Assembly: GCA_934667815.1 (NCBI GenBank)
Contig: CAKUMO010000013.1
Coordinates: 1 to 64,000, forward strand
DNA from: an uncultured Oscillospiraceae bacterium
GTDB lineage: Bacteria; Bacillota; Clostridia; Oscillospirales; Oscillospiraceae
DNA: 64,000 bases
Direction: 5' to 3'
The translations under genes were made by a program, and so were the position numbers. Each line of letters opens with the position of its first letter. Position 1 is the first letter of the stretch. This document shows positions 1-64,000 of the stretch, piece after piece. The notes below the pieces were generated by a model. It was not told where the DNA came from. It searched no databases and saw only the letters and a program-made list of their open reading frames with translations.

Positions 1-42
1 CGGTGCGAAGCGGAGCGGGATGTTCTGATGGATCTTTCTCAT
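1..42 (-). CDS. 5' end of a leftward gene, cut by the window edge
   Basis: The reverse strand has an ATG at position 42 preceded by AAAGGA with an 8-nt spacer, then 14 open codons reading MRKIHQNIPLRFAP to the window edge. This looks like a real translation start, but too little is present to name a product. It lies downstream of the terminator that follows the neighbouring leftward gene, so it probably has its own promoter or depends on read-through. Confidence 0.45.
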   Translation of the reverse strand, partial: MRKIHQNIPLRFAP

Positions 43-81
43 GGAGCTGTTCCTTTCGTGTGGAATAGGTGGTATAAAAAT

Positions 82-105
82 GGCAGGGGCGTTTAAGCCC
101 CTGCC
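82..105 (-). terminator. Rho-independent terminator of the 119-1930 gene
   Basis: On the reverse strand a 9-bp GC-rich stem (GGCAGGGGC / GCCCCTGCC) with a 6-nt loop is followed by ATTTTTAT, just after the stop codon of the leftward surface-protein gene. Confidence 0.85.
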
Positions 106-118
106 TGCTTTTGAAAAA

Positions 119-1930
119 TTACAGTGCGCGGCGCTTGCGGAGCACCAGAACCGCGCCCAGCGCGATCACGCTGAGAACCATGGCCGAGGCAAACAGCACG
201 ACGGAGGTGCTGTCGCCGGTCTGCGGCTCGATGTCATAGGCAGGCTCACCGTTGGCCTTGAGCGCGGAGACCTTGAGAGAGTCCACGGCGATGTTGTCGT
301 TCTGCGACTGGATGGAGATCCAGCCTGCGCGGTCGGAGAAATTGTCGGCCTGAACTTCCTTCTCGATCTTCTTGATGCCGTCGGCCCAGACGGTGATGAG
401 GCGGGTGTTGCGGCTCGAGCCCTGTACGACGCGGAGCTTGATGGTGTGCAGGCCGCCCTTGGTGAAGCCATTGTTCACGTCCTTGACCTCGACGTCATTG
501 CCGCCGGGACAGCTCAGGTTGACATAACCCTCTTGCTGCATGTAGACGCCTGCGTTGTCATGGTGCATATGGTTGCCCTTGCCGGCAGCGCCGAAGCAAA
601 GCTGCGTCCAGCCCCAGGAATCGCCGAATTTGAAGGTCATTTCCGCTTCAAAGAAGGAGAACTTCTGGATGTTGAGGTAGAGCATGGAGTTGTCACGTTC
701 GGTGCAGGGCGTTTCGTCGGCGGTCAGGTTTTTGCGCTGCAAAAGAGTATTGCCGTCGTTGTCCGTGACCAGCTCCCAATACTGCGTCCAGTCCACGGAG
801 GCGCCGACCTTATGGGTGTCATAGTCCATCAGGGGCAGATGATAAGCCGAGAAATCCTTCAGATCGTCTGCGCTGTCGAAATTGTAGGTGTAGACGATGG
901 GCTTGCGCTCCGGCTCCTCGGGCTTTCCGGGCTGCTCGGGGTTTTCGGGGTTCTCGGGATCGGGGTTGAGTTTCACCAGCGCCTTGATGGCGGCGTCAAT
1001 CGCAGCGGCGGCCTCGTCGACCTGCTCCTGCGTGGCGTAGATGTTCGCAGCGACCTTGCGCGCGGCCTCGACGGCCTCGGCATAGACGGAGACGGTTTCT
1101 TCGGTGTATTCGGAAACATCAAAAGAATCGTAAGCGGCAATGGCTTCCTTCAGCACGGTCTTGTCGGCCTGCATGGCGGTGGAGCCGTCGGCGTTGAGGA
1201 CGGTGATCTTCAGGTTGTCAAAGGAGACGTTGTCGTTCTGTGCCTGCAGGGAGATGTAACCGGCGCGGTCGGAAAAATTCTCGGCATAGACATCCTGCTT
1301 GCTGATTTTCTGGACGCCATCGGCCCAGACGGTAATGTTAATCTTGTCGTCCGCGCTGCCTTTTTCGACGCGCAGCTTGATGGTGTGCAGACCGGCCTTG
1401 GTGAAGTCGCCCTCGACATTGACCTGCGTGTCATTGCCGCCGGGGCAGCTCAGGTTGACGTGGCCTTCCTGCTGCATGTACACACCGGCGTTGTCATTGT
1501 GCATGTGGTTGCCCATATTGGCGGCGCCGAAGCAGAGCTGTGCCCAGCCCCAGGAATTGCCGAACAGGAAGGACATTTCCGCTTCGAAATAACGGTAGGA
1601 TTCTGCAAGGTACAGCATTGCGTTGCAGGAACCGGTGCCGGGGTTCTCACCCTCGGTCAAATTCGTGCGGCGGACGACCTGTGCGCCGTCCACGGCTGCC
1701 AGCTCCCAGTGCGCGGAGAGCTCCTCCGCGGTGCCGACCATGTTGTCCCAGTAGCCGGTTACGGGCAGGTAGTAGGCATGGAATGCCGCAAGGGAAGCCT
1801 CGGAATTGAAATCGTAGACGAAGGAAATGGGTTCCGTTGCGGTTTCTTCAGCAGAGACGCTGATGGGGAGGACGCACAGGAGCATAGCCAGTGCGAGCAC
1901 AACGCTAAGGAGCTTTTTGATGCTTGTCAT
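119..1930 (-). CDS. Secreted, anchored protein with two concanavalin-like domains
   Basis: A 603-residue surface protein. Residues 1-27 form a signal peptide (basic start, long hydrophobic core, VSA-EE cleavage site). Two related beta-sandwich domains of the concanavalin/LamG type lie at about 35-230 and 340-555; both contain near-identical blocks around WGWxQLCFGAA, GNHMH and AGVYMQQEG. Between them is a helical FIVAR-like stretch (about 235-305) and a Pro/Glu-rich linker. The C-terminus has P-Q-T-G-D, a hydrophobic helix and RKRR, a sortase-like or membrane-anchor signal. The ATG at 1930 is preferred over a GTG 12 nt upstream because AAGG lies 11 nt before it, while the GTG overlaps that site. 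The likely role is carbohydrate or glycoconjugate binding at the cell surface. No catalytic residues were recognised, so the ligand is unknown. Confidence 0.8.
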   Translation of the reverse strand: MTSIKKLLSVVLALAMLLCVLPISVSAEETATEPISFVYDFNSEASLAAFHAYYLPVTGYWDNMVGTAEELSAHWELAAVDGAQVVRRTNLTEGENPGTGSCNAMLYLAESYRYFEAEMSFLFGNSWGWAQLCFGAANMGNHMHNDNAGVYMQQEGHVNLSCPGGNDTQVNVEGDFTKAGLHTIKLRVEKGSADDKINITVWADGVQKISKQDVYAENFSDRAGYISLQAQNDNVSFDNLKITVLNADGSTAMQADKTVLKEAIAAYDSFDVSEYTEETVSVYAEAVEAARKVAANIYATQEQVDEAAAAIDAAIKALVKLNPDPENPENPEQPGKPEEPERKPIVYTYNFDSADDLKDFSAYHLPLMDYDTHKVGASVDWTQYWELVTDNDGNTLLQRKNLTADETPCTERDNSMLYLNIQKFSFFEAEMTFKFGDSWGWTQLCFGAAGKGNHMHHDNAGVYMQQEGYVNLSCPGGNDVEVKDVNNGFTKGGLHTIKLRVVQGSSRNTRLITVWADGIKKIEKEVQADNFSDRAGWISIQSQNDNIAVDSLKVSALKANGEPAYDIEPQTGDSTSVVLFASAMVLSVIALGAVLVLRKRRAL

Positions 1931-1961
1931 ACTTTCACACACCTTATAATAATATAGAATT

Positions 1962-1997
1962 CGACGGCAATCTTGTACGGGAAAATTTTCGCCGTCG
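1962..1997 (-). promoter_or_regulatory. Inverted repeat in the leader of the 119-1930 gene
   Basis: CGACGGC and GCCGTCG, separated by 22 nt, lie in the roughly 95-nt untranslated leader between the promoter at 2033-2061 and the start codon. They could form an mRNA hairpin or a regulator site. No T-run follows, so it is not a simple terminator. Confidence 0.35.
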
Positions 1998-2032
1998 TAG
2001 GAAAAAAGTTTCCTAAATCTTTTTCCCTATTC

Positions 2033-2061
2033 AGGATACAACAGCATTGTGCATTTGTCAA
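2033..2061 (-). promoter_or_regulatory. Sigma-A type promoter for the leftward surface protein
   Basis: Reading leftward: TTGACA (2061-2056), 17-nt spacer, TATCCT (2038-2033). The -10 hexamer TATCCT is the one also used by the three promoters of the 40.6-45.5 kb locus. Confidence 0.7.
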
Positions 2062-2113
2062 GAATAAAATGCAGATAACTTTATAAATTGATCGAATTTG
2101 CCGAAACAAGTTG

Positions 2114-2142
2114 TTGACAACGAAAAAAACGTATGATATAAT
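2114..2142 (+). promoter_or_regulatory. Consensus sigma-A promoter of the glycan-import operon
   Basis: Perfect TTGACA (2114-2119), 17-nt spacer and TATAAT (2137-2142), about 50 nt before the start codon at 2191. The -35 box sits inside the short palindrome GTTGACAAC. Confidence 0.9.
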
Positions 2143-2190
2143 CCGAACAGAAAAAATGTTTTACTAAAATATTTTTTGGAGGAACCGACA

Positions 2191-3729
2191 ATGAAAAAAA
2201 CGATCACCCGGCTTGGAACGCTGCTCCTGCTGCTGGCACTGCTGTGCGGCATCTTTGCAGGCTGCGCTCCGGCAACCGAGCCGTCAAACGGCAGCGAAAC
2301 ACCAGCGCCCAGCTCTGAGGAGAGTACCGAGCCGGTCTCCTCGAACACCGGGCTTGACGTAGAGGGCGGCAACGACGTCTACGCCAACTATGAAGCCTCC
2401 GGCAAAGTCACTGTGGCCATCAATAAGAGCCGCTCGACCGACTTCCAGGCGCTTCTGGACACCTTCGCACAGTATTATCAGAACATCGACCTCGAGGTGG
2501 ATTATTTCTCCGCTGAGGGCGGCACGACGGAGTACCTGACGGCCAAGGCTGCCAACGGCACGCTGCCGGACATCGTGTTCGACGACTATTCCTCCCTGCC
2601 GTATTTCATCTCGCAGGGTTGGGTGTATCCACTGGATGATTTTGTCGAGGGCGACGGCGACTTTGACTATGTCCCGGATTCCATCGTTGACAGCTACACC
2701 TTCAACGGGCACCTGTTCGCGCTCCCGACGACCATTCATTTCCGCACGATCTTCCTGAATCTGGATCTGCTCAACGAGCTGAACCTTGATCTGCCTGCGC
2801 TGGACTGGACGCCCGAGCAGTATGCAGAGCTGATGAAGGCTGCGACCAATGCCACCTATTCCGGCACCGAGACGGTGTTCGATCTGGACATCAACCTGGC
2901 CGGCACGACCAATGTCAACAGCGGCTATTATGGCTATGACATTGCCAACCGGCGCTTCAATCTGGCCGAGAGCTGGGTGGAGAACGTGCAGTTCATGCGC
3001 GGCCTGCGCGAGTATCCGGGTCTGGAAGCGTGGTCCATGCGCTGGAACAGCTCCAGCGACGGAACCAGCGACTATATTAAGAAGTTCGGCCAGGGCAACA
3101 CCGACGATCTGCATATGGCCATGAAGGCGGGAAAGACCCTCTCCGACACCATCGAGGGCACTTGGGACGCATGGCTCTATGAGCTGAAGTTCAACTGGAC
3201 GCATTGGCCCTATCCGCAGGGCGCGGACAGCAAGGGCCGTCTGCCGATGCACATCGACCACAGCTTCATGACCACGGCCGTCACCGAGGACAATGTCGAG
3301 GCTGCGTTTGAGGTTCTTCGCTATCTGACCTACGGCGTGGAGGGCAACATCACCCGCCTGAGCATGTTTGACGAGGAAAACGCGGGCAAGTATGTGCTCA
3401 ACAACCGCTATTACATCCCCTGCACCATTCATCCGGATGTTGCAGAGAAGTTTGAGAGCCTGCCCGAAGTCAACGAGGCCATCATCTATATGTATGAGAA
3501 CATCGAGAACTCCTTCCGCGCCGATCCGGCGAAGATCGTTCCCGATTTTGACCAGATCAACAACGATTACATCCTGCCCAGCCGCAACAACGTGACCGAC
3601 GGCCTTGCCGACGCAGCCACAGTTGCCGCCGAGGTGGAGGCAAAGGCCAATGAGGAGATCGCCAAAAAGTGGGCGGCCTTCGATGAGACGGTCGAAAAAT
3701 TCCTTGCAGATTTTAAGAAAGTCAACTGA
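2191..3729 (+). CDS. Extracellular solute-binding lipoprotein (family 1, sugar type)
   Basis: A 512-residue lipoprotein: signal peptide with lipobox IFAGC, a Ser/Glu/Pro-rich tether, then a periplasmic-binding-protein fold of the carbohydrate-uptake class. Typical segments are visible: ADIVFDD-like substrate-cleft entry (PDIVFDDYSS), FALPTTIHFRTIFLNLDLLNELNLDLP and a C-terminal helical lobe. The ATG at 2191 has GGAGG 8 nt upstream; an in-frame TTG at 2176 overlaps that site and is rejected. First gene of the operon and directly behind a consensus promoter, as expected for a binding protein made in excess over its permeases. It presumably delivers an oligosaccharide to one of the two permease pairs downstream. 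Ligand unknown. Confidence 0.85.
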   Translation: MKKTITRLGTLLLLLALLCGIFAGCAPATEPSNGSETPAPSSEESTEPVSSNTGLDVEGGNDVYANYEASGKVTVAINKSRSTDFQALLDTFAQYYQNIDLEVDYFSAEGGTTEYLTAKAANGTLPDIVFDDYSSLPYFISQGWVYPLDDFVEGDGDFDYVPDSIVDSYTFNGHLFALPTTIHFRTIFLNLDLLNELNLDLPALDWTPEQYAELMKAATNATYSGTETVFDLDINLAGTTNVNSGYYGYDIANRRFNLAESWVENVQFMRGLREYPGLEAWSMRWNSSSDGTSDYIKKFGQGNTDDLHMAMKAGKTLSDTIEGTWDAWLYELKFNWTHWPYPQGADSKGRLPMHIDHSFMTTAVTEDNVEAAFEVLRYLTYGVEGNITRLSMFDEENAGKYVLNNRYYIPCTIHPDVAEKFESLPEVNEAIIYMYENIENSFRADPAKIVPDFDQINNDYILPSRNNVTDGLADAATVAAEVEAKANEEIAKKWAAFDETVEKFLADFKKVN

Positions 3730-3815
3730 TTTTTGAACCGACGCGGCGGTGCCTGCCCGTGCGCAAAGCATTGGCAGACATCGCCGCCCACTTTAACCGG
3801 AAAGGCGGATATTCC

Positions 3816-6701
3816 ATGAACAAGCGCGTGCGCAGAATCCTGCTTGGCATATTGGCCGCGATGCTGCTGTTTGGCATCATGTGCGTTGCGCTGCCCTATC
3901 GTGCGGTTGCAACCGGAAGTCCCGCCGTGCGCGACGTGGCCTATGCCGCCGAACATTGGGTGAGCCGCTCTGTATTGCAAAACGGCGTACAGGCTGCCTG
4001 CACCGGGGGCGCCCTGCGCCTTGATGCCGGCGAGACGGCAAGGTTTACGGCCGAGCTTACCCAGACGGGCGCTTATCATGTTTATGCCGAATACCGCGTG
4101 ACCGACCCGGCGGTGACGGATAATCTTGTAGATATTTCCTGCGGCCGGACGCAGGGACAGGCGCTGCTTTCCACCCTGTGGGCGGATGCCGAGGAGTCCT
4201 ATCCGGTCGATCCCTATGGCAACGAGCTTCCGCCCAAGCAGCGCGGTGTGGAGGAATTTTTCCTTGAAGCGCTGGCCGATCCGGCAAGTCCTTCTCTGGA
4301 CGCCTATGAATTTTCTCTGCCCGCCGGTAAGGCGGAGCTGACGATCACGGCCGGAACGCAGGCCGTGGAGCTGCGTGAGCTGTGGTTCGTTCCGGTGCAG
4401 GCTGCGCCGACTTATGCGGAATACCGCGCCGCGCACGCTGAAAATGCACAGACGCCGCAGTGGCAGGAGATCCTTGAGGCGGAAAAGTACGCCGTCAAAT
4501 CCGATTCCTTCCTGCGCGGCGGAAACGAAAACGACCCCTCGCTTTATCCCTACGACACCTTTGACAAGCGCATCAACGTACTGGACGACAGCTCCTTTGA
4601 CGCCGCAGGACAGAAGGTCCTGTGGACCTTGGACGTTCAGGAAACGGGATGGTACTGCCTGTCTTTTAAATATACGCAGTATACCAGCGGCAGCAAGCCC
4701 GTCTACCGCACAGTCGAGCTGGACGGTCAGACCCCCTACCGTGAGCTGGAGGCCGTGCAGTTCCCGGCAACGGGCATGAGCCAATATGAGCAGATTACGC
4801 TCAGCGCGGACGGTGCGCCGCTGATGCTCTGGCTGGAGCAGGGACGGCATACGCTGGCGCTGCGCGCGGTCATGGGTCCGCTGGAAAAGGCCTTTGACGA
4901 TCTGATGGACATTATGAACGAGGTCAGTGCGCTCGGCATGGACCTGACCAAGCTGACTGCGGGCGTCACCGACGAGCATCGGACGTGGGACCTGGATGTC
5001 TACCTCCCAGATGCCGTTCCGCGTGTGCGGCAGTGCGCCGCAGACATCCGGGCGGTGTACGACGATCTTTCCACGCTCACGCAGCACAAACCGACCTATG
5101 CCGCCACGCTTCTGGCCGCGGCGGAAACGCTGGACAAGCTGGCCGATGAGCCGCGCAAGCTCCCGAATAACACCAAGCTCCTGAACGTGGGGGACAATTG
5201 CGTGTCCAAGCGCCTCGGCACGGTCATTGAAATGCTGACCGATCTGCCGCTGGGGCTTGACCAAATCTATCTCACGCCCGGAACGGAGCTTCCGACAGGC
5301 GGCGTGTCTCTGGTGCATCGTGTGGGCGAGGGCATCAAGTCCTTTGCCGGTTCCTTTCTGCCCGGCCGGAGCGGTGACTATGCTGCTTCGTCACAAAAGG
5401 ACGATGGTGAGCTGACCGTGTGGGTCAACCGCCCGATCCAGTATGTGCAGGCGCTTCAGCAGCTTGTTGATGCCGGTTACAATCAGATCTATCACGCAAA
5501 CGTCCGCCTGTCCGTCATGCCGAACGAGCAGAAGCTGATCCTCTCAAATGCCTCGGGCACCAGCCCGGATCTTGTGCTTGGCGTGAACTATTGGACGCCC
5601 TTCGACTTTGCCATTCGCGGCGCGGCGAAGGATCTGACGGAATACGACGATTTTCTTGAATTTTACGCGGAGCAGTACAATCTGGAATCCCTCGTGCCGC
5701 TTTACTACAACGATGGCGTCTACGGCGCAGTCGAGACGCAGGATTTTCAGGTGCTCTACTACCGCAGGGACATTTTGCAGGCGCTTGGCTTGGAGATTCC
5801 GGAAACATGGAACGACGTCAAGAAAATGATGCCGGAGCTGCTGCGCTATTCCATGAATTTCAATCTTCCGCTGGCCAATCTGGTCGGCTTTAAGTCCTAC
5901 CATGTGACTGCGCCCTATATCTATCAGAACGGCGGCGCGTTCTATGCCGACGACGGCATGAGCACGGCCATTTTGCAAAAAGGCTCGGTCGAGGGCTTTG
6001 AGGAAATGACGGAAATCTTCACGATTTACGGCGCGCAGCAGTCGGTGCCGAGCTTTTTCCAGAGCTTCCGCTTCGGACAGACACCCCTCGGGATCAGCGG
6101 CTTTTCCACCTACATGCAGCTTCAGGAGGCCGCGCCGGAGCTTAAGGGCGTGTGGGACATCGCGCCTGTTCCGGGCACGCTGACCGAGGAGGGCGAAATC
6201 CTCCGCTATCAGATGGCGGACAGCACCGCCTGCATGATTTTCGAGAACACCGACAAGCCCGACGAGGCTTGGCAGTTTTTGAAGTGGTGGCTGTCCGAGG
6301 ACACGCAAATCGAGTATGCCTACAACCTCCGCGCGTCCTTTGGCCCGGAATATCAGTGGAACACGGCGAATCTGCTTGCCTTTGCGCAGCTCGATTATCC
6401 GGAGGAGCACAAGCGCGTGATTCTGGAGCAGTGGCAGGCGCAGCGGGAGAATCTGCGTCACCCGGCCAACTATATGGTCGAGCGCGAGGTCAGCAACGTC
6501 TGGAACAGCGTCGTCGTGGACGGCACGCCGCTTATGGAGGCGCTCAACCGCGCCGCCATGACCTCCGACCGCGAAATTCTGCGTAAAATGCAGGAATTCG
6601 GCTTTCTGGATGAAAACGGAGAGATCATCAAGACCTATCAGACCGACGCTTACGCGCGTCTGGTGCAAATGCTGGCAGAAAGCAGGGAGAAAACGTCATG
6701 A
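3816..6701 (+). CDS. Giant surface protein with a C-terminal solute-binding domain
   Basis: A 961-residue protein with an N-terminal signal sequence or signal anchor (RVRRILLGILAAMLLFG). Residues about 45-440 look like two beta-rich, CBM-like modules (for example the segment with GGALRLDAGETARF and the segment with DVQETGWYCLSFKYTQ). From about 510 to the end the sequence resembles a family 1 sugar-binding protein (LTVWVNRPIQYVQALQQL, DLVLGVNYWTPFDFA, VLYYRRDILQALGLEIPETW, AWQFLKWW). The start at 3816 has AAAGGCGG 7 nt upstream; a longer upstream reading has no ribosome site. Its stop overlaps the next gene by ATGA, so it is translationally coupled to a permease. Fusion of carbohydrate-binding modules to an importer's binding protein suggests capture of a polymer or large oligosaccharide. 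The N-terminal domain assignments are tentative. Confidence 0.75.
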   Translation: MNKRVRRILLGILAAMLLFGIMCVALPYRAVATGSPAVRDVAYAAEHWVSRSVLQNGVQAACTGGALRLDAGETARFTAELTQTGAYHVYAEYRVTDPAVTDNLVDISCGRTQGQALLSTLWADAEESYPVDPYGNELPPKQRGVEEFFLEALADPASPSLDAYEFSLPAGKAELTITAGTQAVELRELWFVPVQAAPTYAEYRAAHAENAQTPQWQEILEAEKYAVKSDSFLRGGNENDPSLYPYDTFDKRINVLDDSSFDAAGQKVLWTLDVQETGWYCLSFKYTQYTSGSKPVYRTVELDGQTPYRELEAVQFPATGMSQYEQITLSADGAPLMLWLEQGRHTLALRAVMGPLEKAFDDLMDIMNEVSALGMDLTKLTAGVTDEHRTWDLDVYLPDAVPRVRQCAADIRAVYDDLSTLTQHKPTYAATLLAAAETLDKLADEPRKLPNNTKLLNVGDNCVSKRLGTVIEMLTDLPLGLDQIYLTPGTELPTGGVSLVHRVGEGIKSFAGSFLPGRSGDYAASSQKDDGELTVWVNRPIQYVQALQQLVDAGYNQIYHANVRLSVMPNEQKLILSNASGTSPDLVLGVNYWTPFDFAIRGAAKDLTEYDDFLEFYAEQYNLESLVPLYYNDGVYGAVETQDFQVLYYRRDILQALGLEIPETWNDVKKMMPELLRYSMNFNLPLANLVGFKSYHVTAPYIYQNGGAFYADDGMSTAILQKGSVEGFEEMTEIFTIYGAQQSVPSFFQSFRFGQTPLGISGFSTYMQLQEAAPELKGVWDIAPVPGTLTEEGEILRYQMADSTACMIFENTDKPDEAWQFLKWWLSEDTQIEYAYNLRASFGPEYQWNTANLLAFAQLDYPEEHKRVILEQWQAQRENLRHPANYMVEREVSNVWNSVVVDGTPLMEALNRAAMTSDREILRKMQEFGFLDENGEIIKTYQTDAYARLVQMLAESREKTS

Positions 6702-7621
6702 AACGAAAGCCCCAAAAGACGCGCTCGCTGCGCGGATGGCTCGGCAGACACGCCGTTTCGGTGCTGCTCTCGCCCTATGCCTTCCTGTTCTGCCTGCTGA
6801 TCGCAATTCCCGTGTGTATGGCGGTCATCCTGTCCTTTACTTATTTTAATACCATCGAATTTCCCAAGCCCATCGGTCTGGACAACTTCGTCACGCTGTT
6901 TACGGCCGATTCGGTGTTCATGCAGAAGGTTCTGCCGAACACGCTGATCTACGCGATTTTCGTCGGTGTTGGCGGATATCTGCTGTCTTTCTTTTTGGCG
7001 TGGTCGTTGGCGCAGCTTCCTAAGTGGCCGCGCACCATTCTGGCCATTGCGATCTATTCGCCGTCTCTGACGGGCGGCGTGCTGCTCTCGGCAGTGTGGA
7101 GCGTGGTGTTCAACGGCAGCGAGGGCGGCTACCTCAACTATCTGCTGCTGAAGCTGAACCTTATCTCCGAGCCGGTCGTCTGGCTGCAATCGGATGCGCA
7201 TCTTCTGTGGATTATGATCGTCGTTTCCCTGTGGAGCAGTATGGGTATCGGATTTTTATCCATCCTGTCCGGCATTCTGAATGCCAATGAGGAGCTTTAC
7301 GAGGCTGCGCGCATCGACGGTGTGCGTAACCGCTTTCAGGAGATCATTTACGTCACCATCCCGCAGTGCAAGCCGCAGATGCTCTTCGGCGCGGTCATGG
7401 CCATCGTCAATACCTTCCAGACCAGCGGCATCGGCGTTGCGCTCTCCGGCTCCAACCCCACGCCGAATTACGCCGGCCAGCTCATTGTCACGCACATCGA
7501 GGACTACGGCTTCATCCGCTATGAGATGGGCTATGCCGCAGCGATTTCCGTTGTGCTGCTGATCTTCATTCGCCTGATGTCCAAGGGCGCGGAAAAGCTG
7601 TTCGGCGGTGATCCGGACTGA
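6698..7621 (+). CDS. Sugar ABC transporter permease, MalF/LacF class
   Basis: A 307-residue polytopic inner-membrane protein of the CUT1 family. It has about six hydrophobic segments, starting with [19 protein letters not shown], and the cytoplasmic EAA loop reads EAARIDGV at about residue 203, the contact site for the ATPase. Its start codon overlaps the stop of the preceding binding-protein fusion by 4 nt. It should form a heterodimer with the following permease. No ATPase gene lies in this operon. Confidence 0.9.
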
Positions 7622-7634
7622 AAAGAGGTGCGAT

Positions 7635-8525
7635 ATGAAAAAACGAAAAATCAGACGGCTTCAGCAGTCCGGCATCAATCCGACGCGCTTTGAGCGCGGG
7701 CAGGTCAAGTTTTACCTCTATCTTATCCCCATCGCGGTCATTATGGCGCTGCCGATTCTGATGATTGTGCTCAATGCCTTCAAGCCGCTAGACGAGCTGA
7801 ACGCCTATCCGCCGCGCTTTTTTGTGCGGATGCCGACATGGGAGAACTTCCGCAGGCTCTTTTCGGCGACACAGGGCAGCAGCGTGCCGATCTCGCGGTA
7901 CTTGTTCAATAGTATCGTTGTCACGCTGATTGTCGTTGTGTGTACGGTTGTCATCTGCGTTGCGGCGGGCTATGTGCTGTCGAAAAAGCGCTTTAAGTAC
8001 AAGAAATTCCTGTTTTCCCTCAATACGCTGGCTTTGATGTTCGTGCCTGTGGCCGTGGCGATCCCGCGCTATCTTGTCATCGTCTTTACGGGGATGTATG
8101 ATTCCTTCTGGGCGCAGATCATTCCGCTTCTGGCCATGCCGGTTGGATTGTTCCTTCTGAAGCAGTTTATCGACCAGATTCCCGACGCGCTGATCGAGGC
8201 GGCTGTGATCGACGGTGCGGATGACTTTACAATTCTGCGCCGCATTATCATTCCCATCATCATGCCGGCTGTTGCGACCGTCGCCATGATGGCCTTTCAG
8301 GCAGCGTGGAACAGCACGGAGGCCTCTGCAATGTTCGTCGAAAACGAGACGCTCAAGACGTTTGCTTATTACATGAGCACCCTCACCGGCGCAACGGGCA
8401 ACACGATCTCCGGGCAGGGCATCAGCGCCGCTGCGTCGCTGATTCTGTTCTTGCCAAATCTGATCCTGTTTATCATTCTTCAGTCCCGCGTGATGAACAC
8501 CATGGCGCATTCCGGACTGAAATAA
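7635..8525 (+). CDS. Sugar ABC transporter permease, MalG/LacG class
   Basis: A 296-residue membrane protein, partner of the preceding permease. It begins with a hydrophilic basic tail, then has six predicted membrane segments. The EAA loop is [20 protein letters not shown] near residue 190, followed by the typical MALG-type NSTEA region. The start at 7635 is chosen because AGAGGTG lies 4 nt upstream; a longer upstream frame overlaps the first permease and has no ribosome site. Confidence 0.9.
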
Positions 8526-8553
8526 CATTTCAAAAGGGAAGGAGACAGTCGCA

Positions 8554-10641
8554 ATGCGGAACAAAACCGGACTGCTGCGCCGACTCTGCTGCGCCGTGCT
8601 TGGCCTGCTTCTGGCGGGGCTTACCTGCGTTCTTCCGGCGCATGCTGCCGGTGAGAACACGACCTATACCTATACGCTCTCGGCAGACGACGAATGGATC
8701 CGCACGCAGGACGCCTATCTTCCGGGAAAAATCTATCTCAAGGGCGCCGGACTGAGCCAGCCGCAGGATCTGTTCCTGCGCGGCGGGAAAATTTATATTG
8801 CCGATACCGGAAATCACCGCATCGCAGTCTATGATCCAAGGACCGACACGATGCGCGCCTTCGGTGAAGACGAATTGGATTCGCCGGTGGGGCTTTTCGT
8901 GTCCGAGGACGGCACGGTCTATGCCGCCGATTCCTCCAAGGTACGGCCGGGAATTGTGATTTTCTCTCCGGACGGAACGCTGCTGCGGCGCATCGGGCGG
9001 CCGGAGAGCTATCTGTTCAGTGAGCGCTCGGCCTTTGCGCCGCGCAATGTCGTGGTGACCAGGGAGGGCAATATTTTTGTCGCCAGCACGGGAAGCTACG
9101 AGGGCTTGCTGCAATTCAGCCCACAGGGCGAATTTCAGGGCTTTTTCGGCGCGAATCTGCGCACGGGAAGCCTGCTCGAATCGCTGCAGGATCTGTTTTT
9201 CACCGAGGAGCAGCTCGATAAGCTGCTCACGCGCATCCCGCGCCAGATTGAAAATATCACAATCTCCAACCGCGACCTGATCTATTCCGTCACGCAGACC
9301 GGCGGCCGCCAGCTTGCATGGGGCTCCTCGAAGCGCGAGGGCAATGCCATTGCACTGCACAACATGAGCGGCAGCAATATCCTTGCCAAGGGCAAGACCA
9401 TGGCCGACGAGTGGAACTTTGTGGACATTGTGGCAGGGCCGTATAACAATTGCTATGCTCTGACCTATACCGGCCTGATCTATGAGTACGACAGCGCGGG
9501 CAATCTGATCTTTTCGTTCGGCGGACGCGCCGTTTCCACCGACCGGACGGGACTTTTGACGCTGGCCAGCGCAATCGACATCGACGACGACGGATTTCTC
9601 TATGTTCTCGACCGTGAACGCGCCTTGATTCAGGTGTTCTGCCCAACGGAATTTGCCGTTGCAATGCACAAGGCTGTCTACGATCTGGAAACCGGAGATT
9701 ATGAAGCGGGCGAGGGCGACTGGCAGGCAATTTTACGCTTGAACGGCATGTCCAAGCTGGCGCATCAGGGCTACGGTCAGGTGCTCTTTCAGCAGCAGCG
9801 CTTTGCCGAGGCAGCCGAGCATTTCAAGCTCGCAGGTGACCACGAGCGCTATTCCGACGCATTCTGGGAGGTGCGTGCGGCATGGCTGAACCGCTGGGTG
9901 CTCACGATCCTTGTCGTGCTGCTCGTGTTGTATGTGCTGTGGGTGGTTCTTCGCATTCTGCGGCGGCGTTTCGGCCTGTTTGCAGGCAAAGAACGGAAAA
10001 AACGAAAAGAGCCTCGTTTATGCAGCGACCTGCGCTATGCACTGCGCATGATGCGTGCGCCGCTGGACTGCTTTTACGACCTCAAGCATGGCGACCATGG
10101 TTCCGTCGCCGCCGCGACGATCCTGTATGCGCTGCTGCTGATTGTCTTTGTGGCAAACACGCTTTTTCAGGGCTTTTCCTTTAATGTTTCCGATGCGCGC
10201 AGCGCATCCGTGCTCTCCGTGCTGGCCACGGCGGCCGTCCCGCTGTTGCTCTTTGTGGTCGGCAACACGCTGGTCGCGTCAATCTGCTCGGGCGAAGGCT
10301 CACTGAAAAATGTCTACATCATGACAGCCTATGCTTTGACGCCCTATCTGCTCATCATGCCGGTCGTGATCGCGGCAAGCTACGTTCTGACGCAAAACGA
10401 GGGCTTCTTAATCACGCTGCCCTCCGTCGCGGCAGTGGCGTGGTCGGGGATTTATCTGTTCCTCGGCGCGATGAACACGCACGATTATACCTTCCGCCAG
10501 ACGGTGAAAAATCTGCTGCTGACGCTGTTCTTTATGCTGATGGCGGTGGTCGTGGCTGCAATTTTGTATCTCGTCTGGGGACAGGTTTTTGACTTCCTTG
10601 AAACGCTCTGGGCGGAGCTTCTCTACCGCATACGGGGCTGA
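8554..10641 (+). CDS. NHL-repeat / Yip1-like membrane protein
   Basis: A 695-residue protein. A signal peptide (cleaved near AHA-AG) leads into NHL-type beta-propeller repeats at about 50-380 (QDLFLRGGKIYIADTGNHRIAVYD and later VVVTREGNIFVAST and AIDIDDDGFLYVLDRER). A short tetratricopeptide-like helical pair (GYGQVLFQQQRFAEAAEHF) follows at about 405-440. One membrane helix (about 447-467), a basic cytoplasmic linker, and a C-terminal five-helix bundle (about 500-690) resembling the Yip1 family complete the protein. From memory, such proteins sit beside CUT1 permeases and DUF5696 proteins in other Firmicutes, but the function is not known. An extracytoplasmic propeller tied to a membrane bundle could sense or scaffold glycan uptake. 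GGAAGGAG precedes the ATG. Confidence 0.75.
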   Translation: MRNKTGLLRRLCCAVLGLLLAGLTCVLPAHAAGENTTYTYTLSADDEWIRTQDAYLPGKIYLKGAGLSQPQDLFLRGGKIYIADTGNHRIAVYDPRTDTMRAFGEDELDSPVGLFVSEDGTVYAADSSKVRPGIVIFSPDGTLLRRIGRPESYLFSERSAFAPRNVVVTREGNIFVASTGSYEGLLQFSPQGEFQGFFGANLRTGSLLESLQDLFFTEEQLDKLLTRIPRQIENITISNRDLIYSVTQTGGRQLAWGSSKREGNAIALHNMSGSNILAKGKTMADEWNFVDIVAGPYNNCYALTYTGLIYEYDSAGNLIFSFGGRAVSTDRTGLLTLASAIDIDDDGFLYVLDRERALIQVFCPTEFAVAMHKAVYDLETGDYEAGEGDWQAILRLNGMSKLAHQGYGQVLFQQQRFAEAAEHFKLAGDHERYSDAFWEVRAAWLNRWVLTILVVLLVLYVLWVVLRILRRRFGLFAGKERKKRKEPRLCSDLRYALRMMRAPLDCFYDLKHGDHGSVAAATILYALLLIVFVANTLFQGFSFNVSDARSASVLSVLATAAVPLLLFVVGNTLVASICSGEGSLKNVYIMTAYALTPYLLIMPVVIAASYVLTQNEGFLITLPSVAAVAWSGIYLFLGAMNTHDYTFRQTVKNLLLTLFFMLMAVVVAAILYLVWGQVFDFLETLWAELLYRIRG

Positions 10642-10657
10642 CGCAGGAGGAATGCAG

Positions 10658-12934
10658 ATGAAAACAACCAAACGCCGCATCCTTTGCATCGTGTGTGCAC
10701 TTTGTGCGCTCGCGGTTCTGATCCCCTTTGCGGCAAGGGCGATGGTCTCGGACGAGACGTATGAAAAAAAGGAATTTGAGCTGCCGGACACCTCAGCCAT
10801 GGAGGTCGGCTCCAGCCGACATACGCAATATGACGCGGCCTCACCGGTCGATTGCCCGCTGAGCGTGGAGGGCTTTGAGAAAAAACTTGAAACAAAGTAT
10901 CTCGAGGTCTGGTTCCGTGCGGAATCGCATGCCTTTCGCATCGTCGATAAGCGCAGCGGGTATGTCTGGGGTGCGCTGGCTGAGGATAAACCCGAAGGGC
11001 TGAATCAGATGTGGTCGAGCTTTGCAAACGGTCTGTGCTCCTTCGAGTATTTTGATGTCAACGACACCGCGCAGCGCGTCGGCCCGGGCACCTTCGGTGT
11101 AACCGCCAAATACCAATGGTCGCAGGACGGCGTGACCTGCACGCTTCGCATGAAAAAGGAAAAGCTCTCGTTTTCCTTCCGCATGATCGTATCCGACGAT
11201 GCGATTGCACTGTCCGTGGACGACGAATCCATTGAGGAAAACGGAGAAGCCAAGCTGAAATCCGTTTATTTTCTTCCTTTCCTCGGCAGTGTGTGCGAGG
11301 ACGCGACGGAGGGCTACGTCTTTATTCCGGACGGCCCGGGTGCGCTGATGCGCTTTCAAAAGAGCGGCAGCTATAATGCGGGCTTCAACCAGAAAGTCTA
11401 CGGGCCGGACATGGGCATCGACTCGCTGGAGGAAGCCAACGACCTGAACGCCAGCCGCACGAACGACTATCTGGTCGATGCGCCTTATGTGAGCGTGCCG
11501 GTCTATGGCATCGTCCACGGCGCGCGCCAGAATGCGTTTTTTGCCGTGCTGGAGCAAGGCGAGGAATATGCCTCCATTCAGGCCACGCCCGCCGGTGCGA
11601 CGACGGACTTTACATGGGCGGCGGCACGCTTCGATTACCGCCAGCTCTACATCCACCCGACCAGCAAAAACGGTGCGGGCATCCAGCGCCCGCAGGACGA
11701 GCGCAACCTTGTAAATCCCACCGTTCGCTTCTATTTTCTCACGGGCGAGGAGGCCGACTATTCCGGCATGGCGGTGAAATACCGCACGCTTCTGAAAGAG
11801 CAGGGCGTTCTCGCCACGGAACGCATTGATACCGCGCTGCCAATGCGGCTGCATCTGCTGGGTGCGGACGTGAAAAAGCAGTTTCTGGTGCAGGGAAAGC
11901 AGACGTTCACTACTTTTGACGAGGCACAGGAAATTCTGCGCGACCTGCGCGAAAACGGGATCACCAACCTCTCGGTGAGCTTCGAGGGATGGCAAAAAGG
12001 CGGCATCAACGGCGCTTCTTACGGCCAGACGGCCTTTGATCGCAGCGTCGGTTCGCAGAAGGAAGCCCTGGCGTTAAGGGAAACGCTTCTGGCACAGGGC
12101 GGCCGCGCCTATCTGACGGTCAATCCGGTCACGGCGAACGACGACCAGATCTGGCTTGCAAGCAAGGCGGCAAAAACGCTCTCACGCACCTATGCCAAGT
12201 TTGTCCGGCCGAACACGCAGGTCATGTTTAACGAGCGCTATATCCTCAAGCCTGCGCTCGCGGCGCAGACGGTGCTGGACACCTCGCAGGCGCTTGCACC
12301 TATGCCGCTGGCGCTGGAGCAGTGGGGCAGCCGCCTGTATGCCGAATACACGCGCGGCTCCGAGATCACGCGCAGCGAGGCGCTGACGTTGATTACCCAA
12401 ACGCAGCAGTCGCTTGCGCAGAAGCCTGCGCTGACCGCACCGAATGAATACCTCTGGGCGGACACGGCGGAGTATTTCGATATGCCGGTCGTCAACGGGC
12501 AGTATCTTTATGAGACGGACACGGTGCCATTTTTGCAGATCGTCCTCAAGGGGAGCATCGATTATTACGCGCCCTATGCCAATCAGGGCTTCTATTCCGT
12601 CAACAGTGTCCTGAAAATGGCGGAATACGGAATGTATCCGTCCTTCCTTGTGGCTGCCTGCGACAATTCCGAGCTGATGGACACGCCGCTTCAGGATTTG
12701 TTCACCGTCAACTACGGAGACTGGCGGGCTGAGATCGCGGACATCTACGGCCGGCTTTCCGAGGCGCTGCTGGCCGTTGAGGGTCAGCAGATCGTCCGCC
12801 ACCGAATGGTGGCCGAGGGGGTTGCCTGCGTGACTTATTCCAATGGCATGAAACTTTATGTAAACTACAACAGCACCGACTACACCGGCGAGGCCAGCGT
12901 TCCTGCGCAGAGCTTTGCACTGGTGGGCAAATGA
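10658..12934 (+). CDS. Large secreted protein resembling DUF5696
   Basis: A 758-residue protein with a basic N-terminus and signal peptide or anchor (RRILCIVCALCALAVLIPFAARA). The sequence after it has the look of a family I remember as DUF5696: a beta-rich N-terminal half (about 90-380, with KYLEVWFRAESHAFRIVDKRSGYVW and YVFIPDGPGALMRF) followed by an alpha/beta, possibly TIM-barrel, half (about 410-700, with GITNLSVSFEGWQKGG, GGRAYLTVNP and PLALEQWGSRLYAEY). This suggests a glycoside-hydrolase-like fold, but no catalytic pair was identified. AGGAGG lies 7 nt before the ATG at 10658; an ATG at 10652 is too close to it. The position between two permease pairs implies a role in glycan handling outside the membrane. 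Confidence 0.7.
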   Translation: MKTTKRRILCIVCALCALAVLIPFAARAMVSDETYEKKEFELPDTSAMEVGSSRHTQYDAASPVDCPLSVEGFEKKLETKYLEVWFRAESHAFRIVDKRSGYVWGALAEDKPEGLNQMWSSFANGLCSFEYFDVNDTAQRVGPGTFGVTAKYQWSQDGVTCTLRMKKEKLSFSFRMIVSDDAIALSVDDESIEENGEAKLKSVYFLPFLGSVCEDATEGYVFIPDGPGALMRFQKSGSYNAGFNQKVYGPDMGIDSLEEANDLNASRTNDYLVDAPYVSVPVYGIVHGARQNAFFAVLEQGEEYASIQATPAGATTDFTWAAARFDYRQLYIHPTSKNGAGIQRPQDERNLVNPTVRFYFLTGEEADYSGMAVKYRTLLKEQGVLATERIDTALPMRLHLLGADVKKQFLVQGKQTFTTFDEAQEILRDLRENGITNLSVSFEGWQKGGINGASYGQTAFDRSVGSQKEALALRETLLAQGGRAYLTVNPVTANDDQIWLASKAAKTLSRTYAKFVRPNTQVMFNERYILKPALAAQTVLDTSQALAPMPLALEQWGSRLYAEYTRGSEITRSEALTLITQTQQSLAQKPALTAPNEYLWADTAEYFDMPVVNGQYLYETDTVPFLQIVLKGSIDYYAPYANQGFYSVNSVLKMAEYGMYPSFLVAACDNSELMDTPLQDLFTVNYGDWRAEIADIYGRLSEALLAVEGQQIVRHRMVAEGVACVTYSNGMKLYVNYNSTDYTGEASVPAQSFALVGK

Positions 12935-12961
12935 CGGCGCAGCCGGAAAGGGGAGACGCGC

Positions 12962-13825
12962 ATGGCAAAACCGATGACAAATAAAAAGCGCAACGCCGTG
13001 GCGGGTTATCTGTTTATCCTTCCGTGGATCGTCGGCCTGCTGGCCTTTGTGGCCTATCCTGTGGTGTACTCCATCCTGCTGAGCCTGAGCACAGCCAAGG
13101 TGACGACCTCCGGTATCGAGATGAAATGGGCGGGACTGACCTATTACACCCGGGCGCTGGCGCAGGATACGACCTTCACCTCGACCATTGCGGAGACGGT
13201 GCTGTTCATGGCCTGTGCCGTGCCGGTGATTTTAGTCTTTTCACTGATGATCGCAATCCTGCTGAATTCCAAGTTCCGCCTGCGCGGCTTCTTCCGTTCG
13301 GTGTTTTTTCTGCCGGTCATCATCATGAGCGGCCCGGCCATCAGTGAGCTTCTGACCAAATACACGGTTGATTTTTCCGAAAGCGGCGCGGGAATTTATG
13401 AATTTCTGGCCACGCTGCCGGATTTCTTGCAGACGCCTGCGCTGTTCATCCTGAACAATCTGGTCCTGATTCTGTGGTTTTCCGGCGTGCAAATCCTGAT
13501 TTTCCTCGCCGGACTGCAAAAAATCAGCCCGGAGATCTATGAAGCCGCGTCCATCGACGGCGCAGGCCCATGGGAGAAGTTTTGGAAGATCACGCTGCCC
13601 GCCATGACGCCCATTGCCATGGTCTCTGCGATCTATACCGTCGTAGAGATTGCCAACTGGACGAACAACGCCACGAATCAGAAGATCGGCAGCCATCTCT
13701 TTGAGGTCGGCCAGCCTTACAGCTTCTCGGCGGCAATGTCATGGATCTATTTCGGCGTGGTCGCGCTGGCGCTGCTGCTGGTATTTTTGATCTTCCGGCT
13801 TCTGGGAAGGAGGGACAGAGCATGA
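12962..13825 (+). CDS. Sugar ABC transporter permease, MalF class (second pair)
   Basis: A 287-residue CUT1 permease. Membrane segments start at AGYLFILPWIVGLLAFVAYPV, typical of the MalF/UgpA class. The EAA loop reads EAASIDGAGPWEKFWKITLP near residue 196. AAAGGGGAG precedes the ATG. The stop overlaps the next permease by 4 nt. Having a second permease pair in the same operon suggests two importers, or one importer for each of the two binding proteins. Confidence 0.9.
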   Translation: MAKPMTNKKRNAVAGYLFILPWIVGLLAFVAYPVVYSILLSLSTAKVTTSGIEMKWAGLTYYTRALAQDTTFTSTIAETVLFMACAVPVILVFSLMIAILLNSKFRLRGFFRSVFFLPVIIMSGPAISELLTKYTVDFSESGAGIYEFLATLPDFLQTPALFILNNLVLILWFSGVQILIFLAGLQKISPEIYEAASIDGAGPWEKFWKITLPAMTPIAMVSAIYTVVEIANWTNNATNQKIGSHLFEVGQPYSFSAAMSWIYFGVVALALLLVFLIFRLLGRRDRA

Positions 13826-14751
13826 AACGCAAAAAAGACCCGCAGCGGCTGCGCAGACTTCTGCTGGGCGCGGGCGAGGAAAAGGGCTGGATACAGAAGG
13901 CGGTTCTGTATTTCATCCTGTTCGGCATCGGCTTTATCTACCTCTATCCCATGCTCTACATGGTCGTCAACGCCTTCTTTTCGCAGGAGGATTTGATCGA
14001 TCCCTCTGTCACATGGCTGCCGACGCAGCTCTACTTCGGAAATTTCATCAAGGCTTGGAACACGCTGGACTTTAAGAAAAGCCTGCTCTGCTCCATCCTG
14101 ATGTCCTTCATCCCGGCTATTTTGCAGACGGCGGTTACGGCTGTGACAGGCTACGGCTTCGCGCGCTTCCGTTTCCCGCTGAAAAAATTCTGGCTGGCGC
14201 TGTGCGTGCTGACCTTTATTATTCCGACGCAGGTCACGCTCATTCCGCGTTATGTGCTGTTCAGCACTTATAAGATTTTAGACACGCCGCTGCCGTCCTT
14301 TCTACCTGCGCTGCTGGGTCAGGGGCTGAAAAGCGCGGTGTTCATTCTGGTGTTCTACCAGTTTTTCAGCAGCTACCCCAAGGCGATGGACGAGGCCGCC
14401 GAGATTGACGGTGCGGGAAAGTTCAAGATTTTTTACAAGATCGCGCTGCCCTCGGCGACGCCTGCTATCGTCCTGAGCGTGCTGTTTTCGACCGTCTGGT
14501 ACTGGAACGAGACGACGCAGGCAAGCCTGTACTTCGGCAATATCGAGACGCTGCCGATCAAGCTGCGCGATTTTTACGAGAGCTACCAGTCCCTTTACAA
14601 CCCATCGAATCTGGTCAATTTCGGCAGCATCAACGAATCGATCACTCTGGCCGGCACCCTGCTGTCCGTCCTGCCGCTGCTGCTTTTGTATCTGTGCCTG
14701 CAGCGCCAGTTCGTCGAGAGCATAGAAAAGACCGGTATCACCGGAGAATAA
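13822..14751 (+). CDS. Sugar ABC transporter permease, MalG class (second pair)
   Basis: A 309-residue CUT1 permease, partner of the preceding gene. The EAA loop is EAAEIDGAGKFKIFYKIALP near residue 192, and PTQVTLIPRYVLF is the usual motif in the third membrane segment. The start at 13822 overlaps the upstream stop (ATGA) and has GGAAGGAGG a few bases before. Like the first pair it lacks a cognate ATPase in this region. Confidence 0.9.
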   Translation: MKRKKDPQRLRRLLLGAGEEKGWIQKAVLYFILFGIGFIYLYPMLYMVVNAFFSQEDLIDPSVTWLPTQLYFGNFIKAWNTLDFKKSLLCSILMSFIPAILQTAVTAVTGYGFARFRFPLKKFWLALCVLTFIIPTQVTLIPRYVLFSTYKILDTPLPSFLPALLGQGLKSAVFILVFYQFFSSYPKAMDEAAEIDGAGKFKIFYKIALPSATPAIVLSVLFSTVWYWNETTQASLYFGNIETLPIKLRDFYESYQSLYNPSNLVNFGSINESITLAGTLLSVLPLLLLYLCLQRQFVESIEKTGITGE

Positions 14752-14764
14752 CGAGGAAATGAAC

Positions 14765-17707
14765 ATGAAACGAACGCTATTTCACATGATTGGAGTGTTT
14801 GCTATGGCACTGGCGATCCTGACCTCCGCAGCTGCGCCCGCCAAGGCCGCAGAGGAATTCGGCAACGGTAACGCGCAGCCCTCGCAGATCGAGGTCACAT
14901 GGGAAACGCCGGGGAAGCTCCTGCACATAGAGCAGGGACAGACCGAGTGCGTGCTCACGGTCGCGCTTGCGGGCGGGCAGACGGCGCTGAGCCTCTCCTT
15001 CCCGGATTGCGGCGGCATCCGCCTGCATACGGATAAGCCCGGCTATTTTGAACCCGAGACGCTGCTGCCCATTGCCTATGAGCAGACCGGGCAGACCCTT
15101 GCGCTCACGCAGGAGACGGCGCGCGCCGTCATCTCCACGGAGGGAGACTGGTCAGTTGCTCTGCAAAACGCGGCTGGCGAGACAATCCATACGCTGGATG
15201 CGGACAAGCTTCGCTTCGGTTATCAGGACGGGGAATTGAAGAAGGTCATGCTGCTCGGTGCGATCTCCGAGGAGGAACGCCTTTTTGGCCTCGGAGAGCG
15301 TTTCAATGCCTTCGATCAGGTCGGGCAGGAGGTGCTTTTGTGGAATCAGGACAGCTATCAGGGCCTGATGCGCTATGACGGCAACAAAACATGGGGCTAT
15401 AAAAACGTTCCGCTGCTTTACAGCAGCAAGGGCTACAGCCTGTTCTTCAACTCCACCTATGCGGCGAACGCCGACATCGGCAGCACGGACAGCGCGGTCT
15501 ATTCACTGGATTTCAACGGGCCGAAATTCGACGTTTACTTCTGGCTCGGCACGCCGCAGGAGAATCTGGTCTCCTACACCGCGCTGACCGGCCGCACGGT
15601 TGTCCCGCCCAAGTGGGCGCTGGAATTCTCCGTCGGTGCGGGCGGGCAGGTTTGGGACGCGCTCGGCAAGGGTAAGCACATCGACGTGATGACCAATGTT
15701 CTCGAGCAGTACGACCGCCTCGGCACGCCGGTCGTGTCGCTGTTCGGCGAGCAGTCGCCGCAGTATGACGCGCAGGCCTATCAGCTTTTGAAAAACCGGG
15801 GCACGCGGATGATCGCGTGGTACTGGTCGGCCATGGGCGTCGGGGACATGTATCAATATGATTACAGCCTGACCGCGGATACCGTGCCGACGGTCGTCCT
15901 CAAGTCCGACCCGACGAAGATCATGCAGGGCGAGTACATCGACTTCAGCAATCCTACCAGCGTGGACGTCATCAGCGGCTTTTTCTCCAAGCTCTGGGGC
16001 TGGGGCCTACGCGGCTGCATGGTCGATTTTGGCGACAATATTTTTGAGGACAGTTTTTTTCACAACGGCATGACAGGGGATGAAATGCACAATTTCTACG
16101 CCTATCTATACAACAAGGGCTATTACGAGGCGTGGTCAAAGGCGCTGGGCGAGGATTACATTCTCTTTTCCCGCAGTGGCTGCGCGGGCAGCCAGCGCTG
16201 GATGGGGCAGTTTGCGGGCGACCACCCGAGTACCTTTCAGGGCCTCCAGCAGGCAATCCGCGGCGGCCTGAGCGCCTCGACGGCGGGCTTCTCCCTCTGG
16301 GGAAGCGACATCGGCGGCTATGGCTACGATGAATATCCGCCTACACCGGACTGCTACATGCGCTGGATGCAATTCGGAACCTTCAGCCCGCTCATGCGCA
16401 CGCACGGCACCTCTGACCGCAACCCCTGGAGCTACGGCGAGCAGGCGGAGAAGGTCTATCAGGAGCACTATTGGCTGCGCGAAAACCTGCTCGATCTGAT
16501 TTACAGCGGCGCAATCTCCGCGAGCAGGAGCGGCGTTTCCATGATCCAGCCGCTCTATCTGGCCTACCACGATCAGCCGGAGCTGATCGACATTGAGGAC
16601 CAGTATCTGTTCTGCGGCGTGTTCCTTGCCTGCCCGGTGGTGCGCGAGGAGGCTTATTGCCGCGAAGTGACCTTCCCGGCGGGCAACGACTGGATCGACC
16701 TGTGGACGGGCGAGGTCGTTTCCGGTGGGCAGACCCTGACTGTGGCCGCGCCGCAGGAGAGAATGCCGGTCTATGTTAAGGCGGGCGCAGCCTTCCCGGT
16801 GAAGGTCTCCCAAAAAACGCTTGCTTTGACGGACTCCATGTCGGAAGGCGCTGCCGACGCGCTGCTTGTCGCAGCGGGCACGGGCAGTACGCCCTTCTTT
16901 GCCGACAAGGAAACGCAGACGCAGTTTGACACCGCGTTGGACAGCGGCCTTCTCACGGTGCAGAACCCCGGAGACTGCGCGCAGCGCGTGCTTCTGGCCT
17001 ACGGCCTGCGTGCCGACGCCGTGCGCGTGGACGGAAAGACTCTGGACAAGCTGGACGCGCCTTCTGCGCAGACGGCGGGTTATTATAACGACGTTACGCG
17101 GGATGTCACGGTCGTGACACTCCCCGAGGGCGCATGGCAGACCGTGACGCTCGAGGCAGGAGACCATACGGAAAACCTTGCCGCAGGGAAAACAGCCACG
17201 GCCAGCAGCCAGCGCAACGACAAGGTCGCGGCGGAAAAGGCGACGGACGGTCTGGTCAAGACCGCGTGGGAGCCGAAGCATGCCAAGGACGAATGGCTTG
17301 CAGTTGATCTTGGACAGACACAGGAGATCAGCAACGTCACCGTCCGCTGGACGCAGGAATTTGCGAGCGACTATGCTGTGGAGCTTTCCACAGACGGCGA
17401 GCACTGGCAGGCGGCTGCGGCCGTTTCCGGCGGGCATGGCGGCGCGGAGGCGCTGGCCTTCAATCCGGCGCAGGCGCGCTATGTCCGCGTGCGCATCACG
17501 GCCGAGCCGGAGGGCAAGCGCGTCGGCATTTATGAGGTGCAGGTCTATGCGGGCGGTACCTATCTGGGCGACGCGGAAATGCCCGATGTTGCGCCCCTGA
17601 AGGCGCACACGCCGTGGGGCTGGATTGCAGGCGGTGCTGCCGCGGTTTTGGCGGCGGGCGCGGCGCTCCTGTTCCTTCGTAAAAAGAAAAAAACGCCGCA
17701 GCAGTGA
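14765..17707 (+). CDS. GH31 family alpha-glycosidase with F5/8 type C domain and membrane anchor
   Basis: A secreted enzyme of about 980 residues. Signal peptide, a GH31 N-terminal domain with the family motif GLGERFNAF (about 178-186), then a catalytic TIM barrel. The expected nucleophile is the Asp of MVDFGD (D423 counting from the ATG at 14759) and the acid/base the Asp of FAGDHPS (D488). The MVDFGD form is closer to the alpha-xylosidase or sulfoquinovosidase branches (DFGE) than to the alpha-glucosidase WxDMNE form. Residues about 805-940 form a discoidin-like carbohydrate-binding domain (NLAAGKTATASS through RYVRVRIT). The C-terminus is a membrane helix plus KKKK and has no P-x-T-G motif. 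Two ATGs (14759, 14765) are possible; the second is better spaced from GAGG. Substrate specificity cannot be read from sequence. Confidence 0.85.
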   Translation: MKRTLFHMIGVFAMALAILTSAAAPAKAAEEFGNGNAQPSQIEVTWETPGKLLHIEQGQTECVLTVALAGGQTALSLSFPDCGGIRLHTDKPGYFEPETLLPIAYEQTGQTLALTQETARAVISTEGDWSVALQNAAGETIHTLDADKLRFGYQDGELKKVMLLGAISEEERLFGLGERFNAFDQVGQEVLLWNQDSYQGLMRYDGNKTWGYKNVPLLYSSKGYSLFFNSTYAANADIGSTDSAVYSLDFNGPKFDVYFWLGTPQENLVSYTALTGRTVVPPKWALEFSVGAGGQVWDALGKGKHIDVMTNVLEQYDRLGTPVVSLFGEQSPQYDAQAYQLLKNRGTRMIAWYWSAMGVGDMYQYDYSLTADTVPTVVLKSDPTKIMQGEYIDFSNPTSVDVISGFFSKLWGWGLRGCMVDFGDNIFEDSFFHNGMTGDEMHNFYAYLYNKGYYEAWSKALGEDYILFSRSGCAGSQRWMGQFAGDHPSTFQGLQQAIRGGLSASTAGFSLWGSDIGGYGYDEYPPTPDCYMRWMQFGTFSPLMRTHGTSDRNPWSYGEQAEKVYQEHYWLRENLLDLIYSGAISASRSGVSMIQPLYLAYHDQPELIDIEDQYLFCGVFLACPVVREEAYCREVTFPAGNDWIDLWTGEVVSGGQTLTVAAPQERMPVYVKAGAAFPVKVSQKTLALTDSMSEGAADALLVAAGTGSTPFFADKETQTQFDTALDSGLLTVQNPGDCAQRVLLAYGLRADAVRVDGKTLDKLDAPSAQTAGYYNDVTRDVTVVTLPEGAWQTVTLEAGDHTENLAAGKTATASSQRNDKVAAEKATDGLVKTAWEPKHAKDEWLAVDLGQTQEISNVTVRWTQEFASDYAVELSTDGEHWQAAAAVSGGHGGAEALAFNPAQARYVRVRITAEPEGKRVGIYEVQVYAGGTYLGDAEMPDVAPLKAHTPWGWIAGGAAAVLAAGAALLFLRKKKKTPQQ

Positions 17708-17724
17708 GCAGAAAGGGAAAAACT

Positions 17725-18678
17725 ATGATTTCCAACGAACGGATTTTGCACAGACTCCGCTGGCCGGAGAAGCCGGTTGATGTCGTTTTGGACACGGACA
17801 CCTATAATGAAGTGGACGATCAGTTTGCGCTGGCCTATATGATCGCCTCGGACGATAAGCTGAATGTCAAGGGCATTTATGCCGCGCCCTTCCAAAACGA
17901 ACGTGCCCAGACGCCCGCGCTCGGCATGGAGCGCAGCTATCGGGAAATTGAGAATATTCTGAACCTCTGCGGCAGACCCGAGCTGATGCAGCTTGCACGC
18001 CGCGGCGCCGCGCGTTTCCTGCCGGATGAGAAAACACCGGTCGATTCCGAGGCTGCGCAGGATCTGATCCGGCTTGCCATGCAGCGCCCGGACGATTCGC
18101 CGCTGTATGTGCTGGCCATCGCCGCAATCACCAATGTGGCCTCCGCGCTTTTGATGCAGCCGGAGATCGCGGACAAGATCGTCGTCGTCTGGCTGGGCGG
18201 AAACGCACACCATTGGCCGGATACCCGCGAATTCAACATGTTTGAGGACATTGCCGCCGCGCGCGTCGTGATGAATTCCGGCGTGCCGCTGGTGCAGCTT
18301 CCGTGCATGGGCGTTGTGACCCATCTGGCTACGACCGGACCGGAGCTGAAAAAGTGGCTGGAGGGAAAGAATCGCCTGTGCGACTATCTCTATCAAATCG
18401 TCCGCCACGACGAGGAGGATGTGCGCGGGTGCGTGGTCTGGAACCGTGTGATCTGGGACATTTCCACCGTCGCATGGCTGCTGCACCCGGGCTTTTATGA
18501 GGATCAGATCGTCCATACGCCGCTGCCGACCTATGACGGCTTTTACAGCTTCAGCAACAGCCGCCATCTGATGAAATATGTCTATATGGTTCACCGCGAC
18601 GGCATTTTTGAGGATCTGTTCCGCAAATTGGCCGCGATGGACTGTGGAGAATATCCAAAACAGGAGGCCGCGTCATGA
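17725..18678 (+). CDS. Nucleoside hydrolase-fold protein (IUNH superfamily)
   Basis: A 317-residue protein with no signal peptide, so cytoplasmic. The N-terminal metal-binding signature of the inosine-uridine nucleoside N-ribohydrolase family is present as DTDTYNEVDDQFALAY (residues about 20-35), a variant of the usual D-x-D-P-G-x-D-D. Other family landmarks are ITNVASAL and VWLGGNAHHWPDTREFNMFEDIAAA (calcium/ribose-site region). It would hydrolyse an N-glycosidic bond, but in this operon of extracellular glycosidases and sugar importers the true substrate may be a different glycoside. The start at 17725 has AAAGGGA upstream; a GTG at 17704 overlaps the GH31 stop and lacks a site. The stop overlaps an ATG at 18675. 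Confidence 0.8.
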   Translation: MISNERILHRLRWPEKPVDVVLDTDTYNEVDDQFALAYMIASDDKLNVKGIYAAPFQNERAQTPALGMERSYREIENILNLCGRPELMQLARRGAARFLPDEKTPVDSEAAQDLIRLAMQRPDDSPLYVLAIAAITNVASALLMQPEIADKIVVVWLGGNAHHWPDTREFNMFEDIAAARVVMNSGVPLVQLPCMGVVTHLATTGPELKKWLEGKNRLCDYLYQIVRHDEEDVRGCVVWNRVIWDISTVAWLLHPGFYEDQIVHTPLPTYDGFYSFSNSRHLMKYVYMVHRDGIFEDLFRKLAAMDCGEYPKQEAAS

Positions 18679-18730
18679 AAAAAGTCTAAAGCGCATCTTT
18701 ACGATTTTACTTTCAGGAATGTGATCCCTA
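18675..18730 (+). other. Apparent double frameshift in the signal-peptide region of the GH78 gene
   Basis: The ATG at 18675 overlaps the upstream stop (ATGA), has CAGGAGG before it and looks like the native start, but reads MKKV then a stop. Adding one base in the A-run at 18678-18683 opens a frame reading SLKRIFTILLSGM, and adding one more base near 18720 joins it to VIPMLLVPASAAEP in the enzyme frame. The repaired reading is a textbook signal peptide. The lesions are either two 1-base sequencing deletions (one in a homopolymer) or real mutations. Confidence 0.65.
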
Positions 18731-21700
18731 TGCTGCTGGTTCCCGCGTCGGCTGCTGAGCCGTTGACGGTCACAGGCCTGACCTGCGAACACAAGACCGA
18801 TCCTCTCGGCATCGATACGCAGACTCCGGTTTTCGGCTGGAAGCTGGAGTCCACGCAGCGCGGTGTGCTGCAAAAGAGCTATCGCATTCTCGTTGCCTCC
18901 GACCGTGAAAGGCTGGCGGCGGGGGAGGGCGACCTCTGGGACAGCGGCGAGGTGGAAAGCGGCGACAGCACCGCCGTTTCCTATGGGGGCAGGCAATTTG
19001 CACCCGCCACGGCATACTACTGGTGCGTGACGGTCACGGACAATCACGGTAACAGCGCACAGAGCGCTCCGGCCGTCTTTGAGACTGCGCTGCTCAGCGA
19101 GAACGACTGGCAGGGGGCGCAGTGGATCAACGGCAAGCCTGCCGATGCCGCTGCACACGACGGCGTGTATTACGTCTATGAAGCGGATTTTCAGATTGTA
19201 AACGGCGGCGCGAGCTTTGTTTTTGGCTATCAGGACGGACAGAACTTCTATATGTGGCAGGTCGGCACCTCCGGCGGCCATCCCGCGCTTCGCCCGCACC
19301 TGTGGTGGAAGGGCAACATCTGGCTGCGTGCGCCCGAGGTCGATATTTCCGAGATCATGCGCGACTGGAACGGACGCCACCACATGAAGATCGAATTTGA
19401 CAACGGGCTTATCACGACCGCCATCGACGGTGTGCAGGTGGACTCGCGCAATATGAACAACGACTTCGGCCTGCAAGGCGAGCCGCTGGTTCTGCCCGCA
19501 GGCAAGGTCGGCTTCCGCGCGGGCGACGCCGTGGAGGAAGCCTATTACGATAATGTCAGCCTCTATGACGGCGATGGCGCGATCTCTTTCCGGGACGATT
19601 TCAACGATGCCGCCGTGCAGAATTTTGACGGTGCGGTCATCGAGGACGGACGCCTGCATGTCCGTCAAAACGGCGGACAGCAGATCTTCGTGCCGGCAAC
19701 GCCGGATACGAGCCGCTACACGCTCTCCGGCGATTTCAGGATCGACCGGCAGGCTGCCAGCTTTGTTTTCGGCGCGACCGACAGCGGAAACAACTACACA
19801 TGGCAGATCAACACCGTGCTGGACGGCAAGATCCAGCTCCGTCCGCATCGCTGGAAAAACGGCGGCGCAGCGACCCTTGCCGATGTGGACATTTCCGGCA
19901 TTCTGACGCAGGAAACGCTGCACGACTGGCATCATATCGAAATTCGCGTGGACGGACGGAATGTCACGACGCTTCTGGATGGAAAGCAGGCGGACAGCCG
20001 CACGCTCGACGAAGCGGTTCCCTTTGGGCTGATTGGATTCCGTCAAGTCAGGGATGCCGAGTGGAACGAGCAGGCAAGCTATGACAATGTCACGCTGACC
20101 GATGCCAATGGCCGCGTGATCTTCCACGATAATTTTGAAAATCCTGCCCGCGTCTCCTTTGACGACGGCAAAATTTCGGACGGCTGTCTGGTGTTCGACG
20201 GCTCGCAGGAAAAGACCTTCATTTTCCGTCAGGCCGAGACGCTTACGGACGAATATACCGTCAGCCTTGATTTTGCCATTGAGGAGGCCTCTGCCGGTAT
20301 CATCTTCGGCGCACAGGATCGCAAGAACTATTATATGTGGCAGGTCAATGCGAACATGGGCGACGGAAAGGTCTGGCTCCGCCCGCATGTCTGTATAAAC
20401 GGGAACTATGTCATTCTTCCAAACGTGGATGTCAGCGCACAGATGCCGTGGGAAAGTGTCATCGGCGCGGTGCACACCATGCAGCTCCGCGTCAGCGGCG
20501 GCACGATCGAGACTTACCTTGACGGCGTGCGCGTCTCTGTCGTTACCGATGCGGAGTTCCGCACGCCCGGCTGGGTCGGCTTCCGCCTTTACAAGGAGCA
20601 GGGGCTGAACGAGCGCATGAGCTGCGGCTATATCCGAGTGGAGGATCGCGGCGGAAATGTTCTGTTCTGCGAGGAATTTGACGACGCTTCGACCATGCAG
20701 TTTGAGTCCGGCAGCGTAAAGGACGGCCGGGGCTACTTTGAAATGACCGATGCCGAGGCGATCTTCCCGCGCGGCATTGACGAGGAGGTCAACGCGCCGC
20801 TCCTGCGCAGGAACTTCACGGTCGAGCGGGAAATTGTTTCCGCGCGTTTGTATGCCGCTGCGCTCGGCCTGTACGAGACTTATCTCAACGGACAGAAGGT
20901 CGGCGAGGACTATCTCGCACCCGGCTGGACGGATTACAATGACCGCGTGCAGTATCAGACCTATGACGTGACCTCGCTGCTGCGGCAGGGAGAAAACGTC
21001 TGGGGCGCGATCCTCGGAAACGGCTGGTACAGCGGTAATGTGCACAACTGGGGCAACCATCTTTGGGGCGACACGCCTGCCTTTATCGGTCAGCTCCGCA
21101 TCACCTATACCGACGGCAGCGTGCAGACGCTCGTCACGGATGACAGCTTCCGACTGCACACAGGCTCGCCCATCGTTGCAAACGACATTCTCGACGGTGA
21201 GACCTACGACGCCACCAAGGAGCTGGGCGGCTCGCCAAACGCGTGGGCAACGGCAGAGGTCAGCAGCGACGGCTGGGCGCACGCCGGAATTGCCGATGAA
21301 AACCGCCGCCTGATTGCGCAGGTCGATCCCGCAATCCATAACACCATGGAATTGACGACCCAAAAGGTCACAAAGACCGACAGGGACGCGACCGGCGCGG
21401 CGCAGCAGGCATATATCTTTGATCTGGGGCAGAACTTTGCGGGCGTCATCCGTCTGACGCTGCATAACCTGACGCCGGGGCAGAAGCTCACCCTTCGCTA
21501 TGGCGAGATGCTCAATCAGGACGGTACGCTTTACATCGCAAACCTCCGCACGGCAGAGGCAACGGATGTCTACATCGCCAGAGGCGGAGAAACGGAGGTT
21601 TATGTCCCGCGCTTTACCTATCACGGCTTCCAATATGTGGAGATTACGGGCCTGAAGGCGGCACCTGAGGCGGACATGGTCACGGGTCTTGTGCTCAACA

Positions 21701-23283
21701 GCGATACGCCGGAGCTGAGCACCTTTGAGACCAGCAGCGCCATGCTCAACCAGCTCCAGTCCAACATCCTGTGGGGACTGCGCAGCAACTATGTCTCCGT
21801 TCCCACCGACTGCCCACAGCGCGATGAGCGGCTGGGCTGGACGGATCACCACGAGGTTGCCAAGACCGCGCTCTATAACTATGATTCCTATGCCTTCTAC
21901 CGCAAGTGGCTGGCCGATATTCGTCAGGCGCAGAATCCCGACGGCGAGATCATCATCATTGCTCCGGCCAACCCGAATCTGCATTTTGACGGTCACGCGG
22001 GCTGGCAGGACACTGCCGTCATCCTCCCGTGGACGCTCTACAAGACCTACGGCGACACCGCGATCATCACGGAAAACTATGAAATGATGACGCGCTATGT
22101 GGATTACTGCATTACCGACTGCGTGGAGGGCAAGCCGCTCATCCGCCGCCCGTGCTACTTTGGCGACTGGCTGCAGGTAGATGCCGACACGCCGAAGGAT
22201 GTCCTGTCCACCGCCTTCTTTGCCTATTCGGCGCAGCTCCTTTCCGAAATGGCAGAGGTCATCGGCAGTACCGCTGATGCTGCAAAATATGCCAAGCTGC
22301 ATGACGACATTGCGCAGGCCTTCTGTGATGAATTCGTTTCCGCAGACGGCGCGGTCGGCAACGGCACGCAGGCGTGCTATATCTTTGCACTGAAAATGGG
22401 ACTTCTGCCCGAGGCACAGAGGGCGGAGGCGGCAGGCCGCCTCGCTGCGGACATCAAAGCCAGAGGACACCTGACCACGGGATTTGTTTCCACCGGCTAT
22501 CTCTGCCCGATGCTCAGCGAATACGGCTACACCGACGTTGCGTATTCTCTGCTGCTCAGCGAAAGCTACCCCTCCTGGGGCTACACCATCAAAAACGGTG
22601 CAAATACCATGTGGGAGCGCTGGGATTCCTACACCATTGAAAACGGCTTCGGCGATGTGAGCATGAATTCCTTCAACCACATCAACTTCGGCTCCATCGG
22701 AGAATGGATGTACCAGTACATGGGCGGCATCCGCATGACGGACGGCGACGTGGGCTATGACCACTTTCTCATTGCGCCCGAGCTTGGCTCCGGGGTCACC
22801 TTCTGCCGCACCTCGACGGATACCGTGCGCGGCACGATCCGCAGTGATTGGAGCAGCGGCGAGGACGGCAGCTTCCGCCTGTCGCTTTCTGTACCGGCGG
22901 GCAGCACCGCCACAATGCGCCTGCCCTTCGGCAATCTGAAGGATCTGCGCGAAGGCGGCAAGGATGTCGCTACGGAAACAATCGACGGCATCCGATCCGC
23001 GGCGGTCGAGGACGGCAGGATTGTTGTGGAGCTTGGCTCCGGAGACTATGAATTCCTGCTGGCTGCCGAGACGCAGAAGCCGAGTGGCGGCAGCGGCGCG
23101 TCCGAGCCGTCCGAACCAAGCGAACCCTCCGGCGGGGAACCCGACGAGCCAAAGCCTGCCGAGGACGGCAAGCCTCGCACGGGCGACAGCGGCAAGCCCG
23201 CACTGTGGCTGGCAGCCGCCGGTCTGACCCTTGCGGCCTGCGGCATGCTGCTTGCATGCACAAAACGCAGAAAGAAAGACTGA
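18721..23283 (+). CDS. GH78 alpha-L-rhamnosidase, secreted and anchored, with three concanavalin-like inserts
   Basis: About 1520 residues. After a Fn3-like N-terminal strand region (VTGLTCEHKTDPLGIDTQTPVFGW, the usual GH78 opening) come three tandem concanavalin-like modules at about 140-290, 290-460 and 460-650, each with FGxxDxxNxYxWQ and LRPH. The GH78 core follows: DCPQRDERLGWT with the general acid Glu, GWQDTAVILPW, and NHINFGSIGEW with the general base Glu. The usual WTGD is WTDH here, so the Asp one turn on is shifted or lost. The C-terminus has a Pro/Ser/Glu tail, P-R-T-G-D-S, a hydrophobic helix and KRRKKD. The listed start (GTG 18721) is the first in-frame start; the native start is probably ATG 18675 across two frameshifts. 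It removes alpha-L-rhamnose from a plant or mucosal glycan outside the cell. Confidence 0.85.
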   Translation: MIPMLLVPASAAEPLTVTGLTCEHKTDPLGIDTQTPVFGWKLESTQRGVLQKSYRILVASDRERLAAGEGDLWDSGEVESGDSTAVSYGGRQFAPATAYYWCVTVTDNHGNSAQSAPAVFETALLSENDWQGAQWINGKPADAAAHDGVYYVYEADFQIVNGGASFVFGYQDGQNFYMWQVGTSGGHPALRPHLWWKGNIWLRAPEVDISEIMRDWNGRHHMKIEFDNGLITTAIDGVQVDSRNMNNDFGLQGEPLVLPAGKVGFRAGDAVEEAYYDNVSLYDGDGAISFRDDFNDAAVQNFDGAVIEDGRLHVRQNGGQQIFVPATPDTSRYTLSGDFRIDRQAASFVFGATDSGNNYTWQINTVLDGKIQLRPHRWKNGGAATLADVDISGILTQETLHDWHHIEIRVDGRNVTTLLDGKQADSRTLDEAVPFGLIGFRQVRDAEWNEQASYDNVTLTDANGRVIFHDNFENPARVSFDDGKISDGCLVFDGSQEKTFIFRQAETLTDEYTVSLDFAIEEASAGIIFGAQDRKNYYMWQVNANMGDGKVWLRPHVCINGNYVILPNVDVSAQMPWESVIGAVHTMQLRVSGGTIETYLDGVRVSVVTDAEFRTPGWVGFRLYKEQGLNERMSCGYIRVEDRGGNVLFCEEFDDASTMQFESGSVKDGRGYFEMTDAEAIFPRGIDEEVNAPLLRRNFTVEREIVSARLYAAALGLYETYLNGQKVGEDYLAPGWTDYNDRVQYQTYDVTSLLRQGENVWGAILGNGWYSGNVHNWGNHLWGDTPAFIGQLRITYTDGSVQTLVTDDSFRLHTGSPIVANDILDGETYDATKELGGSPNAWATAEVSSDGWAHAGIADENRRLIAQVDPAIHNTMELTTQKVTKTDRDATGAAQQAYIFDLGQNFAGVIRLTLHNLTPGQKLTLRYGEMLNQDGTLYIANLRTAEATDVYIARGGETEVYVPRFTYHGFQYVEITGLKAAPEADMVTGLVLNSDTPELSTFETSSAMLNQLQSNILWGLRSNYVSVPTDCPQRDERLGWTDHHEVAKTALYNYDSYAFYRKWLADIRQAQNPDGEIIIIAPANPNLHFDGHAGWQDTAVILPWTLYKTYGDTAIITENYEMMTRYVDYCITDCVEGKPLIRRPCYFGDWLQVDADTPKDVLSTAFFAYSAQLLSEMAEVIGSTADAAKYAKLHDDIAQAFCDEFVSADGAVGNGTQACYIFALKMGLLPEAQRAEAAGRLAADIKARGHLTTGFVSTGYLCPMLSEYGYTDVAYSLLLSESYPSWGYTIKNGANTMWERWDSYTIENGFGDVSMNSFNHINFGSIGEWMYQYMGGIRMTDGDVGYDHFLIAPELGSGVTFCRTSTDTVRGTIRSDWSSGEDGSFRLSLSVPAGSTATMRLPFGNLKDLREGGKDVATETIDGIRSAAVEDGRIVVELGSGDYEFLLAAETQKPSGGSGASEPSEPSEPSGGEPDEPKPAEDGKPRTGDSGKPALWLAAAGLTLAACGMLLACTKRRKKD

Positions 23284-23300
23284 GTTCTATCGAAATAAGC

Positions 23301-23330
23301 AGCGCCCTGCCGGAAATCCGGCAGGGCGCT
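23301..23330. terminator. Bidirectional terminator, first copy of a repeated hairpin
   Basis: A 13-bp perfect stem AGCGCCCTGCCGG / CCGGCAGGGCGCT with loop AAAT lies between the convergent GH78 and dehydrogenase genes. Near-identical stems recur at 34642, 55809 and 56064. Confidence 0.85.
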
Positions 23331-23347
23331 TGCTTGGTCATACTGCT

Positions 23348-24424
23348 TTATTTTTGATCCAGTGCGGAGACGTACATTGCCTTGCAGATGGAAACGCGGT
23401 GGTTTTTAATGTCATCCACCAGCTTGGGAAGCTCGGCCAGCGGTACCTCGTGCGAGATCAGATCGCGGCAACGGAATTTGCCTGCGTCCATCATCTCGAC
23501 GGTGTAGTGCCATTCGTTGATGGGATAATTGCCGAAATGCGAGTTCCAGGTGCCCGTGACGGTGGCCTCCTTGCGCAGCAGCAGACTGTGCGATTCCAGG
23601 GAGATCTGCGTGTTGCCCGCAGGATTGCCCAGCAGGACGATGCGGCCAAAGGCGCGGATGCAGTGGATTGCATTTTCCAGCGCGGAGCCGAAGCCGCTGC
23701 CCTCAATGGCGATGTCGGCCAGATGCCCGCCGAAGGCCGCGCGAACCTTGTCCAAGAAGTCCGGGACTGTGGAATTGACGGCGTCAAAGCCGCACTGATG
23801 TGCAAATTCAACCTTCTGATCGACCACGTCCACGAGCAGCACGTTTGCGCCCGACAGCCGTGCCCAGCGGCCCGCCATGATGCCGATGGGGCCGGAGCCG
23901 AAGATCACAACGTTCGCGCCGGCAAACACCTCACCCTTGCGCACGGCGTGCTGCGCGACGCAGGCCGGCTCGACCATGGCCAGCTCTTCAAAATGGATTT
24001 CCGGATTGTGCGATTCGATAAAATGCCACGCGCTGGGGACAAGGCAGTATTCCGCAAAGCCGCCGTCGCAGCGTGAGCCCATGTAGTTATAGTGCTCGCA
24101 CATGGCATAGTTGCCGGTCAGACAGGGGTCGCAGGTGCGGCAGGGGATAAGAGGATAGAAGCAGCCGCGTTTGCCGAGCAGCAACGGATCAGCGTCCTCG
24201 CCGAGGGCGACAATGGTGCCGGAGAACTCGTGCCCGATGGTCAAGGGATAGATGTGGCTGCTGGTGCCGTGCTGGTAGATGCGCGGGAGGTCGGAGCCGC
24301 AGATGCCGCATGCGCCGATTTTGACGAGCAGCTCCTGCCCGTGCGGGACGGGAACGGGAATCTCGTCCGTGCGGAAGTCACCGATCGCGTGCAGGCGCGC
24401 GGCCTGCATTGTCATTATTTCCAT
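23348..24424 (-). CDS. Zinc-dependent polyol/sugar-phosphate dehydrogenase (MDR family)
   Basis: A 358-residue medium-chain dehydrogenase. The catalytic zinc ligands are C42 (GICGSD) and H65-E66 (GHEF); the structural zinc site is C95, C98, C101 and C109 (CRTCDPCLTGNYAMC). The Rossmann motif is GSGPIG with LLVDV following. The closest type by sequence feel is galactitol-1-phosphate 5-dehydrogenase or L-iditol/sorbitol dehydrogenase (the C-terminal WNSHFGNYPINEWH block). It would oxidise a polyol (phosphate) to a ketose (phosphate) with NAD+. It starts 1 nt after the epimerase stop, with GAGG 8 nt upstream inside that gene, so the two are co-translated. The terminator at 23301-23330 follows. 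Confidence 0.85.
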   Translation of the reverse strand: MEIMTMQAARLHAIGDFRTDEIPVPVPHGQELLVKIGACGICGSDLPRIYQHGTSSHIYPLTIGHEFSGTIVALGEDADPLLLGKRGCFYPLIPCRTCDPCLTGNYAMCEHYNYMGSRCDGGFAEYCLVPSAWHFIESHNPEIHFEELAMVEPACVAQHAVRKGEVFAGANVVIFGSGPIGIMAGRWARLSGANVLLVDVVDQKVEFAHQCGFDAVNSTVPDFLDKVRAAFGGHLADIAIEGSGFGSALENAIHCIRAFGRIVLLGNPAGNTQISLESHSLLLRKEATVTGTWNSHFGNYPINEWHYTVEMMDAGKFRCRDLISHEVPLAELPKLVDDIKNHRVSICKAMYVSALDQK

Positions 24425-24425
24425 C

Positions 24426-25106
24426 CTAAATTCCTCGCTTCCCGACAGATTCGTTTAATTTTTGAATATTTTCGCACAAGGTGCCGCCCTTGTGGAAAAC
24501 GCTCGAGCTGCCGCCGACAAACATCGTCGCACCGGCCGTGCGCATTTTTTTCGCATTCTCAAAGCTGACGTTGCCGTCCACCTCGATCTCGAGATCGGGA
24601 TAGCCGCTGTCGTCCAAAAACGTGCGCAGGTCGCGGATCTTTTCCAGCGTGGCCGGAACGAGCGGCTGCCCGGCAAAGCCCGGATCGACCGTCATGACCA
24701 GAATTCCGGCCAGATCGGGCAGAAGATAACGGATCACGTCATAGGGCGTGGCGGGGTTGATGGCAAGCATGGGCTTGCCGCCGCGCGCTTTGATCGCGCA
24801 GAGCGTGCGGTGGACGTGCGGCGTGCTCTCCCAGTGGATGGAGACGTACTCGCCCGGCTGAATGTCGAAGCAGTCGAGCTTGCTGTCCGGTCGTGTGATC
24901 ATCAGGTGGATGTCCAGCGGGATGCGCGTGAGCTTGCGGAGCTGTGCGCAGAAGTTCGTGCCGAGCGCGTAGTTGGGGACAAATTCGCCGTCCATAATGT
25001 CAATATGCAGCGCGTCGATGCCGCATTGTTCAAAGATTCGCAGGGTCTCCTCCGTGTGCGCAAAGTCGATGCACATCAAAGAAGGCGAGAGCTTGGGCAC
25101 ATTCAT
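24426..25106 (-). CDS. Ribulose-phosphate 3-epimerase family protein (Rpe/AlsE-like)
   Basis: A 226-residue TIM-barrel enzyme. Metal and catalytic residues of the family are visible: HIDIMDGEFVPN (H34, D36, D39), DIHLM (H67), TVDPGFAGQ and EVDGNV with the second catalytic Asp. It interconverts ketopentose- or ketohexose-5/6-phosphate epimers at C3; next to a polyol-phosphate dehydrogenase and a DeoR regulator an AlsE-like (allulose-6-phosphate) or catabolic pentulose-phosphate role is more likely than the housekeeping pentose-phosphate enzyme. The ATG at 25106 is preferred because GAGGT lies 8 nt upstream; the longer reading starts inside the promoter. Confidence 0.85.
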   Translation of the reverse strand: MNVPKLSPSLMCIDFAHTEETLRIFEQCGIDALHIDIMDGEFVPNYALGTNFCAQLRKLTRIPLDIHLMITRPDSKLDCFDIQPGEYVSIHWESTPHVHRTLCAIKARGGKPMLAINPATPYDVIRYLLPDLAGILVMTVDPGFAGQPLVPATLEKIRDLRTFLDDSGYPDLEIEVDGNVSFENAKKMRTAGATMFVGGSSSVFHKGGTLCENIQKLNESVGKRGI

Positions 25107-25140
25107 GGGTCGTACCTCATCTTTCGTGTGTTTGCTTTGT

Positions 25141-25169
25141 ATATAACACACTTTGCGGCGGAGCGTCAA
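25141..25169 (-). promoter_or_regulatory. Promoter of the epimerase-dehydrogenase pair
   Basis: Leftward TTGACG (25169-25164), 17-nt spacer and TTATAT (25146-25141), 35 nt before the epimerase start codon. It lies in the gap after the DeoR gene, so the two metabolic genes need not be read from the regulator's promoter. Confidence 0.7.
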
Positions 25170-25279
25170 CGACTCTCGGGAGAATGGCGGTCAAATTGGG
25201 AAAAATGTGCGCAGGCGGCGGCAAAAACGAGCATAAACGAGCATAAACGGCAAAATTTCAGAGGCCTCTTTCACACCGG

Positions 25280-26032
25280 TTAATAGATCAGCCGGTCACC
25301 CAGCAGCTCAATATAGAGGGAGTTGGCCGGCTTGCGATCGGTGACGACATAGTCCAGCTCGCTGATATTAAAGGAGTTGAAAAAGAATTCGCGGTCGAAT
25401 TTGGAGCTGTCGCAAAGTAATATGTGCTGCTTCGACTTTTTAAAAAACGCGCGTTTGACCGCAACGTTTTCGTCACTCAGCTCCATCGCACCCTGCGAGG
25501 CCGAGAAGCCGGCGCAGGAGAAAAAGAAGGTGTCGGCGTTCATATTAGAGATACACTGGACGGCGAGATTTCCGGTGAATTCATCGTAGGGCGAGCGGAG
25601 ATAACCACCCGAGGAAAGTACCACAAGATTCTCTGAACTGGATAAACTTGAGAGAATTCCGAGGCCATTTGTTGCAATTCTGACGTCAAGATAGTCGCGC
25701 AGCTTTAGGGCGAGAAAGGAAACGGTCGAGCTGGAATCAAAGAAATAATTGCTCGAATTGGACAGAAACCGCGAGGCAAGATCGGCAATGCGCTGCTTTT
25801 CCTCCTGCTGCTGGGTGCGGCGGATGCTCGCGGGCGTGTCGAAATTGCTGCCTGTGGTGAGCACCGCGCCGCCGTGTACGCGCTGGAGAAAGCCCATGGA
25901 TTCCAGCTCGGAGAGGTCGCGGCGGATGGTGCTGGGACTGGCGTAGAGGCTTTTGGAAAGCTCCTGCACGGTGACGCTGCTGTGGGTCTCGAGATAGCGA
26001 AGAATCTGGTGGTGCCGTTCGGTATACAGCAT
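25280..26032 (-). CDS. DeoR family transcriptional regulator
   Basis: A 250-residue regulator. The N-terminal DeoR helix-turn-helix is clear (RHHQILRYLETHSSVTVQELSKSL, STIRRDLSELESMGFLQRVHGGA, residues about 6-52). The C-terminal DeoRC sugar-phosphate sensor domain follows (DSSSTVSFLALKL, TNGLGI, the FFSCAGFSASQGAMELSDENVAVKRAFFKKSKQ segment, then DSSKF). AGGAGG sits 7 nt upstream of the ATG. It is divergent from the importer at 26339-30327 and upstream of the epimerase and dehydrogenase, so it probably represses all of them until a sugar-phosphate binds. Confidence 0.92.
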   Translation of the reverse strand: MLYTERHHQILRYLETHSSVTVQELSKSLYASPSTIRRDLSELESMGFLQRVHGGAVLTTGSNFDTPASIRRTQQQEEKQRIADLASRFLSNSSNYFFDSSSTVSFLALKLRDYLDVRIATNGLGILSSLSSSENLVVLSSGGYLRSPYDEFTGNLAVQCISNMNADTFFFSCAGFSASQGAMELSDENVAVKRAFFKKSKQHILLCDSSKFDREFFFNSFNISELDYVVTDRKPANSLYIELLGDRLIY

Positions 26033-26089
26033 GATTTTTCCTCCTTGTTTGATTGAAAATGAGCAAATATGATCGAATTTTCTCGCAAT

Positions 26090-26118
26090 ATTCTATCACA
26101 TACCAAACGGATTGTCAA
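26090..26118 (-). promoter_or_regulatory. Promoter of the DeoR regulator gene
   Basis: Leftward TTGACA (26118-26113), 17-nt spacer and TAGAAT (26095-26090). It is followed by a 60-nt AT-rich leader containing the pair GAAAAT / ATTTTC, a possible autoregulatory site. With the next promoter it accounts for the 306-bp divergent gap 26033-26338. Confidence 0.75.
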
Positions 26119-26132
26119 ACTCTCATAAAATA

Positions 26133-26161
26133 TTGACGAAAGCACCGCGAAAATGTTATAA
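26133..26161 (+). promoter_or_regulatory. Promoter of the FbpABC/AfuABC-type importer
   Basis: TTGACG (26133-26138), 17-nt spacer and TTATAA (26156-26161). The -35 box is only 15 nt from the divergent DeoR promoter, so one regulator bound here could control both. A leader of about 170 nt follows, in which no clear hairpin was seen. Confidence 0.7.
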
Positions 26162-26338
26162 AAAAGTTGTTCAAATTGATGACGGAGATCGGGCTTTACG
26201 CCTGCTGCCGTCCAAGCCGGGACTGCGTGCCCGCGCAAAATGCTCTGTCTGCGCGAACAGAACGCGCAAACGCGCAAATCTGAAACGGTGAAATGCTCTG
26301 CTGCCATTGACGGGAACAGACAAAAACGGAGGAACAAA

Positions 26339-27460
26339 ATGAGTGTAAGCATCAACATTGAAAATGCGGTCAAGAAATTCGGAGAAAACACCATCATTCC
26401 GGATCTGACCCTCCATGTGCGCGAGGGCGAGTTCTTTACGCTGCTCGGGCCGTCCGGCTGCGGCAAAACGACGCTGCTGCGCATGATCGCAGGCTTCAAC
26501 ACGATCGAGGGCGGCGACTTCCGCTTCAATGACAAGCGCATCAACGACATTGATCCGGCTAAGCGCAATATCGGCATGGTCTTTCAGAACTACGCCATCT
26601 TCCCGCATTTGAGCGTGCGCAAGAACGTGGAATTCGGTCTGCAGAACCGCAAGCTGCCCAAGGCCGAGGTGGCAAAGCGCGCCGACAAGTTCATGAAGCT
26701 CGTCCATGTGGACGAATATGCCGACCGCATGCCCGACCGCCTTTCCGGCGGCCAGCAGCAGCGTGTCGCGCTGGCGCGTGCGCTTTGCATCCAGCCGGAC
26801 GTGCTGCTGATGGACGAGCCGCTGAGCAACCTCGATGCCAAGCTGCGCGTGGAGATGCGCAGTGTCATCAAGCAGATTCAGCACGAGGTCGGCATCACGA
26901 CCGTCTATGTCACGCACGATCAGGAGGAGGCCATGGCCGTCTCCGATCGTATCGCGGTCATGAGTCAGGGCGTCATCCAGCACATCGGCACGCCGAAGGA
27001 CATCTACCAGCGCCCGGCCAACACCTTCGTTGCGACCTTCATCGGCCGGACGAACCTCTTTACCGGCACGCTGCTCACGGACGGCGAGACCTGCCGCATT
27101 CGCTTCGAGAACGGCCACACCGTCGAGATGAAGAACATCCGCCCGGAGATGCGGCACGAGCAGAAGGTTATCATTTCTATCCGTCCGGAGGAATTTGCCG
27201 TCTGCGACGCGGGCGAAGAGGGCATGAAAGCCGAGGTCACCGATCACATCTTCCTCGGCCTGAACACGCACTACACCGTGAAGATCGGGGAGCAGGAGGC
27301 CGACATCATTCAGGAATCCTCCATTGACTCCATCATTCCCAAGGGCAGCATCGTCTCCCTGAAGATCAAGACCGACAAGATCAACGTTTTCACCGAGGAC
27401 GGCAGCGAGAATCTGCTCACGGGCGTCCACGACGACAAGGTAACGGAGGCTGCGAAATGA
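26339..27460 (+). CDS. ABC transporter ATP-binding protein, FbpC/AfuC-like
   Basis: A 373-residue ATPase. Walker A GPSGCGKTT (37-45), Q-loop Q83, signature LSGGQQQR (135-142), Walker B VLLMDE (155-160) and the switch His in VYVTHDQEEA are all intact. The C-terminal about 130 residues form an OB/TOBE regulatory domain (ISIRPEEFAV). Sequence and context (fused double permease, family-1 binding protein) place it with Fe3+/hexose-phosphate/2-aminoethylphosphonate-type importers rather than with CUT1 sugar importers. GGAGG lies 6 nt before the ATG at 26339; the frame is open further upstream but without a start site. The stop overlaps the permease by 4 nt. Confidence 0.88.
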   Translation: MSVSINIENAVKKFGENTIIPDLTLHVREGEFFTLLGPSGCGKTTLLRMIAGFNTIEGGDFRFNDKRINDIDPAKRNIGMVFQNYAIFPHLSVRKNVEFGLQNRKLPKAEVAKRADKFMKLVHVDEYADRMPDRLSGGQQQRVALARALCIQPDVLLMDEPLSNLDAKLRVEMRSVIKQIQHEVGITTVYVTHDQEEAMAVSDRIAVMSQGVIQHIGTPKDIYQRPANTFVATFIGRTNLFTGTLLTDGETCRIRFENGHTVEMKNIRPEMRHEQKVIISIRPEEFAVCDAGEEGMKAEVTDHIFLGLNTHYTVKIGEQEADIIQESSIDSIIPKGSIVSLKIKTDKINVFTEDGSENLLTGVHDDKVTEAAK

Positions 27461-29106
27461 GACAGCGGCGTAAATTTGAGATCTGGTCTGTGATCTCCAT
27501 TCTCCTGCTGGCCTGCTTCCTGCTGTTCTTTGTCTATCCCATCTGCACGCTGCTGCGGCAGGCGTTTGTCAACGAGGGCGGCAAGTTCACCATGGAGAAT
27601 TTTGTCAAGTTCTTCAGCAAAAAGTATTATTACGGAACGATCCTGAACAGCTTCAAGGTGTCCATCTGCGTCACGATCGTTTCGCTCATCATCGGTATCG
27701 TTTTTTCCTATTTCTATTCCTTCTTCCGCCTCAAGGGCGCAAAGTTCCTGCTCGTGGCGAGCATTCTGTGCTGCATGTCTGCGCCCTTCATCGGCGCTTA
27801 TGCGTGGATTCTGCTGCTCGGCCGCTCGGGCGTCATCACGAACTTCCTGAAGCTGCTGGGCATCAACATCGGCAGCATCTACGGCTTCTGGGGAATCCTG
27901 CTCGTGCAGGCCACAAAGCTCTATCCGCTCGTGCTGATCTACATGAACGGCATGTTCCGCAATCTGGACAACAGCCTCATGGAAGCCTCGGCAAACCTTG
28001 GCTGCAAGGGCATCAAGCGCTTTTTCAAGGTCGTGCTGCGGCTGTCCATGCCGACGGTGCTGGCTGCGGCGCTGCTGGTGTTCATGCGCGCCTTTGCCGA
28101 CTTCGGCACGCCGCTCATGATGGGCGAGGGCTACCGCACCTTCACCGTGGAGATCTACAACCAGTTCCTCAGTGAGACCGGCTCGAACTACAACTTTGCT
28201 TCGGCCATCAGTGTCATTGCGGTGCTGCTGACGGCAGTCATTTTCCTGATCCAAAAATTTGCGACCAAGAAATTCAGCTTCACCATGAACGCGCTGCATC
28301 CAGTTGAGAAAAAGGATGCCAAGGGGCTGGGCGGCGTGCTGATGCACATTTTCTGCTACGGTATCGTGGCGATTTCTGCGCTGCCGCAGCTGTACATCAT
28401 CTACGTCTCCTTCCGCAACTCCGTCAACGGCGTGTTCCAGGAGGGCTATTCGCTGGCAAACTACCGCGAGGCCATCGACAAGCTTCTGCTGCGCGCCACG
28501 GGCAACACGGTCATCGTGGGCGTGCTGGCGCTGGCAGGTATCATTCTGCTGGCCATCATGATTTCCTATCTGACGGTACGCCGCCCGAGCATCCTCAACC
28601 ACACGATCGACACCGTCTCCATGCTGCCCTACATCATGCCCGGCTCGGTCATCGCCATTGCGCTGCTGTCCACCTTCAGCCGCAAGCCGCTCGTTCTGAC
28701 CGGCACGCTTGCGATCATGATCATCGCGGTTATCATCCGCCGCCTGCCTTATACCACGCGTTCGGCTACGGCCACGCTCATTCAGATCCCCATGAGCATT
28801 GAGGAAGCGTCCATTTCTCTCGGTGCGTCGAAGATGAAAACCTTCTTCCGCATCACGGTGCCGATGATGTCCAGCGGCATTGTCTCCGGCGCGATCCTGA
28901 GCTGGGTCTCCATCGTCACAGAGGTCTCCAGCGCGGTCATTCTGTACAACAACCGCTCCATCACGCTTACGGTCGGCACCTATTCGGCCATCTCGCGCGG
29001 CAACTTCGGCGCGGCTGCGGCCTTTGCAACAGTCACGACGGTTCTGACGGCGCTGTCTCTCGTTGTCTATATGCGCGTGACGAAGTCCGAAAACATCGAG
29101 CTGTGA
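27457..29106 (+). CDS. ABC transporter permease with two fused halves, FbpB/AfuB-like
   Basis: A 549-residue membrane protein containing two consecutive permease domains in one chain. The first EAA loop is at about residue 175 (EASANLGCKGIKRFFKVVLRLS) and the second at about residue 450 (EASISLGASKMKTFFRITVPMM). About twelve hydrophobic segments are seen. One such protein provides the whole membrane pore, which is typical for the Fe3+/hexose-phosphate family. Translationally coupled to the ATPase. No terminator separates it from the binding protein. Confidence 0.88.
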   Translation: MRQRRKFEIWSVISILLLACFLLFFVYPICTLLRQAFVNEGGKFTMENFVKFFSKKYYYGTILNSFKVSICVTIVSLIIGIVFSYFYSFFRLKGAKFLLVASILCCMSAPFIGAYAWILLLGRSGVITNFLKLLGINIGSIYGFWGILLVQATKLYPLVLIYMNGMFRNLDNSLMEASANLGCKGIKRFFKVVLRLSMPTVLAAALLVFMRAFADFGTPLMMGEGYRTFTVEIYNQFLSETGSNYNFASAISVIAVLLTAVIFLIQKFATKKFSFTMNALHPVEKKDAKGLGGVLMHIFCYGIVAISALPQLYIIYVSFRNSVNGVFQEGYSLANYREAIDKLLLRATGNTVIVGVLALAGIILLAIMISYLTVRRPSILNHTIDTVSMLPYIMPGSVIAIALLSTFSRKPLVLTGTLAIMIIAVIIRRLPYTTRSATATLIQIPMSIEEASISLGASKMKTFFRITVPMMSSGIVSGAILSWVSIVTEVSSAVILYNNRSITLTVGTYSAISRGNFGAAAAFATVTTVLTALSLVVYMRVTKSENIEL

Positions 29107-29169
29107 CGCGCTGCGGAGATTTTCCACCCAATCCAGTGTATATAGCATCGTAAGATGTTGTATAAATCC

Positions 29170-29192
29170 GGCGCCGTGAGAAGGACGGCGCC
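29170..29192 (+). promoter_or_regulatory. Intercistronic hairpin between permease and binding protein
   Basis: GGCGCCGT and ACGGCGCC (8-bp perfect stem, 7-nt loop) lie in the 117-nt gap. No T-run follows, so it looks like an mRNA processing or stabilising hairpin that would raise binding-protein over permease output, not a full terminator. Confidence 0.55.
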
Positions 29193-29223
29193 AATCAAAA
29201 ATCCGAAAAGGAGAAGAACGAAA

Positions 29224-30327
29224 ATGAAAAAACTGCTCGCAATCCTTCTGTCCCTGGCAATGCTGGCCTGCCTGTTTGCAGGCTGCGCAGGACAGGAAGA
29301 ACCCACCCCTTCCAGCGAAGCTCCTTCCAGCGAAGCTCCCTCCTCTGAGGCTCCCTCCGAGGACAAGCCCGAAGATCTGTCCGGCACCCTGGTCGTCTAT
29401 TCCACCCAGACCGATGCCGACCACGAAGTGTTCCTGAAGATCTTCAACGAGAAGTATCCGAATGTCAAGGTCGAATTCACCAACGACTCTCTCGGCGCTC
29501 TGATTGCCCGTGTCAAGGCCGAGAAGGAAAACCCGCAGGCTGACGTCATCTTCGGCGGTCTGTCCCAGTCCGACGGCGATGCCTATGCCGATCTGCTCGA
29601 GCCGTACAAGGCTGCCTATGCTGCCGACTGCGGCATTCAGGACGGCAACGACCGTTACACCTACTTCACCTATCAGTATGTCTGCCTGATCGTCAACAAC
29701 GACCTGCTCAAGGAGCTGGGCGTTGAGGTCAAGGGCTACGAAGATCTGCTCCAGCCCGAGCTGGCCGGCAAGATCATGCTCGCCGATCCGGGCGCTTCCT
29801 CCTCCGCATGGCGTCAGCTCCAGACCATGCTGGCCGTCACCGGCGACAAGTTCGGCGACGAGAAGTCTTGGGAATACTGCAAGAAGCTCATGGAGAACTG
29901 TCAGGGCGTCAGCACCAACAGCTCCTCCACCGTTTACAAGAGCGTTTACAACGGCGAGTATGCCGTCGGTCTGACCTATGATAACGGCGCGATCTCCCTG
30001 CTCATGAGCGGCGCGGACAATTGCAGCATCGTTTGGCCGAAGGAAGGCAACACCGTCTGCGGCTTTGCCTCTGCCATGATCAAGAACTGCCCGCATCCGG
30101 AGCTTGCCAAGGCTTTCCTTGATGTTCTGTCCTCTGCGGAGTTCCAGCTTGCCCGTGAAAAGGTCGCCGGCTCCCGCGGCTCCAACACCACCTACACCAA
30201 CGATGAATCCTTCTTCCCGGCTGACATCGACAAGAGCGTTGTCGCGCTCGACTTTGCCGAGCTGGCCAACGAGAAGGAAGGCCTCATCAACCACTGGGTT
30301 GACCTGTGGGCCGAGGTCAACAGCTAA
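29224..30327 (+). CDS. Solute-binding lipoprotein, FbpA/AfuA-like
   Basis: A 367-residue lipoprotein with lipobox LFAGC and a linker made of repeated Ser-Ser-Glu-Ala-Pro units. The fold is that of the FbpA/AfuA class (LVVYSTQTDADHEVFLKIF, ADVIFGGLSQSDGDAYADL, GKIMLADPGASSSAWRQL). FbpA iron binding uses adjacent tyrosines; the matching region here is VGLTYDNG with a single Tyr, which argues against Fe3+. Together with the DeoR regulator, epimerase and dehydrogenase nearby, an organic anion such as a sugar phosphate is the better guess. AAAGGAGAAG precedes the ATG. Third gene of the importer. Confidence 0.82.
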   Translation: MKKLLAILLSLAMLACLFAGCAGQEEPTPSSEAPSSEAPSSEAPSEDKPEDLSGTLVVYSTQTDADHEVFLKIFNEKYPNVKVEFTNDSLGALIARVKAEKENPQADVIFGGLSQSDGDAYADLLEPYKAAYAADCGIQDGNDRYTYFTYQYVCLIVNNDLLKELGVEVKGYEDLLQPELAGKIMLADPGASSSAWRQLQTMLAVTGDKFGDEKSWEYCKKLMENCQGVSTNSSSTVYKSVYNGEYAVGLTYDNGAISLLMSGADNCSIVWPKEGNTVCGFASAMIKNCPHPELAKAFLDVLSSAEFQLAREKVAGSRGSNTTYTNDESFFPADIDKSVVALDFAELANEKEGLINHWVDLWAEVNS

Positions 30328-30412
30328 GTTCCTAAGGAAACTCCGAATCAACCGTCAGCTCTTGTCGATTGAATCAGAGCTTCCCTCATAAAACAAATCC
30401 GGCTTGCCCCCG

Positions 30413-30448
30413 AAGGGCGGTGGGCGTCCTGTCCACCGCCCTTCTTTT
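30413..30448 (+). terminator. Terminator of the FbpABC/AfuABC-type importer
   Basis: Stem AAGGGCGGTGG / CCACCGCCCTT with a 9-nt loop followed by CTTTT. Confidence 0.85.
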
Positions 30449-30492
30449 CTACGCGATGCACATTTTCTTGAATTTTTGAAAGGAGAAAATCC

Positions 30493-33400
30493 ATGAAACA
30501 CACCGCGAAACGCCTTTTGAGCCTGCTTTTGGCCGTGGCACTGTGCGCCGGACTGATTTTTGTGACCGCTGCGCCCGCCTCCGCCGAGGAGTTGCCTGCC
30601 GAGGGCACACTGGCTCGTAATGTGCTGGACAACTGCGAATATACCCTTGATCTCGGAAGCTGGTCGAGCGTCGCCTCCGAAGGCGGCGCGGGGCATTTGC
30701 AGGGCATCTGCACCGATGACGAGGGCAATTATCTCTATGCCTCGTTTACCAATATGCTCGTCAAGGTCGATATGAGGACCGGAAAAATCGCCGGTACTGT
30801 GACCGGCCTTGCCGCCGGCTCCATTTCCAGCGGCGCACATATCGGCGACATCTGCTACTACGACGGCAAGATCTACGGCTCTCTGGAATACAAGGCCTCG
30901 GAGCGCTGGTATATCTGCGTTTTCGACGGCGACAAGATCACCGAAATGGACATGCCCTACACGACGCCCGGCGTGATGTACGGCCTGTACGTCCCGCAGG
31001 TCGGTGACGACTTCAAAAACGAGCTGACTGCGGGCGAGCACAACAACAATGCTGACTCCATGGGCCACCGCTACGGCACCGGCGGCATCGACGGCATCAC
31101 CTTCGGCACCCTTCCCGGCCGCGGCTACGATACCGACGGCGACGGCGTGCGCGACATTTCCACCGGCGACAAGCGCTATATGATCGTCACCTACGGCCCC
31201 TACGGCAATGCCAAGCGCTATGACAATGAAAACTTCGTGTTCCTGGTTTTCGATCCGGAGGATATTACCGCAGACAATCTGCGCCCCTTCACCGAGGGTC
31301 TGCTCACGCAGGATTATACCGAAAATCAAAAGCTCTTTTATAAGCACAAGCTGTTCTGCTATGCGGGTAACCAGACCTACGGTGTGCAGCAGCTCGAATA
31401 TGACGAGGACACGGGCGACCTGTGGATGGAATGCTACGACCGTCCCTCCGGTACGGAATTCCCCAACCTGAGCCGCTATGTCATTGACGGTTCCGTGCCG
31501 CTTTATATGGATACCGTTGAGGTCGGCCAAAGCGTGACCGCCGACGCGAACGGTTTTGTCACCAAGGAGGCCGCGCATGCCACGGCGGCCTGCTATACTG
31601 ACTACGAGGATGCCGACGGCGACGGCAACACCGCCGAGCAGGAGACCGGCTGGCACATGACGCTCAAGTGCCTGTGCGGCAACGGCAAGACTCTGCAAAA
31701 CGATCACACGGCCACGGTCTATGGCGCGACCGGCTACGCCTGCAAGGTCTGCGGCGGCGGCTCGCAATTCTCCACCGGTCTGCGCTCTTTGGGCAACGGC
31801 TACTTCTATGGCGCGGCCAGCGGCTCCGAGCAGAAGAACGGCAGGACCTATCAGTGGGGCACGGCCAGCCTTTACAAGCTCGACCGCAGGACTTACAGCT
31901 TCAATAAGGTTACTGCGGCTGCCCGCCTGCTCATGAGCTACACCATGGACGCTGCCGACACCTATGAAAAGGACGGAAAGGTCTATCTGAAGGACGTCAG
32001 CGGACACGGCTATGACGCGCTCGTCGAGGGCACCTATGCCGCGACCGGCCAGAGCGGGAAGGAAAACACCGCGCTCGGCTTCCGCGGCGACCAGTATGGC
32101 GCGGTGCTCGACCGTGTGGCCGTCACGGCCGAGGGCATGCAGTACATCAACGAAAAGGTCGGCGACACCTACTCTTACAGCTTCTGGCTGCACAACGACG
32201 GCGAGATGGATCGCTTCACACCCGTCATCGGCATGTACCGCGACGAGGCGCTGCAAAAAGATCTCTATGATGCCGTGTTTGAGTGGCGTTACCGCACCTC
32301 TCCGGCAGTTACCTCACACATCAACACGAGCAGCCCGTGGTACGGCAAGCTCGTCAATGGCGAGACCTACATCGTCAAGCCCGGCACGAACGGCGGCGAT
32401 GGCTCGACCTATGCCATCGGCAACAGCACTGCCTCGCCCGACGAGGCAGGTATCGGCAAATGGACGCACTGGGTCGTGGTCAAGAGCGGCACGAGCGTCG
32501 CAATCTATCAGAACGGCGTGCGGGTAAGCTCCGGAAACGGCGCCAACAACACCAGAGACGACATCCTCAGCGCCTTTGAGATCGGCGGCTATCGCCATCG
32601 CAACTGGATCGACAGCAATGTCCGCACCCGCCTAACCGGTCTGGTGGACGATGTGCGTATCTACGCAGGCGGCCTGACCGCAGACGAGGTCACGGCGCTC
32701 TATCAGGGCGGCGCGGCTGACGGTGATGCGACCGGCACCGGCGCAGTCGCGACCAGCGGCGAGCGCACATTTGCGGATTATACCGGCAAGACACTCGCGG
32801 AGCAGAAGGCGCCTATCGTCTATCTGCGCATGGACGAGACCGGCATCGTCAAGGATTACAGCGGAAACGGCATCGATGCGGAAGCAACGGATTATGTGAC
32901 CAAGACCGCCAACAAATCCGCGCAGGAAAACCGCGCGCTCTACTTCGACGGCCGCAGCCATGTCGAGCAGACCAAGCTCTCGCTCTCCAAGGAAAACACC
33001 GCGTGGCTCTCTGCACAGATCAATGCCACGGGCAAAATGACCGTCAGCTTCTGGATGAATGCGGATTTTGAAAACAGCCACAGAATGTCCATTCTGGGCA
33101 TTTACGACAAGTCCGGCCGCCCGATGGGCACATTTGAGACGCGCGGCACGCTGGGGCAGGACGTCTGGATGGACGGCCGCTTTGCCATCGCCTTCACCGC
33201 GGCCAAGCCTTACGGCGGCAGCGGCGTGATCGACGAAAAGACCTATGAGCAGCTTGCCGTTACGGCCACAACGCCCACCTACGACAACGAGTTTGACAAC
33301 CGCAACGATAAGCACTACGGCGACAAGCAGATCGACACGTGGTATCACATTGTTGGAGAGCTGGACAGCACCACGAACAAGCTGCGTCTATATCTCAACG

Positions 33401-34626
33401 GCGCACTGGTGCAGGAGATCGATATTGCAGCGGGTACGCTGGGCGAGATCGGTTATTTCCTGGTCGGCCAGCCCGCCGGGCGCTACTATCAGTATGAGAA
33501 CGCCTCCAACGGCTCCGAAAATGGCGACAAGAATGGCCGTCAGGGTTGGGCGATGCGCGACGGCTTCGTCGGCACTGTCGATGAGATCAAGGTTTACAAC
33601 ACCATTCTCTCCGCGGACGAGGTCAAGGCTCTTTATGACACTTCCGTTGAGGGGCACACTCTGAGCGCTGTGGCAGAAAAGCCTGCGACCTGCACCGAGA
33701 CCGGCGTAAAGGCGCACTGGAAGTGCGACGAGTGCGGCAAGCTGTTCACGGATGCAAATGCTCTGCATGAGACGACCGAGGCTAAACTCGTCATTGAGGC
33801 CAAGGGTCATAAGCTGACCGAGGTCAAGGGAGCTCCCGCGACCTGCACCGAGGCCGGCAAGAAAGCCTATTGGAAGTGCTCCGTCTGCCAGAAGATTTTC
33901 TCCGATGCCGAGGGCAAAAACGAGACGACCGAGGCCGAACTCGTGATTCCCGCCAACGGTCACAAGCTGACCGAGGTCAAGGAGGTTCCTGCAACCTGCA
34001 CCGAGACCGGTAAGAAGGCCTATTGGAAGTGCTCCGTCTGCCAGAGGATTTTCTCCGATGCCGAGGGCAAGAACGAGACGACCGAGGCTGAACTCATCAT
34101 CCCGGCTGCCGGCCACGACTTCACCGTCAAGACCGTCAGCGAAAAGACCCTGCGCTCCGCTGCGACCTATGCGGAAAAGGCGACCTACTGGTACACCTGC
34201 TCCGTCTGTGGCGCGCTGAGCGACACGCTGCACTTCGAGGACGGTGAGGTGCTCAAGCACGAGATCAAGGGCGACGAAAGCTGGATGAAGGGCACAAAGA
34301 CCGGCGTGACGATCACCGTGGACGACGAGTCCGTCACCGGCGTACAGATCGACGGAAAGGCGCTCTCTGACGCGGACTACACGCTCAAGGGCAAGAAGCT
34401 CACAATCAAGGCCGAAGTGCTCGAGAAGCTGTCCGTCGGCAAGCACACCGTGACCGTTACGTTTGAGGCCGGTTCCGCCGACTGCAACCTCACGGTCAAG
34501 GTCAAGCCTGCCACGCCCACGACCGGCGACAGCGGCAATCTGCTTGCGTTCGTGATTCTGGGCTTCAGTGCTGCCGGTGCGGCTGCTCTGACGCTCCTTG
34601 CACAGAAACGCAGAAAGACCAACTAA
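30493..34626 (+). CDS. Giant anchored surface protein with propeller-like, LamG-like and Cys-rich repeats
   Basis: A 1377-residue secreted protein. Signal peptide (cleavage near ASA-EE). Residues about 40-340 look like a beta-propeller (LQGICTDDEGNYLYASF, HIGDICYYDGKIYGSLEY). A Cys cluster CLCGN...CKVCGGG follows at about 395-420. Two LamG-like concanavalin domains lie at about 480-735 and 775-1050 (LLMSYTMDAADTYEKDG; APIVYLRMDETGIVKDYSG). Three tandem Cys repeats of about 48 residues (TCTE-x-G-x-KA-x-WKC-x2-C) span 1060-1210, then a degenerate fourth, an Ig/X2-like domain (about 1275-1340) and an anchor with P-T-T-G-D-S, helix and KRRKTN. The role is probably adhesion or glycan binding. AAAGGAG lies 8 nt before the ATG. 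No promoter was seen in the 45 nt between the upstream terminator and this gene. Confidence 0.82.
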   Translation: MKHTAKRLLSLLLAVALCAGLIFVTAAPASAEELPAEGTLARNVLDNCEYTLDLGSWSSVASEGGAGHLQGICTDDEGNYLYASFTNMLVKVDMRTGKIAGTVTGLAAGSISSGAHIGDICYYDGKIYGSLEYKASERWYICVFDGDKITEMDMPYTTPGVMYGLYVPQVGDDFKNELTAGEHNNNADSMGHRYGTGGIDGITFGTLPGRGYDTDGDGVRDISTGDKRYMIVTYGPYGNAKRYDNENFVFLVFDPEDITADNLRPFTEGLLTQDYTENQKLFYKHKLFCYAGNQTYGVQQLEYDEDTGDLWMECYDRPSGTEFPNLSRYVIDGSVPLYMDTVEVGQSVTADANGFVTKEAAHATAACYTDYEDADGDGNTAEQETGWHMTLKCLCGNGKTLQNDHTATVYGATGYACKVCGGGSQFSTGLRSLGNGYFYGAASGSEQKNGRTYQWGTASLYKLDRRTYSFNKVTAAARLLMSYTMDAADTYEKDGKVYLKDVSGHGYDALVEGTYAATGQSGKENTALGFRGDQYGAVLDRVAVTAEGMQYINEKVGDTYSYSFWLHNDGEMDRFTPVIGMYRDEALQKDLYDAVFEWRYRTSPAVTSHINTSSPWYGKLVNGETYIVKPGTNGGDGSTYAIGNSTASPDEAGIGKWTHWVVVKSGTSVAIYQNGVRVSSGNGANNTRDDILSAFEIGGYRHRNWIDSNVRTRLTGLVDDVRIYAGGLTADEVTALYQGGAADGDATGTGAVATSGERTFADYTGKTLAEQKAPIVYLRMDETGIVKDYSGNGIDAEATDYVTKTANKSAQENRALYFDGRSHVEQTKLSLSKENTAWLSAQINATGKMTVSFWMNADFENSHRMSILGIYDKSGRPMGTFETRGTLGQDVWMDGRFAIAFTAAKPYGGSGVIDEKTYEQLAVTATTPTYDNEFDNRNDKHYGDKQIDTWYHIVGELDSTTNKLRLYLNGALVQEIDIAAGTLGEIGYFLVGQPAGRYYQYENASNGSENGDKNGRQGWAMRDGFVGTVDEIKVYNTILSADEVKALYDTSVEGHTLSAVAEKPATCTETGVKAHWKCDECGKLFTDANALHETTEAKLVIEAKGHKLTEVKGAPATCTEAGKKAYWKCSVCQKIFSDAEGKNETTEAELVIPANGHKLTEVKEVPATCTETGKKAYWKCSVCQRIFSDAEGKNETTEAELIIPAAGHDFTVKTVSEKTLRSAATYAEKATYWYTCSVCGALSDTLHFEDGEVLKHEIKGDESWMKGTKTGVTITVDDESVTGVQIDGKALSDADYTLKGKKLTIKAEVLEKLSVGKHTVTVTFEAGSADCNLTVKVKPATPTTGDSGNLLAFVILGFSAAGAAALTLLAQKRRKTN
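33690..34125 (+). repeat. Tandem Cys-rich coding repeats
   Basis: Three consecutive units of about 141-144 bp encode C-T-E-x-G-x-K-A-x-W-K-C-x2-C modules ending in a G-H pair. The second and third units are nearly identical at the DNA level (around 33838-33978 and 33979-34119), indicating recent duplication. Confidence 0.75.
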
Positions 34627-34641
34627 GCTCCCAATATACAC

Positions 34642-34671
34642 AGCGCCCTGCCGGGTATCCGGCAGGGCGCT
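34642..34671. terminator. Bidirectional terminator, second copy of the repeated hairpin
   Basis: AGCGCCCTGCCGG / CCGGCAGGGCGCT with loop GTAT, between the convergent surface-protein and phosphopantetheinyl-transferase genes. Confidence 0.85.
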
Positions 34672-34696
34672 ATACATTATAATATAATATATAAGC

Positions 34697-35296
34697 TTAT
34701 TCTATCACGACGGTGCTTACATACTCCGCCGTTTTCTCGTGCAGCAGGCGCAAACCGCGAAGCTGCGAAAACAGGCCGCCGGCGTTTGCTGTCTCGATGC
34801 GGCGCAAATCGGTGGCGATGCCTTCGCCGGTGTATTTCAGGTAGGCCTCCTTTGCCGTCCAGAGCGAAAGAAAACGTTCGCTGTCAAACACGCCCTGCGG
34901 GCAGACATACTCCAGTTCGGCCGGGCTGCAAACCCGCGTGGCCAGCGCCGGACGGATTGTGCGCAGCGCCTCCAGATCGGCGCCCACTTCACGCTCTGCA
35001 ACAGCGCAGAGAACGAAATTCCCGGAATGCGAAAGGCTGAAATACAGACCGCTGTCCGGGCACAGGGGTTTCCCGAGCGGTGTATGGGAAAAGTGAAGCT
35101 GCTCCGGCCGCGCACCTGCCTGCATCAAAAGCGTGCGCGCCAGATGGTCGGCACAGATCGTCTGCTTCTGCGATTCCGCGCGGCGCAGACGTTCCACACG
35201 CGCACGTTTTTCCGCATCAAGCTGCATACGCCAGAGAGCAAGCTCTTCCGCCGTGACGGTTCGCAGATCAAGAACGGTGCGAAGCACGGTACTCAT
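34697..35296 (-). CDS. 4'-phosphopantetheinyl transferase, Sfp type
   Basis: A 199-residue cytoplasmic enzyme that attaches the phosphopantetheine arm of coenzyme A to a carrier-protein serine. Family motifs are intact: FSLSHSGNFVLCAV (86-99), the metal-binding VGADLE (D107, E109) and LWTAKEAYLK (E150, K154). Length suits the shorter Sfp/AcpT-like group. Its start lies 29 nt inside the end of the glycosyltransferase gene, so both are co-translated. The locus contains two carrier-protein domains (S597 of the ligase fusion and S37 of the free ACP) that are its likely targets. Confidence 0.92.
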   Translation of the reverse strand: MSTVLRTVLDLRTVTAEELALWRMQLDAEKRARVERLRRAESQKQTICADHLARTLLMQAGARPEQLHFSHTPLGKPLCPDSGLYFSLSHSGNFVLCAVAEREVGADLEALRTIRPALATRVCSPAELEYVCPQGVFDSERFLSLWTAKEAYLKYTGEGIATDLRRIETANAGGLFSQLRGLRLLHEKTAEYVSTVVIE

Positions 35297-36305
35297 ACCA
35301 CAGCGCCATCAGACGCAAAAAAGCGTATTCTACCGGCACGGTCAGTACGCAGGCGATCAACCAAGCGGGAAAGAACGGCATGCCGGGGATCATATTGAAT
35401 AGGCTGCAAATCATAAAGCGCAGACTCGTGCGCACAGCGGTGATGACAAAGGTGCGCGGGCCGCAGGCATAGGGCAGGCCGCGAAATACCAAGAAGCGGT
35501 TGCCGAGATAGCCGAGCGCGGCGATCAGCAGCGCCGCCAGGGGAATGGTCAGGGCACTGTACTGCCAGCCGAGAACGCACGATACCAGCGCCATGAGGAC
35601 AAAATGCAGCGCCGCCATGACCACGGATACGCGTGCGGTACACAAAACGCGAAAATAGATGCGCACGGTATCGCGTACCGGGTCAAAATGGGAGCTTTGA
35701 TTGTCGTTGAGATAGATGGCCTCGATGGGCAGGCAGCGGATGGGAAGCTCCTGCCGCTCGGCGTATAAAAGGACGTTCATTTCATAGTCATATTTATTGC
35801 CGCTGATCTTGCACAGCCATGGGAGATACTCTGCCGTGAAGCCGCGCAGGCCGGACTGATTATCGGGAAGATAATAGCCGCCCGACAGTGCGCAGATAAA
35901 GCGCGACATATTGTTGCCCAGACGGGAACGGAAGGGCACGTCCTTACCCTTCAGCTCGCGCGTCGTGAGCACGAAGGGATAACCCTTTTCCAGCTCGTCG
36001 CGCACGCGGCAAATGTCGCGCACGCTGTGCTGGCCGTCGGCATCGGCGGTAATGAAAGCGTCGCAGCGCGGCGTTTCCTCCGCCAGAAAGTGCAGCCCGT
36101 GCTTGAGTGCGAAGCCCTTGCCGCCGTTTTTCGGGTATGAGAGCACGCGCGCAAACGGCGCGACCTGTGCAAACACCGGAATATACTCCGGCCCGCTGCC
36201 GTCGTCCACCACGACGATGCGGAAGCCCTCGCGGTGCAGCGCCTCGGTCAGCGTGACCAGCTCGCCTGCCGGCTGATAGGCCGGAATCAGTACGGTAACA
36301 TTCAT
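35268..36305 (-). CDS. GT2 glycosyltransferase fused to a GtrA-like membrane domain
   Basis: A 345-residue protein. Residues 1-215 are a family 2 glycosyltransferase of the dolichyl/polyprenyl-phosphate transferase type: VTVLIPAYQPAGEL, VVVDDGSG (34-38), the DADGQHS metal site (88-94) and a C-terminal acceptor region. Residues about 230-345 hold four membrane helices with YLGNRFLVFRG, the hallmark of GtrA-like domains. Such fusions make or flip lipid-linked sugars. The ATG at 36305 has GGGGGAG 5 nt upstream. It is read from a strong promoter divergent from the ligase-ACP operon and overlaps the phosphopantetheinyl transferase. Confidence 0.88.
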   Translation of the reverse strand: MNVTVLIPAYQPAGELVTLTEALHREGFRIVVVDDGSGPEYIPVFAQVAPFARVLSYPKNGGKGFALKHGLHFLAEETPRCDAFITADADGQHSVRDICRVRDELEKGYPFVLTTRELKGKDVPFRSRLGNNMSRFICALSGGYYLPDNQSGLRGFTAEYLPWLCKISGNKYDYEMNVLLYAERQELPIRCLPIEAIYLNDNQSSHFDPVRDTVRIYFRVLCTARVSVVMAALHFVLMALVSCVLGWQYSALTIPLAALLIAALGYLGNRFLVFRGLPYACGPRTFVITAVRTSLRFMICSLFNMIPGMPFFPAWLIACVLTVPVEYAFLRLMALWYEYRASHRS

Positions 36306-36388
36306 AGTTTCTCCCCCTCTACGCCGCAAAATACGGCGGGAAGCACATGTTTTTGTCGGAATTTGACGAAAACACGGCGTTCTCGTTC

Positions 36389-36417
36389 ATTATATTGCCC
36401 GCCGCGGGCTTTGTCAA
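36389..36417 (-). promoter_or_regulatory. Consensus promoter with a palindromic spacer
   Basis: Leftward TTGACA (36417-36412), 17-nt spacer, TATAAT (36394-36389). The spacer contains GCCCGC-C-GCGGGC (36397-36409), a perfect 13-nt palindrome placed where a repressor or MerR-like regulator could act. Confidence 0.8.
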
Positions 36418-36477
36418 CTCATTTGCCGCAGGATGCGCGGAAACAGGTGAAAAAGCGCAGATTTCGCGGCACAATGG

Positions 36478-36506
36478 TTGACGTTCGGCCGTGGCTGTGT
36501 TATGAT
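36478..36506 (+). promoter_or_regulatory. Promoter of the ligase-ACP / acyltransferase operon
   Basis: TTGACG (36478-36483), 17-nt spacer and TATGAT (36501-36506), 30 nt before the start codon at 36536. Confidence 0.7.
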
Positions 36507-36535
36507 TATTTCAATAAGCCAACGGAGGCAGAGCT

Positions 36536-38461
36536 ATGGTTTTTTGGAAGCGGGAGCTGCGCGACCTTGCGGCATCGCAGCGCCGGTTTGAAGATATTTT
36601 CCGCATTTTTACGGCAGAATTTACGGACACGCCCTTTTCCGAGCAGTACCGCGCCGGCCGCACGCTGCGCATGAGCTACGGTGAGCTGGCCGCGCTGTCG
36701 CAGCGCATCGCGCGCGTGCTGCACGCACGGTTTTTCGGGAAAGAGGGCGCTTTTCTTGCGCTCAAAATGGAAAATTCTCCGCTTTGGGTCGCGGCATTTT
36801 TCGGAACACTGCAGGCGGGCTTTAAGCCGCTGCTGCTGAATCTGCGTCTGGACGAGCAGACGCTGCGCGAGGTCATTTCCGAGGCACAGGCCGTCGGTGT
36901 GCTGACCGACCATGCGGAGGACGGCTGCTTTGACCTGTCAAGCTGCGAGGACGCGCCGGACTTCTCACCCTGCTGGGCAGATGAGATCGCCCTGATGACC
37001 TCGGGCACGACCGGTCGGTCAAAGCTGATCGTCTACACGGGCGCGGCCATTTGCGAACAGCTCTTGCAGACGAGCGAGATCGTCCGCCTCAGCCCGGAGA
37101 TCAAACACGACCGCCTCGCACGCGGCATCCGCATTCTGGCATTCCTGCCGTTTTACCACATTTTCGGCCTGTGCGCCACGCTGCTTTGGTTCATTTTCTT
37201 CGGCACGACCTTTATTTTTCTGGAATCTATGGATGCCAAAAACATCCAGTTTACCTGTAAATACGGGCGCGTTACGCACTTTTTTGCAATCCCGACCGTC
37301 TGGGACATGACTGCGCATCAGATCGTTAAAACGGCGCAGAAGCAGGGGCAGCTCGACAAGCTGCGCCGTGCGGTGCGCTTGTCCAACGGGCTGCAAAGCG
37401 TCCTGCCGCGCTTCGGCGCTTGGGCAGCGCGGAACGTCCTGTTCAAAAAGGTTCGTGCGCAGGCGCTCGGCACCGAGGTGATGTACTGCATCAGCGGCGG
37501 CGGCTTTATCCGCCCGGAAACGCTGGAGCTGATGAACGGCCTCGGCTATGGCCTGCGCAACGGCTACGGCATGACGGAAACGGGCATTTTGTCCGTAGAG
37601 CTGTCGCGCCGCGCCAAGATCCGCAATTCCGGCACCGTCGGCAAGCCTCTGAGCGCGGTCGGCGGCGGTGGCTACCGTATCTCTCCGGAGGGACTTTTGG
37701 AGGTGCGTGCACCGCTGCTCTATGCCGCTCAGATTGTCAACGGAGAGCGCATTGAGCGCGACCGCGACGCGTGGTTTGCTACGGGCGACTGCTTCCGCGT
37801 GGACAGCTCCGGCCGCTGGTTCATCACCGGCCGCCGCAGCGACCTCATCATCGGCGCCAACGGCGAAAACCTCAGCCCCGATCTCATTGAGCAGAGACTC
37901 GATCTGCATGCGGGCTTGGCCTCGTGCGTGCTCGGCATGGAGCTGGACGGCGACGAGCGCCCGGTTCTTTTGGTGCAGATGCCTGCACTGTCCGACGGTT
38001 ACGCCTGCGCGAGTGCCTCGCAGGCCGCGTTCAAGGCTGTTGATTCTCTCCCTCTGACGCTGCGCCCCGCACGCGTTTTCCTGACCGAACAGGAAATTCC
38101 GCAAAATCTCGGCAAAACGCGCCGCGCCGTTTTAAAACAGCGCCTCGCCGCGGGCGAGGTCACGCTCATTCCCGCGCTCAAAACGGATGCCGCGCAGCTC
38201 GCGGCCTTGCAGGACGAAGCGCTGGTTACACTGACAAAGGAGCTTTGTGCCGTCATCGCGGAGGTTACGAATGCCGAAGCCGTCACGCCGGAAACCCACG
38301 TTCTGAACGATCTCGGCGTGGACAGCATGACTTATTACGCAATTTTCTCCACCGTTTCCGAGCACTGCGGCGTCGAGCTGACGATGGACGCTGCGCATCC
38401 TCTGTTTACGCCGCGCGACTTCGCCGCCGAGGTGCTGCGCGAGAAAGGCGGCAAAGCATGA
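36536..38461 (+). CDS. Acyl-adenylating ligase fused to an acyl carrier protein
   Basis: A 641-residue protein. Residues about 20-510 form an ANL-superfamily adenylation domain: ATP loop LMTSGTTGRSK, FLPFYHIFG, the core NGYGMTETG, and FATGDCFRVDSSGRWFITGRRSDLIIGANGENLSP. Residues about 555-640 are a carrier-protein domain with the phosphopantetheine serine in DLGVDSMT (S597). It should activate a carboxylic (probably fatty) acid as acyl-AMP and load it on its own carrier arm, like fatty acyl-AMP ligase/ACP systems. ACGGAGG lies 8 nt before the ATG. The stop overlaps the first acyltransferase by 4 nt, suggesting the acyl-ACP is handed directly to it. The acid chain length cannot be read from sequence. 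Confidence 0.88.
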   Translation: MVFWKRELRDLAASQRRFEDIFRIFTAEFTDTPFSEQYRAGRTLRMSYGELAALSQRIARVLHARFFGKEGAFLALKMENSPLWVAAFFGTLQAGFKPLLLNLRLDEQTLREVISEAQAVGVLTDHAEDGCFDLSSCEDAPDFSPCWADEIALMTSGTTGRSKLIVYTGAAICEQLLQTSEIVRLSPEIKHDRLARGIRILAFLPFYHIFGLCATLLWFIFFGTTFIFLESMDAKNIQFTCKYGRVTHFFAIPTVWDMTAHQIVKTAQKQGQLDKLRRAVRLSNGLQSVLPRFGAWAARNVLFKKVRAQALGTEVMYCISGGGFIRPETLELMNGLGYGLRNGYGMTETGILSVELSRRAKIRNSGTVGKPLSAVGGGGYRISPEGLLEVRAPLLYAAQIVNGERIERDRDAWFATGDCFRVDSSGRWFITGRRSDLIIGANGENLSPDLIEQRLDLHAGLASCVLGMELDGDERPVLLVQMPALSDGYACASASQAAFKAVDSLPLTLRPARVFLTEQEIPQNLGKTRRAVLKQRLAAGEVTLIPALKTDAAQLAALQDEALVTLTKELCAVIAEVTNAEAVTPETHVLNDLGVDSMTYYAIFSTVSEHCGVELTMDAAHPLFTPRDFAAEVLREKGGKA

Positions 38462-39075
38462 AAGCGGTGTTTCGTTGGCTGAACAAATTTCTTCTTGGCT
38501 GGTCGGTGCTGCTGTATTTCCGCCCGCAGGTGCGCTGGGAGGAAAAGGGCAGCATGCCAAAGGGGCCGGTCATTCTGGCCGCCAATCACAAGAACCACAT
38601 GGACTTTTTGCTCCTGATGGCTGTGTTTTACTTCCGCTATCTGCGTTGCCTCGTCGGCAAGACGTTCTATGAGAGCAGCGGCATTATCAATTTCCTGCTG
38701 CGCATGCTCGGTGCGATTAAGGTCGACCGCTTCTCCTTCGACATGGCGTTCTTTTACGAGTGCATGGGCGCACTGAAAAAGGGGCAGACGCTGCTGATCT
38801 TCCCGGAGGGCAAGTTCTCCGTGGACGGCAAGCTGTCCGAGTTTCACGACACCGCTGCGCTGCTGGCCGTGCAGTCGGGCGTGCCGATCGTGCCGGTCTA
38901 TCACGGATATACCTATAAATTCTTCCATAAAACGCCTGTTGTTATCGGGAAACCTCTGGATTTTTCTGCGGAATGTTCGACGCAGAATCCAAGCCCCGAG
39001 CAACTCAAGCGCATGACCGCGCAGCTCCGCGAGAAGATCGTCGCACTGCGCGCGCTGGCGGGGGAGGACGCATGA
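38458..39075 (+). CDS. PlsC-like acyltransferase 1
   Basis: A 205-residue membrane-associated acyltransferase of the 1-acyl-glycerol-3-phosphate family. The catalytic H-x4-D box is NHKNHMD (H44, D49), the substrate box is FPEGKFS, and VPIVPVYHG is the fourth family block. The ATG overlaps the ligase stop. An amphipathic N-terminus (FRWLNKFLLGWSVLLYFRP) would seat it on the membrane. Acceptor unknown: lysophosphatidate is the family default, but the special locus suggests a dedicated lipid. Confidence 0.88.
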   Translation: MKAVFRWLNKFLLGWSVLLYFRPQVRWEEKGSMPKGPVILAANHKNHMDFLLLMAVFYFRYLRCLVGKTFYESSGIINFLLRMLGAIKVDRFSFDMAFFYECMGALKKGQTLLIFPEGKFSVDGKLSEFHDTAALLAVQSGVPIVPVYHGYTYKFFHKTPVVIGKPLDFSAECSTQNPSPEQLKRMTAQLREKIVALRALAGEDA

Positions 39076-39773
39076 AAGACTTTTTCCGGAATTTCTCCGC
39101 AAATTTTGCCAACGCCCTCGGCCGCTTCCTTGCCTGCCTCCTGTGGGCGCCGAAATTTCACTATCAAAAGGGCGCGGAAGCTGTCCGCAAGCCCGACGGC
39201 GGTACACTCTTTGTTCTGAACCACACATGGTGGTTCGACGCCGCTATTTTATGCGTCTTTTGCATGCGCCGCCATGTGCACGCCGTCGTTGCCATGGACG
39301 TGGCCAAAAAGGGCCACGCCACCGCCGCGCTGCACGGCCTGCGCTGCATCTGCGTTGACCGCGCACGCCCCGACCTTGCTTTCCTGCACGAGGCGCTTGG
39401 CATCCTCCGCGCGGGCGGCAGTGTGGCCATCTTCCCGGAGGGCCGGCTGAATCCCACGGACACGCTCCTGCCCTTCAAGCAAGGCGCTGCCATGCTCGCG
39501 CTGCAAGCGGGCGTGCAGGTCGTCCCGGTGTACTCCCTCGGGAACTATCAGCCCTTCCAGCGCTTGCAAATTATGCTCGGCACGCCCCTTCGCCTGCCGC
39601 AGAAGCCCAGCACTTCCGGCGTGCAGGAGGCCACTGCGCAGCTCCAGACCGCGATGCAGCAGCTTCAGGCCGAGCTGGAACAAACCGTTGCACCGAAATA
39701 TCTTGCCCGCAGCCGGCGCTTCCGCGCACGCTTTGCCGCGAAGCTCCTGCGCAGGCAGCAGAAGAAAGGATGA
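39072..39773 (+). CDS. PlsC-like acyltransferase 2
   Basis: A 233-residue second acyltransferase with H-x4-D box NHTWWFD (H51, D56), FPEGRLN and VVPVYSLGNY. It differs clearly from the first copy (TWW inside the box, divergent acceptor pocket), so it is not a recent duplicate and may act on a second position. It starts within the stop of the preceding gene (ATGA), and its stop is followed immediately by the ACP gene. Confidence 0.87.
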   Translation: MKDFFRNFSANFANALGRFLACLLWAPKFHYQKGAEAVRKPDGGTLFVLNHTWWFDAAILCVFCMRRHVHAVVAMDVAKKGHATAALHGLRCICVDRARPDLAFLHEALGILRAGGSVAIFPEGRLNPTDTLLPFKQGAAMLALQAGVQVVPVYSLGNYQPFQRLQIMLGTPLRLPQKPSTSGVQEATAQLQTAMQQLQAELEQTVAPKYLARSRRFRARFAAKLLRRQQKKG

Positions 39774-39778
39774 ATTTC

Positions 39779-40018
39779 ATGATTCTGGAACGTTTGCTTC
39801 ACGTCGCACAGGGCGTGCTCGAAGGCTCGGATGCCGATCTGACCGCCGTCACGCCGGAGACCACGCTTGAAAGTCTCGGTCTGAACAGCATCACCATGCT
39901 CATGCTGATGGTCGGCATCGAGGACGAATTTGCCATTACCTTCCCCTCCGAGCGCATCGGAGAGATCAAGACCGTGGGCGACCTCGTGCGCATCGTCGAG
40001 GAGTGCCAAAATGCGTAA
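39779..40018 (+). CDS. Free acyl carrier protein
   Basis: A 79-residue carrier protein. The phosphopantetheine serine is S37 in LESLGLNSITML, a variant of the usual DSL signature with Asn before the Ser; helix 1 (RLLHVAQGVLEG) and helix 3 fit. The ATG at 39779 is preferred over 39770 because AAAGGA ends 8 nt before it and touches the earlier one. It ends inside the start of the LRAT-like gene. It is probably a private acyl donor for the two acyltransferases rather than the fatty-acid-synthesis ACP. Confidence 0.88.
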   Translation: MILERLLHVAQGVLEGSDADLTAVTPETTLESLGLNSITMLMLMVGIEDEFAITFPSERIGEIKTVGDLVRIVEECQNA

Positions 40019-40454
40019 ATCACCGGCGGATTTTGAGGAACACTGGGACTACCGCGAGCCGCAGCCCGGCGATCAGCTCCGCGTGGAGCGCACGGGCTAT
40101 TATCACCACGGCATCTACGCCGGTGACGGCCGCGTCATCCACTTCAACGGCGGGCCGGACGCGCACGCCGCAGACGTCGAGGTGCAGGAGACGGACATTT
40201 CCGAATTTCTGCGCGGCGGTCTGCCCGAGGTACGCGTTTACAGCCGCGGGGAGCGCAAGCTCCTGCGCAAGCCGGACGAAATTCTGGCTGCGGCGCGTGC
40301 GGCGCTCGGCCGCCACGGCTACCATGTGCTGCGCAACAACTGCGAGCATTTTTCCAACGAATGCGCCTTCGGCGTGCACTATTCCAAGCAGACCGACTCT
40401 ATCCCCGACGGTGAAAAGCTGGATATGCACCGCGGCGAAAGCAAAAGCGGATAG
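40011..40454 (+). CDS. LRAT-like (NlpC/P60-fold) acyltransferase or hydrolase
   Basis: A 147-residue protein of the lecithin:retinol-acyltransferase family. The catalytic residues line up: H32 in YHHGIYAGDGRV, second His H44 (VIHF) and nucleophile C111 in NNCEHFSNE. Family members use a Cys to take an acyl chain from a phospholipid or thioester and pass it to an acceptor or water. No membrane segment is seen. It overlaps the ACP gene by 8 nt, the tightest coupling in the locus, so acyl-ACP or the product lipid is a plausible substrate. A divergent frame (40003-40458) covers the same DNA but has no family features. Confidence 0.88.
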   Translation: MRKSPADFEEHWDYREPQPGDQLRVERTGYYHHGIYAGDGRVIHFNGGPDAHAADVEVQETDISEFLRGGLPEVRVYSRGERKLLRKPDEILAAARAALGRHGYHVLRNNCEHFSNECAFGVHYSKQTDSIPDGEKLDMHRGESKSG

Positions 40455-40474
40455 ATAATTCTATATAAAAAATC

Positions 40475-40509
40475 AAAATACCCGCCTTGAATTTCAAGGT
40501 GGGTATTTT
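40475..40509. terminator. Terminator of the acyltransferase operon
   Basis: A long near-perfect palindrome (arms AAAATACCCGCCTTGAA and TTCAAGGTGGGTATTTT, one G-T pair) closing in a T-run on both strands. It opens the 377-bp gap 40455-40831. Confidence 0.85.
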
Positions 40510-40576
40510 GTCATAGAACAATCCGTAATGAATTTATCATCCAGAATATTTTTTATAAAAAATTATTGAAATACTA

Positions 40577-40605
40577 TTGACATTTTCCGGCAAATCATGT
40601 ATCCT
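40577..40605 (+). promoter_or_regulatory. Promoter 1 of the FtsX/MacB-like locus
   Basis: TTGACA (40577-40582), 17-nt spacer, TATCCT (40600-40605), followed by GCAAGTAGA. The block from -10 onwards is identical to the promoters at 43387 and 45453. Confidence 0.8.
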
Positions 40606-40675
40606 GCAAGTAGAGGAATCAACGAACTGAATACGCACTCCTTTTCAAGACAACTGCATTCTTCGCGCAGAGCTG

Positions 40676-40784
40676 ATAACAAACGCCTGATCAGCGGTTG
40701 TTATACAGGGCGATTGCAGCGATATTGGACGTCATATCGCCGCAATACCGCGCAGCGACAGCCGCAGGCCGATCGCGGCTGCGC
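40676..40784 (+). promoter_or_regulatory. Structured leader with three successive hairpins
   Basis: Within the roughly 220-nt leader of the small Cys-rich gene three stems occur in a row: ATAACAA...TTGTTAT around CTGATCAG (40676-40704); ATTGC-a-GCGATAT with ATATCGC-c-GCAAT (40713-40746, 12 bp with one mismatch); and CAGCCGC / GCGGCTG, alternatively GCGCAG / CTGCGC (40750-40784). No T-run follows any of them. This could be a riboswitch, a ribosome-pausing leader or a small RNA; no known class was recognised. Confidence 0.5.
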
Positions 40785-40831
40785 CCACGGTGATTGGCAG
40801 CAAAAACATTGACATTAGAAAGGAGCCGCAA

Positions 40832-41296
40832 ATGAATAAAACTGCTTCCAAATTCCTCGCAATTCTCCTGACCCTTGCAATGCTTTTCTCCCTCGCGACC
40901 CTCGCCCTCGCACATGACGAATTCGATGTGGAACCCCATGACGAATGCGTCGAAGAAGCCCTCGAGGAGGAAGTGTCCGTACAAGCCACCTGTAAGCATA
41001 ACTGGGTGCAGAACGAACCTTATTACGTCCGTCACGCCGGGGACTATCTCAGCGCTACCGAGTGCCGCGCCGTTTTGAGAAAGGTTGCGGAATGCACGCT
41101 GTGTCATGCAAAGGTTCCGGCAGATTCTTATGTAGTGATGCCGCACAAAGTATACATAGACTCCGCAACCTGCACAGGCACAGTACAGACATGGCACAAA
41201 AGCTGCAACTACTGCGGCGAAGTAAAAACAACGGAGACGCACCCTTGTCCCGGAGCTTCCCACGTCGGTTCCAAGTGCCTCTGGCTGCCCATCTGA
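40832..41296 (+). CDS. Small secreted Cys/His-rich protein
   Basis: A 154-residue protein with a signal peptide (TASKFLAILLTLAMLFSLATLALA, cleaved before HDEF). The mature part starts with an acidic stretch (DEFDVEPHDECVEEALEEE) and has nine cysteines with several histidines, arranged as C-K-H-N-W, C-T-L-C-H, C-T-G and C-N-Y-C-G. This zinc-ribbon-like spacing recalls the Cys repeats of the large surface proteins here, but no family was recognised. AAAGGAG is 6 nt before the ATG. It shares its promoter type with permease copies 2 and 3 and has no terminator before copy 1. It could be a metal- or redox-sensing exoprotein, an exported effector, or a partner of the permeases. Confidence 0.65.
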   Translation: MNKTASKFLAILLTLAMLFSLATLALAHDEFDVEPHDECVEEALEEEVSVQATCKHNWVQNEPYYVRHAGDYLSATECRAVLRKVAECTLCHAKVPADSYVVMPHKVYIDSATCTGTVQTWHKSCNYCGEVKTTETHPCPGASHVGSKCLWLPI

Positions 41297-41329
41297 GTTA
41301 TGAAAACCGTTCCGGCGTTTTAACCGCAC

Positions 41330-41362
41330 GCCCGGCGCATATATGCCCTATGTGCGCCGGGC
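41330..41362 (+). promoter_or_regulatory. Hairpin before permease copy 1
   Basis: GCCCGGCGCA / TGCGCCGGGC, a 10-bp perfect stem with a 13-nt loop, lies in the gap between the secreted protein and the first permease. Without a T-run it is more likely an RNA processing or translation-control hairpin; partial attenuation is possible. Confidence 0.5.
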
Positions 41363-41385
41363 ACCCCACAGATTGGAGGGTAACC

Positions 41386-43323
41386 ATGAACCTGTTCTTC
41401 ACACTTCTTCGGCGGCGGGCGGTGCTGTTCGGCCTGCTGGCGGTGCTGCTGGCCGCGGTGATTGCCTTTTACTGCATCGCTTTTTCCGCGCTTGACGCCG
41501 TGCAGACGCAGCGTGCCGCCGTCAGCGGACAGTACACGACGGTCGGCATCCCGAAACTCGACATCGACTGGCGGAAAGTTCTTTTTACGCGAGACGGCGG
41601 TTTTACCGCCCTCTCACAACAGGACACGACCTATCCCGGCCTGATCACCGAAGATCGACGCGTATTCATGACCGCGCACGTCCCCGGCTGTCAGGCCGTT
41701 TCTGCATATGAGCGGGGCTTTTTTTCCGAACCTGCTGCTGCCTACGACGCGTATGCCAAGTCTCTATCTGTACTGGCTGTGCGGTGCACCGCTTCCTCAG
41801 AAGCATGCTACGAGGCCAACCGATCGATTATCGACGAGGCCACAAACGAGATCATCTCTACGACCTATCAGCAGCGAATGTACTATTCCACCTTTACCCT
41901 TGAATCCGTTATCAGTCAATTCCCGGCTTATGAAGATGCGCTCCCGCCGATCACAGACCTTACCATATCTTGCAGTCTCTACCCAAACGACGGCAAGATT
42001 CCCTTTGAGGAAGGTAAGACCTATCTGGTGTTCGGCTGTGCAATCTTCGCCAATCGTGAGATTGTTGACTATGATGAAAATGGGGAAGTCATTTATGATT
42101 TGATGTCTCCCGGTCACTGCCTGATGCGCCCCGGTACTGACGAGGGAGCCAGTGACACCGGCTTATTTCAATTTGACGGCCCGGGACGTGATTTCCTGTT
42201 CACATGGCAGGGCGTGAGCTCCGAGGATGACGGTACCTATCAGCGGCTGGCCGCGGATTCGCTTCCTTTCTGCGCGGAATATGAGGGCAGTGTTGAGGCG
42301 TTTCTTGCCAGTGATGCAGGCCAAGTCTGGCGTGAGACCATTCTGCCCATGTGCCAAACAAACTACGAGAGCGCGGGCGTTATTTTAACGGATAATCTGG
42401 AGAGCATGTTCTGGTTCAACACCGGCGATGCCGCGATCATCGAGGGGCGCAGCTTTGAGGCTCCTGAATATGCCAACGGCGAGGAGGTCTGTCTCGTCAG
42501 CGCTACCTATGCCATGAAAAACGGGCTGTCCGTCGGACAGGAGCTTGAGCTGGATTTATATCGTTCCAAGCTCACAACACGCCTCGTCGCGAAAGAAGGA
42601 CTATTTGCATCTTATAAGGTTGCCAATGTCCACGAGCCGTGCAAGGAGGAAAACCGACTCGGCATCAAGAAAAATTACCGCATCGTCGGCATTTATTCCG
42701 CACCGGAATTTGAAACGGGGGAGATCAGCTTCTATGCCGACACCATCTTTATCCCAAAAGCCTCCGTCCCGAATGCTGCAAATTACGAGGTGCTCGGCAA
42801 CCGTCTGCTCTATTCCGTGATTCTCGAAAACGGCAAGGCCGACGAGTTTGAAGCGGCGCTCGAAGCGCGAGACTGCGGCGGCCTGTTTGCCTACTATGAC
42901 CAGGATTACAACGTCCTGGCTGAGACCCTTGACGTGATGCGCGGAAACGCCCTTCGCATGCTCTGGATCGGCAGTGCGCTGTTTGCCCTCGTGGCGGCGC
43001 TGTTCCTGCTCCTGTTCTTCCGCCAGACCGCCGACCCGGCCAAAAAGCTGCGTCTGCTGGGTGTAAGCGCAAAGCGCGTAAGGCGGCAGCGCTACCTCGC
43101 GGCAGTGCTGCTCATTGCGCTGGCTTCCGTTCTGGGTGCGGCAGGCGGCGCAGGGCTTTACGGTGCGGTCTCAACGCGAATTTTATCCAGTTATGTTGCC
43201 ATGCGTCCCGCAGCGCTGCTCGTCTCCACCGCAGCACAGGCTTTCCTGCTCCTTCTCGCCGCCCTCGTCTGCACCCTCGCCACCGCCAACCAGAACCTGA
43301 TGCAGTGCCGAAAGCAGAGGTGA
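41386..43323 (+). CDS. MacB/FtsX-like permease, copy 1 of 3
   Basis: A 645-residue membrane protein with MacB topology: one N-terminal helix (LFGLLAVLLAAVIAFYCIAF), a large extracytoplasmic domain (about 40-515), then three C-terminal helices (WIGSALFALVAALFLLLFF; VLLIALASVLGAAGGAGLYG; LLVSTAAQAFLLLLAALVC). The cytoplasmic loop DPAKKLRLLGVSAKRVRRQR is the likely ATPase contact, without the Glu usually seen in FtsX coupling motifs. Copies 1-3 are nearly identical at both ends and differ in a central block (about residues 135-290) and a short patch (about 395-415). GGAGGG precedes the ATG at 41386; the frame is open upstream without a start site. It has no own promoter and probably depends on the one at 40577. 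Confidence 0.82.
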   Translation: MNLFFTLLRRRAVLFGLLAVLLAAVIAFYCIAFSALDAVQTQRAAVSGQYTTVGIPKLDIDWRKVLFTRDGGFTALSQQDTTYPGLITEDRRVFMTAHVPGCQAVSAYERGFFSEPAAAYDAYAKSLSVLAVRCTASSEACYEANRSIIDEATNEIISTTYQQRMYYSTFTLESVISQFPAYEDALPPITDLTISCSLYPNDGKIPFEEGKTYLVFGCAIFANREIVDYDENGEVIYDLMSPGHCLMRPGTDEGASDTGLFQFDGPGRDFLFTWQGVSSEDDGTYQRLAADSLPFCAEYEGSVEAFLASDAGQVWRETILPMCQTNYESAGVILTDNLESMFWFNTGDAAIIEGRSFEAPEYANGEEVCLVSATYAMKNGLSVGQELELDLYRSKLTTRLVAKEGLFASYKVANVHEPCKEENRLGIKKNYRIVGIYSAPEFETGEISFYADTIFIPKASVPNAANYEVLGNRLLYSVILENGKADEFEAALEARDCGGLFAYYDQDYNVLAETLDVMRGNALRMLWIGSALFALVAALFLLLFFRQTADPAKKLRLLGVSAKRVRRQRYLAAVLLIALASVLGAAGGAGLYGAVSTRILSSYVAMRPAALLVSTAAQAFLLLLAALVCTLATANQNLMQCRKQR

Positions 43324-43448
43324 AAAACTCTACAAAGATATTTTGATTTCAAAAACATATTTTTGTGGAATTATAAGACAAACTACTTGACAATACTTCG
43401 CAAATTGTGTATCCTGCAAGTAGACAGATGAAAGCGAGGTATGGACGC
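43324..43448 (+). repeat. 125-bp intergenic repeat, first copy
   Basis: Identical by eye to 45390-45514. It carries a TTGACA promoter and the ribosome site for the next permease copy, and marks the junction of a tandem duplication with a 2066-bp period. Confidence 0.9.
43387..43415 (+). promoter_or_regulatory. Promoter 2 of the FtsX/MacB-like locus
   Basis: TTGACA (43387-43392), 17-nt spacer, TATCCT (43410-43415), then GCAAGTAGA, inside the 125-bp repeat. Confidence 0.8.
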
Positions 43449-45389
43449 ATGAACCTGTTCTTCACACTTCTTCGGCGGCGGGCGGTGCTGTTCGGCCTGC
43501 TGGCGGTGCTGCTGGCCGCGGTGATTGCCTTTTACTGCATCGCTTTTTCCGCGCTCGACGCCGTGCAGACGCAGCGTGCCACCGTCAGCGGCCAGTACAC
43601 GACGGTCGGCATCCCGACGTTTGATTACAAGTGGCAAAAAGCACTTACGGAAGATGACGGCGGCGAAATGAAATCGCTCTTGCTGCACAAAACAACCTAT
43701 CCCGGCCTGATCACCGAAGATCGACGCGTATTCATGACCGCGCACGTCCCCAGCTGTCAGGCCGTTTCTGCATTTGAGCGTGGGTTTCTCTCCGGCCCGG
43801 CCGAGGCATATGATGCCTACACAAAATCTCTGGTCGTGCTGGCCGTGCGCTGCACTTCTTCATCGGAGGCATGCTATGAAAGCTCCAGAGCCACATTGGA
43901 TGAGGAAACAGGTCAGATTACCGGCTATAAATCCTACTGGCAGCGGTTATTCTCGTCAAAGTTTGCCTTAGAATCTGTCCTCAGTCAATTTCCGGCCTAT
44001 GAAGATGTTCTCCCACCAATTACGGAGCTTTCCATAAGTTCCAGTCTCTACCCGCATAACGGGGAGCTGCCCTTTGAGGAGGGCAAAACCTATCTGGTGT
44101 TCGGCTGCATTGAGCCAAGCAACCGTTCCCTCGTCGGCTTTAATGAGGATGGCAGCTTCGCCGTCGATTTCATGTTCCCCGGCAATTACTGGATTCACCC
44201 CGGCTTTATGGATGCAGTTTATGATTCGCCTTTTTTGTTTGAGGGTCCGGGGCACGATTTTCTATATTCATGGCAAGGCGTGGACTCCGAAAATAATGGC
44301 TCTTATCAGCGGCTGGATGCGGATTCGCTTCCCTACTGCGCGGAATATGAGGGCAGTGTTGAAGAGTTTCTTGCCAGTGACGCAGGCAAAGTCTGGCGCG
44401 AAACCATTCTGCCCATGTGCCAAATAAATTACGAGAGTGCAGGCGTTATTCTAACGGACAATCTGGAGAGTGTTCTCTGGTTTAACACCGGTGACGCCGC
44501 GATCATCGAGGGGCGCAGCTTTGAGGCTCCCGAGTATGCCAACGGCGAGGAGGTCTGTCTCGTCAGTGCGGCCTATGCCATGAAAAACGGGCTGTCCGTC
44601 GGACAGGAGCTTGAGCTGGATCTTTATCGTTCCCAGATCAAAACCCGTACGGTCTTTCAAAGTTCGCTTGCTGTTGAGATGGTTCCGGCCAACATTCACG
44701 AACCCTGCAAAGAGCAAAACCGCCTCGGCATCAAGAAAAATTACCGCATTGTCGGCATTTATTCCGCACCGGAATTTGAAACGGGGGAGATCAGCTTCTA
44801 TGCCGACACCATCTTTATCCCCAAAGCCTCCGCCCCGAACGCTGCAAATTACGAAGTGCTCGGCAGCCGCCTGCTCTACTCTGTGATTCTCGAGAACGGC
44901 AGAATGCCTGAATTCGAAACCGCAATGGGTGCGCGAGACTGCGGCGGCCTGTTTGCCTACTACGATCAGGATTACAACGTCCTGGCCGAGACCCTTGACG
45001 TGATGCGCGGAAACGCCCTTCGCATGCTCTGGATCGGCAGCGCGCTGTTTGTCCTCGTGGCGGCGCTGTTCCTGCTCCTGTTCTTCCGCCAGACTGCCGA
45101 CCCGGCCAAAAAGCTGCGTCTGCTCGGTGTAAGCGCGAAGCGCGTAAGGCGGCAGCGCTACCTCGCGGCAGTGCTGCTCATTGCGCTGGCTTCCGTTCTG
45201 GGTGCGGCAGGCGGCGCGGGGCTTTACGGCGCGGTCTCAACGCGAATTCTGTCCAGCTATGTTGCCATGCGACCCGCAGCGCTGCTCGTTTCCACCGCCG
45301 CGCAGGCTTTCCTGCTCCTTCTCGCCGCCCTCGTCTGCACCCTCGCCACCGCCAACCAGAACCTGATGCAGTGTCGAAAGCAGAGGTGA
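43449..45389 (+). CDS. MacB/FtsX-like permease, copy 2 of 3
   Basis: A 646-residue paralogue with the same topology as copy 1. It differs from copies 1 and 3 already at about residue 45 (PTFDYKWQKALTEDDGGEM in place of PKLDIDWRKVLFTRDGGFT) and through residue about 300, then rejoins them. The variable block includes SSRATLDEETGQITGYKSYW and FMFPGNYWIHPGFMDAVYDS. The second patch reads KTRTVFQSSLAVEMVPAN. GCGAGG lies 8 nt before the ATG at 43449. The gene has its own promoter. Confidence 0.82.
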   Translation: MNLFFTLLRRRAVLFGLLAVLLAAVIAFYCIAFSALDAVQTQRATVSGQYTTVGIPTFDYKWQKALTEDDGGEMKSLLLHKTTYPGLITEDRRVFMTAHVPSCQAVSAFERGFLSGPAEAYDAYTKSLVVLAVRCTSSSEACYESSRATLDEETGQITGYKSYWQRLFSSKFALESVLSQFPAYEDVLPPITELSISSSLYPHNGELPFEEGKTYLVFGCIEPSNRSLVGFNEDGSFAVDFMFPGNYWIHPGFMDAVYDSPFLFEGPGHDFLYSWQGVDSENNGSYQRLDADSLPYCAEYEGSVEEFLASDAGKVWRETILPMCQINYESAGVILTDNLESVLWFNTGDAAIIEGRSFEAPEYANGEEVCLVSAAYAMKNGLSVGQELELDLYRSQIKTRTVFQSSLAVEMVPANIHEPCKEQNRLGIKKNYRIVGIYSAPEFETGEISFYADTIFIPKASAPNAANYEVLGSRLLYSVILENGRMPEFETAMGARDCGGLFAYYDQDYNVLAETLDVMRGNALRMLWIGSALFVLVAALFLLLFFRQTADPAKKLRLLGVSAKRVRRQRYLAAVLLIALASVLGAAGGAGLYGAVSTRILSSYVAMRPAALLVSTAAQAFLLLLAALVCTLATANQNLMQCRKQR

Positions 45390-45514
45390 AAAACTCTACA
45401 AAGATATTTTGATTTCAAAAACATATTTTTGTGGAATTATAAGACAAACTACTTGACAATACTTCGCAAATTGTGTATCCTGCAAGTAGACAGATGAAAG
45501 CGAGGTATGGACGC
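45390..45514 (+). repeat. 125-bp intergenic repeat, second copy
   Basis: Identical by eye to 43324-43448, including the promoter and ribosome site. Confidence 0.9.
45453..45481 (+). promoter_or_regulatory. Promoter 3 of the FtsX/MacB-like locus
   Basis: TTGACA (45453-45458), 17-nt spacer, TATCCT (45476-45481), then GCAAGTAGA. Confidence 0.8.
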
Positions 45515-47452
45515 ATGAACCTGTTCTTCACACTTCTTCGGCGGCGGGCGGTGCTGTTCGGCCTGCTGGCGGTGCTGCTGGCCGCGGTGATTGCCTTTTA
45601 CTGCATCGCTTTTTCCGCGCTTGACGCCGTGCAGACGCAGCGTGCCGCCGTCAGCGGACAGTACACGACGGTCGGCATCCCGAAACTCGACATCGACTGG
45701 CGGAAAGTTCTTTTTACGCGAGACGGCGGTTTTACCGCCCTCTCACAACAGGACACGACCTATCCCGGCCTGATCACCGAAGATCGACGCGTATTCATGA
45801 CCGCGCACGTCCCCGGCTGTCAGGCCGTTTCTGCATATGAGCGGGGCTTTTTTTCCGAACCTGCTGCTGCCTACGACGCGTATGCCAAGTCTCTATCTGT
45901 ATTGGCTGTGCGGTGCACATCCGTTTCAGAACAAACCCTTGAAACAACCGAAGCCATCGCGGAAAAGACTGGCGAAGACTCCTTTACGATTAAGGGATAT
46001 CGAACCATTATAGCCCAGAGATTCGATGCCGCTTTTTCCTTAGAATCTATTGTTAGTCAGTTCTCGGGCTATGATAACATTTTTCCTCCAATCACGGATG
46101 TTCACATTGGTTCGGGCCTCTATCTAAATGACGGCACACTACCCTTTAAAGAAGGCAAGACGTATCTGGTTTTTGGCTGTGTCAAGCCAAGTAATCTCAT
46201 CCGAGTTGACTATGACGAAAATGGTGATGCCATAGCGGACTTCATGTCTCCCGGCAATTGTTTTATTGCGCCAGCCAGTTATGAGACTTTTTCCGATAAC
46301 TTTGCCATGTATAACGGAGCGGGACACGATTTTTTGTTTTCATGGCAAAGTGTCGAGGCCGATGGCATCAATTATTTGCAATTAGACGAAAGCTCGCTTC
46401 CTTTCTGCGCGGAATATGAGGGCAGTGTTGAGGCGTTTCTTGCCAGCGATGCAGGCCAAGTCTGGCGCGAAACCATTCTGCCCATGTGCCAAACAAACTA
46501 CGAGAGCGCGGGCGTTATTTTAACGGATAATCTGGAGAGCATGTTCTGGTTCAACACCGGCGATGCTGCGATCATCGAGGGACGCAGCTTTGAGGCTCCT
46601 GAATATGCCAACGGCGAAGATGTCTGTCTCGTCAGCGCTACCTATGCCATGAAAAACGGGCTGTCCGTCGGGCAGGAGCTTGAGCTGGATCTTTATCGTT
46701 CCCAGCTTACTACCCGAACTGTTTTAATGGGAGAGATCACCGTAGTGCAAGCACTTGCCAATGTCCACGAGCCGTGCAAGGAGGAACACCGCCTCGGCAT
46801 CAAGAAAAATTACCGCATTGTCGGCATTTATTCCGCACCGGAATTTGAAACGGGGGAGATCAGCTTCTATGCCGACACCATCTTTGTCCCCAAAGCCTCC
46901 GTCCCGAATGCTGCAAATTACGAGGTGCTCGGCAACCGTCTGCTCTATTCCGTGATTCTCGAAAACGGCAAGGCCGACGAGTTTGAAGCGGCGCTCGAAG
47001 CGCGAGACTGCGGCGGCCTGTTTGCCTACTACGACCAGGATTACAACGTCCTTGCCGAGACGCTTGACGTGATGCGCGGCAATGCCCTTCGTATGCTTTG
47101 GATCGGCAGCGTGCTGTTTGCCCTCGTGGCGGCACTGTTCCTGCTCCTGTTCTTCCGCCAGACCGCCGACCCGGCCAGAAAGCTGCGTCTGCTGGGTGTA
47201 AGCGCGAAGCGCGTAAGGCGGCAGCGCTACCTCGCGGCAGTGCTGCTCATTGCGCTGGCTTCCGTTCTGGGTGCGGCAGGCGGCGCGGGGCTTTACGGCG
47301 CGGTCTCAACGCGAATTTTATCCAGTTATGTTGCCATGCGCCCCGCAGCACTGCTCGTTTCCACCGCCGTACAGGCTTTCCTGCTCCTTCTCGCCGCCCT
47401 CGTCTGCACCCTCGCCACCGCCGACCAGAACCTGATGCAGTGCCGAAAATGA
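45515..47452 (+). CDS. MacB/FtsX-like permease, copy 3 of 3
   Basis: A 645-residue paralogue. The first about 400 bp match copy 1 with only one difference noticed, although its upstream region matches copy 2, so the three genes are mosaics. Its central block (about residues 135-290) is the most divergent (SVSEQTLETTEAIAEKTGED, FSGYDNIFPPITDVHIG, FIAPASYETFSDNFAMYNG) and more AT-rich than its flanks. The second patch is TTRTVLMGEITVVQALAN. The rest of the extracytoplasmic domain and the C-terminal helices match the others. The next permease begins 8 nt after its stop. Confidence 0.82.
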   Translation: MNLFFTLLRRRAVLFGLLAVLLAAVIAFYCIAFSALDAVQTQRAAVSGQYTTVGIPKLDIDWRKVLFTRDGGFTALSQQDTTYPGLITEDRRVFMTAHVPGCQAVSAYERGFFSEPAAAYDAYAKSLSVLAVRCTSVSEQTLETTEAIAEKTGEDSFTIKGYRTIIAQRFDAAFSLESIVSQFSGYDNIFPPITDVHIGSGLYLNDGTLPFKEGKTYLVFGCVKPSNLIRVDYDENGDAIADFMSPGNCFIAPASYETFSDNFAMYNGAGHDFLFSWQSVEADGINYLQLDESSLPFCAEYEGSVEAFLASDAGQVWRETILPMCQTNYESAGVILTDNLESMFWFNTGDAAIIEGRSFEAPEYANGEDVCLVSATYAMKNGLSVGQELELDLYRSQLTTRTVLMGEITVVQALANVHEPCKEEHRLGIKKNYRIVGIYSAPEFETGEISFYADTIFVPKASVPNAANYEVLGNRLLYSVILENGKADEFEAALEARDCGGLFAYYDQDYNVLAETLDVMRGNALRMLWIGSVLFALVAALFLLLFFRQTADPARKLRLLGVSAKRVRRQRYLAAVLLIALASVLGAAGGAGLYGAVSTRILSSYVAMRPAALLVSTAVQAFLLLLAALVCTLATADQNLMQCRK

Positions 47453-47460
47453 GGTGACTT

Positions 47461-48642
47461 ATGAAACATTCCGCCTTTTCCCTGTTCCGTGTGAGCGCTG
47501 CGGCGCTCTGGCGCCGCAAGGGTGCAAGCCTGCTCCTGCTGCTTTTGTCCGCATTGGGCGTGTTCTCTGCGGCGCTGCTGCAAAATCTCGCGCTGCGGCA
47601 GCAGGAGTCCATGACAGAAATGATTGCAAACACGCTGATTCGCTGTGTCGTCACGGACGCGAACGGTGCGTCGAGCGACAATCTCGCCATGCCCGCCTCC
47701 TACGTCGACCGTCTGCTCGGCGGCTGGCATGATCGCGAGTGTTACCTTGACGAAGCTGTCAAAAACGTCCGCGCAAAAGCCTCGCTGTCTCTGACCTCGC
47801 CGCGCGACGTGACGCTTTGCCGCATCCTGAATTTGGCGTCGGACAGCGCCTTCGACGAGGTCTCCGGCGCACAGGCAGTGTTTTTCGACGGCTGGTCGGA
47901 GGATGCGCTGGCGGGCACGGAGCGCGTATGCCTGCTGCCGGAATCCATGCTGCCGCAAGCTCGGACGGACGGTGACGGCAGCCTCTGGCTGGACGTTTCC
48001 GTCGGCGAGGTGAACACGTCTCTGCGCGTCATCGGCACGGTCAGCGGGCAGACGGGGGGAACGGTCTGGTGCCCGTTATACATACAGTTACGCGACGGAA
48101 TATCCGAGAGCTTCCGCATCGACCGCTGCTCCTTCGACATCCGTGACAACGCCCGTCTGGACGAAAACAAGAAAATAATTTACGACACATTTGTCTCCCC
48201 GAAGCTCGCAAACACCTCGGGCGAAACTAAATTCGGCGTGTTCATCAACGATGAGGAATTTACCGGCTCTGTGCGGGAATTTGAGTCGAATCTGAAAACA
48301 CTGCGTCTGCTTTCGCCCATTTTGCTGGTGCTGTTTGCGGGGGTCGGCTTCCTCGCGGCTTATCTCACCACCCGCGGCCGTAAGCGCGAATTTGCCGTGA
48401 TGCGCTGCATCGGCCGCAAGCAGTTTGGTATCACGCTGCAAGTATTTTTGGAGCAGCTTTTCCTCGCGCTGGTCGGCGCGGCGCTCGGTGTGAGCATTGC
48501 GCTGCTGATCGAGGGCGGTTATCCGCTCAGCGCGTTGACGCGCGCGGGAACGCTGCTGGGGCTTTTCCTGTTCGGTGCGGCCGCAGCCTGCCTGATGGTC
48601 ACGCGAGTCAACGTTATGAAACTTATGAAAACGGAGGATTAA
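47461..48642 (+). CDS. FtsX-like permease
   Basis: A 393-residue membrane protein: an N-terminal helix (ASLLLLLLSALGVFSAALL), an extracytoplasmic domain (about 45-270) and three C-terminal helices. The canonical FtsX coupling segment RGRKREFAVMRCIGRKQFG is present, unlike in the three paralogues upstream. GAGGTG lies 7 nt before the ATG. It sits between the paralogues and the ATPase, so it may pair with any of them to make heterodimeric exporters or mechanotransmission complexes of the MacB/LolCE/BceB type. Confidence 0.85.
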   Translation: MKHSAFSLFRVSAAALWRRKGASLLLLLLSALGVFSAALLQNLALRQQESMTEMIANTLIRCVVTDANGASSDNLAMPASYVDRLLGGWHDRECYLDEAVKNVRAKASLSLTSPRDVTLCRILNLASDSAFDEVSGAQAVFFDGWSEDALAGTERVCLLPESMLPQARTDGDGSLWLDVSVGEVNTSLRVIGTVSGQTGGTVWCPLYIQLRDGISESFRIDRCSFDIRDNARLDENKKIIYDTFVSPKLANTSGETKFGVFINDEEFTGSVREFESNLKTLRLLSPILLVLFAGVGFLAAYLTTRGRKREFAVMRCIGRKQFGITLQVFLEQLFLALVGAALGVSIALLIEGGYPLSALTRAGTLLGLFLFGAAAACLMVTRVNVMKLMKTED

Positions 48643-48644
48643 CC

Positions 48645-49307
48645 ATGGAACGTTTGGAAGCAAGGGACGTGCGCTACGAATACCGCACGAAATTGCAGCT
48701 TGTCCGTGCGGTCAACGGCGTGAGCTGCGTCTTTGAACCGGGTAAGGTCTATGCCGTGGTCGGCGCGTCCGGCAGCGGAAAGACGACCTTCCTCTCGCTG
48801 CTGGCCGGGCTGGACGTTCCCGCCGGCGGTGCGATCACACTGGACGGCAAGTCCACCGCCGACCTTGACCGCGATGCCTACCGGCTGGAGCACGTCTCGG
48901 TGATCTACCAGAATTACAACTTGTTTTATCATTTAACGGTACTTGAGAATGCGGCATATCCGCTCTATGTGAAAAAAATCGCAAAGAAGGACGCCGATGC
49001 TGTCGCGCGGCGGACGCTCCTGCGCGTCGGCCTGACGGAGGAGCAGCTTACGCGTCTGCCGAATATGCTCTCCGGCGGCGAACAGCAGCGCGTGGCTATC
49101 GCGCGGGCGCTGGCCTCGGGCAGTGAGCTGATTTTGGCTGACGAGCCGACCGGCAACCTCGACAGCGAGAACAGCCGCAACATCGTTGAAATTTTACAGA
49201 GCCTCGCACACGATGAGCGGCGCTGCGTGATCGTCGTCACACACGACCCCGACGTCGCCGCCTCTGCCGATGTCTGCCTGCATATGAAGGACGGAAAATT
49301 GCAGTGA
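48645..49307 (+). CDS. ABC transporter ATP-binding protein, MacB/LolD type
   Basis: A 220-residue cytoplasmic ATPase. Walker A GASGSGKTT (40-48), Q-loop in VIYQNYNLF, signature LSGGEQQRVAIARAL (142-156), Walker B LILADEPTGNLDSEN (162 onward) and switch His in VVTHDPDVA are all intact. The LADEPTGNLD string is typical of the LolD/MacB/BceA group that works with FtsX-fold permeases. GGAGG precedes the ATG, 2 nt after the permease stop. It is the only ATPase in this locus and must serve all four permeases if they are transporters. Confidence 0.92.
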   Translation: MERLEARDVRYEYRTKLQLVRAVNGVSCVFEPGKVYAVVGASGSGKTTFLSLLAGLDVPAGGAITLDGKSTADLDRDAYRLEHVSVIYQNYNLFYHLTVLENAAYPLYVKKIAKKDADAVARRTLLRVGLTEEQLTRLPNMLSGGEQQRVAIARALASGSELILADEPTGNLDSENSRNIVEILQSLAHDERRCVIVVTHDPDVAASADVCLHMKDGKLQ

Positions 49308-49391
49308 ATTGTTGAAATAAATGGTGCTTTGTTACTGACATGGGTCATCCTGTCAGCACAGATCCATGTCCGGCCACATTACAGACAGACA

Positions 49392-49430
49392 GCAAAAGCA
49401 CCCTGCCGAAAACCGGCAGGGTGCTTTTGC
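49392..49430. terminator. Terminator between convergent genes, divergent copy of the repeated hairpin
   Basis: GCAAAAGCACCCTGCCG / CGGCAGGGTGCTTTTGC, a 17-bp perfect stem with a T-rich end on both strands. The inner CCCTGCCG core is the same as in the four other repeated terminators. Confidence 0.88.
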
Positions 49431-49444
49431 ACCGCGTTTGAAGG

Positions 49445-50221
49445 TTATTTCACGCGTTCACGGTTGTTTTCTGCAATGCGGTCGGCAAAGGAGGGCGTTT
49501 TTTCTTTGCGGCCGAGGCGCTCGGTGAAGCGGCGGGTGTAGGCGATGAAAATGCAGTAGACATAGGGCATGCCGAGGTTCGTCTCCAGCAGCGAATTGAC
49601 GACCAGCGTGCGCAGCTTCTCGCCGAAGCTCGCAAAGCCCGCGCTGCGGATGCCGCCGAGCAGCAGCCCGGCCTCCCAGCCAAGCTGCACGCCCACGCCG
49701 ATGGCAAGCAGCCATGCAAGATGCATCCGCTTTTCCGGTGCGGTCTGTCGCAGATTGTAGCAGATCGCGCCAAGATAGCCGGCAAACAGGATCGCGGCCA
49801 TATAGCCGTGATACGCGCCTGTGGTGCGCTGAATGACAATGACGGCTGCGTCCGGCGCGAAGGTCTGCGTCAGCAGCGGGCAGCAGAACCACCATCCGAG
49901 AATCAGCAGCGACCATTCAAGCAGATGCTCGTCCTTGGACAGTGCCAGCCAGATCCATGTGAAATTTGTAAAGCCATAGCTCATGGACATCCAGAGCAGT
50001 ACCCAGAACAGACTGTAGCCCTCGGTGATGCTGCGGCTGTGACACACGAGGTGAAAAATGCCATAATCCACCAGCAGATACACCGCGCCCATCACCAGTC
50101 CGACAAGCACGGTCATGTATTTTTTCTTCCATAGAAGTAATCCGAGATACGCGACCAGAAACACAATATCCAGCCAAATGTAAAGCGGCGAAAATTGCCG
50201 CCGCGCAATGAGTTCTGCCAT
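49445..50221 (-). CDS. Polytopic membrane protein of unknown function
   Basis: A 258-residue protein with about seven hydrophobic segments (YIWLDIVFLVAYLGLLLW; YMTVLVGLVMGAVYLLVDYGIF; SLFWVLLWMSMSYGFTNFTWIWL; LLEWSLLILGWWFCCPLL; AILFAGYLGAICY; HLAWLLAIGVGVQLGWEAGLLL; GMPYVYCIFIAYT) and a basic C-terminal tail. The family was not recognised. GGAGGGG lies 6 nt before the ATG at 50221. It has its own promoter (50242-50270) and is transcribed alone. Nothing nearby suggests a specific job. Confidence 0.75.
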   Translation of the reverse strand: MAELIARRQFSPLYIWLDIVFLVAYLGLLLWKKKYMTVLVGLVMGAVYLLVDYGIFHLVCHSRSITEGYSLFWVLLWMSMSYGFTNFTWIWLALSKDEHLLEWSLLILGWWFCCPLLTQTFAPDAAVIVIQRTTGAYHGYMAAILFAGYLGAICYNLRQTAPEKRMHLAWLLAIGVGVQLGWEAGLLLGGIRSAGFASFGEKLRTLVVNSLLETNLGMPYVYCIFIAYTRRFTERLGRKEKTPSFADRIAENNRERVK

Positions 50222-50241
50222 AAATATCCCCTCCGACACCT

Positions 50242-50270
50242 ATTATATAAAAACCGGCGCTGTGCGTCAA
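50242..50270 (-). promoter_or_regulatory. Promoter of the unknown membrane protein
   Basis: Leftward TTGACG (50270-50265), 17-nt spacer, TATAAT (50247-50242). The -10 box is 21 nt from the start codon, so the leader is very short. Confidence 0.8.
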
Positions 50271-50424
50271 GTGCGGCGGATTTTCAAAAATCTGTCGATT
50301 TTCCAAAAAATCGCAGAATAGACCACTAGGATTCAATTGTAAAATCCGCTAAACTAAAATCGGAAAACCGCGAATAGAGCAGCGTTTTGCCAAAAACCGA
50401 CAACGGAAAGGAATGGGGTATTTT

Positions 50425-53400
50425 ATGAAGAAGCGGCTATTGTCCATCCTGCTGGTCGTGCTGCTGCTTGTGCAGCTCGTGCCGGCGACGGTCATCGCCT
50501 ATCCTGTGCCGGAGCTTGGTGCGCAGGACGGCGTGACCAAGTTTGCCACCGGCGTGCCGATGGGCGTTGCGCATCGCGCAGCGTGGCGCATGGCACCGGA
50601 AAATTCTCTGCTGGCGGTCGCCGCGTCTATCAGCATGGGCATCGACGTGGCGGAGCTGGACGTGAAGATGACCAAGGACGGCGTTCTGGTCCTCTCGCAT
50701 GACGGCTCGATCAATCGCTGCGCCATGGGCTCGGGGAATATCTCCGACTACAATTGGGAGCAGCTCAAGACCATTGCGGTCAAGCCCGGGCAGGGCGGCA
50801 GCAGCGCCTATCTTCTCACCGAGGACGATGCAGCGCTTCTGAACAGTCTGCCCAACTATGCCGAGCATTCCGGCACGGCCGTCGCCGGGCAGACGATTCC
50901 GCTCAGCCGCATGGACGACCTGATCGATCTTCTTAAAAAGCTCGGCCCGAACACCATGGTCAACCTCGACCATTGCTTCTCACAGGAGCTGTTCACCAGT
51001 TGCTATGTGCTGTTCCGTGAGCAGGGCATGCTGAATCACTTCTTCTTCAAGAACTCCAACGACGTGTGGACCATGAACCAGTGGTACGCCGCTGCGGCCG
51101 AGAAGTGGAACAAGAAGCATTCCGACGAACCCATCACGGCAAAGGACGTGCAGGAGAGCATCCTGTATGTCTATATCATTCGCAGCGCCGACTACGGCAT
51201 TTTGCAGTCGCATCTGGACAACGGCGATAAGCTCGTCATGGTTGAGATCTGCATCTCCGACGATCCGTCGGACAAGGTTATCCATGAAAAGCTTGAGCCG
51301 TGGTGCCTGGAAAACAAGGTTGCAATGTTCGTCAACACCATGTGGTCGGGTCTTTGCAGCACAAAGCCGGACACCGAGCCAACATGGGCAGAAATGCTCA
51401 ATCGCGGCTACAAGGCCATTCAGACCGACCGCCCGAGCGAGCTTGCAGGCTATCTTGCCGCATATAACCGCGACCGCAGCGCGCAGAGCGTGATCGAGGC
51501 CGAGCATTTCCACGGCTTCAACTACGGAACGCAGGGCTTCTCCGTCCCCGCTGCGGCGGATTCCCGGCTCAATAAAAAGGTCGAAAAGCTCACGGCGGGC
51601 GATGATCTTGAATATCGCCGCATTGTGTTCGACGGCACCGAGACGCTCCTGAATCTCACGATGCAGGGCCTGTCCGGCGGCACGCTGGGCGTTTACCTCG
51701 ACGGCCTTGCGGAGGAAAACCGCATCGCGCAGCTCACGCTTGCGGCTTCTGAGGATTACCGCACCGTTACGGCCGTACTGGATAAGACCCCCGAGACCGG
51801 AACGCATACGGTATATCTGCGCTTTACGGGCGCGCCCAAGCAGGTGCTGGCTTCGCTTGATTCCTTCCGCTTTGTCAGCGCGGTGAGCTTTACGGACGCG
51901 CAGCTGGAGGAGCTTCAGATCACCACGACCGCCGGCACGGCGCCGGTGCTTCCCGGCAGCGTGCAGGTTACGGCCAATGGCGAGATCTACGGGCTGGAGG
52001 TTCGCTGGGAGCAGGTTGCGGCAAGCAGCTACGCCAAGGAAGGGCAGTTCCTCGTGCTCGGCTATGTTCCGGCGCTGGGCTGCTATGCCAAGGCGCTTGT
52101 GACCGTGACGGCGACGTCGGTCGTCAAGCCCGAGATCACGACCGATGGTCTTGCCCTGTGGCTGGATGCCTCCGAGGGCGTGACGGCGGAAAACGGCGCG
52201 GTCTCCGCGTGGGCCTCGAAGGTCGGCAACATCACCGCGACGGTCAAGTCCGGCAGCCCGACCGTGAAGGGCAAGGGCATCGCCTTTGACGGCGACGACA
52301 GCATGGATCTGGTTCTGCCGGAGAATTTCTGGAACGGCAAGAGCGAGTTCACGGTGCTGCTATATAATTCCTCCGAAAATATCACGGCCGGCGCGAGCAA
52401 CGGCACGTCCAGCCAGTACCACAGCGTTTTGTACTTCGGTGAGACCGGGAGCTGGGGCAGCGCATACTTTAATGCCAGCCAGAATGAAGTCATCTGGCGC
52501 TTCGGCAGCGGCACGAGCGGCGACTACGGCACGACCTACACCCGTCCCTTGAACATCGGCAGCCTCTTTACCTCCACGGCCATCCGCAAAAACGGCCTGA
52601 GAGACACCCTCTTTGTCAACGGCGAGAAGGTCTACACCGGCACTGCCGCGGCAGAGCAGAGCAAGAACATCAAGTCCGAGGGCTGGATCGGCCTCGGCAA
52701 GAACGGTAATTATTTCAAGGGCACGATCAACGAGATCCTGATCTATGACCGTGCACTCGCGGATGACGAAATCACTGCGGCGCAGCTCGCGCTTGCCGAA
52801 AAGTACGCCGACAAGGTCAGCGCGGTCGAGGCTGTCGCCGTCACCTGCGAGGCGGGCACAGCGCCCGTGCTTCCCAAGACGGTCAAGATCACCTATGAGA
52901 GCGGTGCAAGCATCGATCTTGGCGTGCAGTGGGAACGCATCAATCCGAACGACTATCTTGAAGAAGGCAGCTTCCCGGTCAAGGGCACGCTGGCCGACGG
53001 CACGCCTGTGGTGGCAACCGTGACGGTCACCGCAAAGAGCGTGAAGGAACCGGTCACGACGCGCGGCCTGATGTTCTGGCTCAACGCTTCCGAGGGCGTG
53101 AGCACGGACGACAGCGGCGTGGTCACACAGTGGAAGTCCAAGGTGGGCGACGCCGTCGCCACGAAGAAGAAGGGCGACGCGAAGCTGACGCAGAACGCCG
53201 TCAACGGCAAACCCGCCGTTACCTTTGACGGCAGCGAGGACGTCTTGCAGATGGTGCTCGAAAACGGCGCGCTCAATGGCCTTGAGGGCGTGACCGTCGT
53301 GACCTACGCGGCCTCCAGAACGCCGTGGAAGCAGACGAACAACTCCTTTGACTGGAACGTGCAGCGCCACACGCTGTTCTATGCGGACGAGTCCGGTAGC

Positions 53401-55779
53401 TGGGGCAGCTTCTACACTGGCATTTATTCCGACGCGATCTCCGCACGCTTCGGCACCGGCACGTCGAACGACAACGGCTTCCGCGCCGAGCGCTCCGAGA
53501 GCACGGAGGGCTTCACCGCCACGAGCATCCGCTGGAACGGCAGCACCAAGACCTACGACGTGCAGGTTGGTGGTGAGCAGTTCGGCACCGGCGTCTCCCT
53601 TGGCAGCAAGACTGCCAACAATAAGAACATCTTCTATTTCGGCACCGGCAAGGGCAACACCTACTGGACGGGCGACGTCTGCGACATTCTGGTCTATGAC
53701 CGCGTCCTGACCGACGAGGAGCTGGCCGACGTCAACGAATATCTCCGCGATCTCTACGAGCCGAAGGACAAGACCGTCTCCACCGATGGCCTGATCTTCT
53801 GGCTGGATGCCTCCGAGGGCGTGGAGCAGGATGCCTCCGGCAAGGTTACCAAGTGGGATTCCCGCACGGGGAGCGTCTCTGCGACCAACAAGAAGGGAAC
53901 ACCGACCGTTAAGGAGAACGCCTCCAACGGCAAGCCCGGCGTGTACTTCAGCGGCAACGGCGACGTGATGCAGATGGTGCTGGCTGACGGCCGCCTGAAC
54001 GGCCTGACCGGCGCGACCGTCATCGCCTATGCTTCTCCGGAAACGAGCTGGAAATACAACGAGGGCAACAGCCTTGCGTGGAACGTGCAGCGCCGCTCAC
54101 TGTTCTATGTGGATGAAGCGGGGAGCTGGGGCAGCTTCTTTGCCAGCGTCTACACCGACGCTGTCGCAGCGCGCTTCGGCACCGGTACGGCCAACGACTA
54201 TGGCTTCAGCGCCGCGCGCGCGAGCGAAACGTCCGCCTACGGCGCGACGGCCATCCGCTGGGACGGCACGACCTATGAGGCGACGGTCGACGGCGAGGCC
54301 TTCGGCACCGGTACGTCCAAGAGCAATGTGACAAAGAACAATAAGAACATCGTCTATTTCGGCACCGGCAAGGAAAACACCTACTGGAAGGGCACGCTCT
54401 GTGAGGTGCTGGTCTACGACCGTGCGCTTACGGGTGCGGAGCTGGAAAACGTTTATAACTACTTAGACGACAAGTACACCGAAAAGACCGAACCGGAGAT
54501 TCACGTTACCGGCGTGTATCTCAAGGAGGAGGGCGAGCAGCTCACGCTCCATCGCGGCGAGAGCTGGGAGCTGACGGCTGCTGCGGTTCCGGCCAACGCC
54601 GTGGATACCGGCCTGACCTTTGCGACCTCCGATCCCAAGGTCGTCACGGTTGATGAAAACGGCAAAATCACCGCGACCGGTCTCGGCTATGCGACCGTCA
54701 CCGTCACGACCAAGGACGGCGATTACAGTGCATGGTGCGGCGTCAGCGTCGAACGCACCGAGGCGGAAAAGCTCTGGCAGAACATTCAGGACATCGTCAC
54801 CTGGGCGGGCAAACAGGACCCGGCCGCCTATGCCAACTGGGACGAGATGCAGCGGGCGCTCGATGCGGTCAGGACCGTGTCCGAGGCCAGCAGCCTCGAG
54901 GAGCTGACACCCGTCTATCAGGCGCTGCGCGGGGCTATGCTGGGCCTGCTGGAGAAGGTTGACTATCGCTTCACCGCCGAGACCTCCGACCAGACGCTTG
55001 AGGCCGGTGCAGCGCTTGAGCTGGAGATCGTTCCCGCAAGCGAGCATTTCCTCAACGTGCAGGTGGACTCTGCACCGCTGGAGCAGTCGGCCTACACGCT
55101 CGAAACGACAAATGACGGCCTGAAGCTCACACTCAAGCCGGAGTACATGGCGACGCTCGGCCTTGGAAGCCACACCGTCAAGGCACTCTTTGCCAACGGC
55201 GAGGCCGCAACCGGCTTCACCCTGACCCGCTCGGTCAAGGGCGTGACGCTCGAGCCGCAGGCGGCGGAGCTGACCGTGGGTGAAAGCCTGACCGTAAATG
55301 CGGTCGTGCAGCCCGCGGACGCAACGAACGCGAATGTTTCCTTCACCAGCAGCGCCCCGGCGGTCGCCACGGTGGATGAAAACGGCGTTGTGACCGCTCT
55401 GAAGCCCGGCCAGGCCGTTATCACCGTCACTACGGCGGACGGCGGCTTTACCGCAAGCTGCGCCCTGACCGTCAAGGCTGCACCTTGCAGGCATGAGCAC
55501 ACGGCACGCGAGAACGAGCAGAAGCCGACCTGTACAAAGGACGGCTATTCCGGCGATCTCGTCTGCAAGGACTGCGGCCGGACGATTGAAAAGGGCGAGA
55601 CCCTGCCCAAAACCGGACATAAGTACGTTAACGGCGTCTGCACCGTCTGCGGAAAGAAGGCTGCGGCGCCTACCACGGCCGACGGCTTCGCGCTGCCGCT
55701 GACGCTGGCTGCGGCCATCGTGAGCTTGATCGCGCTGGCAATCCTCGTGCTTGTCAGAATGCGCAAGGACACGGTTTGA
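50425..55779 (+). CDS. Giant anchored protein with glycerophosphodiesterase-like N-terminus
   Basis: 1784 residues. Signal peptide, then a GDPD-like TIM barrel (about 35-345): the HR pair of VAHRAAWRMAPENS, E-x-D of AELDVKMTKDG and the second His of LSHDGS match the metal-dependent phosphodiesterase site. A CBM6-like module (about 355-485), Big_4-like domains and three LamG-like domains (about 570-795, 875-1110, 1115-1355) follow; the last two are near-identical duplicates. Two Big_2 domains (about 1365-1440, 1610-1690) bracket a FIVAR/X2-like stretch; a Cys/His block (CRHEH, CKDCG, CTVCGKK) and a membrane helix end it. The anchor region reads PTTADG, lacking the Gly of P-x-T-G. The ATG at 50425 is better placed than 50413. 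It may degrade glycerophosphodiesters or teichoic acid-like polymers at the surface. Confidence 0.82.
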   Translation: MKKRLLSILLVVLLLVQLVPATVIAYPVPELGAQDGVTKFATGVPMGVAHRAAWRMAPENSLLAVAASISMGIDVAELDVKMTKDGVLVLSHDGSINRCAMGSGNISDYNWEQLKTIAVKPGQGGSSAYLLTEDDAALLNSLPNYAEHSGTAVAGQTIPLSRMDDLIDLLKKLGPNTMVNLDHCFSQELFTSCYVLFREQGMLNHFFFKNSNDVWTMNQWYAAAAEKWNKKHSDEPITAKDVQESILYVYIIRSADYGILQSHLDNGDKLVMVEICISDDPSDKVIHEKLEPWCLENKVAMFVNTMWSGLCSTKPDTEPTWAEMLNRGYKAIQTDRPSELAGYLAAYNRDRSAQSVIEAEHFHGFNYGTQGFSVPAAADSRLNKKVEKLTAGDDLEYRRIVFDGTETLLNLTMQGLSGGTLGVYLDGLAEENRIAQLTLAASEDYRTVTAVLDKTPETGTHTVYLRFTGAPKQVLASLDSFRFVSAVSFTDAQLEELQITTTAGTAPVLPGSVQVTANGEIYGLEVRWEQVAASSYAKEGQFLVLGYVPALGCYAKALVTVTATSVVKPEITTDGLALWLDASEGVTAENGAVSAWASKVGNITATVKSGSPTVKGKGIAFDGDDSMDLVLPENFWNGKSEFTVLLYNSSENITAGASNGTSSQYHSVLYFGETGSWGSAYFNASQNEVIWRFGSGTSGDYGTTYTRPLNIGSLFTSTAIRKNGLRDTLFVNGEKVYTGTAAAEQSKNIKSEGWIGLGKNGNYFKGTINEILIYDRALADDEITAAQLALAEKYADKVSAVEAVAVTCEAGTAPVLPKTVKITYESGASIDLGVQWERINPNDYLEEGSFPVKGTLADGTPVVATVTVTAKSVKEPVTTRGLMFWLNASEGVSTDDSGVVTQWKSKVGDAVATKKKGDAKLTQNAVNGKPAVTFDGSEDVLQMVLENGALNGLEGVTVVTYAASRTPWKQTNNSFDWNVQRHTLFYADESGSWGSFYTGIYSDAISARFGTGTSNDNGFRAERSESTEGFTATSIRWNGSTKTYDVQVGGEQFGTGVSLGSKTANNKNIFYFGTGKGNTYWTGDVCDILVYDRVLTDEELADVNEYLRDLYEPKDKTVSTDGLIFWLDASEGVEQDASGKVTKWDSRTGSVSATNKKGTPTVKENASNGKPGVYFSGNGDVMQMVLADGRLNGLTGATVIAYASPETSWKYNEGNSLAWNVQRRSLFYVDEAGSWGSFFASVYTDAVAARFGTGTANDYGFSAARASETSAYGATAIRWDGTTYEATVDGEAFGTGTSKSNVTKNNKNIVYFGTGKENTYWKGTLCEVLVYDRALTGAELENVYNYLDDKYTEKTEPEIHVTGVYLKEEGEQLTLHRGESWELTAAAVPANAVDTGLTFATSDPKVVTVDENGKITATGLGYATVTVTTKDGDYSAWCGVSVERTEAEKLWQNIQDIVTWAGKQDPAAYANWDEMQRALDAVRTVSEASSLEELTPVYQALRGAMLGLLEKVDYRFTAETSDQTLEAGAALELEIVPASEHFLNVQVDSAPLEQSAYTLETTNDGLKLTLKPEYMATLGLGSHTVKALFANGEAATGFTLTRSVKGVTLEPQAAELTVGESLTVNAVVQPADATNANVSFTSSAPAVATVDENGVVTALKPGQAVITVTTADGGFTASCALTVKAAPCRHEHTARENEQKPTCTKDGYSGDLVCKDCGRTIEKGETLPKTGHKYVNGVCTVCGKKAAAPTTADGFALPLTLAAAIVSLIALAILVLVRMRKDTV
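53056..54470 (+). repeat. Tandem duplication of a LamG-like coding module
   Basis: Two units of about 710 bp (roughly 53056-53760 and 53770-54470) encode near-parallel domains beginning LMFWLNASEGV and LIFWLDASEGV. They share WNVQRxxLFYxDExGSWGSF, ARFGTGTxND and the ending NKNIxYFGTGKxNTYW. A more distant third copy begins near 52150. Confidence 0.8.
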
Positions 55780-55808
55780 TAAGTGTGAAATAAGAAACGA
55801 ACTACACA

Positions 55809-55839
55809 AGCGCCCTGCCGGAGTTTCCGGCAGGGCGCT
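55809..55839 (+). terminator. Terminator of the giant protein, third copy of the repeated hairpin
   Basis: AGCGCCCTGCCGG / CCGGCAGGGCGCT with loop AGTTT, 29 nt after the stop codon. Confidence 0.8.
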
Positions 55840-56062
55840 GACAGACTGCGAAAAAGTTCGGAAGACAAGCAACTCACGCTCGTCGGCGTACATAGGTACG
55901 GTATGGCGTGAGTTGCGAAGTAAGTCAAAATCCTTGCGCAGCAAGCCGGTTTTCAGACTATAAAGTTTGAAGGACCCTACTTTTGTAAATGAAATCCAGA
56001 GAGTGAAAATCGTTGAATTGTGAATCGATTTTGACGATTACGGACTTTTTTGACAGTCTGAC
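55840..56062. mobile_element. MITE-like element with terminal inverted repeats
   Basis: About 223 bp bounded by imperfect inverted ends: left GACAGACTGCGAAAAAGTTC, right (reverse complement) GTCAGACTGTCAAAAAAGTC. Inside is a perfect 11-bp hairpin GCAACTCACGC / GCGTGAGTTGC (55869-55879, 55906-55916). No coding capacity. It sits exactly between two copies of the repeated terminator. A clear target-site duplication was not seen. Confidence 0.5.
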
Positions 56063-56063
56063 A

Positions 56064-56093
56064 AGCGCCCTGCCGGATTTCCGGCAGGGCGCT
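56064..56093 (-). terminator. Terminator of the LacI-kinase gene, fourth copy of the repeated hairpin
   Basis: AGCGCCCTGCCGG / CCGGCAGGGCGCT with loop ATTT, 16 nt beyond the leftward stop codon at 56110. Confidence 0.8.
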
Positions 56094-56109
56094 TGTATGA
56101 TAGATGCGT

Positions 56110-58035
56110 TTACAGGATCGTGCCGAAGTGCAGATCAAGCATGGATTTATAGTCTGCGGAGGCAATGTTGCCGCTGCGTGTCACGCTGAGGCTGGCGGCA
56201 AAGTTGGCGTATTTGATCGCATAGTCAAAGTCTGCACGGTCGGAAAGACAGGTCATCAGCGCGGCAATGAAGCAGTCGCTTGCGCCCGTGGCATCCACAA
56301 CCTCTACCTGCTCCGTGGGATAATAGCGGATGCGGTCGCAGCCCTCGGCCAGAAATGCACAGCCGCGCTCGGCCAGCGTGACAATGATATTGCGCACACC
56401 CTTGGCCCGATAGGCATAGATCCGCTCCTCCAGCGTTTCCAGCTCCGGCCGCAGCATGGCAATTTCGCTCTCGTTGGGAAGCAGCAGGAACAGACCGTCC
56501 AGCCATTCGGCCTCGTATTCGGCGGGCAGAAAATTGTTCGGCTTGAGGATCATATCGATCTGCTTTTCCGCGCATTGCCGGAAAACCTCGGCCAGCGCAT
56601 CCTGCGGAATGGCAGTGTGGCAGGAGCAGAAGCGCGCGTCGGTGAACAGCTCTCGATGCTTGAGAATCTGCTGTGCACTGAGCGCATCGTTCGCGCCAGC
56701 ATGAACCAGTACAAGATTGTCGCCATTTTGCGCGACGGAAATGTAGGCGCAGCCGGTGGCATTGGTCTTGTCCATGCGAATGCCGTCCACATCGACGCGG
56801 TGTTTGGTCAGATTTTCGTAAATCAGATGTCCCTCGCGGTCGTTGCCGACGCAGCCGAGCACGGAGATGTTGCAGCCGAGCTGGCTTGCGCAGATGGCCT
56901 GATTGGCCGCGCGGCCGCCGACGGTGATGCTTTTTTTGTTTACGACGCTTACACAGTTGACCGCCGGAAGATACGAAGCGTAGAGGGTGACGTCGATGCT
57001 CAGGTCGCCGACGATGATGCTGCGTTTGCCGCGGCTGCCGTAGGGCGTGGCGACGCTCGCTCCCTCTGCGACGGCGGTGTTGACGGTGCGGCTTTCCTCC
57101 ACGTCGGAGGATTTATAAATTAAGGCGTTGAGCTGCTTTGTGATGCTTTTTGCAAACTCCTCGTAGGGATATTCCACATGCGTGAGCTGCGGCAGGAAGC
57201 CCTCCAAATGGCAGGAGTCGTCCAGCAAAAGTACCGAGCACTGCTCCGGAACGGGGCACTTGCAGCGGCTGGCATATTGATACAGCAGCGGCGCCGACCG
57301 GCTGCCGGCACAGATGACCGCCGTCGTTCCAACGTCAAAGAGCTGCGCGAGCTTTAAAAATCCCTCGTCGCGCTGCATGAAATGCACGCACAGCTTTTCG
57401 TCAAAGGGAATGGAAGCCTGATAGAGGGCCTTGCGGTAGCCGTCGAGGAAGCGGTTGTCCAGAAGATCACCGTCACAGAATAAGGCGATTTTACGGTGCA
57501 TCTTATCGGTCAGATACTTGGTGGCGGCAAAGGCGGCCTGCCGGAAGTCAAAGCGCGTCTGGTATGCGCCCGGCTCGCGCATGAGGTCGGCAAAGACATA
57601 GGGCTTTTTCAGTTCGCGCAGGAGGCTGAGCGTCCGCTCCGCCACGCCGCCCTCGCACTGCGTGATGGGATAGAAAATCAGACCGTCCACCTGCTTCTGC
57701 ATGACGATCAGCAGCAGATCGTATTCCTCGTCCGGGCTGCCCTTGGAGTTGAGCAGCATCAGGCAGTAGCCGAGTGCGCGCACCTCCTGCTCAATGGCCG
57801 TGATCAGACCGGAAAAAAACGGCGAGGCGACGTCCGGAACAATCAGCGCAATGGTGTGCGACGAGACACTAAGCTGGTCGCGGATATTCTTATAGGGTGT
57901 GAACTGGTACTGCCGCGCAACGTCCAGCACGCGCTTGCGCGTTTCCTCGGTAATGTTTTCATCCTTGTTGTTCAGAACCTTGGAAACGGTGGATACCGAG
58001 ACCTGCGCGAGTCTGGCGATGTCCTTGATCGTCAT
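56110..58035 (-). CDS. LacI-family repressor fused to a PfkB-family sugar kinase
   Basis: A 641-residue two-part protein. Residues 1-55 are a LacI DNA-binding domain (TIKDIARLAQVSVSTVSKVLNN), and about 60-330 a LacI-type ligand-binding domain (IALIVPDVASPFFSGLITAIE, VDGLIFYP, KIALFCDG). From about 340 to the end is a ribokinase-like domain: SIIVGDLSIDVTLYA, GGRAANQA (substrate/phosphate loop), VLGCVGNDREG and the catalytic DATGASD (D581-D587; usual form DTTGAGD, so Gly is Ser here). The ATG at 58035 has GGAAGGAG upstream. One polypeptide could repress a promoter and phosphorylate the inducing sugar, but neither the sugar nor the target is known. No neighbouring gene is an obvious target; it is transcribed alone. 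Confidence 0.9.
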   Translation of the reverse strand: MTIKDIARLAQVSVSTVSKVLNNKDENITEETRKRVLDVARQYQFTPYKNIRDQLSVSSHTIALIVPDVASPFFSGLITAIEQEVRALGYCLMLLNSKGSPDEEYDLLLIVMQKQVDGLIFYPITQCEGGVAERTLSLLRELKKPYVFADLMREPGAYQTRFDFRQAAFAATKYLTDKMHRKIALFCDGDLLDNRFLDGYRKALYQASIPFDEKLCVHFMQRDEGFLKLAQLFDVGTTAVICAGSRSAPLLYQYASRCKCPVPEQCSVLLLDDSCHLEGFLPQLTHVEYPYEEFAKSITKQLNALIYKSSDVEESRTVNTAVAEGASVATPYGSRGKRSIIVGDLSIDVTLYASYLPAVNCVSVVNKKSITVGGRAANQAICASQLGCNISVLGCVGNDREGHLIYENLTKHRVDVDGIRMDKTNATGCAYISVAQNGDNLVLVHAGANDALSAQQILKHRELFTDARFCSCHTAIPQDALAEVFRQCAEKQIDMILKPNNFLPAEYEAEWLDGLFLLLPNESEIAMLRPELETLEERIYAYRAKGVRNIIVTLAERGCAFLAEGCDRIRYYPTEQVEVVDATGASDCFIAALMTCLSDRADFDYAIKYANFAASLSVTRSGNIASADYKSMLDLHFGTIL

Positions 58036-58510
58036 AATGAAGCGCTCCTTCCGCACTAATTCCACATTCATTTCGACAGAATCGAATGGGAAACTTCGTT
58101 TTTTCTAAGAAAACCGTTTTTCCAAGTTCAGTATACCACGAAATAACCCGGAAGTCCAGAAAAATCCTGTGCGCAGCGAAAAACGACTACACATTGTCCC
58201 CCGCCGCGCGCTTGACGGCGGGAAAATCTCGTGATGGACGAAAACTGCCTAAAGAACGGATACCATAGATCGCACAAAGAAAAACGGAGCAAAACAATGA
58301 TCGAGACCATGCAGATTTGTGGAGCACGCCGAAGCGTGCTCCACAGTGCACAAGGCGCATGGGCTTCCTGAAGCAATCAAGAGACATAGTAATGTGCTTT
58401 TCCCATCCGAAGCCTTTGGCCGGATCGTTTATTTGGCAGTCTGAGCAGCGTATTTTGCGCTGCTGCTTTTCCCGTGTGCGGGCACCGAAATTTGGCAAAC
58501 GGCCGCTGCT
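58036..58510. other. 475-bp intergenic stretch with stable hairpins, no convincing gene
   Basis: Open frames here (for example 58187-58498, reverse) lack start sites and family features. Near the left end TTCGA-N5-TCGAA (58072-58086) could be an operator for the LacI-kinase gene. At 58319-58344 a perfect 11-bp stem GTGGAGCACGC / GCGTGCTCCAC would carry a C(UUCG)G tetraloop on the reverse strand; neither side has a T-run. A second stem GCAGCG / CGCTGC lies near 58446-58464. A small RNA is possible. Confidence 0.4.
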
Positions 58511-59659
58511 TCACTCACCCATACAGATGCGCCGCAGGAGACGGACGGTCAGCTCCCACCACGTCAGCTTTTCTACCGTCTCCGGCGCGACGATGGGAAT
58601 GCGCGCAAGGGTTTTGTCGCCCGAGGACACGGTCATCTCGCCGAGCTGCTGCCCGGCCTGTACCGGCGCTTCGACTTCCAAATCGACCGTAATTTTCTTG
58701 ACAATGCCCGATTGCAGCTCTTTTTCAATCAGAATCGGCGCGGATTCCTGCAATTCCGGCTGGATCAGGCTCTTTTCCCCCAGACGGACGCGCACGGGCG
58801 AGATCGGCTCGGGCGGCTCGGCGGAGACGAGGGCGTAGTTTGCAAAGCCGTAGTTCAAAAGCGCCTTGGCCGACTCAAAACGCTCCGGCGAGCTTTTGCA
58901 GTGCAGCACGACCGCAATCAGCTCGATGCCGTCGCGCTCGGCAGAGGCCGCCAGACAGTGGCCTGCGGCGGAGGTATAGCCCGTTTTCAGGCCGGTCGTG
59001 CCCTCATAAAAGCGCACGAGCTTGTTCGTATTGGCAAGGCCGAAGCGCCCGCCGCGCACGGTGTCCATCCAGATGGTCGTGTATTTTTTGATCTCCTTGT
59101 GCTTCAGCAGCTCACGAGAGATGACGGCCAGATCGTGCGCCGTAGTCAGGTGCTCTGCCGCCTCCGGCGCGTCGTCCAGCCCGGTGCAGTTGACAAAATG
59201 CGTGTCCTTCAGCCCCAATTCGGCGGCACGCTGGTTCATGCGGTCAACAAAGGCCGATTCGCTGCCGGAGACGTGCTCTGCCAGCGCAGTAGCGCAGTCG
59301 TTTGCCGAGCTGACGACCACGGACTTGAGCATTTCGTCCATGCTCATCTGTTCGCCCGGCTCCAGATAGACCTGACTGCCGCCCTTGGCCGCGGCTGCGT
59401 CCGAGGTGATGACCATGTCGTCCCAGCCGATGCGGCCGGAGGCGAGCGCCTCCATGACCAAAAGCAGCGTCATGACCTTCGTCACCGAGGCAGGACGCAG
59501 ACGCTCGTTCGCATTCTTTTCAAAAAGAACGGTGCCGGTCGCGGCATCGATCAAAATTGCGGACGGCGCATCGATCTCCGGGCCTGCTGCTGCCGCCACA
59601 GGCAGGCACACCGCGAGAAGTCCCAGCGCCAAAAGCGCTGCCAAAATTCGTTTCCACAT
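58511..59659 (-). CDS. dacF: D-alanyl-D-alanine carboxypeptidase (PBP5/DacF type)
   Basis: A 382-residue secreted serine peptidase that trims the terminal D-Ala of peptidoglycan stems. Signal peptide (cleaved near AAA-AG); the three active-site motifs are SVTK (S58-K61), SAN (S118-N120) and KTG (225-227). The C-terminal beta-domain (about 275-355) and an amphipathic tail (EKLTWWELTVRLLRRI) for membrane attachment complete it. AGAGGGG precedes the ATG. The gene symbol follows common usage for Gram-positive members; DacA/DacB assignment would need phylogeny. Divergent from the sugar ABC operon. Confidence 0.9.
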   Translation of the reverse strand: MWKRILAALLALGLLAVCLPVAAAAGPEIDAPSAILIDAATGTVLFEKNANERLRPASVTKVMTLLLVMEALASGRIGWDDMVITSDAAAAKGGSQVYLEPGEQMSMDEMLKSVVVSSANDCATALAEHVSGSESAFVDRMNQRAAELGLKDTHFVNCTGLDDAPEAAEHLTTAHDLAVISRELLKHKEIKKYTTIWMDTVRGGRFGLANTNKLVRFYEGTTGLKTGYTSAAGHCLAASAERDGIELIAVVLHCKSSPERFESAKALLNYGFANYALVSAEPPEPISPVRVRLGEKSLIQPELQESAPILIEKELQSGIVKKITVDLEVEAPVQAGQQLGEMTVSSGDKTLARIPIVAPETVEKLTWWELTVRLLRRICMGE

Positions 59660-59806
59660 ACGATCAGCCCCTCTGATTGTTATTGTGGTACAAGCGTATG
59701 CGCGTGGGCAGGGGAGTATGCCGCGGGCCTGTTGTGAAAGTGCATAAAATCGGCATGCCGTTTTTATTCATATCTGACGAAGTTTTTGGAAACGCAAGAA
59801 AAGGAC

Positions 59807-59835
59807 TTGCAAACTGCAAAACCGCACGCTATACT
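59807..59835 (+). promoter_or_regulatory. Promoter of the LacI-regulated sugar ABC operon
   Basis: TTGCAA (59807-59812), 17-nt spacer and TATACT (59830-59835). The transcription start would fall near 59842, immediately before the operator. Confidence 0.75.
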
Positions 59836-59847
59836 AAAGTCACAAGG

Positions 59848-59865
59848 TTTGGAAACGTTTCCAAA
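59848..59865 (+). promoter_or_regulatory. LacI-family operator
   Basis: TTTGGAAACGTTTCCAAA, a perfect 18-bp palindrome with the central CG typical of LacI-family sites, lies at about +6 to +24. A half-like match TTTTTGGAAACG occurs upstream around 59783-59794 and could be an auxiliary site. The LacI gene at 63196 is the natural ligand; a global catabolite regulator is also possible because the site resembles cre boxes. Confidence 0.8.
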
Positions 59866-59915
59866 TACTTTGTAAAGATCAATCATTCATGCAAATTAAC
59901 TTAGGAGGAAAGAAA

Positions 59916-61256
59916 ATGAAAAAACTGTTTGCACTGCTTCTGGCCCTGGCAATGATCACTTGCCTGTTCGCCGGCTGCAAGGGCAACGAAGAGCCCACTA
60001 CGCCCAACAATTCCGGCGAGCCCTCTTCCGAGTCCACCCCGTCCGAAAACAACACCGATACCGCGAAGGGTTCCGTTTACTACCTGAACTTCAAGCCGGA
60101 ATTTGACACCGCTCTGACCGAGCTGGCTGCCAAGTACACCGAAAAGACCGGCGTCGAAGTTAAGGTCGTGACCGCTGCTTCCGGCGACTACAACAATACA
60201 CTGACTGCCAACATCGGCGACGTCACCGTCTTCAACATCGGCAACACCGCCGCCCTGAATGACTGGGATGAATACGCACTTGATCTGACCGACAGCGCCA
60301 TCGCCAAGGAGCTCAACACCGACGGCTTCAACCTCTACAATACAGAGGGCAAGCTGAAGGCCATCGGCAACTGCTACGAGTCCTTCGGCATCATCGTCAA
60401 CAAGGCTCTGCTGGAAAAGGCCGGCTACAAGGTTGAGGACATCAAGGACTTTGCTTCCCTGAAGAAGGTCGCAGAGGACATCCATGCCCGCGCCTCCAAG
60501 CTGGGCTTCGACGCCTTCTCCTCCGCAGGTCTGGAAAGCTCCTCTTCCTGGAGATTCTCCGGCCACCTCGCAACCCTGCCCCTGCACTATGAGGGCATCG
60601 TGGACAACGTTCCCACCATCACCGGCAAGTACCTGAACCTCTTTAAGAACGTTTGGGATCTGTACATCAACAACTCCACCTGCGCTCCCTCTGAGCTGTC
60701 CACCAAGACCGGCGACGAGTCCCGTGCTGAGTTCGGCACCGGCAAGGCTGTCTTCTTCCAGAACGGCACTTGGGAATTCTCCAACCTGACCAGCGCTGAC
60801 GGCAACTTCAAGATGAACCCCGACGACCTGCAGATGATCCCCATCTACTGCGGCGCGGACGACGACGCCAAGGCAGCTCTGTGCTCCGGCACCGAGAACC
60901 GCTGGGCCATCAACGCCAAGGCTTCTGAAGAAGATCAGAAGGCTTCCATCGACTTCCTTGTCTGGCTGGTTACCGATCCCGACGCTTCCAAGGTTTATGT
61001 CGAGCAGCTCGGCGCTGTGCCCTTCAAGAATTGCCCCGCCTCCAGCAACAAGTTCGTCAACGACGGCAACGCTCTGCTGGCCGAAGGCAAGACCCCGATT
61101 TCTTGGGCGTTCAACTACACTCCGAACGTTGATGCTTGGAGAGCTACCGTTGTCACCGCTCTGACCTCCTACTCCATGGGTCAGGCTGACTGGAGCGAGG
61201 TCGAAAAGGCCTTCGTCGATGGCTGGGCCTACGAGTACTCCGTCGTCAACGGCTAA
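59916..61256 (+). CDS. Sugar-binding lipoprotein of the LacI-regulated ABC operon
   Basis: A 446-residue lipoprotein with lipobox LFAGC and a Thr/Pro/Ser/Glu tether. The mature part is a family 1 carbohydrate-binding protein (VYYLNFKPEFDTALTELAAKYTEKTGVEVKV, LEKAGYKVEDIKDFASLKKVAEDI, KAVFFQNGTWEFSNL). The PWW-like segment of MalE-type proteins is not obvious. TTAGGAGG is 7 nt before the ATG at 59916. A terminator-like hairpin after the gene would keep its message more abundant than the permeases. Base and codon use is more strongly biased than its neighbours (many TCC, GGC, AAG), as usual for a highly expressed protein. Confidence 0.9.
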   Translation: MKKLFALLLALAMITCLFAGCKGNEEPTTPNNSGEPSSESTPSENNTDTAKGSVYYLNFKPEFDTALTELAAKYTEKTGVEVKVVTAASGDYNNTLTANIGDVTVFNIGNTAALNDWDEYALDLTDSAIAKELNTDGFNLYNTEGKLKAIGNCYESFGIIVNKALLEKAGYKVEDIKDFASLKKVAEDIHARASKLGFDAFSSAGLESSSSWRFSGHLATLPLHYEGIVDNVPTITGKYLNLFKNVWDLYINNSTCAPSELSTKTGDESRAEFGTGKAVFFQNGTWEFSNLTSADGNFKMNPDDLQMIPIYCGADDDAKAALCSGTENRWAINAKASEEDQKASIDFLVWLVTDPDASKVYVEQLGAVPFKNCPASSNKFVNDGNALLAEGKTPISWAFNYTPNVDAWRATVVTALTSYSMGQADWSEVEKAFVDGWAYEYSVVNG

Positions 61257-61293
61257 TCGCGCAGCAAAAGCAAATAGCGAAATAGACAGAACT

Positions 61294-61320
61294 GGGGCGG
61301 GCGAATGCCCGCCCCTTTTT
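61294..61320 (+). terminator. Attenuating terminator between binding protein and permeases
   Basis: GGGGCGGGC / GCCCGCCCC with loop GAAT followed by TTTTTT. Because the permease genes lack a visible promoter, it is probably partial and sets the binding-protein to permease ratio. Confidence 0.85.
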
Positions 61321-61332
61321 CCATAGCTTCTG

Positions 61333-61379
61333 CTGCGCTTTCTTGGCAACGGTCACGCGCCTTTTCCAAGAAAGCGCAG
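61333..61379 (+). promoter_or_regulatory. 14-bp perfect hairpin before the permease genes
   Basis: CTGCGCTTTCTTGG and CCAAGAAAGCGCAG pair perfectly around a 19-nt loop, directly after the terminator and 50 nt before the permease start codon. It has no T-run. It could protect the 5' end of a processed permease transcript. Confidence 0.6.
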
Positions 61380-61428
61380 GAGCGGCATACAGCTTCCTGA
61401 AATTAGAATTTGAAAGCGAGGAGTTTCC

Positions 61429-62334
61429 GTGGGAAAGAAAACCATGGTCGGTGCGAGCGGGCCGCTGCTTCGCAAGCCGATCCGGCGGTGGGCGCCGCTG
61501 TTTATTCTTCCGGTGTTTGCGGCCTTCCTGATCGGCTTTGTCTGGCCGTTTGTGCAGGGTATTTATCTGTCCTTCTGCAATTTCAATGTTCCGACCGATG
61601 CCAAGTGGATCGGCATTCAGAACTACGCAAAGATCTGGAAGGATCCCGGCTTCTGGAACGCCTTTAAGAACACGGCTGCGTTCGCCGTTGTCACGATCAT
61701 TCTAATCAATGTCGTCGCATTTGCCATTGCTTATGCCCTGACGCAAAAGATGCGCGGCGCGAACCTGTTCCGCACGGTGTTTTTCATGCCGAACCTGATC
61801 GGCGGCGTTGTGCTGGGCTATGTCTGGAGCATGATCTTCGATGCCATCCTGAGACGCTATGCCACCAGTCTTGCAGTCAATGCGACATGGGGCTTCTGGG
61901 GTCTCGTGGTTCTGGTTGCATGGCAGCAGATCGGCTATATGATGATTATTTATATCGCGGGCTTGCAGGCCGTCTCCGAGGATATGCTCGAGGCTGCGCG
62001 TATCGACGGCGCCAACGGCCGTCAGACGCTGTTCAAGGTCATTATCCCGAACGTTATGCCGTCCATTGCAACCTGCACATTCCTGACCCTGACCAACGGC
62101 TTCAAGCTCTTTGACCAGAACCTCGCGCTGACAGGCGGCGCGCCGAGCCACCTTGTGGCAGGCGGAAAGATCAATGCCACCGAGCTGCTCGCCCTGAACA
62201 TCTATTCGACCTATAATATCAGCAAAAATTATCACGGCGTTGCGCAGGCCAAGGCGGTCATCTTCTTCCTGCTGGTCGCGGTGCTTGCGATCATCCAGCA
62301 GAAGGTTACCAGCCGAAAGGAGGTACAGCAATGA
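61429..62334 (+). CDS. Sugar ABC transporter permease, MalF/LacF class
   Basis: A 301-residue CUT1 permease. GTG start at 61429 with GAGGAG 5 nt upstream; an ATG at 61444 is less well placed. The first membrane segment is LFILPVFAAFLIGFVWPFVQGIYL, and the EAA loop is EAARIDGANGRQTLFKVIIP near residue 187. It overlaps the next gene by 4 nt. The operon lacks an ATPase. Confidence 0.9.
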   Translation: MGKKTMVGASGPLLRKPIRRWAPLFILPVFAAFLIGFVWPFVQGIYLSFCNFNVPTDAKWIGIQNYAKIWKDPGFWNAFKNTAAFAVVTIILINVVAFAIAYALTQKMRGANLFRTVFFMPNLIGGVVLGYVWSMIFDAILRRYATSLAVNATWGFWGLVVLVAWQQIGYMMIIYIAGLQAVSEDMLEAARIDGANGRQTLFKVIIPNVMPSIATCTFLTLTNGFKLFDQNLALTGGAPSHLVAGGKINATELLALNIYSTYNISKNYHGVAQAKAVIFFLLVAVLAIIQQKVTSRKEVQQ

Positions 62335-63194
62335 AATCGCGCGTCAGAAAACACAGAGAGTTTACCGTCGGCAGCACGGTTTTGACGATCGTTTTCATCG
62401 TCATTTGCCTTGCGTGGATGATGCCCATCATCGAGGTTGTCATAAACTCTTTCAAAACCAACAGCTCCATTTCGCTGAATCTGTTCGCTCTGCCGGATTC
62501 CGAGTCTTTCGCGGGCGCGGATAACTATGTCAAGGGCCTGACCTTCGGCAATTTTCCCTTCCTGAAATCCGCGGGCTATAGCCTCTTTATCTCCATCGTC
62601 TCTACAGCACTGATTTTGGTCTGCTGCTCCATGGCCGCGTGGTACATTGTCCGCGTGCAGAGCAAATTTGCCAAGATTTTCTATTACCTCTGCCTGTTTT
62701 CTATGATCGTTCCGTTCCAGATGGTTATGTTTACCCTGACGAATACGGCAAAGACCTTCCACCTCAACACGCCGTGGACGATCCCGGTCGTTTACCTCGG
62801 CTTTGGCGCGGGGCTTGCAATCTTTATGTTCTCGGGCTTTGTCAAGAGTCTGCCAATGGAGATCGAGGAGGCTGCCGCCATCGACGGCTGCGGCCCTGTG
62901 CGAACCTTCTTCTGTGTTGTCCTGCCCATGCTCAAGCCCAGCCTGATCTCTGTGGGCATTCTGGAGCTGATGTGGCTCTGGAACGACTATCTGCTGCCCT
63001 ACCTCGTGCTCGACATCACGGAGTACCGCACCATCCCCATCCATGTGCAGTACCTCAAGGGCAGCTATGGCACGGTTGACCTCGGCGCGTTCATGGCTGT
63101 CATCATGCTGAGCATCCTACCCATCATCATCGTGTATCTGTTCTGCCAGAAGCACATCATCAAGGGCGTTGCGGCGGGCGCCGTCAAGGGCTGA
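62331..63194 (+). CDS. Sugar ABC transporter permease, MalG/LacG class
   Basis: A 287-residue CUT1 permease, partner of the preceding gene. First membrane segment LTIVFIVICLAWMMPIIEVV, and EAA loop EAAAIDGCGPVRTFFCVVLP near residue 183, followed by WLWNDYLLPYLVL, a usual MalG-type motif. Start codon overlaps the upstream stop. The regulator gene begins 1 nt after its stop codon. Confidence 0.92.
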   Translation: MKSRVRKHREFTVGSTVLTIVFIVICLAWMMPIIEVVINSFKTNSSISLNLFALPDSESFAGADNYVKGLTFGNFPFLKSAGYSLFISIVSTALILVCCSMAAWYIVRVQSKFAKIFYYLCLFSMIVPFQMVMFTLTNTAKTFHLNTPWTIPVVYLGFGAGLAIFMFSGFVKSLPMEIEEAAAIDGCGPVRTFFCVVLPMLKPSLISVGILELMWLWNDYLLPYLVLDITEYRTIPIHVQYLKGSYGTVDLGAFMAVIMLSILPIIIVYLFCQKHIIKGVAAGAVKG

Positions 63195-63195
63195 T

Positions 63196-64000
63196 ATGAC
63201 CATCAAGGATCTTGCCCGCGAGACGGGCTATTCCGTCGGCACGATCTCCCGCGTCCTGAATAACCACCCGAATGTCAGTGACAAGGCGCGCGCGGAGGTG
63301 CTCGAGGCCGTGGAGCGTTACGGTTTCGAGCGCAACAAAAACGCCAAGAATCTCAAGCAGGTCTATGGCGACGGCATCCTTGCCGTGGTCACCGGTACGT
63401 CCAACGAGCTGTTCGCCCGCATGATCGAGCGCGTGCAGCAGACGCTTTCGTCCACGCTCTATCCGCTCACGGTGGACTATGTGGACGAAAACGAGGATCC
63501 GGTGCTCAAGGCGCTGCATCTCAGCCGCGAGAAAAAGCCGCAGGGCATCATCTTCCTCGGCGGTGATGCGCGTATGTACGAGAAAAGCTATGGCCAGATT
63601 CCGCTGCCCGGCGTCGTCCTGACGACGGATGTCTCCGGTCTGAAGCTGCCGAATCTCTCCTCTGTGGCGACCGACGACGTCGCTGCCGCCGAGTGCGCCG
63701 TGGAGCATCTGATCGCCCTCGGGCATCGCTCGATCGGCGTAATCAGCGGCGACCGGAGCTGTTCCGGCCCGTCCCGCTCGCGTATGGCCGGCTGTATGCG
63801 TGCGCTTGCGCGTCACGGGCTGACCCTGTCGGAGGCGCGCTGCGCCACCGCACGCTACGCGCTCGACGATGGCTATGCCGCCGCGCTGCGCCTATTGGAG
63901 CCTCTTGCCCCGACAGCGATTTTTGCCATGTCGGATGTTATGGCCTTCGGCGCGATTCGTGCGCTGCGTGACCGCGGCTTCCGCGTGCCGGAGGATATCT
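63196..64000 (+). CDS. LacI-family transcriptional regulator, 3' end beyond the window
   Basis: 268 residues are visible and the frame is open to the edge. The DNA-binding domain is TIKDLARETGYSVGTISRVLNNHP with the usual hinge helix region (residues about 45-60), followed by the ligand-binding domain (GILAVVTGTSNELFARMIERVQ, GIIFLGGDA, SIGVISGD, PTAIFAMSDVMAFGAIRAL). It is the last visible gene of the operon and most likely acts on the palindrome at 59848-59865, giving autoregulation. The ligand is presumably the transported sugar. Confidence 0.92.
   Translation, partial: MTIKDLARETGYSVGTISRVLNNHPNVSDKARAEVLEAVERYGFERNKNAKNLKQVYGDGILAVVTGTSNELFARMIERVQQTLSSTLYPLTVDYVDENEDPVLKALHLSREKKPQGIIFLGGDARMYEKSYGQIPLPGVVLTTDVSGLKLPNLSSVATDDVAAAECAVEHLIALGHRSIGVISGDRSCSGPSRSRMAGCMRALARHGLTLSEARCATARYALDDGYAAALRLLEPLAPTAIFAMSDVMAFGAIRALRDRGFRVPEDI

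Follow-up and report, generated by a model that had tools for sequence, protein, structure and literature searches.

The window, meaning the whole 64,000-nucleotide stretch of DNA that was analysed, contains three large permease genes in tandem, preceded by a gene for a small Cys-rich protein (secr) and followed by single genes for an FtsX-like subunit and an ABC ATPase. The features of the locus are as follows:

40577..40614, + strand: promoter-like site, TTGACA-17-TATCCT plus GCAAGTAGA, before secr
40832..41296, + strand: secr, 154-aa Cys-rich protein with a signal-like N terminus, candidate ligand; recurs before homologous permeases
41330..41362, + strand: GC-rich hairpin between secr and copy 1
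41386..43323, + strand: large permease copy 1, open gene, 645 aa
41788..42270, + strand: variable block A of copy 1, residues 135-295
42571..42633, + strand: variable patch B of copy 1, residues 396-416
43324..43448, + strand: spacer 1/2, 125 bp, promoter-like site at 43387-43424
43449..45389, + strand: large permease copy 2, open gene, 646 aa; variable block ~43854-44336, patch ~44637-44699
45390..45514, + strand: spacer 2/3, 125 bp, promoter-like site at 45453-45490
45515..47452, + strand: large permease copy 3, open gene, 645 aa; variable block ~45917-46405, patch ~46706-46768
47461..48642, + strand: FtsX-like small permease subunit, common to the copies
48645..49307, + strand: ABC ATPase of the LolD/MacB class, common to the copies

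The three tandem genes had been described in a first-pass annotation as MacB/FtsX-like permeases, and their class assignment agrees. An AlphaFold2 model (pLDDT 89.9, pTM 0.81) predicts one transmembrane helix (TM1, residues 12-49), a large outer domain (50-507) and three further helices (TM2-4, 508-634), which is the layout and predicted fold of type VII ABC transporters (the MacB/LolCE/FtsX class). MacB_PCD scored 27.3, 24 and 27.2 bits for copies 1, 2 and 3, with copy 2 below the cut-off of 27; at E<=0.01 this domain was found in 66 of 66 members of the permease family and FtsX in 22. The small subunit reached 23.6 bits with the FtsX Pfam model, just below the cut-off of 25.5. The ATPase was recognised by ABC_tran (113 bits), and its best NCBIfam model was LolD (191.5 bits, below the cut-off of 307.75), consistent with the LolD/MacB-class partner of type VII transporters. 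In PADLOC the ATPase hit 11 models, with mad3 best at E 2.2e-31, and these hits are read as common ATPase sequence; the permease, secr and FtsX gave no match there.

The promoter-like pattern, which was taken from the window itself, has three exact matches (before secr, copy 2 and copy 3) and none in shuffled sequence. Promoters before modules are also seen at the related locus L001. The hairpin is unusually stable (fold z -3.48, with 1 of 200 shuffles as stable), has neither a T-run nor an Rfam match, and could possibly control an expression ratio. An Rfam scan of 39500-50500 gave no match.

Variable and conserved parts of the permeases

Near-identical ends and intergenic DNA around a divergent block and a second patch had been noted on first reading, and alignment of the three copies bears this out. 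Residues 1-50 vary at 1 of 50 columns and residues 51-134 at 23 of 84, followed by block A (residues 135-295) with 106 of 161 columns variable. Residues 296-395 are again conserved (8/100), patch B (residues 396-416) varies at 15 of 21 columns, and the remainder is largely constant (residues 417-482, 5/66; 483-507, 6/25; TM2-4, residues 508-643, 5/136). The two spacers are identical. Between the start codon and codon 131, copies 1 and 3 do not differ at any of the 387 nt compared, against a longest run of 86 nt in 5000 permutations of site order. For all three copy pairs, the longest run and the densest cluster of differences exceed every one of the 5000 permutations. Placing the variable residues on the secondary structure of the model locates block A within the predicted outer domain, as expected from the earlier proposal that the block faces outside the membrane. 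Copy 2 alone is divergent in two further patches, at about codons 57-79 and 483-500. These patches extend beyond the first-pass annotation, as do the FtsX and ATPase genes common to the copies, the mosaic secreted Cys-rich protein and the repeated promoters.

The annotation had attributed the pattern to diversifying selection plus gene conversion. The second part stands, in that the flanks are homogenised and the modules recombine. The first does not: pairwise dN/dS in block A is 0.11-0.26, with dS of 1.5-4.0 near saturation. A block dN/dS well below 1 had been named beforehand as evidence against the proposal, and on these values positive selection, as judged by pairwise dN/dS, was rejected as the cause of block A. 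For patch B (21 codons), dN/dS was 0.22 and 0.71, and the third pair was not computable. Block A dS is about 10-fold or more above that of the membrane part (0.15-0.16), indicating that the alleles are old and were swapped as modules rather than altered by recent rapid amino-acid change. Judged from sequence, the variation thus appears to consist of old alleles between homogenised flanks and not of fast point mutation.

The same picture emerges from the homologues, in which four N-block and four C-block alleles occur in six combinations; the two blocks appear to be exchangeable modules that recombine between alleles. The N block places one allele with another lineage (AU p=3.5e-5), a grouping that the membrane part does not show. 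Of six other copy sets, five also have a variable middle between conserved ends. Full-length counterparts were found elsewhere for copy 1 (P0001, 97.1%), copy 2 (P0003, 96.4%) and copy 3 (P0002, 98.5%), so that collapsed copies or an assembly artefact are unlikely. Uniform divergence and artefact, both listed in advance as outcomes that would count against the reading, were rejected on the permutation clustering and these separate counterparts.

The secreted protein and related loci

The product of secr is predicted to be all-beta after its signal part and is itself mosaic, with an allelic middle block and a swapped C part. It is a concrete candidate for the ligand that the first-pass annotation had guessed the block to recognise. 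The Pfam and NCBIfam libraries include the lactococcin 972 family. When 19 secr members were compared with both (E<=0.1), neither a bacteriocin family nor the lactococcin 972 family was among the matches, and no entry for the secr family was found in the present searches. Foldseek and VIA found no solved structural relative.

The order secr-permease(s)-FtsX-ATPase recurs in L001, L002, L003, L102, L103, L105, L107, L111, L113 and L114; in L002, secr lacks the signal part. The FtsX-like gene next to the permease is a conserved arrangement among relatives, and in P0048 and P0054 permease and FtsX form one fused protein. Of 35 permeases, 15 have a secr gene at most 400 nt upstream (16 when L147 is counted by its ORF ends) and 19 have none there, including groups L096-L098 and L100, L101 and L104; this count is not independent because most secr genes came from looking upstream of fetched permeases. 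A secr search of 394 genomes of the order gave six matches above 70 bits, each beside a permease, and two of the six were outside the query alignment. Permease searches of 4, 25, 400, 136 and 42 genomes gave matches (E<=0.001) in 4, 5, 56, 38 and 11, respectively, all distant relatives of at most 44% identity. The closest copies are proteins without genomic context (94 proteins among 7999 scored candidates). Regulators of the peptide-signalling type lie near some relatives: an HTH+TPR protein near L104 with similar starts near L102, L103 and L105, LytTR/GHKL proteins near L098, and PadR near L001 and L112.

Proposed function and its rivals

Taken together, the features of the locus suggest a system for recognition, or for a toxin and protection against it. 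We propose one operon-like system, in which modules of promoter, small secreted protein and large permease would share one FtsX-like subunit and one ABC ATPase encoded after them. Any one large permease would most likely make up a type VII ABC transporter with these common partners. Selection and gene conversion may hold the N terminus and membrane part of the permease constant, since both have to match the common partners, and the outer domain would be the exchangeable recognition part, with the adjoining polymorphic, Sec-type Cys-rich protein as its likely ligand. The secreted protein could then act as a bacteriocin-like antagonist. The permeases would be immunity subunits, binding the protein and either removing it or keeping it out; copies 2 and 3, with a promoter and no secreted gene, may add immunity to other variants.

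The reading of a shared ABC core whose interchangeable subunits recognise a polymorphic secreted protein, most likely in a bacteriocin/immunity array, is given a little under an even chance. Such an array is favoured by the recurring gene order, the mosaicism of both partners, the natural permease-FtsX fusions, the promoters before modules, the peptide-signalling-type regulators, the strong secr matches all beside permeases and the repeated variable-middle pattern. A lone permease (L099), whose genome also carries operon L100, and the published parallels in lactococcin 972 gene order and recombining EsaG/TipC arrays, as far as the available parts of those sources describe them, point the same way. 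Against it stand the 19 of 35 permeases without secr, the single secr for three permeases in the window, the failure of secr to match a bacteriocin family or solved fold, and the low dN/dS.

More tentatively, the complex may be a combinatorial receptor of gut Oscillospiraceae-like bacteria. A constant FtsX and ATPase core would serve large subunits whose two-module recognition face is matched to co-polymorphic secreted Cys-rich proteins, with allele lineages that predate their carriers; such trans-species polymorphism is what balancing selection on self/non-self recognition should produce. A role in signalling or self/non-self recognition that involves no killing is unlikely; here the secreted protein would be a polymorphic signal and the complex a flux sensor or mechanotransmission receptor resembling BceAB or FtsEX. 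The sequence beside the window operon shows no evident regulator or sensor kinase, the regulators vary by lineage, and other type VII members match the fold equally well or better.

It is less probable again that secr encodes a Cys/His-rich carrier and that the transporter moves this protein or its metal, by exporting, recycling or stripping the carrier. A carrier needs neither the allelic middle block or swapped C part of secr nor a trans-lineage repertoire of outer domains, and secr has its own signal-like N terminus. Escape from phage or host immunity, in which the outer domain would vary as an antigen or a surface receptor and the secreted gene would be incidental, fits a varying outer domain over a conserved core and a gut origin suggested by the relatives. 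It is improbable given that the secreted neighbour is mosaic too and recurs across divergent loci, that intact permeases are kept with dedicated FtsX and ATPase genes, and that a phage or plasmid link was not found (12 stretches matched in the viral_contigs scan, none a relative; no match in the plasmid search). Neutral divergence, relaxed constraint or artefact would accord with dN/dS below 1 in every computable region and is scarcely credible, being largely contradicted already by the separate counterparts, the discrete and reassorted alleles, the recurrence of the pattern in other copy sets and the clustering beyond all permutations.

If the proposed immunity array is real, recognition would fall to an ABC transporter subunit that is polymorphic and modular, and its likely ligand would be encoded by the neighbouring gene. 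The natural block swaps could be used in binding and protection assays.

Comparison with known systems

The permeases resemble type VII ABC transporters (MacB, LolCDE, YtrEF, BceAB, FtsEX) in the TM1-outer domain-TM2-4 layout, MacB_PCD and the predicted fold. In MacB, the ATPase is fused to the permease. The present permease differs in its outer domain, which spans ~458 residues and includes hypervariable modules as well as a long hairpin (127-177), and in the several interchangeable large subunits per ATPase.

The tandem T7SS immunity arrays of EsaG and TipC also recombine, according to the available part of the source (PMC9484751). Both those arrays and the present permeases consist of tandem, non-identical paralogues with similar spacers and conserved blocks between variable regions, and in both the tree differs by region (PMC9484751). 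EsaG and TipC are, however, immunity proteins against T7SS toxins, whereas the repeated gene here encodes an ABC permease subunit with shared partners, accompanied by a co-polymorphic small secreted protein; the immunity role of the former and the toxin role of the latter are inferred.

Lactococcin 972 and streptococcin loci encode a small Sec-secreted bacteriocin, a membrane protein and an ABC ATPase, as described in the available parts of two papers (PMC4055356; PMC11796350). In the present locus, too, the gene for a small secreted protein immediately precedes those for membrane proteins and an ABC ATPase. At the sequence level, membership in this group was rejected. The ATPase scored 173.9 bits with TIGR03608 (cut-off 254.85) and the FtsX subunit 11.3 bits with TIGR01654 (cut-off 189.35); TIGR01654 matched 3 of 66 permeases weakly (E<=0.01, best E 2.2e-4) and exceeded its cut-off in 0 of 7 relatives' genomes, the Lactococcus lactis control being positive. 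The present locus differs further in having two permease subunits, the large one repeated and mosaic, and in a secr that resembles no listed family. The lactococcin 972 protein has a beta-sandwich fold; for secr an all-beta structure is predicted, with no solved relative from Foldseek or VIA. Among open-licence PMC texts, none paired an FtsX-like permease with gene conversion or lactococcin 972 with FtsX. According to PMC11796350, experiments have yet to verify what the immunity and transporter products do in any lactococcin 972 locus. If the present system works like those loci, its allele set makes this function directly testable.

Mosaic structure of the permease copies

The system described here is encoded by six genes in the window.

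40832-41296: secr, a small Cys-rich protein gene (154 aa) upstream of the permeases, with AAGGAG 5' of the gene and a hydrophobic, signal-like N terminus
41386-43323: permease copy 1, head to tail with copies 2 and 3
43449-45389: permease copy 2, head to tail with copies 1 and 3
45515-47452: permease copy 3, head to tail with copies 1 and 2
47461-48642: FtsX-like gene, downstream of the permease copies
48645-49307: ABC ATPase gene, after the FtsX-like gene

Copies 1, 2 and 3 match MacB_PCD with 27.3, 24 and 27.2 bits (cut-off 27), and this domain was found at E<=0.01 in all 66 aligned family members (the three window copies and 63 of the 94 homologues). Promoter-like sites, counted with a pattern derived beforehand from the window itself, precede secr, copy 2 and copy 3. 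A run of lipid-type genes (36536-40454) lies immediately 5' of the system on the same strand. Its products are an AMP-binding ligase that includes a carrier domain, a separate carrier protein, two acyltransferases of the PlsC type and an LRAT-domain protein, and together they might form a small acyl-lipid pathway.

The first-pass annotation described a divergent block between near-identical flanks, a pattern borne out by windowed identity, identical runs and permutation of site order. In most of the flanking 20-codon windows the copies agree at 83-100% of nucleotides, against 41-80% in those of codons 141-300 and 38-48% at codons 401-420; further dips mark places where copy 2 alone differs. 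Copies 1 and 3 show no difference over their first 131 codons, a run matched in none of 5000 permutations of site order; for each of the remaining pairings, too, the longest run exceeds all 5000. The two 125-bp spacers (1/2 and 2/3) are identical to each other. At codons 126-300, shared differences were found for all three pairings, whereas copy 2 is the sole odd one out at codons 51-125 and 476-500, a pattern that separate conversion of segments would leave. Diversifying selection, also proposed for the block, was not borne out in the sense of fast point mutation: dN/dS analysis of the main block (residues 135-295) gave dN 0.32-0.46, dS 1.5-4.0 and omega 0.11-0.26. In the membrane part TM2-4, dS is 0.15-0.16. 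The block alleles look old and fold-constrained, and the flanks young.

The annotation's placement of the block outside the membrane agrees with the predicted permease structure (pLDDT 89.9, pTM 0.81), in which TM1 (residues 12-49) is followed by an outer domain (50-507) and then TM2-4. Two hairpins of this domain, a long one (127-150/155-177) and another at 396-403/409-416, are among the strongest variable stretches. The nearest solved folds to the model are type VII ABC permeases; by sequence, no solved chain was matched at E<=0.1. Two homologues are natural fusions to an FtsX subunit, P0048 with the whole permease and P0054 with most of it (profile positions 1-530 of 645), which supports a permease-FtsX heterodimer.

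Exchangeable modules and relatives in other genomes

Modules were compared between copies 1-3 and 22 of the 94 homologues (P0001-P0022). Among copies 1-3 and P0001-P0010, residues 135-295 fall into four alleles: I (copy 1, P0001), II (copy 2, P0003), III (copy 3, P0002, P0004-P0007) and IV (P0008-P0010), with identity of at least 94% within and 31-58% between alleles. Residues 384-482 also form four types, 97-100% identical within type; i, ii and iii are mutually 80-86% identical, and iv is 53-56% identical to them. Residues 500-643 are 95-100% identical across all 13 proteins. Type iv is 100% identical across P0004-P0007 and P0010 despite first modules of only 33% identity, type ii is common to copy 2, P0003, P0008 and P0009, and 6 of 16 possible combinations were observed.

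In the tree of residues 500-643, the window lineage (lineages being defined by the permease membrane part alone) forms one group without strong support (79/87) and P0011-P0022 another (98/96). In the tree of residues 44-295, P0008-P0010 join P0015-P0019 and other P0011-P0022 rows (8 of 12; support 98/94), and forcing the window lineage together was rejected (AU p=3.5e-5). Either the alleles would be older than the lineage split, or blocks would have been transferred between lineages. Relatives named Faecousia sp. show 47% (P0023) and 45% (P0034) identity and, together with locus L001 described below, suggest an Oscillospiraceae-like gut bacterium as the host of the window.

A scan of genome contigs with an 18-row alignment yielded four loci. 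One in an Oscillospiraceae MAG (L001) reads secr-permease-permease-secr-permease-FtsX-ATPase, with promoter-like sites (TTGACA-17-TATGAT, TATGCT, TATGAT) one ahead of each of three modules; one in a Clostridia MAG (L003) reads secr-permease-secr-permease-FtsX-ATPase. Six other permease sets, each with two or three members from a single genome, were compared. Five of them (L001, L003, L107, L112 and L099/L100, two contigs of genome G371) have a conserved end and variable middle, the last three 40-codon windows being 90-100% identical and the lowest middle windows 37-53%. The sixth set (L051/L096, genome G510) lacks this pattern, with 34-58% identity throughout. In G371, the lone permease of L099 occurs in addition to the complete operon of L100, an arrangement that interchangeable subunits would predict. 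Contigs of genome G004 break off within permease genes, one reason why short-read assemblies may contain too few arrays of this kind.

The small Cys-rich protein

The window secr matched no Pfam or NCBIfam family at E<=0.1. At the same threshold, 7 Pfam and 12 NCBIfam families matched only a few of the 19 secr members; secr is without a family in either database. Two cysteines, C125 and C128, are invariant across 19 rows, and another four (C88, C91, C139, C149) are conserved in at least 90% of them. The model is all-beta past the signal (pLDDT 81.1, pTM 0.55), and a fold search with it returned no solved structural relative. A 1788-aa secreted-looking protein (50413-55779) combines GDPD with three Laminin_G_3 domains and a number of bacterial Ig-like ones, and ends in a Cys-rich CxxC segment that by eye is akin to secr-type motifs.

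Like the permeases, secr is mosaic. Between the window secr and P0097, identity is 96% in the signal region, 29% in the middle and 93% in the C part; P0096 agrees with the window secr in the signal region (98%) and the middle (89%) and differs in the C part (58%). Parts are also mixed among the secr proteins of another lineage (P0102-P0111), whose signal regions are near-identical and whose middles and C parts differ; a distinct C end (CIDPQ) is present in P0110 and P0111.

The secr-permease pairing is frequent, not universal. Of the 35 permease genes, spread over 26 stretches, 15 have a same-strand secr profile match within the 400 nt that precede them, a count that is not independent, the stretches having been fetched for permeases and most secr sought upstream of them. 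L147 holds a sixteenth pair, 37 nt apart as judged by ORF ends. The secr of L002 is without the signal part, and whole groups lack secr (L096-L098, L100, L101, L104). More independent is a check of 394 genomes, in which all six secr matches above 70 bits adjoin permeases, two of them (G004) being absent from the query alignment. A 91-aa secr in L105 (3388-3663) keeps the signal and C part and misses the variable middle block; L111 (5056-5547) has a second secr-like gene 3' of the ATPase in the same operon (49 bits).

Proposed function and parallels

The permeases may share a common ABC core, with the large subunit exchanged to alter specificity, and the ratio of secr to copy 1 could be set by a hairpin that lies between the two genes. 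Regulators near some relatives are HTH+TPR (L104), LytTR/GHKL (L098), PadR (L001, L112) and a sigma factor (L003), which fit peptide-signalling kinds. The secr-less permease-FtsX-ATPase operons of L096-L098 adjoin response regulator and kinase genes in opposite orientation; the L098 pair was tested as LytTR and GHKL, and those of L096 and L097 are similar by sequence only.

A bacteriocin/immunity array would fit best, given the polymorphism of both secr and the outer domain, the extra permeases without secr, the ratio hairpin and the regulators, each functional step being inferred. The system may instead serve signalling or transport. For the array reading, lactococcin 972 loci (PMC4055356, PMC11796350) offer a published parallel in gene order, and EsaG/TipC arrays (PMC9484751) one in mode of evolution. 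The sequences fail the tests for membership of the lactococcin 972 family; by analogy, therefore, the window system would work like lactococcin 972 loci rather than be one.
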